Shown here piece after piece: positions 1 to 37,845 of a DNA stretch of 37,845 bases (position 1 is the stretch's first letter; each line of letters begins with the position of its first letter). Both the position numbers and the translations under genes were made by a program. The notes under the pieces are model-generated. The model saw only the letters and a program-made list of their open reading frames with translations, did no database searches and was not told where the DNA came from. The DNA is from an uncultured Synergistales bacterium (GTDB lineage: Bacteria > Synergistota > Synergistia > Synergistales > Aminobacteriaceae): NCBI GenBank assembly GCA_905233565.1, contig CAJOCL010000002.1, forward strand, positions 42,058 to 79,902. The letters run 5' to 3'.

Positions 1-410
1 TTAAGCATTACGGAGAGCGCGAGACCTTCAGGGCCTAAAAGTGAAAGTGCTACTGGGAATCCCATGAAGCCTGAATTGCTGTAAGTACACAGGAACGCCC
101 AAACGCCCCTGCAGCCTTTAGGAACTCCGAAAAGTCCGGCAAGGAAGCGTGAAAGATACAGAAGGAAAGTGTATATTATCATTCCTGCAACGATTATTAT
201 TATGCTGTCATGAACGAAAGCAGGGTTGTATTCTCTTTGAACTAGAGATATAAATATGGTGCATGGCAGAGTTATTTTCATGAGGAGTGCGGAAAAATAC
301 GCCGATGCTTCCTGTTTAAGGACTCCTGATTTTGAGGCGGCATAACCGACAGCGATTAAAGCAAACAGGCTTAAAAGGTTATTGAGTACCAGAAAAAAAT
401 CTAAATTCAT
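1..410 (-). CDS. AEC-family (auxin efflux carrier-like) permease, N-terminal part, cut by window edge
   Basis: Reading the minus strand from the ATG at 410 gives 136 codons without a stop before the left edge. The protein starts MNLDFFLVLNN and continues through hydrophobic segments with the pattern SALLMKITLPCTIF and a later SNSGFMGFPVA. A polar break after the first helices followed by an N-S-G-F-M-G-F-P segment is typical of the AEC family, whose bacterial members are usually about 300 residues with ten membrane segments and export or exchange organic acids such as malate. GGAG lies 8 nt before the ATG, which supports this start. It follows the SGNH gene by about 60 bp on the same strand with no obvious hairpin, so co-transcription is possible. 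The substrate cannot be told from this fragment. Confidence 0.72.
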   Translation of the reverse strand, partial: MNLDFFLVLNNLLSLFALIAVGYAASKSGVLKQEASAYFSALLMKITLPCTIFISLVQREYNPAFVHDSIIIIVAGMIIYTFLLYLSRFLAGLFGVPKGCRGVWAFLCTYSNSGFMGFPVALSLLGPEGLALSVML

Positions 411-469
411 TTTTCATTCTCCAATTTATGATGAAATCAATTTTTGAGAATTTTAACACATCTTTAGCG

Positions 470-1498
470 TTAATTTTTCAACTGCCCCCTCAGCATTCTT
501 ATAAATTCGTCAGCATTTTCATTCGTAACCTTCATTCCGAAGCCCTGTTCATAAAGTCCGTCATATTTTTTGTCATTACAGATTACATCAATAATCATAT
601 CTCCGACTTCTGCTTTATAATGGCTTGTTTCAAGATAATTATCATTGTTCAAAGTTACGTCATTGAGGCCGCTGAAATTATAAAAATCAGTTATCCATGC
701 AAGTCCTTCAAGAAATTCCAGATAATTTTCTTCAACAGAGGCTCTATATGTAACGTGATGTACGGGATTTGTAAACAGTATAAATTCAATATTATTTTTC
801 CTGCAAATATCAGTTATTTCTTTAACGGCATTCAGGGCATTGGGCAGAACTTTATCATTAAACGTTTTGCCTACAGAAGGCTTTATCTCATCAGTTTCCC
901 AGTTTATTGTTGGCTTCCTTCCGTATTCACACCACCAGCCGTATTGATAAAAGGCATCGACATTTAGATTATTGGGCTTCGTGAAGTAATACCATAAAGA
1001 GCAAAGTGTTTCATAAGGATTCAAATATAAGCTGTAAAAGTACTCTTTATCAGTTAAATATTCATAAGGACACCTCAAGGGCTCAATTATATGAAAGTAA
1101 GGTCGAACGTAAGTACAAATGTCGTCTATTCCAATATAAATTACTGAAGGATATATTTTATTATGTAGAAAAGTCTTCAAATTTGCGAGATGTTCAGAAG
1201 GTAATCCTGCAGAGTATGTCATGTTATAGATTTTTTTACCCATAATTTTTTCTGTATGTATTGCCCCGACTCTTGATGAGCCGAACAGGAAACCGTCAAA
1301 TTTTTCTGGATTATCCAGAATATAAGTCATTTTAATATAGTTTTTGTTAGGCTCTACTCCGTTTACTCTTATTGCTGAAGCGTGAAAGACATTGAACGGG
1401 TCAACAACGTACGGAAAAACGACCTGTAGCAAAAAAGCATAGATGACAAAAACAGAAACCTTTGTTAAAAACTTCCTCATCGTCATTACTTCTTCCAT
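470..1498 (-). CDS. SGNH/DltD-like membrane-anchored protein, partner of the MBOAT acyltransferase
   Basis: This 342-residue protein has one N-terminal hydrophobic segment (about residues 8-30) and then an extracytoplasmic domain. GSSR at residues 73-76 matches the nucleophile block of DltD/AlgX/DHHW-type SGNH proteins, and the late YLETSHY segment (288-294) sits where their Asp/Glu-x-x-His block lies. Such proteins work with an MBOAT partner to add or remove acyl groups on cell-surface polysaccharides. The start overlaps the stop of the MBOAT gene as TAATG, so translation is probably coupled. A GGAAGAAG just inside the frame fits better with a start at residue 7 (position 1480). The acylated polymer is unknown; function is inferred from motif and pairing. 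Confidence 0.7.
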   Translation of the reverse strand: MEEVMTMRKFLTKVSVFVIYAFLLQVVFPYVVDPFNVFHASAIRVNGVEPNKNYIKMTYILDNPEKFDGFLFGSSRVGAIHTEKIMGKKIYNMTYSAGLPSEHLANLKTFLHNKIYPSVIYIGIDDICTYVRPYFHIIEPLRCPYEYLTDKEYFYSLYLNPYETLCSLWYYFTKPNNLNVDAFYQYGWWCEYGRKPTINWETDEIKPSVGKTFNDKVLPNALNAVKEITDICRKNNIEFILFTNPVHHVTYRASVEENYLEFLEGLAWITDFYNFSGLNDVTLNNDNYLETSHYKAEVGDMIIDVICNDKKYDGLYEQGFGMKVTNENADEFIRMLRGQLKN

Positions 1499-2922
1499 TA
1501 AAATTGAAAATAAACAAATTCCGTATTTCTGATAGCTCTAAAGAAAAGTATCAAAGTTATCAAACCGAAATTAAACGCGTAACGTATGAAAGAGTGCCGA
1601 TTTTCAGTTACAGCGGCAATCACATCTTTTTCACGTGAAAAGTAATCATACAGCGACATAACACATAAAATTGCCAAAGTATATCTGTCCAGCCCTATAG
1701 AGTTAAAGCCGTCATGAAGATATGCTACAGTGCTTTCAATCCCGTCAAACATGTTCGTAAAAACATAAACAGCTTCCGTAAAATTCTGCACCCTAAAGAA
1801 AATCCACGCAAACATACAGAAAGTAAATGTAAACAAGACTCTTACAGCCCATTCAAAACCCCGATAATCTTTCCTGCGCGTTAATGCGTTCTCAATAATC
1901 TGAGCAAATCCGTGAACAGCTCCCCAAATAATGAAAGTCCAGTTTGATCCGTGCCAAAGTCCGCTGATGATAAACGTTATCAGTAAATTCATGTAGTGCC
2001 TAGCTTTGCTTACACGATTTCCGCCCAGCGGAATATAAACGTAATCCCTGAACCATGTACTTAAAGAAATATGCCACCTGCTCCAAAATTCTTTTATGCT
2101 TGCCGAGAAATAAGGACTCTTGAAATTTTCCATTAACTCAATCCCGAAAAGTTTTGCCGTTCCGCGCGCAATGTCTGAATATCCTGAGAAGTCGCAGTAA
2201 ATTTGAATTGTGAAAAGGAACGTAACAAGAATTAAAGAAAATCCCTTGTACGAATAAATATCGTTAAACACCCTGTCAGCGTAAACGGCGAAATTATCAG
2301 CGATGCAAAGTTTCTTGAAAAATCCCCACGCCATTAATTTTAGTCCGTATGTTGCCTGATTGTAATTGAAACTATGTTCCCCCTTAATCTGCGGCAGTAA
2401 ATTACTCGTCCTTTCAATCGGCCCTGCGACTAACTGCGGAAAAAATGAGATAAATGTCGCGTAAATCCCGAAATGTCTTTCAGCCTTCACGTTACCCCTG
2501 TAAACGTCAATGACATAACTCAATGTCTGAAACGTATAAAATGAAATTCCTACGGGCAGCAGCAATTTTAACGTTACCGGGTGAAGCTGAATCGAAAAAA
2601 TCCCCGCAAGATTAACGATACTTTCAGAAAAGAAATTGAAATATTTGAAGACAAACAGAACTCCCAAACATGAAACAAGCGTTAAAAACAGAATAATCCG
2701 CTTTAATTTAGGCCTGTCGGGATATTTTTCAATCATCAGCGCGGAAATGTACGAAATAATTGTAGTGAACAAAATCAAAACTACATATTTTATGTTCCAG
2801 CTCATGTAGAAATAATAACTTGCCGCGAAGAGCAATACCCACCTGTATTTATTAGGCACTGCCCAGTAAATTCCAAAGACAACGGGAAGGAATAATCCGA
2901 ACTGCCAGGAGTTAAAAAGCAT
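1498..2922 (-). CDS. MBOAT family O-acyltransferase (AlgI/DltB/PatA type)
   Basis: A 474-residue polytopic membrane protein starting at the ATG at 2922. A run of G residues (GGGGGGG) lies 7 nt upstream and favours this over the GTG two codons earlier. It carries the family landmarks in order: FQLVAGPIER-type segment (near 165), DFSGYSD (near 244), FWSRWHISLSTWFRDY (from about 279) and SGLWHGSNWTF (from about 320). His-324 of the WHG motif corresponds to the conserved catalytic His of MBOAT proteins, and His-284 to the second conserved His. The enzyme moves an acyl group, usually acetyl, across the membrane onto a surface glycan. The downstream SGNH gene overlaps it by one base, the normal two-gene arrangement of this system. 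The specific glycan is unknown. Confidence 0.9.
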   Translation of the reverse strand: MLFNSWQFGLFLPVVFGIYWAVPNKYRWVLLFAASYYFYMSWNIKYVVLILFTTIISYISALMIEKYPDRPKLKRIILFLTLVSCLGVLFVFKYFNFFSESIVNLAGIFSIQLHPVTLKLLLPVGISFYTFQTLSYVIDVYRGNVKAERHFGIYATFISFFPQLVAGPIERTSNLLPQIKGEHSFNYNQATYGLKLMAWGFFKKLCIADNFAVYADRVFNDIYSYKGFSLILVTFLFTIQIYCDFSGYSDIARGTAKLFGIELMENFKSPYFSASIKEFWSRWHISLSTWFRDYVYIPLGGNRVSKARHYMNLLITFIISGLWHGSNWTFIIWGAVHGFAQIIENALTRRKDYRGFEWAVRVLFTFTFCMFAWIFFRVQNFTEAVYVFTNMFDGIESTVAYLHDGFNSIGLDRYTLAILCVMSLYDYFSREKDVIAAVTENRHSFIRYAFNFGLITLILFFRAIRNTEFVYFQF

Positions 2923-3116
2923 TTTCACGCCCCCCCGTTAAGCTGCTCTTGATATTTTTATGTTTCTGTTGTATTCTTTGAATCTGTTCTTGAAGTTTAA
3001 GAGAAAAAAATTTTAGAGTATAGTTCTGTGCTGTCATTTTACCTACGGCCATTATTTTTTGTCAAATCCTTTCTATTACAGATTTTATTTATTCTGATTA
3101 AATCATTTAAGTGTGT

Positions 3117-3122
3117 TAGAAT
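3117..3122 (+). promoter_or_regulatory. Candidate extended -10 (TGTTAGAAT) for the PQQ-propeller/M13 operon
   Basis: TG at 3114-3115 followed by TAGAAT forms an extended -10 about 40 bp before the ATG at 3163. No good -35 is visible. The rest of 2923-3162 is A+T-rich with no gene seen. Confidence 0.35.
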
Positions 3123-3162
3123 GTCATCTGAATTTATATCAATTTTGGAGGTATATATTTTC

Positions 3163-4215
3163 ATGAAACGCAAAATAACTTTAGCATTATTAATTATTTT
3201 AGTCATGGCCGTATCAGCATCGGCATTCAGCGGGCGCGAAAAATGGACATTCCAGCCCGACAGCTCTGTAACAAGCGGAATAGCAATCTCAGGGAACACA
3301 CTGTTCTTTGGCTCTGAAACAGGCAGATTTTACGCCCTCAACAAGAACAGCGGTCAGGTAATCTGGGACTTCAAGACAAGCAACACAATCTACGGAAATC
3401 CCGCAATTATCGGCGACCGCGTTGTATTTGCACAGGCTGACGGCGAAATAATATGCCTGAACATCTCCGACGGTTCTCCAGTCTGGTCATCAGGCGGCAA
3501 TGTTGTCAGGGACGAGCGCAACAGGACAGTTAATGACGGTCTCTTTGACGGCGCGACACCGGGCGGTGGAATGCTTTTCGTATCAAAAGCTGATCAAAAG
3601 CTCCATGCCCTCAGCGACAAAGACGGCAAAACTGTATGGACTTACACGTCAGGCTCTCAGGGTCTCCGCGAAGCTCCGGCATATTCTGACGGCTTAGTAT
3701 TCTTGGGCGAGTATGACGGCATATTCAGCATAATTGACGCTAAGACGGGCAAAAGGCTCAACGGAGGCGGTGCAGGCGGTGCAATTAACACCCCGACAGT
3801 CAGCAACGGAAATGTCTACTTCTCTTCTTGGGACGGCTCAGTCAATGCCGTAAAAATTAAGGGCGTTGAACCCCTCTGGAACGTCAACGTTCATGACACT
3901 ATCACGACACAGCCCGCAGTCGAAGGCGGAAAAATCGTTGTCGGAACAGGCAGAGGCGCAGTCATTGCACTCGGCGAAAATAATGGCCGTACACTCTGGA
4001 GATTCAACACAAACGGCGGCAACATATCGGCAACTCCCGTAATTGCTGACGGTTTAGTCTTTGCAGGCGGTGAGGCCGGCGGTATGTTCGTTCTTGACGC
4101 ATCAACGGGCAGGCGTGTAGGACAGCTCGTTGAAAACGAAGGCATTAATGCTGATGCACTGTATTCTGACGGTGTACTCTATTTCGGCGGCAGTGCTTTA
4201 TACGCTTATGAATAA
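3163..4215 (+). CDS. Secreted PQQ-type (BamB-like) beta-propeller protein
   Basis: The ATG at 3163 follows GGAGG at 3147-3151 and opens a typical signal peptide, MKRKITLALL..., ending in SASA. The mature protein of the 350-residue product is built of repeats with the pattern (V/L)FFGSETGRFYALNKNSGQ / VWDF..., that is, short blades with G-x-(L/I)-x-A-L-(D/N)-x-x-(T/S)-G-x-x-x-W, seen about seven times. This is the PQQ-repeat propeller fold of BamB and quinoprotein-like scaffolds. No enzyme active-site residues are evident, so it is probably a periplasmic or exported binding/scaffold protein. Its last codons overlap the start of the M13 peptidase gene by 8 nt, which suggests the two are made together and may cooperate. 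A longer frame upstream (from 3028) lacks a ribosome site and a signal peptide. Confidence 0.8.
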   Translation: MKRKITLALLIILVMAVSASAFSGREKWTFQPDSSVTSGIAISGNTLFFGSETGRFYALNKNSGQVIWDFKTSNTIYGNPAIIGDRVVFAQADGEIICLNISDGSPVWSSGGNVVRDERNRTVNDGLFDGATPGGGMLFVSKADQKLHALSDKDGKTVWTYTSGSQGLREAPAYSDGLVFLGEYDGIFSIIDAKTGKRLNGGGAGGAINTPTVSNGNVYFSSWDGSVNAVKIKGVEPLWNVNVHDTITTQPAVEGGKIVVGTGRGAVIALGENNGRTLWRFNTNGGNISATPVIADGLVFAGGEAGGMFVLDASTGRRVGQLVENEGINADALYSDGVLYFGGSALYAYE

Positions 4216-6232
4216 AATACGCGCCCTTTCAATTCTTATATTCATGTTATTCACGTTAAAGGCAGACGCTAAGGAAATAAAAGCAATGACCCCATGGCTT
4301 AACACGAATATTTACGGAATTGTCAGCGAAAGGAATTACAGCCCTGATATAAAATCAGATTATTACGCTAACGTTAATCACGAATGGCTTTTAACCGCAA
4401 AATTAAAGCCCGGACGTACAAGGAACGGAGCATTTGATGAGCTTCAGGACGTAATAAATGACAGGCTCAAAATTATTATGACTGATACAGGCATTGAGGG
4501 TCATGATGCTGAGATAGTCAGGAAGTTATATTCACTTTGGCTTGACTGGGATTCACGAAATTCCGAAGGTCTCGCGGATCTCAGGGAACAGGCCGACAAA
4601 GTAATGAACATAAAGACTATTGACGAATTAAATCAGTATTTCATGTCAGAAGACTGCCTTTATCACGGAACAATGATAGCCGGATTCGTCATAGGCAGGG
4701 ACAATAAGGACTCGGAATCCCATAATCTCGAACTTATTTCGACAGGACTTTCACTCGGCGACTCAGCAGAGTACAAAAAGAGAACGTCAAACGGCGAACG
4801 TACAAAGAAAATGCACGATGCCGAAGTCAGGTACATGCTCAGGAGATTGGGATATACTGAGGAATTTGCACAGGAAATATTAACGCGTTCTTTCCGTTTT
4901 GAGGAAAAAATAGCGGCTCACGAGATGACGCTTCAGGAAGTTTATTCGCCCGAAGCAATCGAAAAAATGTATAACCCCCTGACTATGGACGAACTGCGCG
5001 AAAAATCCCCATTTTTTCCGTTTGCTGACATTATCGCAGCTCATAACGCCGTATCAGATTTCATGAATCTAAACGAACCTGACTGGCTCAAAGCCCTCAA
5101 CGGGATTTACAATTCAGAAAATCTTGAAGATATAAAGGCTTATATGTTAAGCAGCCTTGTAACGGGTTACGTCACCATAACAGATGAGCCGGCATTCAGG
5201 GAACATCAGAGGCTTGCGCGCGAACGTTTCGGAATTTCTGAAAGCAAGCCGGATGATGAACTTGCAGTCGATTTCGTTCATGGCAATCTTTCAGTGCCGG
5301 TGTCAAAAATTTACGTGTCTAAATACGTTCCAGAGAGCGCAAAAAAAGAAGTCGAGGAGATTATCCGCCAGACCGTTAAATATTACAGGTCAATGCTTGA
5401 GAAAGAAGACTGGCTTTCAGAGGCAACCCGGAAAAAAGCAATCGAAAAACTCGACTCAATGCGGCTTAACTGTGCATATCCTGACAAATGGGTAGATTTT
5501 TCGGAATTTGAAATCACTGAAGATATGAATTTTTATGACGCAGTGAAGGCTCTTGAAAAATATAAATTCCGGAAATATTTCCAAGAGCGCCTGAATACGA
5601 AAGTTGACCATGATTTATGGATTAATGATGTCGTTGTCGTCAACGCTTATTATCAGCCGTTAGAAAACTCAATAAACATAATAGCCGGAATAATCGGCGG
5701 AGATTTCTACAATTCAGAAATGAGCCATGAGGAAAAACTCGGCGGTATCGGCATGGTAATCGGTCATGAGATTTCACACGCTTTCGACACAAACGGCGCA
5801 CAGTTCGGAAAGACTGGAAATCTCGAATCCTGGTGGACTGATGAGGATTACGCACACTTCAAGAAACGTTCTGACAAGCTGATAAAATACCTCGACACTT
5901 TCAAGGTTGATGATTCGGGCGACAACTGCAACGGTTCACTGATTCATACTGAAACGATTGCAGACATGGCCGGGATTAAGTCAATGCTTGGGATTGCCGA
6001 AGGCATTGAAGGATTTAATTACGATAAATTTTTCAGGTCATACGCCAGAATATGGAAAATAATACAGACCCGTGAACTTGTCGACATGCGTATAAAAACT
6101 GACGTTCACGCTCTGCCTTATATCAGGGTCAATGCAATAGTTCAGCAGTTCAAAGAGTTCTACGACACTTACGGAATCAAGAAGGGCGATAACATGTTCC
6201 TTGCGCCTGATGAGAGAGTTTCTGTATGGTAA
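4208..6232 (+). CDS. M13 family zinc metallopeptidase (neprilysin/PepO type), exported
   Basis: From the ATG at 4208 the protein is 674 residues, the usual length for bacterial M13 enzymes, and begins with a signal-type segment (MNKIRALSILIFMLFTLKADA). The catalytic set is complete: zinc ligands His-520 and His-524 with Glu-521 in HEISH, third ligand Glu-582 and Asp-586 in ETIAD, and the substrate-binding NAYY at 479-482. The C-terminus ends in a Trp (RVSVW) as the family normally does, so it is not truncated. These enzymes cleave peptides in the periplasm or outside the cell. The start lies inside the end of the propeller gene (ATGAATAA overlap). A hairpin terminator follows at about 6257-6287. 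Confidence 0.92.
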   Translation: MNKIRALSILIFMLFTLKADAKEIKAMTPWLNTNIYGIVSERNYSPDIKSDYYANVNHEWLLTAKLKPGRTRNGAFDELQDVINDRLKIIMTDTGIEGHDAEIVRKLYSLWLDWDSRNSEGLADLREQADKVMNIKTIDELNQYFMSEDCLYHGTMIAGFVIGRDNKDSESHNLELISTGLSLGDSAEYKKRTSNGERTKKMHDAEVRYMLRRLGYTEEFAQEILTRSFRFEEKIAAHEMTLQEVYSPEAIEKMYNPLTMDELREKSPFFPFADIIAAHNAVSDFMNLNEPDWLKALNGIYNSENLEDIKAYMLSSLVTGYVTITDEPAFREHQRLARERFGISESKPDDELAVDFVHGNLSVPVSKIYVSKYVPESAKKEVEEIIRQTVKYYRSMLEKEDWLSEATRKKAIEKLDSMRLNCAYPDKWVDFSEFEITEDMNFYDAVKALEKYKFRKYFQERLNTKVDHDLWINDVVVVNAYYQPLENSINIIAGIIGGDFYNSEMSHEEKLGGIGMVIGHEISHAFDTNGAQFGKTGNLESWWTDEDYAHFKKRSDKLIKYLDTFKVDDSGDNCNGSLIHTETIADMAGIKSMLGIAEGIEGFNYDKFFRSYARIWKIIQTRELVDMRIKTDVHALPYIRVNAIVQQFKEFYDTYGIKKGDNMFLAPDERVSVW

Positions 6233-6256
6233 AACAGGAAAATTAATATAAAAATC

Positions 6257-6287
6257 TCCCTTGAGATTAACTCAGGGGAATTTTTTT
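6257..6287 (+). terminator. Rho-independent terminator after the M13 peptidase gene
   Basis: Stem CCCTTGAG (6258-6265) pairs with CTCAGGGG (6271-6278) around a 5-nt loop, followed by seven T residues. Confidence 0.75.
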
Positions 6288-6333
6288 GTGCTTAAGCTAT
6301 AATGAAATAAAAATTTTGAAGGAAGTATTAATC

Positions 6334-6852
6334 ATGACATTTTCAGAATTAGTAAAATCGCGTTATTCAGTCCGTAAATTTGACGCAAGGCCAGTTGAAG
6401 ATGAAAAATTAAACGCAATCCTTGAAGCAGGAATTTCAGCACCGACCGCAAAAAACGTACAGCCCGTGAAAATCTGGGTTATAAAATCACCTGAAGCCCT
6501 CGAAAAAATAAAGTCAACAACCCCTTTCACATGGCTGAAAAATGTTCCTGTAATTCTCGCTGTCGGCGGAACAACTGAAAGCGCATTCGTAAGGCCGTCC
6601 GATAACAGGAACTTTGAGGACGTTGACGCGAGCATCGTTGCAACACACTTAATGCTTGCAATTCACGCTGAAGGTTTAGGCTCAACATGGATCGGATTTT
6701 TTGACGAACCGAAAGTAAAAGAGCTTTTCCCTGAAATGAAAGATTATGACCTCATTGCCCTGCTGCCTGTAGGTTATCCTGCCGCCGATGCTGAACCTTC
6801 CGACCGCCACGCCCTGAGAAAGAGCAAATCTGAAATGGTGAAATTCCTGTAA
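6334..6852 (+). CDS. Nitroreductase family protein (FMN-dependent)
   Basis: The 172-residue product starts at the ATG at 6334 behind GAAGGAAG. It opens with SRYSVRKFDARPVEDEKL, the flavin phosphate-binding Arg-rich block of the nitroreductase family. It continues with an APTAKNVQP segment and a C-terminal GLGSTWIGFF ... LPVGYP block that contacts FMN. Members are small homodimeric oxidoreductases that use NAD(P)H to reduce nitro compounds, quinones or related substrates in the cytoplasm. At about 170 residues it belongs to the shorter, anaerobe-type branch. A TATAAT at 6298-6303 could be its -10. The next gene starts one base after its stop, so the two form an operon. The physiological substrate is unknown. 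Confidence 0.87.
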   Translation: MTFSELVKSRYSVRKFDARPVEDEKLNAILEAGISAPTAKNVQPVKIWVIKSPEALEKIKSTTPFTWLKNVPVILAVGGTTESAFVRPSDNRNFEDVDASIVATHLMLAIHAEGLGSTWIGFFDEPKVKELFPEMKDYDLIALLPVGYPAADAEPSDRHALRKSKSEMVKFL

Positions 6853-6853
6853 A

Positions 6854-7396
6854 ATGCCCGAATTAATACGCTCATTCGTTGCGGTAAAAATGCCCGGAAA
6901 AACGGCAGATGAGCTTGAAAATTTTCTGGCTGAACTGAGGCCGCTTGCAAAAATACGCTGGGTAAGACGCTCACAGTTTCATATAACCCTTAAATTTCTT
7001 GGTGAAAATACCCGCGAGGTTACGGAGAACGTTAAAGAAGCGTTAATCCCCATGAAAAACTTTGAGCCGTTCACCGTTGAACTTTCGTATATAGGAGCAT
7101 TCCCGAATTTAAGCGCGCCGAAAGTTTTATGGCTTTCGGGGGATAAGGGTGCTGATGAACTTTCTAAACTGTCAAAAAAAGTTAATGACGTTCTTTATGA
7201 AAATGCAGAAATTGAGAGGGACAACAAAAAATTCAAGGCTCATTTGACGCTTGCAAGGCTGAAAGATTCTTATCTTCCTGAAAATCTCGTCAGGAAACTC
7301 GGCGAAGTTCCAAAAATCTCATGGCTTTGTGATGAGTTAGTACTCATGAAAAGCGTATTGACACCTTCAGGGCCGATATATTCAGAATTAATGTAA
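6854..7396 (+). CDS. thpR: RNA 2',3'-cyclic phosphodiesterase (2H phosphoesterase)
   Basis: A 180-residue protein with the two H-x-T motifs that define the 2H phosphoesterase fold: HITLKFLG (His-43, Thr-45) and HLTLARLK (His-130, Thr-132). The spacing and the N-terminal IRSFVAVKMP match the ThpR/LigT family, which opens 2',3'-cyclic phosphates on RNA and was first noted as a 2'-5' RNA ligase. The start is one base after the nitroreductase stop, so translation is probably coupled. The gene ends just before a shared terminator facing the convergent phosphofructokinase gene. Confidence 0.9.
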   Translation: MPELIRSFVAVKMPGKTADELENFLAELRPLAKIRWVRRSQFHITLKFLGENTREVTENVKEALIPMKNFEPFTVELSYIGAFPNLSAPKVLWLSGDKGADELSKLSKKVNDVLYENAEIERDNKKFKAHLTLARLKDSYLPENLVRKLGEVPKISWLCDELVLMKSVLTPSGPIYSELM

Positions 7397-7403
7397 ATAA
7401 AAA

Positions 7404-7440
7404 ATCCCCCTGCCTGAAAAGACAAGGGGATAAATTTTTT
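7404..7440. terminator. Terminator between convergent thpR and phosphofructokinase genes
   Basis: ATCCCC and GGGGAT form the outer stem around a partly paired loop. A T-run follows on the plus strand and an A-run precedes it, so it can serve both directions. Confidence 0.7.
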
Positions 7441-8667
7441 CTAGCTGTACAGCCTTTCAACAGCTCCGTGAACTTCTTCAAGTTTCGGGATATATTCCTG
7501 CTTGAATCTTCCGAAGCATACATCCATCTGCTCATAGAACGCGACACTCTCAAGCCCGACGAATCTCTGTGCGATTGCCTCGTTTGTCGGCATGTAACGG
7601 ATTTTTCCGTCATACATTTTAACGACCGTAACGCCGCTGACTCCCTGTTCAAGCAATATGACCGCAGCTGCTCCGATCTGCTTTCCGAAGTTTACGTCAT
7701 ATGCTGATGTTGAACCGCTCCTGACTATGTGGCTTGGGATAACTTCCCTGATTTCAGGAATTTCAAAAACGCCCGGAACATACATTCCAGAAGTCTTCAT
7801 GAACTGCCTGATTTCAGGGTCTTCACGCATCATATCTTCAAGGGTTTCTTTAACGAATCTTCCTGCGCCTGCAAGTCTAGGATGCCCGAATGAGTCAGTC
7901 TTTGCACCGCCGCCGTCCGAGAATAATTTTCCGTCTTCACCCCTTACGCCTTCGGCAACAACGATTGTGTAAGTTCCCGCGTGAACGTCAGAGTTAAGAA
8001 TACGCCTGATGTAATAATGCTTGAGATGAGCATAAACGGCGTTGAAATCGACGGGTACTTCGGGAATCAATATGCAGTCGGCATCGGCAGCAATTCCGCC
8101 CCTGAATGCCGTGTGTCCTGCGTAACGCCCGAAAACTTCAATGACCATTATACGGTTATGAGTAGTTCCGGTAGTTTTGAGGTCGTCAACAATGTTAGCA
8201 ATTTTGTTGATTGCCGAGTCTCCGCCGACTGAATAAGTCTGAAGGTCCAGATCCATTGTCTTTGGGGCATGTACGCAGGGGATTCCGTGTTCTGAAAGGT
8301 CAACGACAACGCTTCCCGTGTCATCACCGCCGGAAATCAAAAGGCCGTCAAGATTGTGCTTGCGAAGCCCCATCATGATTCTGTCGTATTTGTCGGGGTC
8401 GTTAATCTTTGAGATTTTCACGCGGCTGTGTCCTGCATCGCTGCCGGCGAACTGTGAATTAACATGATCGGTGCGCTCCTCGTCAAGTTCAACGAGATGA
8501 TCAAAATTGACCAGATTATACAGTCCTGCGTAACCGTTCGGGATTGTGAAAGTCCTCATTCCGCGCATTAAAGCCGCTTTTGCTGCTCCCCTGATTACGG
8601 CGTTAAGCCCTCCGCAGTCTCCGCCTGATGTGATTATGCCGATGTTTTTCATTTTTCTTTCTTCCAA
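7441..8667 (-). CDS. pfp: 6-phosphofructokinase, probably pyrophosphate-dependent
   Basis: A 408-residue PFK-fold enzyme that phosphorylates fructose 6-phosphate. The N-terminal SGGDCGGLNAVIRG is the phosphate-donor loop. Two positions separate ATP from PPi enzymes: GGDD (residues 113-116 from the TTG start) in place of GGDG, and PKTMD (135-139) in place of PGTID. Both are the pyrophosphate-type residues in established PFK comparisons. The catalytic Asp (139) is kept, but the usual TIDND reads TMDLD, so the Asn is a Leu. FGRYAGH replaces the common MGRHAG. Two starts are possible: TTG at 8667 with AAGGAGAG 9 nt upstream, or ATG at 8652 with GGAAG 8 nt upstream. The gene runs divergently from tRNA-Ala. 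Donor preference is inferred. Confidence 0.9.
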   Translation of the reverse strand: MEERKMKNIGIITSGGDCGGLNAVIRGAAKAALMRGMRTFTIPNGYAGLYNLVNFDHLVELDEERTDHVNSQFAGSDAGHSRVKISKINDPDKYDRIMMGLRKHNLDGLLISGGDDTGSVVVDLSEHGIPCVHAPKTMDLDLQTYSVGGDSAINKIANIVDDLKTTGTTHNRIMVIEVFGRYAGHTAFRGGIAADADCILIPEVPVDFNAVYAHLKHYYIRRILNSDVHAGTYTIVVAEGVRGEDGKLFSDGGGAKTDSFGHPRLAGAGRFVKETLEDMMREDPEIRQFMKTSGMYVPGVFEIPEIREVIPSHIVRSGSTSAYDVNFGKQIGAAAVILLEQGVSGVTVVKMYDGKIRYMPTNEAIAQRFVGLESVAFYEQMDVCFGRFKQEYIPKLEEVHGAVERLYS

Positions 8668-8771
8668 GATTAATTACTCTCCTTAAAACAATGTGAAAAT
8701 TTCTATTGAGTATTTGACAATTATACAATAGACACAAAATAAGACATAACATAACTTTCTTATATATTTGC

Positions 8772-8801
8772 TTGACATTTAGGGGGGTAATTGCGTATAA
8801 T
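8772..8801 (+). promoter_or_regulatory. Consensus sigma-70 type promoter for tRNA-Ala
   Basis: TTGACA at 8772-8777 and TATAAT at 8796-8801 are perfect matches with an 18-bp spacer, about 21 bp before the mature tRNA 5' end. Confidence 0.85.
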
Positions 8802-8821
8802 CTGCAACGTTGCTTCACGAT

Positions 8822-8898
<77 letters not shown>

Positions 8899-8930
8899 GA
8901 TAATAACACACGATAAATCGTTTGAATATA

Positions 8931-8958
8931 AAAAAACCGCTCACAAGGCGGTTTTGTT
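8931..8958 (+). terminator. Terminator after tRNA-Ala
   Basis: AAAACCGC and GCGGTTTT form an 8-bp stem around a 7-nt loop, ending in a T-rich tail. Confidence 0.75.
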
Positions 8959-8989
8959 GTATCTTAGACTGCGTAACGTAAATGATGTA

Positions 8990-9033
8990 AGGGCAGGAAG
9001 CCCCCGCTTATAAGCGGGGGTTGTTAGTTCACC
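8990..9033 (+). repeat. Perfect stem-loop resembling an IS200/IS605-type right end
   Basis: A GGCAGGAAG lead is followed by the perfect palindrome CCCCCGCTTATAAGCGGGGG (9001-9020), then TTGTTAGTTCAC. The layout GGAAGC, stem-loop, TTCAC matches the second copy at about 32676-32712 on the minus strand and the general form of IS200/IS605 right ends. The stop codon of the TamB-like gene (TCA at 9029-9031 on this strand) lies inside the terminal TTCAC. No transposase is next to it, so it would be a solo remnant. It could instead simply be a terminator, although no T-run follows. Confidence 0.4.
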
Positions 9034-12000
9034 GCCCGATATTGAAAATGTTGTCAATTAACTGCTGTTTGAACTGGTCGCTCGTGCTTTCCTCCTCAAT
9101 GCTGGGATCTCCCGGCCCTGTCGGTATTCTCAGGTTAAGTTTGAACTGTGCGCCGTCTTTCTGTTTTTCCTCGTCCCTGTTGAGCACGTTAATCGGCAGG
9201 AAATCATCAATAGGCTTCGTAATCTTTATGTTGAGTATGTGAAGTTTATCCCATGAATTTGCAAGCGTAAATGACACGTTCTGAAAATCCCTGCGCTTTA
9301 TTCCAAGCACCCTGCCCGCAGCGTCCCTCAAAACGTTCTGGGCAAGGCTGCCCGTCATGTACTGGAAAACTCCCTTCATTGCGCCGAGTAACTGATCAAG
9401 TATTTTCAGGTCGAATCTTCCGTCGCATAAAAGACGCAGTCCCTTACCCTGAAGACCCGTTGAACCGTTGACCGTGAAATATCTGTAAAGCGGTTCATCT
9501 CTTCCGGCTCTCGCGCCTGTTCCGGGATTTAAGAAAAGATCCTGGCCGTTCCAGAAAAATGAACCGTTGATTTTTTCAAAACTTATTCTCTTTGTCGGCG
9601 TTATGCTCTCGATTGCCTTTATCTTGTGAATATATCCCGGCCCCGTAACAAATTTCCCTTCAGCAAAACTGAGATTTATATACTGCGTTGATGTCCCCTT
9701 CATGCTGACCTGAGCATCAACAGAGCCTACAAGTTCGCCTTCAGGCATGAAAGGAGCTGCGAGCTTCCCGAAATCAAGGTGTGATACTTTTACGTTGCCT
9801 TTCCATTCGGTTTCATCTTTGCCGATGTCAGCAGTGAAGACTGAATTTATAACGCCTCCGCTGAGTTTTGCACTGCCGTTTTTCATTTCGATTCTGTTTT
9901 TTGACGTTAAGAACGTTACGGGCAGTGAAATATCCTGAATTTTTATCTTTTTCATTATGTTTATTGTTTTTGACTTAGCGTTGATTAATATCGGTGCATT
10001 TTCCCTCGTGCTTCCCTCAACGTGAACAACTGCGAAACCGTCAGCAATCCCGGCCATTTCCGGCATTTGTGTCTGAATCGCGCTGCCGATGTCAAGCGGC
10101 TTTGTGTCGACAACGTAATCAACAACGCCGTTTCTAATCTTTATGTCTATGTCTGATTCAGGGCTGAACTTGTCAATTCTTGCCTTAGCGGTGATCATGA
10201 AGTGATTTTGCTGAGGGGATCTGACTTTCAATGCAACGTCATTAATTTCTGATTTTCCGTATAATATCGGCCTCGTTAATTGAAGGTCTAAAACGGGCTG
10301 GCTTAATGAGCCTCTGATTCCTGCCCTTGCGTCAATTGCGCCCTCGATCGGCGGTTTTTCCATAAAATTTTTGAGAAGTGCTTTCAGGTCTAAATGCTTC
10401 AGCGTTGTATCAATATCCATTTGTGATTGCATTAAATTTCTCATATTGGGACTGATTACCCCTACGCCTTTTATTGTTGAGCCGTTTAATTGAATGTCAA
10501 TATCTTTTATTGTTATTGCCCTCATGTTTCCCCTTGCGTCAATCAACGCGCTTGGGACATTGACGAATCCTGCTGCCTTGAGATTTTCAGCCCTGAGCTT
10601 TGCCCTTATTGAAGAGGCGTTCAGAGTTCCGCCGGCTTCGAGAGCTGCATTTTTCAGTGTCATTACGTCCCCTGCCTTTATGTCTGAGGCATGAAGGTCA
10701 GCCCTTACGATTCCGTTGCTCAGATTTCCTTTTATTGATGTCGTTCCGCTGACTTTTCCTGAAACCGGCATGGATTGATCCTGTAATTTAAGAGCCGTCA
10801 TTAACTGTGAAATATTGATTCCTGAAGTTGACGCGCTTATATCGAGTGCAGGGTTAGAAGTGTTTTTGATGTTTACCGTTCCCCTGAGATTTAATTTTCC
10901 GCCGGGAAGCGAGGCCGTTGCGCCGTTTATGGTGATTATGCTGTTTCTGAAATTTGCGGGTATGTCAGCATTTCCGAAGGTCATTCCCGAATAACCTGCG
11001 TTCCTTGCGTTGAATAAAACATTTGCGATTATGCTGTGAATATCCGTGTATTTTCCCGAAGCGTCAGCAGTCAGCGAGTATCTTCCCTGAACGTCCTTTA
11101 ACTGCGGTATGAATCTCAGGTCTACATTCCTTGCTTCAGCCTCAGCCCTAAATTCAGAAGTTTTTGTGTCGGCATGTGCCTTGAGTGCCATATGTCCGCC
11201 CGGAAATTCTGCCCTTGCGTCCGAGACTGTGATTACTCCGTCATGGAATGTTACGGGAATATCGGCGTTAATCCTGTTGATATTCGTGTAGCCTGCATTC
11301 CTTGCCGTTAATACAGCGTCAGCCCTTATTGAATTTATTCTGTTGTAATTTCCCGAAACGTCAGCATTAAGCGCGTAAGTTCCTGAAACCTGCCTTAAAT
11401 CCGGAATTGCTTTCAGTTCGAGATCGTGTGCTTTTGCGGCTGCCCTGAAATTTCCGTGCTTCAGGTCAGCTTTGGCCTGAGCAGTTATTAAACCGCGTCC
11501 CAAGTTAGCTTTCAGGCCTGAAAGTTCCGCCGTTTCAGCCTTGTAATCATAGTTCATTAAAGCCTCAATGCCCGATAAAGTTATCCCGTACGCGCCGAGC
11601 CTGTCGGATGTTAATTTCCCGTGTACTTTCAGCGAGTCCATGACATCAGACACTCTTGCGGTTGCCGTAATTTTCCCGGAGGGCTTAACGTCTTTTATCA
11701 TTGCCGATAATTGAGGGATTGCCCTGAACAGCGAGGGAATATCAAGATTTACGATTGACATTACTATACCGTCAGGCTTTACGTTCCCTTGAGAATCATG
11801 AACTGCTTCAGCCCTTGCGAATAATTTACCGCCGAAGATTTTTCCGCCCATTGAAATTTGAGGCGTTACGTTGGGAGTAAGTTTTACGTGAGCCGAAAGA
11901 TTTTCGACCGCGTTAATGCCCATTGCCGATATGCCCGGAATATCAGCAAGAGCGTTAGCCTTTGTTCGCGTGAAGATGTCTTGAATAATGTTATCAGTAA

Positions 12001-13108
12001 TCTGAGTGTCAACGTTGAATTTTATATATCCGTTTTCGCCCCTGAGACCGATTTCAGGTGCAAACATCGAGCCGATTTCAGAAAGTGAAATATTTCTGGC
12101 TTCACCGTTTGCAGCGAATTTCATTTTTTCAATATCTCCTGATGCGCTGAGATTTAATCCTGCTGCCTTAGTGTTGAGGACTACATTGTCAAGCGTGAAT
12201 GTTGAACCGCTAAATCCGAACGGAAGGCGGAAATTCAGCGGGATATTCATAACTTCAGCGCGGGGCATTGAGATTATTCCCGATGCTGAGATACTGCCGT
12301 CCCTGCTCTCGGCAAAAATACGGCCGTCAATGCGTCCTGATACGTCAATGCTTGACGGCGAGAACTGCATGAACTCTTCAAGCGACAGCGCCGTTAAATC
12401 AAGCCTTAATTTCAGAGGCTCAAAAGTTCCCGAAAATTTCCCGGTGCCTTTGTTGCCGATAAGAATATCTGACGAGATTATTTCCAGCGGTGAAAAATTG
12501 ACGTTTGCCGAAGTCCTTAACGGTAAAACATTCTCGCCAGAAACAACTTCAGCATTGAGCAAAAATCTGCCCGCCTCGTTCAGCGAAAGTTCATCAAGCA
12601 GTAAATCCGCGTAAGGCGTTCCGAAAAAAATATCCTGAACTGCTATATTTGCCGGATTAATCTTTATGCCCTCCAGTGATAATGGGCTGTTTTCCTCCTC
12701 TTCGTCCTTATTTTCATCTTCAGGTGAGGCGAAATGATTCGACAATGCCATGACGCTGTCCAAGTCTGAGCTTATGCCCCTGACGTTCAGGGATTTTATA
12801 AAGGGGAGGCCGTTCATTCCTGACAATACTAAATCCCAGTCGGGACTGACGGAAGCGTGGTTAAGGACGAATAAATCCTTGTCGCCGGAGATTAAGCGCA
12901 GCCCGTCAAGTGAATAACCGTTCCTGACAGAGCCGTTAATTGCTTTGATTTCGATTTTCAGGGGGTCAAGAAAGAAGTTGCCGGCTTTTTCCGCGAGTGG
13001 CTGAACAAGCCATGAGCCTGTATCGAACCAGAATAACGCAGCTCCTGCGGCTATTAATATAATCAAGAGATATATAAAATATTTTATGACCGAACCAATA
13101 AAACGCAC
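9029..13108 (-). CDS. TamB/AsmA-like inner-membrane-anchored envelope protein
   Basis: About 1,359 residues from GTG at 13108 (AGGAAG lies 11 nt upstream); a GTG at 13120 would add four residues but leaves no room for a ribosome site. One N-terminal membrane helix (residues about 10-30) is followed by a very long beta-rich region of alternating short strands, as in TamB, YhdP and other AsmA-like proteins that form a hydrophobic groove bridging the envelope for phospholipid transport or outer-membrane assembly. A block near the middle is repeated about every 100 residues: FRAIPQL, then LKAIPDL, then LRFIPQL, each followed by a G-x-(Y/I)-(A/S/T)-(L/A)-x-A pattern. The C-terminal region (RFDLKILDQLL... 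DFQNVSFTLANSWDKLHI) resembles the AsmA C-terminal domain. It implies an outer membrane. Its stop codon falls inside a repeat-like hairpin, so the extreme C-terminus may have been altered. Confidence 0.82.
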   Translation of the reverse strand: MRFIGSVIKYFIYLLIILIAAGAALFWFDTGSWLVQPLAEKAGNFFLDPLKIEIKAINGSVRNGYSLDGLRLISGDKDLFVLNHASVSPDWDLVLSGMNGLPFIKSLNVRGISSDLDSVMALSNHFASPEDENKDEEEENSPLSLEGIKINPANIAVQDIFFGTPYADLLLDELSLNEAGRFLLNAEVVSGENVLPLRTSANVNFSPLEIISSDILIGNKGTGKFSGTFEPLKLRLDLTALSLEEFMQFSPSSIDVSGRIDGRIFAESRDGSISASGIISMPRAEVMNIPLNFRLPFGFSGSTFTLDNVVLNTKAAGLNLSASGDIEKMKFAANGEARNISLSEIGSMFAPEIGLRGENGYIKFNVDTQITDNIIQDIFTRTKANALADIPGISAMGINAVENLSAHVKLTPNVTPQISMGGKIFGGKLFARAEAVHDSQGNVKPDGIVMSIVNLDIPSLFRAIPQLSAMIKDVKPSGKITATARVSDVMDSLKVHGKLTSDRLGAYGITLSGIEALMNYDYKAETAELSGLKANLGRGLITAQAKADLKHGNFRAAAKAHDLELKAIPDLRQVSGTYALNADVSGNYNRINSIRADAVLTARNAGYTNINRINADIPVTFHDGVITVSDARAEFPGGHMALKAHADTKTSEFRAEAEARNVDLRFIPQLKDVQGRYSLTADASGKYTDIHSIIANVLFNARNAGYSGMTFGNADIPANFRNSIITINGATASLPGGKLNLRGTVNIKNTSNPALDISASTSGINISQLMTALKLQDQSMPVSGKVSGTTSIKGNLSNGIVRADLHASDIKAGDVMTLKNAALEAGGTLNASSIRAKLRAENLKAAGFVNVPSALIDARGNMRAITIKDIDIQLNGSTIKGVGVISPNMRNLMQSQMDIDTTLKHLDLKALLKNFMEKPPIEGAIDARAGIRGSLSQPVLDLQLTRPILYGKSEINDVALKVRSPQQNHFMITAKARIDKFSPESDIDIKIRNGVVDYVVDTKPLDIGSAIQTQMPEMAGIADGFAVVHVEGSTRENAPILINAKSKTINIMKKIKIQDISLPVTFLTSKNRIEMKNGSAKLSGGVINSVFTADIGKDETEWKGNVKVSHLDFGKLAAPFMPEGELVGSVDAQVSMKGTSTQYINLSFAEGKFVTGPGYIHKIKAIESITPTKRISFEKINGSFFWNGQDLFLNPGTGARAGRDEPLYRYFTVNGSTGLQGKGLRLLCDGRFDLKILDQLLGAMKGVFQYMTGSLAQNVLRDAAGRVLGIKRRDFQNVSFTLANSWDKLHILNIKITKPIDDFLPINVLNRDEEKQKDGAQFKLNLRIPTGPGDPSIEEESTSDQFKQQLIDNIFNIGR

Positions 13109-13206
13109 GTTAAAATTCACTTCCTGTTAAAATTCAAGAAAAAACCTTGTTAATTATATTCTAAAATATGATATAAATTACCCTATTAAAAAATTAAAAT
13201 TATATT

Positions 13207-15456
13207 ATGGGGGTCATTAAGATTTCACCTGTTAAACGATCCGCGCCGTCAAAGACAAAAGAAAGTGAAGGCGCAAAAGTTAAGAAAACTGCAAAGAAGA
13301 CTACAGCGAAAACCGCAAGAAAAACATCATCAGCATCATTATCATCTTCAGAAAGCGGCAGGACATTAATAATCGTAGAGTCACCGTCAAAGGCCGCTAC
13401 GCTTTCGGGAATGCTGGGAAAAAGCTACGTTGTCAGATCAAGCAAAGGACACATGAAAGACCTGCCGAAGAGCAGGCTTGCTATTGACATTGAAAATAAC
13501 TTCACGCCTGAATATATACTCGTAAAGGGTAAGGCAGCCCTGAAAAATGAGCTTCTCAAACTCGCCGAAAAATCAAAATGCGTACTTCTCGCTTCTGACC
13601 CTGACCGTGAGGGCGAGGCCATAGCGTGGCACCTTGCAGATATTTTAGGGGTTAATCTTTCTGAAAAATGCAGGGTACGCTTCTATGAGATTACGGAAAA
13701 TGCAGTCAAAGCAGCCGTAAAAAATCCTGACTATATAGACATAAACAAAGTAGACGCACAGCAGGCGCGCCGAATCCTTGACCGCTTGGTCGGCTATACT
13801 TTAAGCCCTCTCCTATGGAAAAAAATACGTTACGGGCTTTCCGCCGGGCGTGTCCAGTCAGTAGCGTTAAATTTAATCTGTGAACGTGAGCGCGAAATTA
13901 ATGCCTTTATCCCTGACCCGTATTACGTTATAACGGCAAGGGCTGATAATAACGACAGACATTACGAACTGAGGGCGTATAAACTTGACGGAAAAAGCCT
14001 GATGAAAAACAGCCTTCCCCTGTTAATCAGCTCTGAGGAAAAGGCACAGGAGATAATTTCAGAAATCAAGGCTAATGAAATCATAGTCCGCGAGTTCAAG
14101 TCAAAGGACAGTCAGCACTCATCACCTTCGCCGTTCAGGACAAGCACGCTTCAGCAGGAAGCGTCAAGAAAATTGAGCTTTGTACCGGCTCACACAATGA
14201 GGATTGCTCAGGCACTTTATGAGGGTCTGAATATTCCGGGCAGGGGACATATAGGCTTGATAACGTACATGAGGACGGACAGCCTGAGAATTTCCGACGA
14301 GGCAGTAAAATCATGCAGGGATTTCATAAAAGCTAATTACAGTTCCGAATATCTTCCCGACAAGCCCAATGTTTACGGTTCAACCAGCAAGGCAAAAGTT
14401 CAGGACGCTCACGAGGCAATACGCCCTACGGACATAAATTTAACCCCTGAAATTCTCAGGGACGCTTTAACCCCTGAACAGTATAAACTTTATTCGATGA
14501 TATGGAACAGATTCACGGCAAGCCAGATGGCACCCGCCGTAACGGCAAAGTCAACAATAAAAGCTGACGCAGGAAGAGTCAGCCTTAAACAGGAGGGCGA
14601 GACGTTAATTTTTGACGGCTGGAGCAAGTTATGGCCTCTTGAGATAAAGGGCAGTGAACTGGCGAAAATTTCAGAGGGTGAAAGGCTTGAACTTGCTGAC
14701 GTTCAGAGCGAGAAGAGATTCACGAAGCCGCCCGCAAGATATTCAGAGGCAGGGTTAATCAGGACGCTTGAAGAAAACGGTGTAGGCCGTCCGTCAACAT
14801 ATGCAACTATTGCCGGGACTTTGGAGGCACGGGGATATATTGACAAGAACGAGGAAAAAAGATTCTGCCCTACTTCACTTGGAATGACGGTTGACGATTT
14901 CCTGGCTCAGTATTTCAACCGCAAAGATTTATCGTCAATCGTTGACGCTGGATTTACGGCACAAATGGAAAAGGAACTGGACGAGGTTGAAGAGGCACAA
15001 AGAAAATGGCTCGATGTAGTCAGCGAGTTCTGGGGCGAGTTCTCAAACACCCTTGAGGAAGCCGGAAGCGCTCCAAGAGTTCCGCTGCCTGAACCTGAAC
15101 CGATCGGCGAATTGTGTCCTGAATGCGGCCATGACTTAGTGAAAAAGCGCGGAAGATTCGGGGAATTTATAGCGTGTTCAAACTATCCTGAATGCAAATA
15201 CACAAGACCGATATTAACCACGATAGGCGTTAAGTGTCCGAAATGCGGCGAGGGCGATATAGTCAAACGGAAGAGCAAGAAGGGAAGATCTTTCTACGGC
15301 TGTTCGCGTTATCCTGAATGCGATTATGTTGCGTGGAACAGGCCGACGGGCGAGAAGTGTCCGCAGTGCGGAGGTGAACTGTTCAGAAAGGGATCAACCG
15401 TATTCTGCGATAACTGCAAGTATAAGGCTGAAGCTGATACTTCTGAAGAAATCTAA
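13207..15456 (+). CDS. topA: DNA topoisomerase I (type IA)
   Basis: A 749-residue type IA topoisomerase that relaxes negative supercoils. A Lys/Thr/Ser-rich leader (about residues 1-50) precedes the Toprim domain, with IIVESPSKA (Glu-58) and DPDREGEAIAW (Asp-131, Asp-133, Glu-135). The catalytic Tyr is residue 354 in TYMRTDS. Three C-terminal four-Cys zinc motifs follow from about residue 635: CPECG...CSNYPEC, CPKCG...CSRYPEC and CPQCG...CDNC. The family norm is roughly 700-870 residues, so it is complete. The start lacks a clear Shine-Dalgarno sequence; the first codons are ATG GGG GTC. The basic N-terminal extension is unusual in placement, as such tails are more often C-terminal. A G+C-rich hairpin follows. 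Confidence 0.96.
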   Translation: MGVIKISPVKRSAPSKTKESEGAKVKKTAKKTTAKTARKTSSASLSSSESGRTLIIVESPSKAATLSGMLGKSYVVRSSKGHMKDLPKSRLAIDIENNFTPEYILVKGKAALKNELLKLAEKSKCVLLASDPDREGEAIAWHLADILGVNLSEKCRVRFYEITENAVKAAVKNPDYIDINKVDAQQARRILDRLVGYTLSPLLWKKIRYGLSAGRVQSVALNLICEREREINAFIPDPYYVITARADNNDRHYELRAYKLDGKSLMKNSLPLLISSEEKAQEIISEIKANEIIVREFKSKDSQHSSPSPFRTSTLQQEASRKLSFVPAHTMRIAQALYEGLNIPGRGHIGLITYMRTDSLRISDEAVKSCRDFIKANYSSEYLPDKPNVYGSTSKAKVQDAHEAIRPTDINLTPEILRDALTPEQYKLYSMIWNRFTASQMAPAVTAKSTIKADAGRVSLKQEGETLIFDGWSKLWPLEIKGSELAKISEGERLELADVQSEKRFTKPPARYSEAGLIRTLEENGVGRPSTYATIAGTLEARGYIDKNEEKRFCPTSLGMTVDDFLAQYFNRKDLSSIVDAGFTAQMEKELDEVEEAQRKWLDVVSEFWGEFSNTLEEAGSAPRVPLPEPEPIGELCPECGHDLVKKRGRFGEFIACSNYPECKYTRPILTTIGVKCPKCGEGDIVKRKSKKGRSFYGCSRYPECDYVAWNRPTGEKCPQCGGELFRKGSTVFCDNCKYKAEADTSEEI

Positions 15457-15471
15457 CAAGACATTAAAAAG

Positions 15472-15499
15472 CCCTCCCCGTTAATATTAATGAGGAGGG
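15472..15499 (+). terminator. Hairpin after topA
   Basis: CCCTCC pairs with GGAGGG, and an inner TTAATATTAA palindrome extends the stem. The T-tract after it is weak (TTAATCAT), so it may be an imperfect terminator. Confidence 0.5.
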
Positions 15500-15554
15500 T
15501 TAATCATAATTCATAAAAAAATTAATCCGTCTTCAAATTTTAGACACAAAAACA

Positions 15555-15583
15555 TTGTGGACAAGAAAAATTTATGTTATAAT
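15555..15583 (+). promoter_or_regulatory. Candidate promoter of the pseudopilin transcript
   Basis: TTGTGG (15555-15560) and TATAAT (15578-15583) are spaced 17 bp apart. Transcription would start near 15590, leaving a leader of about 270 nt before the ATG at 15861. Confidence 0.5.
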
Positions 15584-15589
15584 TCTCTC

Positions 15590-15860
15590 GTATAAAAAAT
15601 TTAGGCTAGCATCTTACTCTGCAAAAGACGTTAAGCACTTAAAAATCTTGTCCTATGTTAATTATAGCATAGTTCATGGATAAGATTACTCTTAGTTTGT
15701 GTTTTGCTTTGCGTCGTCAGCGCTTATGAGGTGCAGGAATGCAGCTTTTTACTGAATGGCGCAAAGCCATTAATTTTAGGGAAGGGGGCAATATGGGATT
15801 ATAAAAAATTCCGCGTTCTTTCAGGAAATACAAAATTCACATACAGGAGGATTATTTTTC
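15590..15860 (+). ncRNA. Long 5' leader with several hairpins upstream of the pseudopilin gene (unknown RNA element)
   Basis: No reading frame of note fills this stretch. Stem-loops visible are TCTTGTCC (15646-15653) with GGATAAGA (15678-15685), enclosing CTATG/CATAG; TGCAGGAATGCA; and the perfect hairpin AATGGC-GCAAA-GCCATT, followed by a purine-rich GGGAAGGGGGC. Pilin genes in several bacteria are controlled by cyclic-di-GMP riboswitches, but I could not fit this leader to the GEMM consensus: there is no GGCAAACC partner, although GCGCAAAGCC is reminiscent. It is listed as a candidate regulatory RNA only. Confidence 0.35.
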
Positions 15861-16376
15861 ATGAAACGTAAAGGTTTCACACTCGTTGAACTGTTAATCG
15901 TAATTGTTGTAATTGGTATTCTATCGGCCATGATGATGATTTCAAGCAGTGAGGCAGTCGCATCGGCAAAGGCTACTAACATAGTCGCTAATCTCAGGGC
16001 TATGCAGATAGCGGCGTTGTCGTATTACGAGGAACACTCAGACGCAACTTCAATTACACAAGATGACCTCAAAAACGATAACTTAATCAAGTACATCAAG
16101 AAGACAAATAAAGGAGATGGTAAGGACGACCATGAAGCTGACGTTTTGAACGCCTATAAAGTAGTTATAGACAACTGGGGAGACTGGTACGCACAGTGCG
16201 ACATAACGAAAGTGGTAAACTCTGACAATGAAAAAAATACGGAACGGAAAGCCATATTGAGGAAGCTGGGCGGAAAAAGCAGGTCTCAGGGAATTTCATT
16301 TTCCAAAAATGCAAATGGCAGCGCAAGAACTCAAGACGAGGCTAATCAGCAATACATCTACATGTGGATACGCTAA
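15861..16376 (+). CDS. Type IV pilin-like protein (pseudopilin) with N-terminal methylation motif
   Basis: A 171-residue protein whose start, MKRKGFTLVELLIVIVVIGILS, is the textbook prepilin signal: a short basic leader, cleavage after Gly-5, N-methylated Phe-6 and Glu at mature position 5, then the hydrophobic helix that packs into the filament core. AGGAGG lies 11 nt before the ATG at 15861. The rest is a small polar domain (repeated Asp/Lys/Asn, one Cys) without a family I recognise. It would be processed by a prepilin peptidase and built into a type IV pilus or type II secretion pseudopilus; none of that machinery is nearby. The gene stands alone behind a long leader and ends with a strong terminator shared with the convergent esterase gene. 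Confidence 0.88.
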   Translation: MKRKGFTLVELLIVIVVIGILSAMMMISSSEAVASAKATNIVANLRAMQIAALSYYEEHSDATSITQDDLKNDNLIKYIKKTNKGDGKDDHEADVLNAYKVVIDNWGDWYAQCDITKVVNSDNEKNTERKAILRKLGGKSRSQGISFSKNANGSARTQDEANQQYIYMWIR

Positions 16377-16426
16377 ATGAAATCCGCAGTTAAAGGGCTG
16401 ACGTAACACACAGGCTTTGAGTAATC

Positions 16427-16463
16427 AAAATCCCGTCTCATGAAAGAAGAGGCGGGATTTTTT
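16427..16463. terminator. Bidirectional terminator between pseudopilin and esterase genes
   Basis: AATCCCGTCTC pairs with GAGGCGGGATT (one G-U), with a T-run on the plus side and an A-run on the other. Confidence 0.8.
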
Positions 16464-16465
16464 GC

Positions 16466-17398
16466 TTATTTCAAAACGCGGTTGAGGAAATCCGTTATTA
16501 TTTTCATGACTTCAGGCTGATAAATATATTGCATGTCATGTCCTCCGCCGTTTATTATGTAGAGGGTTGAATCTGTTCCGTTTTTGATGAGTGCATCATG
16601 CAGGATTTTTGACTGGCTGGGCGATATGGTCTTGTCGGAATCTCCGTGAAAAATCAGGAACGGCGGAGTGTTTTTCCCGATGTAATTCAGGGGGTTAGCG
16701 TCATTTGCTCTTTCAGGCGTATCGAGAATGCTTCCGCCCTTTTTGTCCTTGTAACCTGAAACGCCGTTCACGAATATTGATACAAAACTTGACGGCGAAT
16801 TATATAGAGCTTTCTTTTCATCGGAATAATCATCGGCAACTTTCGTAAGATCCGTAAGCCCGAAAAAATCAACAACTGCCTGAACTTCGCTGCTCTGGTC
16901 TAAATTATCGCCGAAATTAAATTTATCTCCCGTAACTCCAAGCATTATTGAAAGATAACCGCCGGCAGAACTTCCCATTACCGCTATTTTGTCTTTATCA
17001 ATATTGAATCTGTCGGCATTTGCCCGCAGAAAACGGACGGCAGCTTTTGCATCCCCTATTATTTCAGAATAATCTGCAGCACCGATAACACGGTACTCAA
17101 TGGCAGCAGCAACAAAATTATTCTCAGCCAGTTTCAGGCATGTACGATGAAATGCGGTTTTAGGAGCTGTAATCCACGCACCGCCGGGAATACATATCAC
17201 GGCAGGGTGCTTCTTGCCGTCAGCCGGGAAAAAAATATCCATTTTCAAAGTTGCCTGAGGCCATGTGTAATACCTCGCAAATTCTACATCGTCATAACCG
17301 CCCACTGCCGGCACGGAAATTTTGACGTCAAGATTTTCCGCAAGGCAGACAGCGTTGAAAGTCAAAAGAAAAAACAGCGTCAACAAAATTTTTTTCAT
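16466..17398 (-). CDS. Exported alpha/beta-hydrolase (esterase/lipase, BD-FAE-like)
   Basis: A 310-residue protein with a signal peptide (MKKILLTLFFLLTFNAVCLA). The mature part has the alpha/beta-hydrolase hallmarks: IPGGAW oxyanion loop (about 70-75), nucleophile Ser-144 in GSSAG, acid Asp-255 in HGDSDKTIS and His-287 in GGGHDMQ. This layout is shared by hormone-sensitive-lipase-like esterases and the bifunctional feruloyl and acetyl-xylan esterases common in gut bacteria. It probably removes acyl groups from glycans or small esters outside the cytoplasm. The start is supported by the signal peptide and an AGGAGTTT just upstream. It is a single-gene unit. Substrate is not determinable. Confidence 0.88.
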   Translation of the reverse strand: MKKILLTLFFLLTFNAVCLAENLDVKISVPAVGGYDDVEFARYYTWPQATLKMDIFFPADGKKHPAVICIPGGAWITAPKTAFHRTCLKLAENNFVAAAIEYRVIGAADYSEIIGDAKAAVRFLRANADRFNIDKDKIAVMGSSAGGYLSIMLGVTGDKFNFGDNLDQSSEVQAVVDFFGLTDLTKVADDYSDEKKALYNSPSSFVSIFVNGVSGYKDKKGGSILDTPERANDANPLNYIGKNTPPFLIFHGDSDKTISPSQSKILHDALIKNGTDSTLYIINGGGHDMQYIYQPEVMKIITDFLNRVLK

Positions 17399-17482
17399 AA
17401 ATTAAACTCCTTTCCCTAAAAAATACCGGAAGACTCATTTTCAGAATCTCCCGGCAGTTTAGGACTTATAAAATCACAAATA

Positions 17483-18655
17483 TTAACGTGACAACAGCGT
17501 GAGCATAACTCCTGCTGCTACTGCAGTACCGATAACGCCTGCAACGTTCGGGCCCATAGCGTGCATTAACAGGAAGTGTCCGGGATATTCTTTCTGAACA
17601 CATCTCTGGACAACGCGTGCAGCCATAGGAACGGCAGAAACTCCCGCAGCTCCGATCATCGGGTTAATCTTTCCGCCTGATAATACTTTCATTATCTGGC
17701 CGAATACGAGGCCTCCGAACGTGCTGAAAGCAAACGCAACGAGACCTAAGGCTATTATTGCGAGTGTTCCTATTGTCAGGAATCTTTCAGCGGCCATTGT
17801 CGAACCGACCGAAAGGGCAAGGAATATCGTAACAATATTCATAAGCTCATTCTGTGCGGTGTTGCTTAACCTTTCCGTAACTCCGCATTCCCTGAGAAGA
17901 TTTCCGAACATTAACGTACCTACAAGCGGAACACATGCAGGGAGTATCAGACCAGAAACTACGGTGCAGATTATCGGGAACAGTATTTTTTCGCGTTTTG
18001 AAACCGGCCTTAACTGTCCCATTATTATTCCCCTGTCCTTCTTGCTTGTCATCATGTAGATAACGGGGGGCTGAATCATGGGAACGAGCGACATATAACT
18101 ATACGCCGCAACGGCAACCGCGCCTAAAATCTGCGTCTGTCCCAGCATGACGGTTAAATAAATGCTTGTAGGGCCGTCAGCTCCTCCGATTATGGCGATA
18201 CTCGCAGCCTCTTTGATGTTGAATGACACGAGGCCGTTTGTCAAAGTTCCGAGCCAGTTAGCTCCGATAAATGCCACGAAAACGCCGAACTGTGCAGCCG
18301 CTCCGAGAAGGAACGTTATCGGGTTTGCGATTAACGGGGCAAAATCCGTCATTGCGCCGATTCCCAAGAATATAAGAATCGGGTAAATCTCGAACTCGGC
18401 ACCGTAATACAATGAGCGCAGGAAACCTATTGTGTGGGTCGTGGGGTTGAACTCGTCCCATATTCCCGACAGAGGCAGGTTTACCAGAAGACAGCCGAAC
18501 GCAATCGGTACTAAAAGAAGCGGTTCAAAACCTTTTCCGATTGCCAGATAGAGAAGAACGAATGACACTACGAGCATTATTATATTTCCCGTAGTGAGGC
18601 CGAAGAATCCTGACTGCATTATAAGATCCTTCAAAGCTGCTAAATACATTTCCAT
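17483..18655 (-). CDS. Sodium-ion-translocating decarboxylase beta subunit (OadB/GcdB/MmdB type), orphan
   Basis: A 390-residue membrane protein starting at the ATG at 18655; a TTG four codons earlier is possible but lies directly on the GAAGGG. It shows the family signatures NPITFLLGAAAQFG, IIGGADGPTSIY, the paired polar block MNIVTIFLALSVGSTMAA, MIGAAGVSAVPMAARV and the C-terminal HAMGPNVAGVIG. These subunits couple decarboxylation of a biotin-bound carboxyl group to Na+ export (oxaloacetate, methylmalonyl-CoA or glutaconyl-CoA decarboxylases). No alpha, gamma or biotin-carrier gene lies next to it, so its partner enzyme must be encoded elsewhere and the substrate cannot be assigned. It supports a sodium-based energy economy. 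Confidence 0.92.
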   Translation of the reverse strand: MEMYLAALKDLIMQSGFFGLTTGNIIMLVVSFVLLYLAIGKGFEPLLLVPIAFGCLLVNLPLSGIWDEFNPTTHTIGFLRSLYYGAEFEIYPILIFLGIGAMTDFAPLIANPITFLLGAAAQFGVFVAFIGANWLGTLTNGLVSFNIKEAASIAIIGGADGPTSIYLTVMLGQTQILGAVAVAAYSYMSLVPMIQPPVIYMMTSKKDRGIIMGQLRPVSKREKILFPIICTVVSGLILPACVPLVGTLMFGNLLRECGVTERLSNTAQNELMNIVTIFLALSVGSTMAAERFLTIGTLAIIALGLVAFAFSTFGGLVFGQIMKVLSGGKINPMIGAAGVSAVPMAARVVQRCVQKEYPGHFLLMHAMGPNVAGVIGTAVAAGVMLTLLSR

Positions 18656-18731
18656 ACTATAAATCAAATCCCTTCATGAAAAATATGAATAAGTAAAAAC
18701 ATTTTACCATAACCAGCCTTTTGTTAGGGAT

Positions 18732-18758
18732 AAATAAAAAATTCGGAACTGCCCGAAT
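18732..18758 (-). terminator. Terminator after the thioredoxin-like gene
   Basis: On the minus strand ATTCGG pairs with CCGAAT around a 6-nt loop, followed by TTTTTTATTT. Confidence 0.75.
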
Positions 18759-18813
18759 TACTGAACAGCCCCGAAAAAACATATAAGGAGATCCATCGAT
18801 GTTGATTAGATTG

Positions 18814-19158
18814 TTATCTAATTCCTGCTTTTGCAAAAGTCTTCAGTATGTCCTGAGTTGACCTGTAACCGGCTTCCTGAGCAACTATCTTTTTGTTAGC
18901 GTCCCTGTATATCAGCGTTGGGACGTAGCGGACGTTGTAAGCCCTGCCGGCTCCCGGATTATCATCAATATATACCGGCTCAGTGTCGAATTTTCCCCTG
19001 TATGCTGTCATGAGTTCCTGAACTACGGCAGCCATTTGCTTACAGGCCGGATCTGTCTTTGTCATTATAATCGTCAATGAAGGAAGGGCAGCACTTGCCG
19101 ACGAACATAACACGACAACTAACAATAATGTTGATATGATTTTAACGCACTTTTTCAT
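18814..19158 (-). CDS. Exported thioredoxin-like protein with a single active-site cysteine
   Basis: A 114-residue protein with a signal peptide (about 1-23). The mature part looks like a small thioredoxin fold: LTIIMTKTDPACKQM where thioredoxins have a W-C-x-x-C-K segment, a central DDNPGAGRAYNVRYVPTLIY with the cis-Pro strand (VPT), and the final helix YRSTQDILKTF. Only Cys-39 remains of the pair; the first Cys is replaced. It is therefore unlikely to be a normal dithiol oxidoreductase. It might act through a mixed disulfide or peroxide, or be a binding protein. GAAGGAG upstream supports the start. It is followed by its own terminator and lies near, but apparently separate from, the decarboxylase subunit gene. 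Confidence 0.75.
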   Translation of the reverse strand: MKKCVKIISTLLLVVVLCSSASAALPSLTIIMTKTDPACKQMAAVVQELMTAYRGKFDTEPVYIDDNPGAGRAYNVRYVPTLIYRDANKKIVAQEAGYRSTQDILKTFAKAGIR

Positions 19159-19254
19159 TTTTTACGGCTCCTTCTTTAAGTTTTTCTGAGATTATAATTT
19201 CATCATGTGAAAATCCTGCGATTATTATAATATAAAAATCTTTTGGAAGATAAC

Positions 19255-19282
19255 TTGACATGAAAAAAAAGAATAGTATAAT
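19255..19282 (+). promoter_or_regulatory. Consensus promoter for the tRNA-Leu-like gene
   Basis: TTGACA (19255-19260) and TATAAT (19277-19282) are perfect matches with a 16-bp spacer, 29 bp before the tRNA-like 5' end. Confidence 0.85.
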
Positions 19283-19311
19283 TTCTTCTTGTCATGCCTC
19301 ACCCTTTCAGT

Positions 19312-19398
19312 GCGGGGGTGGCGGAATTGGTAGACGCGCAAGACTAAGGATCTTGTGACCAATTAAGTGTCGTGGGAGTTCGATTCTCAGCCGGAGAG
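19312..19398 (+). tRNA. tRNA-Leu-like gene (anticodon AAG) with broken acceptor/T stem; possible pseudogene
   Basis: The 5' two thirds are a clean class II tRNA-Leu: GCGGGGG, TGGCGGAATTGGTAGACGC D arm, anticodon arm CAAGA-CTAAGGA-TCTTG with AAG in the anticodon position, and a long variable arm with a GAC/GTC stem. The T loop TTCGATT is present, but its stem pairs only three of five bases, and the 3' acceptor strand CCGGAGA pairs at only three of seven positions with GCGGGGG. No CCA is encoded. Leucine tRNAs with AAG are also uncommon in bacteria, which normally use GAG. The promoter is perfect, so the gene may still be transcribed. It may be a decayed tRNA, a tRNA-derived RNA, or a sequence error. 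Confidence 0.6.
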
Positions 19399-19487
19399 GT
19401 TTGTTATTGTCTGAAAACCCCCTGCTATGCAAAATCTTTTATGAATGATATTTCACGCATAAAATACAAGCCTAAAAATTTTTACAA

Positions 19488-19496
19488 TGCTATAAT
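19488..19496 (+). promoter_or_regulatory. Extended -10 (TGCTATAAT) of the NSS symporter gene
   Basis: TGC directly precedes TATAAT (19491-19496), 33 bp before the ATG. No convincing -35 is present, as is normal for extended -10 promoters. Confidence 0.5.
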
Positions 19497-19528
19497 CTTA
19501 AAATTATTTTGTTTGGAGGTTTTATTTC

Positions 19529-20908
19529 ATGTCAGATAAACCGCGTGAAACATTTGCAAGCCGCTTAGGATTTATATTCTTATCCGCAGGCTGTGCAATA
19601 GGTCTTGGAAACGTCTGGCGTTTCCCGTTCATAACAGGCAAGTACGGCGGGGCAGTTTTTGTGCTGATATACATACTCTTCCTGCTCATTCTTGCAATGC
19701 CTATAATGGTTATGGAGTTCTCCGTAGGCAGGGCATCAGTTCAAAGCCTTTCGCGTTCATTCACCGTTTTGTGTCCTGAGCATAAAATATGGTCATTATG
19801 GGGCTATATAGGCTGGGCAGGAAATTATATATTAATGATGTTCTACACAACCGTTACGGGCTGGATGCTTGCTTACACTTACTATTCAGCGGCAGGAGCG
19901 TTTACGGGTTTTGACTCTGAAGCAACGGGCAATTTCTTTAACTCACTTCTTGCAAGCCCGAACGAGTTAATATTCTGGCTCGCCGTTTCTGTCTTAATCG
20001 GCGCGGTAGTTTGCTGGGCAGGGCTCAGAAAAGGCGTTGAACGCATTACAAAAGCAATGATGTGCGGACTTCTCGTCATAATGATCGCCCTTGCTGTACG
20101 TTCCGTAACTCTTGAAGGTGCTGAAAAGGGACTCAAATTTTACCTTTATCCGGATTTCGATGAGATGTTTTCTGAAGGATTGGGGACAATGTTATACGCT
20201 GCATTAGGCCAGGCATTCTTTACTTTGAGTATAGGCATAGGCTCAATGGCAATCTTCGGAAGCTATATAGAAAAAGACAGGTCATTAATGGGTGAAAGCC
20301 TGATAATAACGGGGCTTGATACTTTCGTGGCATTAACGGCCGGTTTAATTATATTTCCTGCCTGTTTTGCCTACGGAATAAATCCGGGAGCAGGGCCGGG
20401 ATTAATTTTCGTTACCCTCCCGAATATGTTCAACCATATGCCGAGCGGAAGAATCTGGGGAACTTTGTTTTTCCTGTTCATGAGTTTTGCCGCGCTTTCA
20501 ACAGTTATAGCTGTCTTTGAAAACATAGTAGCGTGTTTCATGGATCGTTTAGGCTGGCCAAGAAAGAAATCATCAATTTTCTTGGGAATAAGCATGTTTA
20601 TACTGTCGTTACCCTGTGCGCTCGGCTTCAACGTCTGGTCATCCGTTCAGCCTTTGGGAGCAGGAACTGGCATTCTTGACCTTGAGGACTTTATCGTAAG
20701 CAATAACCTTCTTCCGATAGGTTCAATGGTGTACCTGCTGTTCTGCGTGTCGCGTTACGGCTGGGGCTGGGACAAGTTCATTGCAGAGGCGGATCAGGGT
20801 AAGGGCTTGAAATTCCCAACAGCTCTGCGCTTCTATTTCACATACGTAGCCCCCGTTATAATTCTCGTGATTCTCTGCGTAGGCTATTACCAGACTTTCG
20901 GCAAATAA
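19529..20908 (+). CDS. Neurotransmitter:sodium symporter (NSS/SNF) family transporter
   Basis: A 459-residue membrane protein with about 11-12 helices. The first helix has the unwound GLGNVWRFP motif, where backbone carbonyls bind Na+ and substrate in LeuT-type transporters. WGYIGWAGNYI and a conserved AFFTLSIGIGSMAIFGSY helix 6 follow, the latter also unwound in the family. Bacterial members take up amino acids (Trp, Tyr, Leu, Met and others) with Na+. GGAGG lies 9 nt before the ATG. It has its own extended -10 promoter. With the sodium decarboxylase subunit nearby, it fits amino-acid fermentation with Na+ as coupling ion; the exact amino acid is not determinable. Confidence 0.93.
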   Translation: MSDKPRETFASRLGFIFLSAGCAIGLGNVWRFPFITGKYGGAVFVLIYILFLLILAMPIMVMEFSVGRASVQSLSRSFTVLCPEHKIWSLWGYIGWAGNYILMMFYTTVTGWMLAYTYYSAAGAFTGFDSEATGNFFNSLLASPNELIFWLAVSVLIGAVVCWAGLRKGVERITKAMMCGLLVIMIALAVRSVTLEGAEKGLKFYLYPDFDEMFSEGLGTMLYAALGQAFFTLSIGIGSMAIFGSYIEKDRSLMGESLIITGLDTFVALTAGLIIFPACFAYGINPGAGPGLIFVTLPNMFNHMPSGRIWGTLFFLFMSFAALSTVIAVFENIVACFMDRLGWPRKKSSIFLGISMFILSLPCALGFNVWSSVQPLGAGTGILDLEDFIVSNNLLPIGSMVYLLFCVSRYGWGWDKFIAEADQGKGLKFPTALRFYFTYVAPVIILVILCVGYYQTFGK

Positions 20909-20917
20909 CGGCTCATA

Positions 20918-20926
20918 TGCTATAAT
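20918..20926 (+). promoter_or_regulatory. Extended -10 (TGCTATAAT) of the rubredoxin gene
   Basis: TATAAT at 20921-20926 is preceded directly by TGC, identical to the element before the symporter gene. It lies 34 bp before the rubredoxin ATG. Confidence 0.5.
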
Positions 20927-20959
20927 TAAGCGCAAATTATAAATGGAGGAAAATTTACA

Positions 20960-21118
20960 ATGAAAAAGTATGTTTGCACGGTTTGCGGATACGTTTATGA
21001 TCCCGAAGTCGGCGACCCTGATAACGGAGTAGCTCCGGGAACAAAATGGGAAGATGTCCCGGAAAGCTGGGTCTGCCCCCTCTGCGCTGTAGGTAAGGAC
21101 ATGTTCGAGGCTCAATAA
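20960..21118 (+). CDS. Rubredoxin
   Basis: A 52-residue protein starting at the ATG at 20960 behind GGAGG. It contains both iron-binding Cys pairs, CTVCG near the start and CPLCA near the end, plus the conserved [14 protein letters not shown] and [15 protein letters not shown] segments. This is a complete standard rubredoxin: one Fe bound by four cysteines, carrying single electrons in the cytoplasm of anaerobes, often to oxygen- or peroxide-detoxifying enzymes. It has its own extended -10 promoter and a strong shared terminator, so it appears monocistronic. A long antisense frame across it is a shadow. Confidence 0.97.
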
Positions 21119-21150
21119 AAATAAAAATGAGCATATAAAATTATAAAACG

Positions 21151-21176
21151 TCCCCCAGTGAAATAATGCTGGGGGA
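21151..21176. terminator. Bidirectional terminator between rubredoxin and response regulator genes
   Basis: TCCCCCAG and CTGGGGGA form a perfect 8-bp stem around a 10-nt loop, flanked by A/T-rich runs on both sides. Confidence 0.75.
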
Positions 21177-21181
21177 TAATT

Positions 21182-21874
21182 TTATTCTTTGTCAAAGAAA
21201 TTCTGTATTATCCCTTTGATCTCTCTCAACGGCAGTGTCTTCAATAAATAGCCTTCAGGCTTCAGCTTCTCAATTTTCTTTATGCTTTCTGAATCGTTCT
21301 TCGCAGTCAGGAACATAACGGGAATATTTGACATCTCATTGTTTCCCCTGATTGTCTCAAAAACCTGCTGCCCGTTCATTTCAGGCATTTCATAATCAAG
21401 CAGAATCAGATCAGGCTTTGTTCTTGCAAGTATCTTCAGCGCATTAGCTCCCGAATTTGCCGGCAGAACTTTATAACTCGTACTCAATCCCTCCCGCAGT
21501 GTCCTTATCATAACTGCGTCATCATCAACAAGAAGCAGTGTCCTCTGAATTTCTGCCGAATTATCCTTCAGAGCCTCAAGTTTTTCGCGTATCTCGTTGG
21601 CGTTAAACGGCTTTGGAAGCCCCTCAGCATTTTTAATGTCAGAGTTGTTTATTTCCGTCTGAGTTCCTAATATGAATATTTTTGAAGCCGTAAATGTCTT
21701 TATCCGTTCAGAACTTTCAAGACCTGCCAAATTTACAAGAACTATACCCGGAACGTGCTTTATCTCGTCGCCTGAACGTACCCTCGAAATCTCGAACGTA
21801 TCTCCCAGTGTTTTTACAAGCATGTCTGAACCCATTGACGGCCTGTCGCTTATGTATAATATTTTTATCTTCAT
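21182..21874 (-). CDS. Response regulator with degenerate N-terminal and canonical C-terminal receiver domains
   Basis: A 230-residue cytoplasmic protein. The C-terminal half is a full receiver: acidic pair at 117-118 in LLLVDDD, phospho-acceptor Asp-160 in LILLDYEMPEMNG, and Lys-192 after FLTA. The N-terminal half (about 1-100) has receiver-like strands (ILYISDR, GIVLVNLAG, KIFILGTQ, LPKPF) but lacks the acidic pocket, so it is probably a pseudo-receiver. No DNA-binding or enzymatic output domain is present; it likely acts by protein contact, as an adaptor in a phosphorelay. It lies 31 bp downstream of the hybrid kinase gene on the same strand, so the two are probably one operon and functional partners. 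Confidence 0.85.
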   Translation of the reverse strand: MKIKILYISDRPSMGSDMLVKTLGDTFEISRVRSGDEIKHVPGIVLVNLAGLESSERIKTFTASKIFILGTQTEINNSDIKNAEGLPKPFNANEIREKLEALKDNSAEIQRTLLLVDDDAVMIRTLREGLSTSYKVLPANSGANALKILARTKPDLILLDYEMPEMNGQQVFETIRGNNEMSNIPVMFLTAKNDSESIKKIEKLKPEGYLLKTLPLREIKGIIQNFFDKE

Positions 21875-21905
21875 ATTTATTTATCATCTCCATATGTATT
21901 AATTA

Positions 21906-24900
21906 TTATTCTTTTAATGCCTCTTCCAATCCGCTCCAATCGGCGGCATCTGCACACGCTGCAATTCTGTCAAATCTCTCAATTTCATTATCGGGTATCT
22001 TACAGCCTCTCAGCATTTCAATAATTCCGTCAATCGAATCGCTGTCGAACATGGCCGAAAATTCCCGTATTGCCTCGTATGCCTCGTTAAGTCTTTCAGG
22101 GCTTATAACCTCCCTGTCGTCATTCTCGCGTGAATAAAGAGGCTCTAATTTTTTCTGGCAGCTCCTGTAATTTGCCAGCAGATCCGGCGTAAAATCATTT
22201 ATGCTTGCAATATCGTTGTTATTTCCGCATTCCTCAAGATATGCCGCCTGCCCTGAAAGTTCCATAGCCCCGATTAATCTTGCCGAACTTTTAAGCGCGT
22301 GTACTTTTATCGTGTAATTCTTTATGTCCCCTTCACTCCAGAAAGTTTCTATATCTTTCAGATTATTATTTATTGAGTTCCAGAACTGCTGAAGGGTTTT
22401 CGTCAATATTGCCTCGTTGGCACAGTTCTTTACGGCCTCCGAATAGTTTAACCCTTCTGTCCGTGAATAAAATTCCTCAAGTTCTGAGCGTTCATGTGAT
22501 TCATCTGTCTTTGATTCTGATTGTTCCTGCAATATTATTTTTTCACCCGGAAGATATTTTATCAGCGTTGCTTCAAGGCTTGAACCCTCAACAGGTTTCG
22601 ACAAATAATCAGTAAATCCCTCTGCAAGATATTTATTCCTCGCACCGCTGACGGCATCGGCCGTAAGACATATTATCGGCGTTTCGCGGTTCAGTCCGTC
22701 AGGCTGTGAACGTATATTTTTCATGGTCTGAGTTCCGTCCATTATGGGCATCCTCTGATCCATTAAAATTAAATCGTAAACTTTTTCACTTGTCTTTGAA
22801 AGCGCTTCCTGTCCTCCCGTTGCAGTATCAAGCTGTATATCCGTCTTGCTAAGCAGACCTTCTATTACCGTCAGATTCATGTCAGTGTCATCAACAACAA
22901 GCAATTTCGCTTCAGGTGCCTTGAAAGATTCCTGATATGCCCTCATCGTATGGACATGACGGTTAAATTTTTCGTGGAAATTCCCTATAGGTTCCTGAGA
23001 TGTTACCCGCTGAGGAAGATATATTATAAATGTTGAACCTTTCCCGTATTCGCTCTCAACTTCTATATGTCCGTTCATTAACTGCAGAAGATTATGAGTT
23101 ATTGACAGCCCCAAGCCCGTACCTTCAACAGTATTATTCTGCACAAGGTCAATGCGTTCAAATTTCTTGAAAAGTTTCGGGAGGTCTTCTTCCTTTATTC
23201 CTATACCCGTATCGCTTATCCTGAAAACAAGATTAATCGTCTCTATTCCGTCCTCGTCGTAAGTCTTTTCGCCTGAAACATCAAGAGAAACGCTGCCTTC
23301 ATGCGTATATTTAACAGCATTGTTCAAAACGTTCGTAACAACCTGACGCACTCTCACTTCATCGCCGTATAAACCGTCGGGAAGTTCCTCGTCAACTTTT
23401 ACGTTGAAATCAAGATCCTTCTGTCTCGCCTTGAAGACTATCATATTAGTTACGTCATTAAGAACTGAGCTTAACTTATAATCACTTTCAGCAATTTCCA
23501 TTTTTCCCGCTTCAATCTTTGAGAAGTCAAGAATATCATTAATAATTGAAAGAAGATTTTTCCCTGCGCTCTCAACGTTACGGGCATATGTCGTTATCCT
23601 GTCGCTTGTACTCTCGCGTATAATCATCTCATTCATTCCCAAGACCGCATTAATCGGCGTCCGTATTTCATGGGACATGTTGGCAAGAAATTCACTTTTT
23701 GCCGAATTTGCCCGCCTTGCCTGCTGCATTGCCGCCTTTGCAAGCTCGAGAGCCTCTTCAAGCTGTTCGCTTCTTTCCTGCTGTTCCTTGTGAAGCCTTG
23801 TAGTATCAGAAACGAGAATGATATAAAAACCCGGATTTACGGCGTAAAAATTGAACTGTTTATAAAAAATTCTGCCCTCAATTTCACAGACTATATTTAC
23901 CTCATAAAGCGCACTCTTCTGAGTTCCGAAAGCTATCGAATCAGGCGCGAGAGAATGAGCCATTTCGTGAATCTGTTCATCAGTCCCGTGAAGTATCGGG
24001 ATAATTTCATCGTGTATATAAGCGTTGAAAGTGTCGTGCATGTTCTTCGGCAATATGCTGCCTTCAGGAAGATCACAGCTTACGGTTACGTGATAACGCC
24101 CTATAGCCATATAAGCAATCATTTCAAACTGACGGGCAAGTATCTTGTCTACAATTGTCTGATAAACTTTTGAATTGTTGCATTCACGCTCAGTGATAAA
24201 GGCTGTTACATGGCCGTTCAGTGGATTTCTTGTCATCATTGCAGAAATTTCAACATAACATATGTTACCGCTTGCACGCCTTGACAATAACACCTGACGT
24301 ATTCCGATTTTGCCCTTTACATAGGCATCAAGAAGTGAATCAACGTTGAAAGTTTCGATTAACTTTTTCCGTTCCATGAAATTAATATAATGCTTGGCAC
24401 GGGCCTTTAACATTTCAGAGAATGATTTATGCTCCTTATCAGCAGGGAATAAATCTCTTCCCCTGACTTCCTCAAGAACATCAAGAGTAATATCAGCCCT
24501 GAACATTCCCAGAGTAAATTTGTCCTGATGATAGAAATTCTGGCCGATTGAATCGTAACTTGTCCTGATTTTTTCCTCGTAGTTCTTAAAGAGCGTTATA
24601 TCAGAAAATGTAATATAAATATAATTTTCGTCAGCAATAGTTATAAAAGCAAAATGGGCACTGCACCAGATAATATTATTTTTGGCCGTGATTTTTCGGA
24701 TCTGAATCATTTTTGACTTGTCGGGGGCTTCTTTATGTTCGAGCATATACCTTACAAGTGATAAATCTTCCGGGTGAATCAGCGGGCTGAAGTCTCCTGT
24801 TTCGTTGAAACGCAGGACATTTTCCGGCGTATCTTCCATCATTGAAATATATTCAGGCGAGACGTAAACCGCTTCGGGTTTCCCGTCCTTATGAGAACAT

Positions 24901-24983
24901 ATAAGAATCGCGCTGTTTCCTAACTGCTTTATGGTATCAATAAAATTTTTCTGTTCGTCCTGCTGTGATGTGAAGCGGCACAT
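21906..24983 (-). CDS. Hybrid sensor histidine kinase (PAS, HisKA, HATPase, REC, HPt)
   Basis: A 1,025-residue protein with no evident membrane helix, so probably a cytoplasmic sensor. Order: PAS-like sensor regions in the N-terminal 400 residues, a coiled coil rich in Glu, Ala and Gln (about 395-430), HisKA with HEIRTP and phospho-acceptor His-438, HATPase with an N box near 551, DTGIGI and GTGLGLSI near 620, a receiver with Asp-742 in MDQRMPIMDG, and an HPt domain with His-895 in VHALKSS. It can thus run a complete His-Asp-His relay internally and pass phosphate to the receiver protein encoded next. AGGAAG lies 5 nt before the ATG. A TATAAT with TTCAGA 17 bp upstream (minus strand, 25028-25056) is a candidate promoter. 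The signal is unknown. Confidence 0.95.
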   Translation of the reverse strand: MCRFTSQQDEQKNFIDTIKQLGNSAILICSHKDGKPEAVYVSPEYISMMEDTPENVLRFNETGDFSPLIHPEDLSLVRYMLEHKEAPDKSKMIQIRKITAKNNIIWCSAHFAFITIADENYIYITFSDITLFKNYEEKIRTSYDSIGQNFYHQDKFTLGMFRADITLDVLEEVRGRDLFPADKEHKSFSEMLKARAKHYINFMERKKLIETFNVDSLLDAYVKGKIGIRQVLLSRRASGNICYVEISAMMTRNPLNGHVTAFITERECNNSKVYQTIVDKILARQFEMIAYMAIGRYHVTVSCDLPEGSILPKNMHDTFNAYIHDEIIPILHGTDEQIHEMAHSLAPDSIAFGTQKSALYEVNIVCEIEGRIFYKQFNFYAVNPGFYIILVSDTTRLHKEQQERSEQLEEALELAKAAMQQARRANSAKSEFLANMSHEIRTPINAVLGMNEMIIRESTSDRITTYARNVESAGKNLLSIINDILDFSKIEAGKMEIAESDYKLSSVLNDVTNMIVFKARQKDLDFNVKVDEELPDGLYGDEVRVRQVVTNVLNNAVKYTHEGSVSLDVSGEKTYDEDGIETINLVFRISDTGIGIKEEDLPKLFKKFERIDLVQNNTVEGTGLGLSITHNLLQLMNGHIEVESEYGKGSTFIIYLPQRVTSQEPIGNFHEKFNRHVHTMRAYQESFKAPEAKLLVVDDTDMNLTVIEGLLSKTDIQLDTATGGQEALSKTSEKVYDLILMDQRMPIMDGTQTMKNIRSQPDGLNRETPIICLTADAVSGARNKYLAEGFTDYLSKPVEGSSLEATLIKYLPGEKIILQEQSESKTDESHERSELEEFYSRTEGLNYSEAVKNCANEAILTKTLQQFWNSINNNLKDIETFWSEGDIKNYTIKVHALKSSARLIGAMELSGQAAYLEECGNNNDIASINDFTPDLLANYRSCQKKLEPLYSRENDDREVISPERLNEAYEAIREFSAMFDSDSIDGIIEMLRGCKIPDNEIERFDRIAACADAADWSGLEEALKE

Positions 24984-25027
24984 AAAATCTTCCTGAACTC
25001 CTTCTGAATCTTTCTGTCTGTGCTTAA

Positions 25028-25056
25028 ATTATATTACTAATTAATTATAATCTGAA
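25028..25056 (-). promoter_or_regulatory. Candidate promoter of the hybrid kinase operon
   Basis: On the minus strand TTCAGA (25056-25051) and TATAAT (25033-25028) are 17 bp apart, about 45 bp before the kinase ATG. Confidence 0.4.
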
Positions 25057-25123
25057 TTGAAAGGGCAAAAGATTTTTACGCGTTTAATTCTTCACAAAAA
25101 TTCCTAAAATAAAATATAAAATA

Positions 25124-25132
25124 TGCTATCAT
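25124..25132 (+). promoter_or_regulatory. Candidate extended -10 (TGCTATCAT) of the surface protein gene
   Basis: The element has the same TGC-TAT-x-AT form as those before the symporter and rubredoxin genes. It lies about 40 bp before the ATG at 25173. Confidence 0.4.
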
Positions 25133-25172
25133 TATTAAAGTTTCAAACAAAATTACATGGAGGAATTATATA

Positions 25173-27881
25173 ATGAAAAAACGTATATTCGTTTTTCTCA
25201 CGGTTTGTCTGCTTACAGCGTGTTCCGCAGCTTGGGCAGATTATTGGGACGAAGGGCATGAGGGTACAGCGTCATCGCCGTATATCATTGACACGATCGC
25301 TGACTTGCAGGCACTGCGCGACAGGGTGAATAACGGCACTGAACCGGAAGGAAAGTATTACAAGCTCACTAAGAACCTCAACATTTCATCAATAACTGAC
25401 TGGGTACCGATTGGAGACGATAAGAGCAGGCCATTCACGGGACATTTTGACGGCAACGGGAAATCAATTCATGTGAATATCAGCAGAAGCAACGGAGATG
25501 CAGGGTTATTTGATTACGTGAATACTGAAGCTGATACGTATGCCGTGAAGAATCTAACTGTCAGCGGTACGGCTGCAGGCAGATGGGGAGCCGGTATTGT
25601 CTTGGACTTGTATTCTGGAATTATTGATAACTGTACTTTTACAGGTACGCTATCTAGGAGCACTTCATATTATTGTGAGGGTAATATAGGCGGAATTGTT
25701 CAATATATGGCAAACGGGAAAATCACGAACTGTACTGTTAGTGCAACAATTTCGCGTGGAGGATACGATACAAGAGAATACGCCGGAGGAATCGTTGGTG
25801 TAGTTGTGGGAGGCTCTATAGAGAACTGCAAGGTTCAAGGCACTACGATTTCTGGTTTTATGCGTTCGGGAGGCATTGCAGGAGATGTACAGATGGCAAA
25901 CTTCGACTACATCAAGGACTGCACTTTTTCCGGCACAATAGACACAATATCTTCACGCGGCGAGGGCTACTCGGGCGGTATCGTAGGTCGCATAGAGGGC
26001 GGAAATCTCCAGAACAACCATGTAATCGCCGTTTCAAATTCTGTAACTGAAATCAAATCAACAAAATACGCGGGCGGAATCGCAGGGCGCATAGGCGAGT
26101 CAACAGTCCTCGAAAACTGCGATGTTTCCTCACTTGTAACAGTTATCGGCGCTTCAGATGCAATGGGCGGAATTGTCGGCCTCATGAACGCTTCAACAGT
26201 CCGCAATAACCAGACCTATGCTTTAGTTTCGGGGGATATTGCCGGTTTGGGCGGAGTTGTCGGAAAACTTGACGCAGCATCATATACAATCAAGAATAAT
26301 ATATATAATGCTTCTCTCAAGCACGGAATCGGCGTAAATTCTCAGGGCGTAGCGAGTGATGAGGGCTGTTCAAAAGCAAGCGGAAAAATCACAATTACAA
26401 CGGGCGCAACTCTTCCGGCAGGAATATTAAAGGCTGCTTATTCCATGACATTTGAGGCAAACGGCGGTGTTTCGTCTTACACATGGACAGTAAGCAAAGG
26501 AACTCTCCCGGCAGGACTGACACTCAACAAGACTACAGGAGTACTTTCAGGAAAGCCGACAGCTTCAGGAGCATTCAGCTTTACGGTTAAGGCTGTAGAC
26601 AAGAACAAGGCGGCAGCAACAAAAGCATTTAAGCTGGCAATAACAAAGCCTGTAATTTTAGGGACACTGAATAACGGCGTTGTGAAAGTTTCATATTCAG
26701 CAGAACTTGAAGTAAACGGCGGTACTGAGGCTTATACATGGACAATAAGTTCAGGAAAACTCCCGACAGGTTTAGCACTTGGAAAGAGTACGGGGAAAAT
26801 AACGGGCAAGCCCACAGCAGCAGGAACTTTCAAATTCACAGTTAAAGTTACGGACGCTAACAAGGCAGCAGCAACAAAGGCTTATACTGTAACGATAACA
26901 AAGCCCGTAATTTCAGGAACGTTACCAGACGGAGCATTGAAGGGGGCGTATTCAGCCGTACTTACTGCAACGGGCGGAACGTCTGCTTACACGTGGACGA
27001 TAAGTTCGGGGAAACTTCCGACAGGCTTATCACTTGGAAAGACTAACGGGAAAATTACGGGCAAGCCGACAGCAACAGGAACCTTCAAATTCACGGTTAA
27101 AGTTACTGACAAAAACAAGGTAACGGCAACAAAGGCTTACACCGTCAAAGTAACAAAGACTGCAATGTCAGGAAGCCTCACGACAGGAACGATTGAGGGC
27201 TACAGCTACTACGGGAATTTGACGGTCAGCGGAGGAACGGCGGCTTACAAGTGGACGATAAGCAAAGGGAAACTCCCAACCGGCCTAAAACTCACTTATT
27301 CAGGGACAACCGCGACAATTTCAGGAACTCCGACAAAAGCCGGCTCATTCTCATTTACGATTAAAGTTACGGATAAAAACAGCGTTGCGGCTACTAAGGC
27401 ATTCAGCATCTATGTTGTCTCAAAATCTTTAATCCAAACGGCAACGAAGAATGTTAAATCGGCTTCGGCAACAGTGAAAGCTACTTCAAGCAATAAGAAG
27501 ACTTCACAAAGCCTTACCGCTGCGGTTCCTAATATCATGACAAATAATCCTTCAAATTCTCAGGGGAACGGAACTATTACCCTTGCTGCAACACTGAATG
27601 TTGCAAGCGATGATGTCATTGAAACTTACGAGGGCAAGGACAGCGATCTTGTGAAGGTTAAGGCAAATACTGAACTGACTTTCATAATCGGTGAGTGGGG
27701 CGTTGATGTATCAGAATTAACCGTCTATGTTGATGACAAGCCTGTAGAGGGCTTAACGGTTGAAGAAGGCAAATTCACTCTCACGACTGAAATGGTACAT
27801 AGTGATTTCAAAGTCAGCGTTAAGGCTCAAAGCGATGGCGTTGAACTTGAATCAGAGGAAGTCTACATCATTTCAGAATAA
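25173..27881 (+). CDS. Large exported surface protein with GLUG-like motifs and four Ig-like (putative Ig/cadherin-type) repeats
   Basis: A 902-residue exported protein. GGAGG lies 9 nt before the ATG, and a signal peptide follows; it contains LTAC, a possible lipobox at Cys-17, and also AWA before Asp-23, so lipoprotein and plain export are both possible. Residues about 30-380 hold repeated GGIVG / I-x-NC-x-V segments like the GLUG motif of cell-surface proteases and adhesins. From residue 413 four domains follow with an exact 85-residue period (starts 413, 498, 583, 668), each with Y-x-W-T-(V/I)-S-x-G-x-L-P-x-G-L and a K-P-T-x-x-G-x-F-x-F-T-(V/I)-K core, as in putative Ig domains of bacterial adhesins. 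A Lys/Ser/Thr-rich linker and a C-terminal beta-rich domain (about 815-902) end the protein. Likely an adhesin or glycan-binding surface protein; no enzyme motif seen. Confidence 0.85.
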   Translation: MKKRIFVFLTVCLLTACSAAWADYWDEGHEGTASSPYIIDTIADLQALRDRVNNGTEPEGKYYKLTKNLNISSITDWVPIGDDKSRPFTGHFDGNGKSIHVNISRSNGDAGLFDYVNTEADTYAVKNLTVSGTAAGRWGAGIVLDLYSGIIDNCTFTGTLSRSTSYYCEGNIGGIVQYMANGKITNCTVSATISRGGYDTREYAGGIVGVVVGGSIENCKVQGTTISGFMRSGGIAGDVQMANFDYIKDCTFSGTIDTISSRGEGYSGGIVGRIEGGNLQNNHVIAVSNSVTEIKSTKYAGGIAGRIGESTVLENCDVSSLVTVIGASDAMGGIVGLMNASTVRNNQTYALVSGDIAGLGGVVGKLDAASYTIKNNIYNASLKHGIGVNSQGVASDEGCSKASGKITITTGATLPAGILKAAYSMTFEANGGVSSYTWTVSKGTLPAGLTLNKTTGVLSGKPTASGAFSFTVKAVDKNKAAATKAFKLAITKPVILGTLNNGVVKVSYSAELEVNGGTEAYTWTISSGKLPTGLALGKSTGKITGKPTAAGTFKFTVKVTDANKAAATKAYTVTITKPVISGTLPDGALKGAYSAVLTATGGTSAYTWTISSGKLPTGLSLGKTNGKITGKPTATGTFKFTVKVTDKNKVTATKAYTVKVTKTAMSGSLTTGTIEGYSYYGNLTVSGGTAAYKWTISKGKLPTGLKLTYSGTTATISGTPTKAGSFSFTIKVTDKNSVAATKAFSIYVVSKSLIQTATKNVKSASATVKATSSNKKTSQSLTAAVPNIMTNNPSNSQGNGTITLAATLNVASDDVIETYEGKDSDLVKVKANTELTFIIGEWGVDVSELTVYVDDKPVEGLTVEEGKFTLTTEMVHSDFKVSVKAQSDGVELESEEVYIISE
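26409..27428 (+). repeat. Four tandem 255-bp coding repeats (Ig-like domains)
   Basis: Units begin at 26409, 26664, 26919 and 27174, exactly 255 bp apart. Units two and three are the most alike; one and four are more diverged, consistent with expansion from the middle. Confidence 0.85.
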
Positions 27882-27897
27882 TTAACGGGCAAAATTA

Positions 27898-27930
27898 AAC
27901 CCCCTGAGTAATTCGGGGGGTCTTTTCATT
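27898..27930 (+). terminator. Terminator after the surface protein gene
   Basis: ACCCCC and GGGGGGT pair around a short loop, followed by CTTTTCATTTT. Confidence 0.75.
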
Positions 27931-27943
27931 TTCAGCGTATATA

Positions 27944-28969
27944 TCAAGTTTTTAGTTTATGAGCAATTCCGTTTAACTTTTCTGCTATTTCATTAAATTT
28001 TTGGCTTAAATCCAAAGTTGAAACGCCGATTTTGTTTCCGCTCATTTCATATTCATGCTCAGGCTGTATTAATTCATCCGTCCTTGCATATAATATCAGT
28101 CCTGATACTTCACGCGGCTTCATGGCCAAGTCCGCATTCTTTACATATGTGAACATCTGATACAGATTTCCCGAATGTATTTTGTTCGTGTTGAACTGCT
28201 TTTGTGTATTATGAGAATAATACTTCGCATCAATAATCAATACTTTTTCTTTGTACTCAAGCATTATATCCGTCTGCATTACAGGCAGCATTAACCTAAA
28301 ATCATTGTCAACCGCCCATTTAATCTGAGACGCACTCGTCTTAAATTCCGGAAATTCTTTTCGGTAATATTCAAAAATAAATTTTTCATACAGCCTGCAC
28401 ATTCTCTGCTCGTCTAAAAAATCCATTAAACGTACTTTCCCGTCAGAATTTGTCTGTAACAAGCCTTTTATAATCATGTAGCATATTGATATTAAGATTT
28501 CGTACGTATGATTATTTTTGTCATAATTCTGATTCCAGTTTATATTGTGAATGTCAAGCGGCTCAACTTCATTAAAGAATATTAACAGCTTCCGCAGTTC
28601 TTTCTTTCTGCTCTTAGATATATCCGTGTGCATGAGCATTCCCAAAGTTGTTTTAATAATCCGGTTCTTGTATGAGTTCAACGAAAAATCATAATAAGAA
28701 CATATAAGTTTACTTTTCATTATACTCAGCGTTTTTATTGAAGCAGCAATATCAATTCTGCCCCTCAGCAATGATAAAGCGTCAGTCTTCCCGGTATATT
28801 CACAGTTAAGTCCGCGCTTTAACTGCATTGAAATGCCTTTCGATAGAATCGCCGCGCATAATTCAGCAACGTTCTTAAACTCTTCAAGCTCTACCCTCTT
28901 ATATCCCTGCTCATCTAAAAATCTGAAAGCGTAGGCAAGCATATAATAAATGTTTTTTATCTGTATCAC
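27944..28969 (-). CDS. mcrC: McrC-like restriction endonuclease subunit (type IV, modified-DNA restriction)
   Basis: A 341-residue protein. The N-terminal MIQIKNIYYMLAYAF is characteristic of the McrC family, and the C-terminal half carries a PD-(D/E)xK nuclease core: TDIMLEY (Asp) followed by VLIIDAKYY (Asp-x-Lys). McrC is the nuclease that partners the McrB motor; together they cut DNA carrying modified cytosines. The start codon is GTG, overlapping the TGA of mcrB as GTGA, so translation is coupled. The region is visibly A+T-richer than the flanking metabolic genes, consistent with an acquired defence module. It stops just before the terminator of the convergent surface protein gene. Confidence 0.92.
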   Translation of the reverse strand: MIQIKNIYYMLAYAFRFLDEQGYKRVELEEFKNVAELCAAILSKGISMQLKRGLNCEYTGKTDALSLLRGRIDIAASIKTLSIMKSKLICSYYDFSLNSYKNRIIKTTLGMLMHTDISKSRKKELRKLLIFFNEVEPLDIHNINWNQNYDKNNHTYEILISICYMIIKGLLQTNSDGKVRLMDFLDEQRMCRLYEKFIFEYYRKEFPEFKTSASQIKWAVDNDFRLMLPVMQTDIMLEYKEKVLIIDAKYYSHNTQKQFNTNKIHSGNLYQMFTYVKNADLAMKPREVSGLILYARTDELIQPEHEYEMSGNKIGVSTLDLSQKFNEIAEKLNGIAHKLKT

Positions 28970-31104
28970 TTGATTACGTCCCTTAAATTTTCAGACCAGT
29001 TCTTTACTTTTGCAGGTTCGTCAAACCAGTATTCCTTCAGAAGCGGGATTATCTCATATTCCACAATGTCAGAAAGTTCCCTATAACTTGCAGAGTTAAG
29101 ACTGCAAAAATAGCTGTGGCCTATGCAAAATCCCTCACCGAGTGACTCATCTTCCGTTATGGCAGAGTTCAATTCTTTAATTTTATTTATTAAATTATTG
29201 AATTTTTGACTGTTAAAGTCAGCACTGTATTTCTGAAATCCTTCTGAATCAAAACCCGGCTTTATCCCGAAAAATGAAAAACGCCTCCTCAAAGCATAAT
29301 CAAGCATGGCCAAGCTGCGGTCAGCCGTGTTCATTGTTCCGATTATGTATACGTTTGAGGGAACTGAAAAGCTTTCATCTGAGTACATGAGTTTTAGTTT
29401 TATGCCGCGTTTATCGTTTTCAATAAGCATGAATAACTCACCGAAAATCTGGCTTAAATTGCCCCGGTTAATCTCGTCAATGATGAAGAAGTAACTGTTA
29501 TCGCTGTCAATTTCCGCAGTCTTGCAGAAATTATAGAATGCCCCGCGCTTCAAATCAAAGCCCGACTCTGACGGCCTGAAACCCATAACAAAATCTTCAT
29601 AAGAATAGCTCTGATGAAACTGTACCATCATAACGCGGTTAGGATCTTTTACGCCCATTATTGAATAAGCCAGACGCTTTGCCGCAAAAGTTTTGCCGAC
29701 TCCGGGTGTGCCCTGAAGAATAACATTTTTCTTTTTTCTGACTAAGTTTACGAGTGTGTTGTAATTATCTTCAGTCATGAAAACTTGATTCAGAAAATCT
29801 TTAGCAGTATACGGTTCATAATTGATTACGGCTTCATCTTCAGCGTCATCAATATCATCCTCAAAAAGTGCCTTTATATTTTCAACGTAATCATTATACG
29901 GCGTTATATCCGTCAGCGTTTTCATCGGGGTTTGAGCAGGAGCCGGCCATTCTCCGTTATGTGTCCAGGTTACTTTTCTGATATTTTTATATTCTTTACG
30001 GGAATCATCAAATTTATAATCAGACGCAACAACTCCTCGCCCTATTATGGTATTTCTGCCTTTTTTAGCAAAAATAACATCTCCGATTTTCATATCGTGA
30101 ACGAACTGCCAAGTTGCATGAGAATCCATTATGTATGTACGGTCAGGATCAAACACTGCCTGCATGGCCTCACTTATTGCTGTTTTTGACGGATATTGAG
30201 ACAAGTCGCCTATATCGTCCCAGCCTATAGCCATAATGCCGTTTTCATAACATTCATTCCAAATGCAGGCGCTGCTGCCGGGAGAGTAAAGCCAGTAGTG
30301 TGTTACTTCCGCGTCAGGAATGGACTCAATGACGGGCGGTGTATGGCGTTTCTGTTCGTCGACTTCCTGAAAATAACGCCACGCCTCCGCGCTTAATTCT
30401 TTGAAGTCTTTGAACATGCTGTCTTTGCTCTGAAGGTAAGTACGGATTTTTTCAGTGATTTCAAAATACTTTGCGGACGAAATTTTATATTCAGGAGCAG
30501 GGAGCGTATTTACAACAGATACAGGAATTTTCCCGGATTCGTAAATGTACCATGTATTGCGCTGGTCTAAATTCAGGAAGACATCTGGCGCAATCCAGAA
30601 AAGAGCCATTGTAATTTTGCTGTTAGCAATGCCCCTTTTGTTAATCGCAATGTCAAAATATTTAGAGAACGCGGTTTTATTTTCTTCTGAAGGTGATTTA
30701 GCGTATTCAAGCGAAGATGCGAACAATTCCCAAAGGTCATCAATATCATTGCTTTCACGATCTCCAATAAAAAGATAATATGTAGCGTTCTGAGCGTTTA
30801 ATATCGGTATGCCTGCAAATGCGGTCGGTACTTGGGCAGAAATATTAAATATTTTTGCTACAGCCTGAAGAATTTTAACACGGTTTGAATCAGTAATATT
30901 TTTGTTGAACAGGCCGAAGAAAGTAAACGGGTCAATATCAACAAGATTATTATTGCGCTCAAGTGTCGGCAATTTAATGCCCGTATCGTTGTAAATTTCC
31001 TTTACTTTGTCAATAAGTTCATCACGTTTTGCCTTGAAAGTGAGGAGCTTTTCCGCTAACTCTTCATAAAAAATTACCCATTCAAACTGATTTTTACTGC
31101 TCAT
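28966..31104 (-). CDS. mcrB: McrB-like AAA+ GTPase with N-terminal reader region and probable EVE-like domain
   Basis: From the ATG at 31104 (AAAGGAG 6 nt upstream) the protein has 712 residues; a longer frame upstream crosses a terminator. Residues about 1-250 resemble the N-terminal region of many McrB-type ATPases (AGIPILNAQNATYY, DVFLNLDQRNTWY). Residues about 266-400 contain HYWLYSPGSSA, GIMAIGWDDIGDL, KIGDVIFAKKGRNTIIGRG and KVTWT, a layout typical of EVE/PUA-type domains that bind modified bases. The C-terminal motor has Walker A GTPGVGKT (465-472), Walker B FFIIDEINRGNLSQIFGE and the McrB signature MNTADRS (591-597). McrB hexamers recognise modified DNA and drive cleavage by McrC. The fusion suggests the EVE-like part is the modification reader; the exact base is not known. 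Confidence 0.92.
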   Translation of the reverse strand: MSSKNQFEWVIFYEELAEKLLTFKAKRDELIDKVKEIYNDTGIKLPTLERNNNLVDIDPFTFFGLFNKNITDSNRVKILQAVAKIFNISAQVPTAFAGIPILNAQNATYYLFIGDRESNDIDDLWELFASSLEYAKSPSEENKTAFSKYFDIAINKRGIANSKITMALFWIAPDVFLNLDQRNTWYIYESGKIPVSVVNTLPAPEYKISSAKYFEITEKIRTYLQSKDSMFKDFKELSAEAWRYFQEVDEQKRHTPPVIESIPDAEVTHYWLYSPGSSACIWNECYENGIMAIGWDDIGDLSQYPSKTAISEAMQAVFDPDRTYIMDSHATWQFVHDMKIGDVIFAKKGRNTIIGRGVVASDYKFDDSRKEYKNIRKVTWTHNGEWPAPAQTPMKTLTDITPYNDYVENIKALFEDDIDDAEDEAVINYEPYTAKDFLNQVFMTEDNYNTLVNLVRKKKNVILQGTPGVGKTFAAKRLAYSIMGVKDPNRVMMVQFHQSYSYEDFVMGFRPSESGFDLKRGAFYNFCKTAEIDSDNSYFFIIDEINRGNLSQIFGELFMLIENDKRGIKLKLMYSDESFSVPSNVYIIGTMNTADRSLAMLDYALRRRFSFFGIKPGFDSEGFQKYSADFNSQKFNNLINKIKELNSAITEDESLGEGFCIGHSYFCSLNSASYRELSDIVEYEIIPLLKEYWFDEPAKVKNWSENLRDVIK

Positions 31105-31132
31105 AAAAAATCTCCTTTTTTTAATATAAAAA

Positions 31133-31160
31133 TTGGGAGCGATAGAAAAAACACTCCCAA
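31133..31160 (-). terminator. Hairpin between terD and mcrB
   Basis: TTGGGAG (31133-31139) and CTCCCAA (31154-31160) pair; T-runs occur on both sides. On the minus strand it would end the terD transcript, so mcrBC probably depends on read-through or its own promoter. Confidence 0.7.
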
Positions 31161-31184
31161 AAATTTTTTTTTTCAAGTTAAAAT

Positions 31185-31763
31185 TTAGACGTTCACGCCG
31201 AAGTTAAGGCATAATGCACGTAAACCGCCCTTGAAGCCTGAACCTATAGCGTTGAACTTCCATTCGCCAGCGTTCCTGTAAATTTCGCCGACAACAACGG
31301 CCGTTTCAATCGAAAAATCTTCGCCCAAATCATAACGGATTAATTCCTTGTTATTTGCCTCGTCCATAATTCTTATATAGGCGTTTGAAACCTGCCCGAA
31401 ATTCTGCTTGCGTTCTTCGGCCTCATGAATGGTTACAGTGAAGGCGATTTTTTCGACATTTGAAGGGATTTTGCTGAGGTCTATTTTTATCTGCTCATCG
31501 TCCCCGTCTCCTGCGCCCGTCAGGTTGTCGCCCATGTGCTGAACTGCTCCTGATGAATGCTTGAGGTTGTTGTAGAAAACAAAATCAGAATCGCTGAGAA
31601 CTTTTCCGTTTGAACCGAGTACGAATGCCGCCGCGTCAAGATCGAAACTTGCTCCGCCGTCATACTTGTTTACATCCCAGCCTAAGCCGACAAGTATTCT
31701 TGACAGTCCGGGATTCCCTTTCGTAAGGTCTACTTTCTGACCTTTGAATAAACTGATTGCCAT
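31185..31763 (-). CDS. terD: TerD family protein
   Basis: A 192-residue protein, the usual TerD length. It begins [20 protein letters not shown] and contains [28 protein letters not shown] and the C-terminal [11 protein letters not shown] segment, which are diagnostic. The acidic residues in the D-x-D and GDGDDE segments bind Ca2+ in characterised TerD domains. TerD proteins are cytoplasmic, linked to tellurite resistance, stress and phage resistance, often in multi-gene ter clusters with a membrane or phosphoryl-transfer partner. Here only one ter gene is present. GGAGG lies 7 nt before the ATG, and an extended -10 (TGTTATAAT, minus strand 31816-31808) lies about 45 bp upstream. A terminator separates it from mcrBC. 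Confidence 0.95.
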
Positions 31764-31807
31764 AATCCTGCCTCCTTTGTGAAAATAGGGGTTAATATAT
31801 TAAAATT

Positions 31808-31816
31808 ATTATAACA
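31808..31816 (-). promoter_or_regulatory. Extended -10 (TGTTATAAT) of terD
   Basis: TG, one base, then TATAAT on the minus strand, about 45 bp before the terD ATG. No clear -35. Confidence 0.45.
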
Positions 31817-31818
31817 TC

Positions 31819-32535
31819 TCATAAATTGAAATATATAAACGGGTTATAGCTTGAACTTATAACTTCAAATGTTGAAATAATGAACATCAAGCAAAGCCAT
31901 AATGATTCCATAAATTTATGACGGCTGAAAATGTTTTTCATTACGGGCGAAATTCCAAGCAGGGACGCAAAAATAACGAGCCATGAACTTTTTATGTATA
32001 TAATAAATCCGCTGTCACAGAAATTATTGCCGTTAAGGCCGAAGAGTGAAGCAATGTAGCTTATTCCTGACGTTATACTGTCAGACCTGAATATTACCCA
32101 AGCAATCATAACGCAAAACATTGTTATAAAATGTCCGGGTTTTATTCCTGTTTCACGCTCAAACACTAAAAGCACGAAATAGAACAGTCCCCATAGTATG
32201 AATGTCCAGTTTGCGCCGTGACATATACCCGTAAGAAGCCAGACGGTAAATATATTTAACAGCCAGCGCGAATGATTTATCCTGTTTCTGCCCATAGGGA
32301 TATAAACATAATCCCTGAACCATGTACTCAACGATATATGCCACCTGTGCCAAAATTCAGAAATGCTTGAAGCCATGTAGGGATAATTGAAATTTTCCTC
32401 AAAGTGAAATCCGAACATTAAGCCCAGACCTATGGCCATATCGCTGTAACCTGAAAAGTCAAAATATATCTGGAACGTGTAAGCTGTTATTCCAAGCCAT
32501 GACATCATTACTGAAGGGTTAATGATATATCCGAA
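31819..32535 (-). pseudogene. C-terminal half of an MBOAT O-acyltransferase (5'-truncated)
   Basis: Only about half of an MBOAT protein is present. The frame reads FGYIINPSVMMSWLGITAYT, then DFSGYSDMA, EFWHRWHISLSTWFRDYVYIP and LTGICHGANWTFILWG, and runs to a natural-looking C-terminus. The N-terminal ~220 residues are missing and no ribosome site precedes the first ATG (32508). The usual WHG reads CHG, though the catalytic His remains. The intact MBOAT gene at 1498-2922 is a diverged relative, not a recent copy. The frame is fused at about 32535 to a fragment of a DHHW/SGNH gene in another phase, so this is a deletion product. Probably non-functional. Confidence 0.8.
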
Positions 32536-32675
32536 TACAGAAATTCCGCTCCTTTTTCGCGGCAGAAGTCAGAAAATTCTTTTACGGCTCTAACAGTATA
32601 AGCAATATCCTGACTTTCAGTATATATTGCTAAATTCTCTAAATAACCGTCATGAAATTTCATAACAGGGTTATA
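32508..32675 (-). pseudogene. Internal fragment of a DHHW/SGNH-type acylation partner gene
   Basis: Read on the minus strand from 32675, the frame gives YNPVMKFHDGYLENLAIY... AVKEFSDFCREKGAEFLY, resembling the segment of DHHW-family proteins just before the active-site region (V-x-K-x-x-(D/N)-G-Y-L ... FCKEKG-(I/A)-x-FLY). It then hits a stop after crossing into the MBOAT remnant. Its upstream boundary coincides exactly with the TTCAC end of the IS-like remnant. With the MBOAT half it marks a second, dead O-acylation locus. Family assignment rests on about 50 residues. Confidence 0.5.
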
Positions 32676-32940
32676 GTGAAGCCTCACACGACTAAAGTCG
32701 AGTGCTTCCAGCCGTCTTAATTGGCCGGACTGCCTGTCTGCGTATTCGGTCTAATCTCAGTACACAGAACCGAAATTCCGATAACCGCAAAAAGACTATA
32801 ACACAGATACAGGTGCGGATGCTTCTCCTGAACACAAGGGAACTTTTGCCCTCATGCTCAACCCTACTGTCACCAGCAAGGATTTGTATCGCCGGTCTAG
32901 TGCCTGCTTGCGCATTATACCTCTGGCTACACCTACAGGC
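32676..32940 (-). mobile_element. Probable IS200/IS605-type remnant: right end and degraded TnpB C-terminus / omegaRNA-like region
   Basis: On the minus strand this ends with GGCTGGAAGCACTCGAC, TTTA, GTCGTGTGAGGCTTCAC: a GGAAGC lead, a stem-loop (CTCGAC/GTCG...GAG with a small bulge) and a terminal TTCAC, the typical right-end form of IS200/IS605 elements and of the 3' end of their omegaRNA. Upstream lies a frame ending VTVGLSMRAKVPLCSGEA and a stop near 32794, weakly like a TnpB C-terminus. A long-range stem TTCGGT/ACCGAA lies between. No intact tnpA or tnpB is present. The same right-end layout occurs at 8990-9033. Assignment rests on structure and boundary, not on a database match. Confidence 0.45.
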
Positions 32941-33023
32941 ACAAAGCACATGCAAAACATTATCACGCACAGAAAAAGCACCGCCGTAATTCTTTCAGGC
33001 TTAGTTCTCATTATTTCAAGCAT
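32941..33023 (-). pseudogene. Possible N-terminal fragment of the disrupted DHHW/SGNH gene
   Basis: MLEIMRTKPERITAVLFLCVI (20 residues shown in part) starts at 33023 or 33011 with a basic start and one membrane helix, like the anchor of DHHW proteins, and then runs into the IS-like sequence. No good ribosome site is visible. The family cannot be shown from such a short piece. Confidence 0.25.
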
Positions 33024-33082
33024 TATATAACGTTCTATTATAAGAAATTTTCTTTTTTGAATTATATCATTATATAAAAAAA

Positions 33083-33111
33083 CTGCCCCCAGTCATTAAG
33101 ACCAGAGGCAG
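33083..33111 (-). terminator. Terminator after the NCS2 permease gene
   Basis: On the minus strand CTGCCTCTGGTC pairs imperfectly with GACTGGGGGCAG, followed by TTTTTTTATA. Confidence 0.7.
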
Positions 33112-33124
33112 GCTATATTTTAAG

Positions 33125-34528
33125 TTAATTTTCTCTTGGCTTTACGTTAATTCCGCGTTCTTCGTCAGTTCCGGGTATCAGTGAGTCGCAGACTGCCGCG
33201 CATACTCCAGCAACTGCCATCGGTGTTTTCAGAACTGCCCAGAGCATTCCGCCGAGAGTGTGCATTATTTGGGACTGCCCCTCATTCATGAAGAGATTCT
33301 GATTTGCTTCGACCCAGCCGGGAAGCCCAAGAGCCATTAAGAACGCAAAACCGATGATTAATATATTCCTCTGGCTGCTCATATCCGCCCTCATTAAGAC
33401 CTGAATACCCATCGCGCCGATCGTTCCGAATAATGCTATATATGCTCCTCCGATTATCGGTGAAGGCATCGTCGCAATCAATGCGCTGAGTTTTCCGACA
33501 AAGCTCATCAGTATCAATATAACCGCTCCCGTCCTGACTACTATCCTTGAGGCAACTCCCGTCAGTCCGATTAAGCCTATATTTTCAGTGTATGACGTTG
33601 TCCCGACCGAACCGAATACGCCGGATAACGCACAGCAGAGACCTTCGGCACCTATACCCCTGCTTATTGTATCTGAGTCGGGATCGTCAACGCCTGAAGC
33701 GTAAGATACTGAATGATAATCGCCGATACTCTCAATCATTGTCGCAAAGAAACCTGCAAGCAGTGCTGCAAATGACATTAAGCTGAACTTAGGCACTCCC
33801 CAAGGGATAATAACGTTCTTAAAGTCCCTGAGCCAAGGAGCTTCAGTTACTCGCGCAAGATTTATATACGCAGGGTGGGTAGGCTCAAATACTCCCTTCA
33901 ATGAAAGCGCAAGGCAGGCAAGATATGTTATTACGATTGCAAGAAGTATCGCAAAAATGTTTATATACTTGTTCTTTAATACTAAGCTGAAAAGGAAGAT
34001 TAATATTACTACCGCAAGCGATGCAGGCCAGTAATTCGCCGCGTTGCCCTGAACTGCCGTTCCCGCAAGCGAGAAGCCTATCGCCATTATTACCGGGCCG
34101 ATTACTACGGGCGTTATTACCCTGCGGATTATTCCGACTATCTTGCTATAGCCTATCACTGATAATATTATTCCTCCGGCTATCAGTCCGCCGCCTAAAT
34201 ACTGCATTATGACTTCAGGACCTGCAGCTTTGTAAAGAGCTATGACGGTCATGACTGAAGGGATAAAAGAAAAGCTCGATCCCTGTACTATTGGTAGTCC
34301 TGAACCGAGCTTTTTGCTTGTCTGAATTAGTGTTGCTACTCCCATTCCGAAATAAACGCAGGATATTAACGAGGCAATTTGCAATGTATCCATTCCCATT
34401 GCCGGACCGAATATCAAAGGAACTAGAGTAGTCGAACCGAATAGTGTTAAAACGTGCTGCGCTCCTGATAGAAGCATTATTAAAAACGGGGGCCTGTCAT
34501 TGATACCGTAAACCATCTTTCTGGCCAT
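33125..34528 (-). CDS. NCS2 (nucleobase:cation symporter-2) family permease, uracil/xanthine type
   Basis: A 467-residue membrane protein with about 12-14 helices. It opens with PPFLIMLLSGAQHVLTLFGSTTLVPLIFG, typical of UraA/UapA-like permeases. It carries the mid-protein FFATMIESIGDYHSVSYASG block with the conserved Glu of helix 8 and the signature motif TENIGLIGLTG. Members import uracil, xanthine or uric acid with protons or Na+. GGAGG lies 7 nt before the ATG at 34528. The 100-bp leader shows no recognisable purine riboswitch. The gene has its own terminator and follows aspS with a terminator in between, so it is a single-gene unit. The nucleobase cannot be decided from sequence alone. 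Confidence 0.92.
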   Translation of the reverse strand: MARKMVYGINDRPPFLIMLLSGAQHVLTLFGSTTLVPLIFGPAMGMDTLQIASLISCVYFGMGVATLIQTSKKLGSGLPIVQGSSFSFIPSVMTVIALYKAAGPEVIMQYLGGGLIAGGIILSVIGYSKIVGIIRRVITPVVIGPVIMAIGFSLAGTAVQGNAANYWPASLAVVILIFLFSLVLKNKYINIFAILLAIVITYLACLALSLKGVFEPTHPAYINLARVTEAPWLRDFKNVIIPWGVPKFSLMSFAALLAGFFATMIESIGDYHSVSYASGVDDPDSDTISRGIGAEGLCCALSGVFGSVGTTSYTENIGLIGLTGVASRIVVRTGAVILILMSFVGKLSALIATMPSPIIGGAYIALFGTIGAMGIQVLMRADMSSQRNILIIGFAFLMALGLPGWVEANQNLFMNEGQSQIMHTLGGMLWAVLKTPMAVAGVCAAVCDSLIPGTDEERGINVKPREN

Positions 34529-34617
34529 TTTGAAACCTCCTGAAAAAGTTTTGTTCTCAAGCGGGGAATTTTACAGGGCGAATAAAATTTTGTCAAGTTT
34601 ATGTTAAAAAATTCCAG

Positions 34618-34644
34618 AAAAAAAGCCGCCCTTTTGTGAGCGGC
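34618..34644 (-). terminator. Terminator after aspS
   Basis: On the minus strand GCCGC (34644-34640) pairs with GCGGC (34629-34625), with seven T residues after it. Confidence 0.8.
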
Positions 34645-34655
34645 AGTCATTTTTT

Positions 34656-36455
34656 TTACTCGTCTTTCACTACCTGTATTGCAAGTTCGTCTAATCTTTC
34701 CTGTTCGACAGCATCAGGCGCGCCGGACATTAAGCACTGTGCTTTCTGAGTCTTCGGGAATGCCATGACATCGCGTATCGAGTTCCCTCCGCAAAGCAGC
34801 ATTACGAGCCTGTCAACACCGAGAGCAAGTCCGCCGTGAGGGGGTGTCCCGTATGATAATGCCTCAAGGAAAAATCCGAATCTCCGTTTTGCCTCTTCCG
34901 GCGTAATTCCCAAGCACTTAAACAATCTTGCCTGAACTTCAGGATCGTGAATCCTTATTGAACCTCCGCCGACTTCGTTGCCGTTCAAAACGCAGTCATA
35001 AGCCCTTGCCAGTGCGTGTTCGGGGTCTTCATCGAAAGGCGTACCGTTGTCAAGCGCAGGGGAAGTAAACGGGTGGTGCATGGCCTCCCAGCGTTTTTCC
35101 TCTATGCTCCACTCGAATAACGGGAATTTAGTTACCCACAGGAATTTCCAGTTATCGGGCGAATTGTCGAACAAGTCATCGCGTTTTTTGCCCAATTCAA
35201 GCCTCAATGTTCCCAAAATTTCGCAGGCCTTAGCGCGTGAATCATGAGCAACGATAAATAACGCGTCATCAGGCTGCATTGCTCCGAGTTCGCGTACTTT
35301 GTCAACTTCCTCAGGCTTCAGGAATTTCACTAACGGCCCCTTCAATCCGCCGTCCTTATACAGGAAGTTTGCAAGCCCTGAAGTTCCGAGTTTTATTGCG
35401 CGCGCCTCCAAGTCCATTATCTCTTTGCGCGACAATGACGCTCCGCCCGGAAGTCTCAAGCCTCTGACAACTCCGCCGTTCTCAAGAATTTTTCTGAACG
35501 GTTCAAAACCTGAATTTCTGAAAGCGTCAGCAAGATCACAAAGTTCAAGTTTAACCCTCAAGTCGGGCTTATCGCTGCCGTATTTGTCCATAGCGTCCCA
35601 GTATGACATTCTCAAAAACGGCGTGGGAATATCAACACCGCGAATCTCTTTGAATAATCCCTTCATGTAGCCTTCTATGAGATTCATTATGTCATCTTCG
35701 ACTATGTAGCTCATCTCTATATCAACCTGCGTAAATTCGGGCTGGCGGTCGGCGCGTAAATCCTCGTCCCTGAAGCACCTCGCAATCTGATAATACCTGT
35801 CGAAACCTGAAATCATCAGTATCTGCTTGAACAACTGGGGACTTTGCGGCAGTGCGTAAAAACATCCCTGATTAACCCTTGACGGAACCAGATAATCCCT
35901 TGCACCTTCGGGAGTTGCCTTAGTGAGCATGGGCGTTTCAAGTTCAACAAAATTACGCTCCTCAAGATAACGGCGCGTGAACGAATTAATTTTTGCACGT
36001 GTTCTCATGTTGAACTGCATTTTTTCGCGGCGCATGTCCAAGTACCTGTATTTCAGGCGTATATTCTCGTCAACATTTTCCGTCTCGTCGCCTATTTCAA
36101 ACGGGAGCGGCTTTGCTTTCGACATAACAAGAAAATCACTCGCCACAATTTCAATATTACCCGTCTTTAATTCAGGGTTCTCTGTACCTTCGGGACGTAT
36201 ACGCATTTTCCCTTTTACTGCAACACAGTATTCATTCCTCAAACGCCCGGCCATGTCATGAATTTCGCCGGCTTCAGGGTTGAAGACAACCTGAATAGGC
36301 CCCGTCCAGTCCCATACTTCAATGAAAATTATTCCGCCTAAATCACGCCTCGCACGTACCCAGCCGTTAGCGCGGACTTCATGCCCTGCATCTTCCTCCG
36401 TAAAAGTTCCGCAAAGTTTAGTCCTCTGCCATGTATCGTCAAATATTCTTGCCAT
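34656..36455 (-). CDS. aspS: Aspartate--tRNA ligase
   Basis: A 599-residue class IIb synthetase of the bacterial type. Order: N-terminal OB-fold anticodon domain ([11 protein letters not shown]...), RYLDMRR at the hinge, [19 protein letters not shown], motif 2 [16 protein letters not shown], the bacterial GAD insertion in the middle third, MHHPFTSP, and motif 3 [14 protein letters not shown] near the end. It charges tRNA-Asp in the cytoplasm. The start is set at the ATG at 36455 (MARIFDDTW), with GGAAG 12 nt upstream; an ATG eight codons earlier has no ribosome site. It follows the AIR-synthase-like gene by 50 bp; a TATAAT overlapping that gene's stop (minus strand 36510-36505) could give it its own promoter. 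Confidence 0.97.
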
Positions 36456-36505
36456 TAAATTTTTGCACTTCCAATTCATGAATTATTGCTGTATCAACTT
36501 GATTA

Positions 36506-37462
36506 TTATACACGCGACAATATCCCCCATAACTCTTCATGAGTACTTAACGTTAATTTTTTATTTTTACCGCCCCTGAAAACTCCCGCAGTTCCTGAAG
36601 ATATTCCGTGTAATAATAATTTTTCCTGCGCTTCCTGAACTTTTTCAGAAGGTATTACGGCCGTAAGCATTCCTGATGATATTAAATTGAACGGGTCAAA
36701 TTTTAACTTTTCTGACGCTCTCAACGTCAATTCTGAAACGGGTATATTCTCTTTGCAAAGCTCAATCCCAAGACCGCTGCCCTCCTGCATTTCATATAAT
36801 GCCCCGTTAATGCCCCCTTCCGTAGGATCGTGCATGTAACGTGCAAATTCACGCAGGATTTTCGCAGGTTCAACAACTGAAAGATTTTTCCCCCACGAAC
36901 GTATAATATTAATCTCATCAGGCGTAAATATATCCGTGATTAAATCGGGCCTGTCATTGGCTATTATGCTCATACCCTCCAGTCCTGCATGTCCGGTAAC
37001 GAGAATAACATCGCCTTCTTGAATTTTCTTTGCACTCAGCTCATAACGTGTTATGCCCAGCATAGTCCCTGAAATAACGGGCTGTAAATACCTGTCTGTC
37101 AGTTCCGTATGTCCTCCGGCAATTGCAATATTCATGGATTCGCAGGTCTCGTGAATTTCCTGCATTATGTCGTGAATGAAATTTACGCCTAAACTGTCAG
37201 GAATTATAAGCGTTACGATGAGCCATGAAGGATCACCGCCCTTGCATGCAATGTCGTTAGCGTTTATGTGTACCAGCAGACTACCCGCATTCTTTGCAGC
37301 TCCCGTAACAGGGTCAGACGCAGCGACTAATATACCGTTGGGGACGCTGATTAACGCCGCATCTTCACCGATTCCGCCCCCGACAATCAAATCATCACGC
37401 TTTGAACCCGTGAAATCAAGAACGCTTTTCCGCAAAATATCAGGCTGTAATTTTCCCGGCAT
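36506..37462 (-). CDS. AIR synthase-related protein (PurM/HypE superfamily)
   Basis: A 318-residue protein with the ATP-binding fold of the PurM/HypE/ThiL/SelD superfamily: GIGEDAALI near residue 30, HINANDIACKGGDP (the conserved N-D-I-x-x-x-G block), GGHTE, GDVILVTGHAGLEG and HDPTEGGINGALYEM. It lacks the C-terminal Cys tail of true HypE, and its domain layout is that of stand-alone AIR-synthase-like proteins of unknown substrate found in archaea and anaerobes. The ATG overlaps the stop of the upstream ABC binding protein as TAATG, with GGAGG 10 nt before, so the pair is translationally coupled. This suggests a link between an imported metal or cofactor and this ATP-dependent step, but that is inference. 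Confidence 0.85.
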   Translation of the reverse strand: MPGKLQPDILRKSVLDFTGSKRDDLIVGGGIGEDAALISVPNGILVAASDPVTGAAKNAGSLLVHINANDIACKGGDPSWLIVTLIIPDSLGVNFIHDIMQEIHETCESMNIAIAGGHTELTDRYLQPVISGTMLGITRYELSAKKIQEGDVILVTGHAGLEGMSIIANDRPDLITDIFTPDEINIIRSWGKNLSVVEPAKILREFARYMHDPTEGGINGALYEMQEGSGLGIELCKENIPVSELTLRASEKLKFDPFNLISSGMLTAVIPSEKVQEAQEKLLLHGISSGTAGVFRGGKNKKLTLSTHEELWGILSRV

Positions 37463-37845
37463 TATCTTTTCACCTCCTGAAAGATTTTCACTAATTCATT
37501 TCCGCCCTTTTCCAATCCTAAAAGTGAAGGACGGCTCATATATTTTTCAGGGATTTCATAAACTTTTACATTCTTTAACGCAGCTGTCCATTCTCTTTTA
37601 TAAAAATCCCTTACGTTTGCGCTGTTCATTGCGCCGGTCTGAATAATATAAACGTCAATATTATCCGCGTTTTTCAATACCCGTTCAATTCCCCATGCCG
37701 CTATCGCACTTCCCCGACGCAAAGGAACGGCATCGGCCGCAATATTAACACCCCCTGAAAGTTCTATCAGTTTTGCAGCCCATGAATCGGGCGAACACGT
37801 ACGGACTTCCCTTGATACTGCCTCGAGAAATACATGAGGGTGATT
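37462..37845 (-). CDS. ABC transporter periplasmic binding protein (metal/siderophore/cobalamin type), C-terminal part, cut by window edge
   Basis: The frame is open through the right edge, so only the last 127 residues are seen. They read HPHVFLEA, CSPDSWAAKLIELSGG, then NIAADAVP, ERVLKNADNIDVYI, and EIPEKYMSRPSLLGLEKGG. This order, with a W-x-x-x-L-(I/V)-x-x-x-G-G segment and a late R-P-S near the C-terminus, fits class III binding proteins (BtuF/FepB-like, Periplasmic_binding_2) that deliver iron-chelates, cobalamin or other metal complexes to an ABC importer. The remaining subunits would lie beyond the window. It shares an operon with the AIR-synthase-like gene through a one-base stop/start overlap. 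Confidence 0.75.
   Translation of the reverse strand, partial: NHPHVFLEAVSREVRTCSPDSWAAKLIELSGGVNIAADAVPLRRGSAIAAWGIERVLKNADNIDVYIIQTGAMNSANVRDFYKREWTAALKNVKVYEIPEKYMSRPSLLGLEKGGNELVKIFQEVKR

Follow-up and report, generated by a model that had tools for sequence, protein, structure and literature searches.

A PATE-like IS605 element of Halanaerobium hydrogeniformans is described as a left end (LE) of 28 nt, the last 58 nt of tnpB and a right end (RE) of 160 nt (PMC7290912). In ISDra2, the reRNA is reported to consist of the tnpB 3′ end and the RE, with a flank-derived guide of ~16 nt, and TTGAT is given as the TAM of ISDra2 TnpB (PMC8612924). Acylation pairs that join an MBOAT protein to an SGNH partner, as in PatA/PatB, are already known (PMC12148441). 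Among the matches listed from the titles and abstract openings of open-licence literature, we found no covariation test of tnpB-less elements; PMC10969869 makes no mention of IS605, IS200, TnpB or PATE, and PMC12558985 none of MITE, PATE or truncated.

The locus described here lies in a 37,845-nt stretch of DNA, called the window below, within the 201-kb contig C2 of a 2.02-Mb genome assembled in 34 contigs and 96.5% complete. It is an ordinary pseudogene locus, the wreck of a two-gene DHHW/MBOAT pair with a small transposon remnant and deletions, and the original prediction for it mostly holds. We consider it very probable that a DHHW gene was struck by a tnpB-less mini-element and then suffered deletions, leaving a pseudogene cluster that makes neither whole protein. 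By family, MBOAT and DHHW/AlgX-like pairs of this kind are predicted to act in envelope or exopolysaccharide O-acylation.

Fragments of a DHHW gene and an MBOAT gene

Translation of the minus strand in three frames, from 33040 to 31819, recovered all four parts at the places named for them in the original prediction. The features of the locus, with the evidence for each, are as follows.

33111-33083, minus strand: terminator-like hairpin 3′ of the permease gene (pattern scan, weak evidence)
33069..33111, minus strand: region of a promoter-like pair ending TATAAT at 33069 (pattern scan, weak evidence)
32915..33023, minus strand: 5′ fragment of the DHHW/AlgX-like gene, with start and N-terminal anchor, MLEIMRTKPERITAVLFLCVIMFCMCFVPVGVARG (tblastn, alignment, colinear profile match)
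32914..32935, minus strand: putative deletion junction, where the DHHW 5′ fragment meets internal sequence of the mini-element (onset of similarity to the G017 and G032 copies)
32676..32914, minus strand: left-truncated, tnpB-less mini-element of IS200/IS605 type, PATE/MITE-like (identity to other copies)
32676..32885, minus strand: structured RNA resembling an omega/reRNA scaffold, formed by a part like the tnpB 3′ end and the RE (folding and covariation)
32676..32709, minus strand: RE terminal hairpin, GGAAGCACTCGACTTTAGTCGTGTGAGGCTTCAC, GGAAGC...TTCAC, with the element end at 32676 (right-end comparison)
32539..32675, minus strand: DHHW middle fragment, YNPVMKFHDGYLENLAIYTESQDIAYTVRAVKEFSDFCREKGAEFL, upstream of the TDHHW segment (identity to relatives, home-made profile)
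32535..32539, minus strand: DHHW/MBOAT fusion point, TGTAT (onset of DNA similarity, codon context in relatives)
31819..32538, minus strand: MBOAT C-terminal half, residues ~203-441 of 441-442 (PF03062, identity, alignment)

The first of the four parts had been proposed as a separate, possible anchor peptide, and this claim fell: tblastn, alignment and profile identify it as the N-terminus of the DHHW gene itself. This 35-residue peptide matched the DHHW starts of relatives in tblastn (53% over 30 aa in L031 and 56% over 25 aa in L028), and the inner limit of the 5′ fragment (32915) is uncertain by ~20 bases. Beyond the element, the DHHW frame resumes at 32675, the base next to TTCAC, exactly as predicted, and the translation of 32675-32539 is 36-47% identical to DHHW proteins from 10 loci, from residues ~109-130 onward. 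A home-made DHHW profile scored the middle fragment at 44.5 bits (E 2.7e-12, in locus L045), and a Pfam scan of this piece alone returned no family. The profile built from the DHHW proteins of seven relatives gave one colinear match spanning the element, at contig positions 75068-74583 (window 33011-32526), with an E value of 3.4e-16, three internal stops and profile positions 1-157 of 419. Because a single colinear match covers both sides, the same gene flanks the element, which was thus inserted there. The pieces within these profile positions are all of the DHHW protein that the window holds; a whole protein with TDHHW is absent, and the TDHHW segment of relatives aligns past the fusion point.

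In intact relatives, a DHHW protein of ~422 aa is encoded directly downstream of an MBOAT protein of ~441 aa. The DHHW protein of L031 scored 36.1 bits against PF14286 (DHHW) and 50.4 bits against PF16822 (ALGX), both above the cut-offs. A PF14286 search of the source genome gave no match and is uninformative, since control genomes were equally without one. Two open reading frames, of 92 aa (32692-32970) and 75 aa (32796-33023), were rejected as genes; both cross the element junction, and a Pfam scan of each returned no family.

The last part is, as claimed, what remains of an MBOAT gene, its C-terminal half, read in a different phase from the DHHW frame. It forms one open frame of 249 codons and matches PF03062 at 61.5 bits (E 1.1e-16) over positions 168-296 of 337, with the N-terminal half absent and no complete MBOAT domain in the window at this locus. 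The protein is 68% identical to L030 and L031, and C replaces the otherwise invariant W that precedes the conserved His (CHGANWTF), with the His itself kept. Across 236 aligned columns, the window sequence differs in six where the other 15 sequences agree and each of those 15 carries 0-4 such private changes, a modest excess because the window is among the more isolated sequences (best identity 0.742). Estimates of dS against the same 15 were undefined in eight cases and 1.17-2.21 in seven, so that synonymous sites were saturated or undefined and dN/dS was dropped; two loci with a split MBOAT frame fell outside the set used for private changes and dS because of its score limit. The 249-codon open frame implies that the decay is recent or that the frame is still constrained. 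Continued translation of the MBOAT half into a functional protein of 229 aa, starting at the ATG at 32508, would agree with the open frame, the retained His and the 68% identity to intact MBOAT, but such a protein would lack ~200 N-terminal residues, the invariant W and an unbroken DHHW partner, and we find this reading scarcely credible.

DNA similarity to the MBOAT genes of relatives begins at 32538 (query position 863) in 11 matches among those listed, and identity among the matches listed is 69-80%. The letters TGTAT at the fusion point are a possible microhomology, as a DHHW Tyr codon and MBOAT Val-Phe codons could share them.

Upstream of the DHHW start, the first promoter hexamer of the pair ending at 33069 sits, by pattern scan, within the terminator-like hairpin. 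The permease and TerD genes that flank the locus were never found together in L020, L022, L131 and L132, which are short stretches of 1.9-6.5 kb.

Two other gene pairs were seen elsewhere in the window. At 27944-31176, an McrB-like AAA-type gene adjoins an McrC-like gene (translations, judged by eye), a candidate restriction-type defence pair. At 470-2928, a second MBOAT gene, which is intact, is accompanied by a downstream gene of 342 aa that has no Pfam family above cut-off; the two are possibly another acylation pair.

Mini-element copies in the genus

The original prediction had named a right end of IS200/IS605 type, GGAAGC-hairpin-TTCAC, and 21 distinct copies among the loci fetched, counting the window copy, define this end at 32709-32676; the search pattern itself required TTCAC. 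Downstream DNA could be read for 20 of these right ends, and the flanks have nothing in common beyond a few bases; the window copy and a copy on contig C7 of the same genome share the first four, tata. The window copy carries the conserved RE hairpin with a fixed end that characterizes a non-autonomous IS200/IS605 element. The LE hairpin, present in the copies of relatives, is missing, and the window piece is a truncated remnant. Left ends in 10 distinct other copies lie immediately 3′ of TTGAT (eight copies) or TTGAA (two copies), letters that the left-end pattern did not contain; the left flank of the window copy is deleted.

The window element was 96% identical to two G002 copies over 211 bases, 92% identical to the G001 copy (window 32885-32676), 90% identical to the copy at G017:C236 (346 nt, LE hairpin and RE included) and, over 112 bases, 98% identical to the copy in its own genome at C7:1-112, a contig edge. 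Identities of 96% (G002) and 98% (own C7) to other copies show that this piece is not a chance resemblance. For the G017 and G032 copies, similarity to the window begins at 32914 (query position 487), and TGTAGCCA, which by eye is shared just upstream of this junction, could be a microhomology.

Five copies have both ends fitting the patterns, four without tnpB (333-346 nt, in G017, G002, G008 and G025) and one with tnpB (1462 nt, on contig C12 of the source genome). This four-in-five proportion is not a rate, because four more tnpB-bearing copies have left ends off the pattern (G022, G017:C137, G025:C2 and G002:C154, the last cut by a contig end). Complete mini-elements are present in four or more genus genomes, and a query with the G017 mini-element found matches in at least 12 of 43 genus genomes, some of them to tnpB-bearing copies and three (G034, G036 and G020) short and weak only. 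The remnant had been read as IS200/IS605-like, with TnpB similarity expected. Its IS200/IS605 type stands, but those copies nearest to it whose left parts can be read are tnpB-less mini-elements, and probably, to judge from these copies, there was no tnpB to delete at the window locus; for the C7 copy (98%), which lies at a contig edge, the tnpB status cannot be judged.

Contig C7 (L002, G000:C7:1-112) begins inside a copy of the right part of the mini-element. This edge, together with several G032 and G063 matches at contig ends, indicates that the repeat seems to break assemblies. A mosaic made by misjoining reads at the repeated element would be in keeping with an assembly in 34 contigs and with a 98% identical copy at a contig edge; against such a chimera, the same gene continues in the correct order across the element and the point where DHHW meets MBOAT falls outside the repeat, and we regard it as very unlikely.

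The predicted similarity to TnpB or omegaRNA in 32676-32940 was borne out by the C12 element, whose tnpB 3′ end and RE share 74% DNA identity with the window element, and by the covarying fold described below; an Rfam scan of 31500-33400 with E values up to 1 returned no family. The source genome (G000) has nine matches to PF07282, the TnpB C-terminal domain (L163-L170). The TnpB-like protein of C12 (L003) scored 67 bits against the NCBIfam model guided_TnpB (NF040570), below the cut-off of 100, and gave no Pfam family and, by sequence, no solved structure; its relative in G025 scored 17.7 bits against OrfB_IS605, below the cut-off of 30.5. We assign the C12 protein, by sequence, as a further, divergent TnpB beside the nine PF07282 matches. 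No Y1 TnpA (Y1_Tnp) was found in the source assembly, and 15 of the 43 genus genomes have one.

A covarying fold in copies with and without tnpB

The 210 nt of the window element fold with a minimum free energy of −81.5 kcal/mol (z −5.24). We aligned 12 copies, comprising the window copy, five other tnpB-less copies, four tnpB-bearing copies and two at contig edges. In this alignment, 97.9% of the cells of 63 predicted pairs were standard pairs, and 25 of the 63 pairs had changed on both sides. When partners were slid by 1-3 columns as a control, 37.0-42.5% of cells paired and 2-7 pairs had double changes. Of five measures compared with 500 shuffles, four had values that no shuffle attained, and the fifth, the number of further pair types, was matched in 113. 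As the sequences are related and the structure was derived from the same alignment, both the slide and the shuffle controls lean towards the fold. The window row keeps 62 of the 63 pairs.

Restricting the alignment to five rows (the window, G002, G017, G001 and G008) left nine pairs with double changes and 8 broken cells of 315. These nine come from two rows only, G008 with six and G017 with three, and three of them are also found in tnpB-bearing rows and may therefore predate the loss of tnpB. Folding and covariation reveal a conserved fold of the tnpB 3′ end and RE that resembles an omega/reRNA scaffold.

One reading of this fold is that the tnpB-less mini-elements are guide-RNA genes whose structure is kept because TnpB from elsewhere uses them in trans, in which case the immobile window remnant would still make a guide RNA against intact DHHW alleles. 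We think this unlikely. When the source genome was searched for further copies of the sequence that such a guide would target, only the locus itself was found.

Gene order and the history of the locus

Loci from named genomes were analysed as the best 80 of 585, and among these the nearest named relatives were Synergistales/Synergistaceae MAGs from reindeer and goat, in a set from which the window's own genome may be absent. The MBOAT gene was followed by a DHHW gene in 57 of the 80, 22 had no adjacent DHHW match, and one, L058 from a Planctomycetia MAG, had the reverse order. Within the genus, 16 loci (one per genome) were classified, with 13 in which the MBOAT gene is directly followed by DHHW, three without an adjacent pair and none reversed; judged by length, L046 and L047 appear to be contigs G035:C27 and G001:C93. 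The window has DHHW and then MBOAT, opposite to 13 of 13 genus pairs and 57 of 58 named-genome pairs.

Several genus loci contain additional copies. In L128 (G065:C30:161000-178000, at 3177-12160), one MBOAT gene heads a tandem array of six DHHW-type genes, of which the first is split in two frames, and tandem DHHW copies also occur at G062:C9 (L130) and G016:C65 (L129); from their gene content, arrays of the L128 type appear to be an expansion in which the SGNH-like partner multiplied and the MBOAT stayed single. L126 (G004:C59) has, at about 4829-9350, an MBOAT-DHHW pair and then a second MBOAT, matched in two separate pieces and belonging to another subfamily (36-44% identity). At G013:C14, a distant pair has the DHHW-type gene before the MBOAT gene (24-29% and 40-45% identity).

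Judged by these alignments, comparison with relatives shows that the element inserted into the DHHW gene immediately before 32675 and that its left end has been lost. The original prediction of insertion followed by deletions therefore survives in part: the insertion before 32675 and later deletions stand, but the present order could not have been obtained from the usual MBOAT-DHHW operon. The arrangement itself was seen in no relative among the matches listed and the best 80 of 585 loci, and hence none was seen that had this sequence without an insertion sequence. In the history that we propose, a tnpB-less mini-element of IS200/IS605 type, presumably moved in trans by a TnpA of an ancestor that is absent from the present assembly, would have entered the DHHW/AlgX-like gene and ended directly before the TAT codon at 32675. 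One deletion would then have taken 75-95 DHHW codons and the left ~100 bases of the element, and a second would have fused DHHW at codon ~158, out of frame, to codon ~203 of MBOAT, removing the catalytic part of DHHW and the N-terminal half of MBOAT.

Because the order is reversed, insertion and deletion in the usual operon do not suffice, and before the second deletion the locus would need to have been either a local variant with DHHW ahead of MBOAT or an MBOAT-DHHW pair duplicated in tandem. On either route the fusion falls at TGTAT (32539-32535). The matches listed included no near relative that keeps the locus as it was before the deletion. If DHHW preceded MBOAT and was driven by a promoter of its own, located after the permease terminator, a single deletion would yield the fusion. 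This history takes the fewest steps, is consistent with the terminator-like and promoter-like sequences upstream of the DHHW start (themselves weak), and has parallels in the distant G013:C14 pair and in L058; set against 0 of 13 adjacent genus pairs in this order, we give it somewhat less than an even chance. With a doubled MBOAT-DHHW pair, the deletion would instead have fallen between the first DHHW and the second MBOAT, with the outer genes lost later. We hold such a duplication to be possible but doubtful. Genus loci do duplicate, as in G065 (six DHHW-type genes), G062 and G016 (tandem copies) and G004 (MBOAT-DHHW-MBOAT), but the second MBOAT of G004 is of another subfamily, and the single DHHW profile match in the source genome means that the DNA beyond the MBOAT stop yielded no second DHHW piece. 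Nor was an MBOAT 3′ end detected upstream of the DHHW start, where the score of the locus's own MBOAT end was reached by 346 of 500 shuffles and those of three relatives' ends by 95, 96 and 197 of 500; the MBOAT end of a fourth relative matched over 10 bases, as well as 14 of 500 shuffles did, and this match sits in the terminator.

As a history of gene loss, the locus is one more case in which envelope-acylation genes were lost through a small transposon and deletions. The main interest lies in the mini-element family rather than in the mosaic: within one genus, tnpB-less copies with a covarying fold occur beside tnpB-bearing relatives with the same fold. With this family, one can test whether TnpB receives guides in trans from non-autonomous IS200/IS605 elements, and with the window piece whether an immobile remnant still acts as a guide.

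Compared with ISDra2 TnpB and its reRNA, as far as the published account describes them, the family is alike in having an RNA region that combines the tnpB 3′ end with the RE, a flank as would-be guide and left ends beside TTGAT; it differs in that the mini-element is without tnpB, in that the C12 TnpB of the source genome is divergent, and in being known here from sequence alone. The relatives' MBOAT gene adjoins an AlgX/DHHW SGNH-like partner, as in the PatA/PatB-type pairs reported to date, whereas in the window both genes are broken and their order is reversed. With the Halanaerobium PATE-like element, by its published description, the genus mini-elements share the LE hairpin, the absence of tnpA, the terminal portion of tnpB and an entire RE; they differ from it in that complete copies occur in at least four genus genomes, the window copy is without the LE, and the fold has here been tested for covariation.
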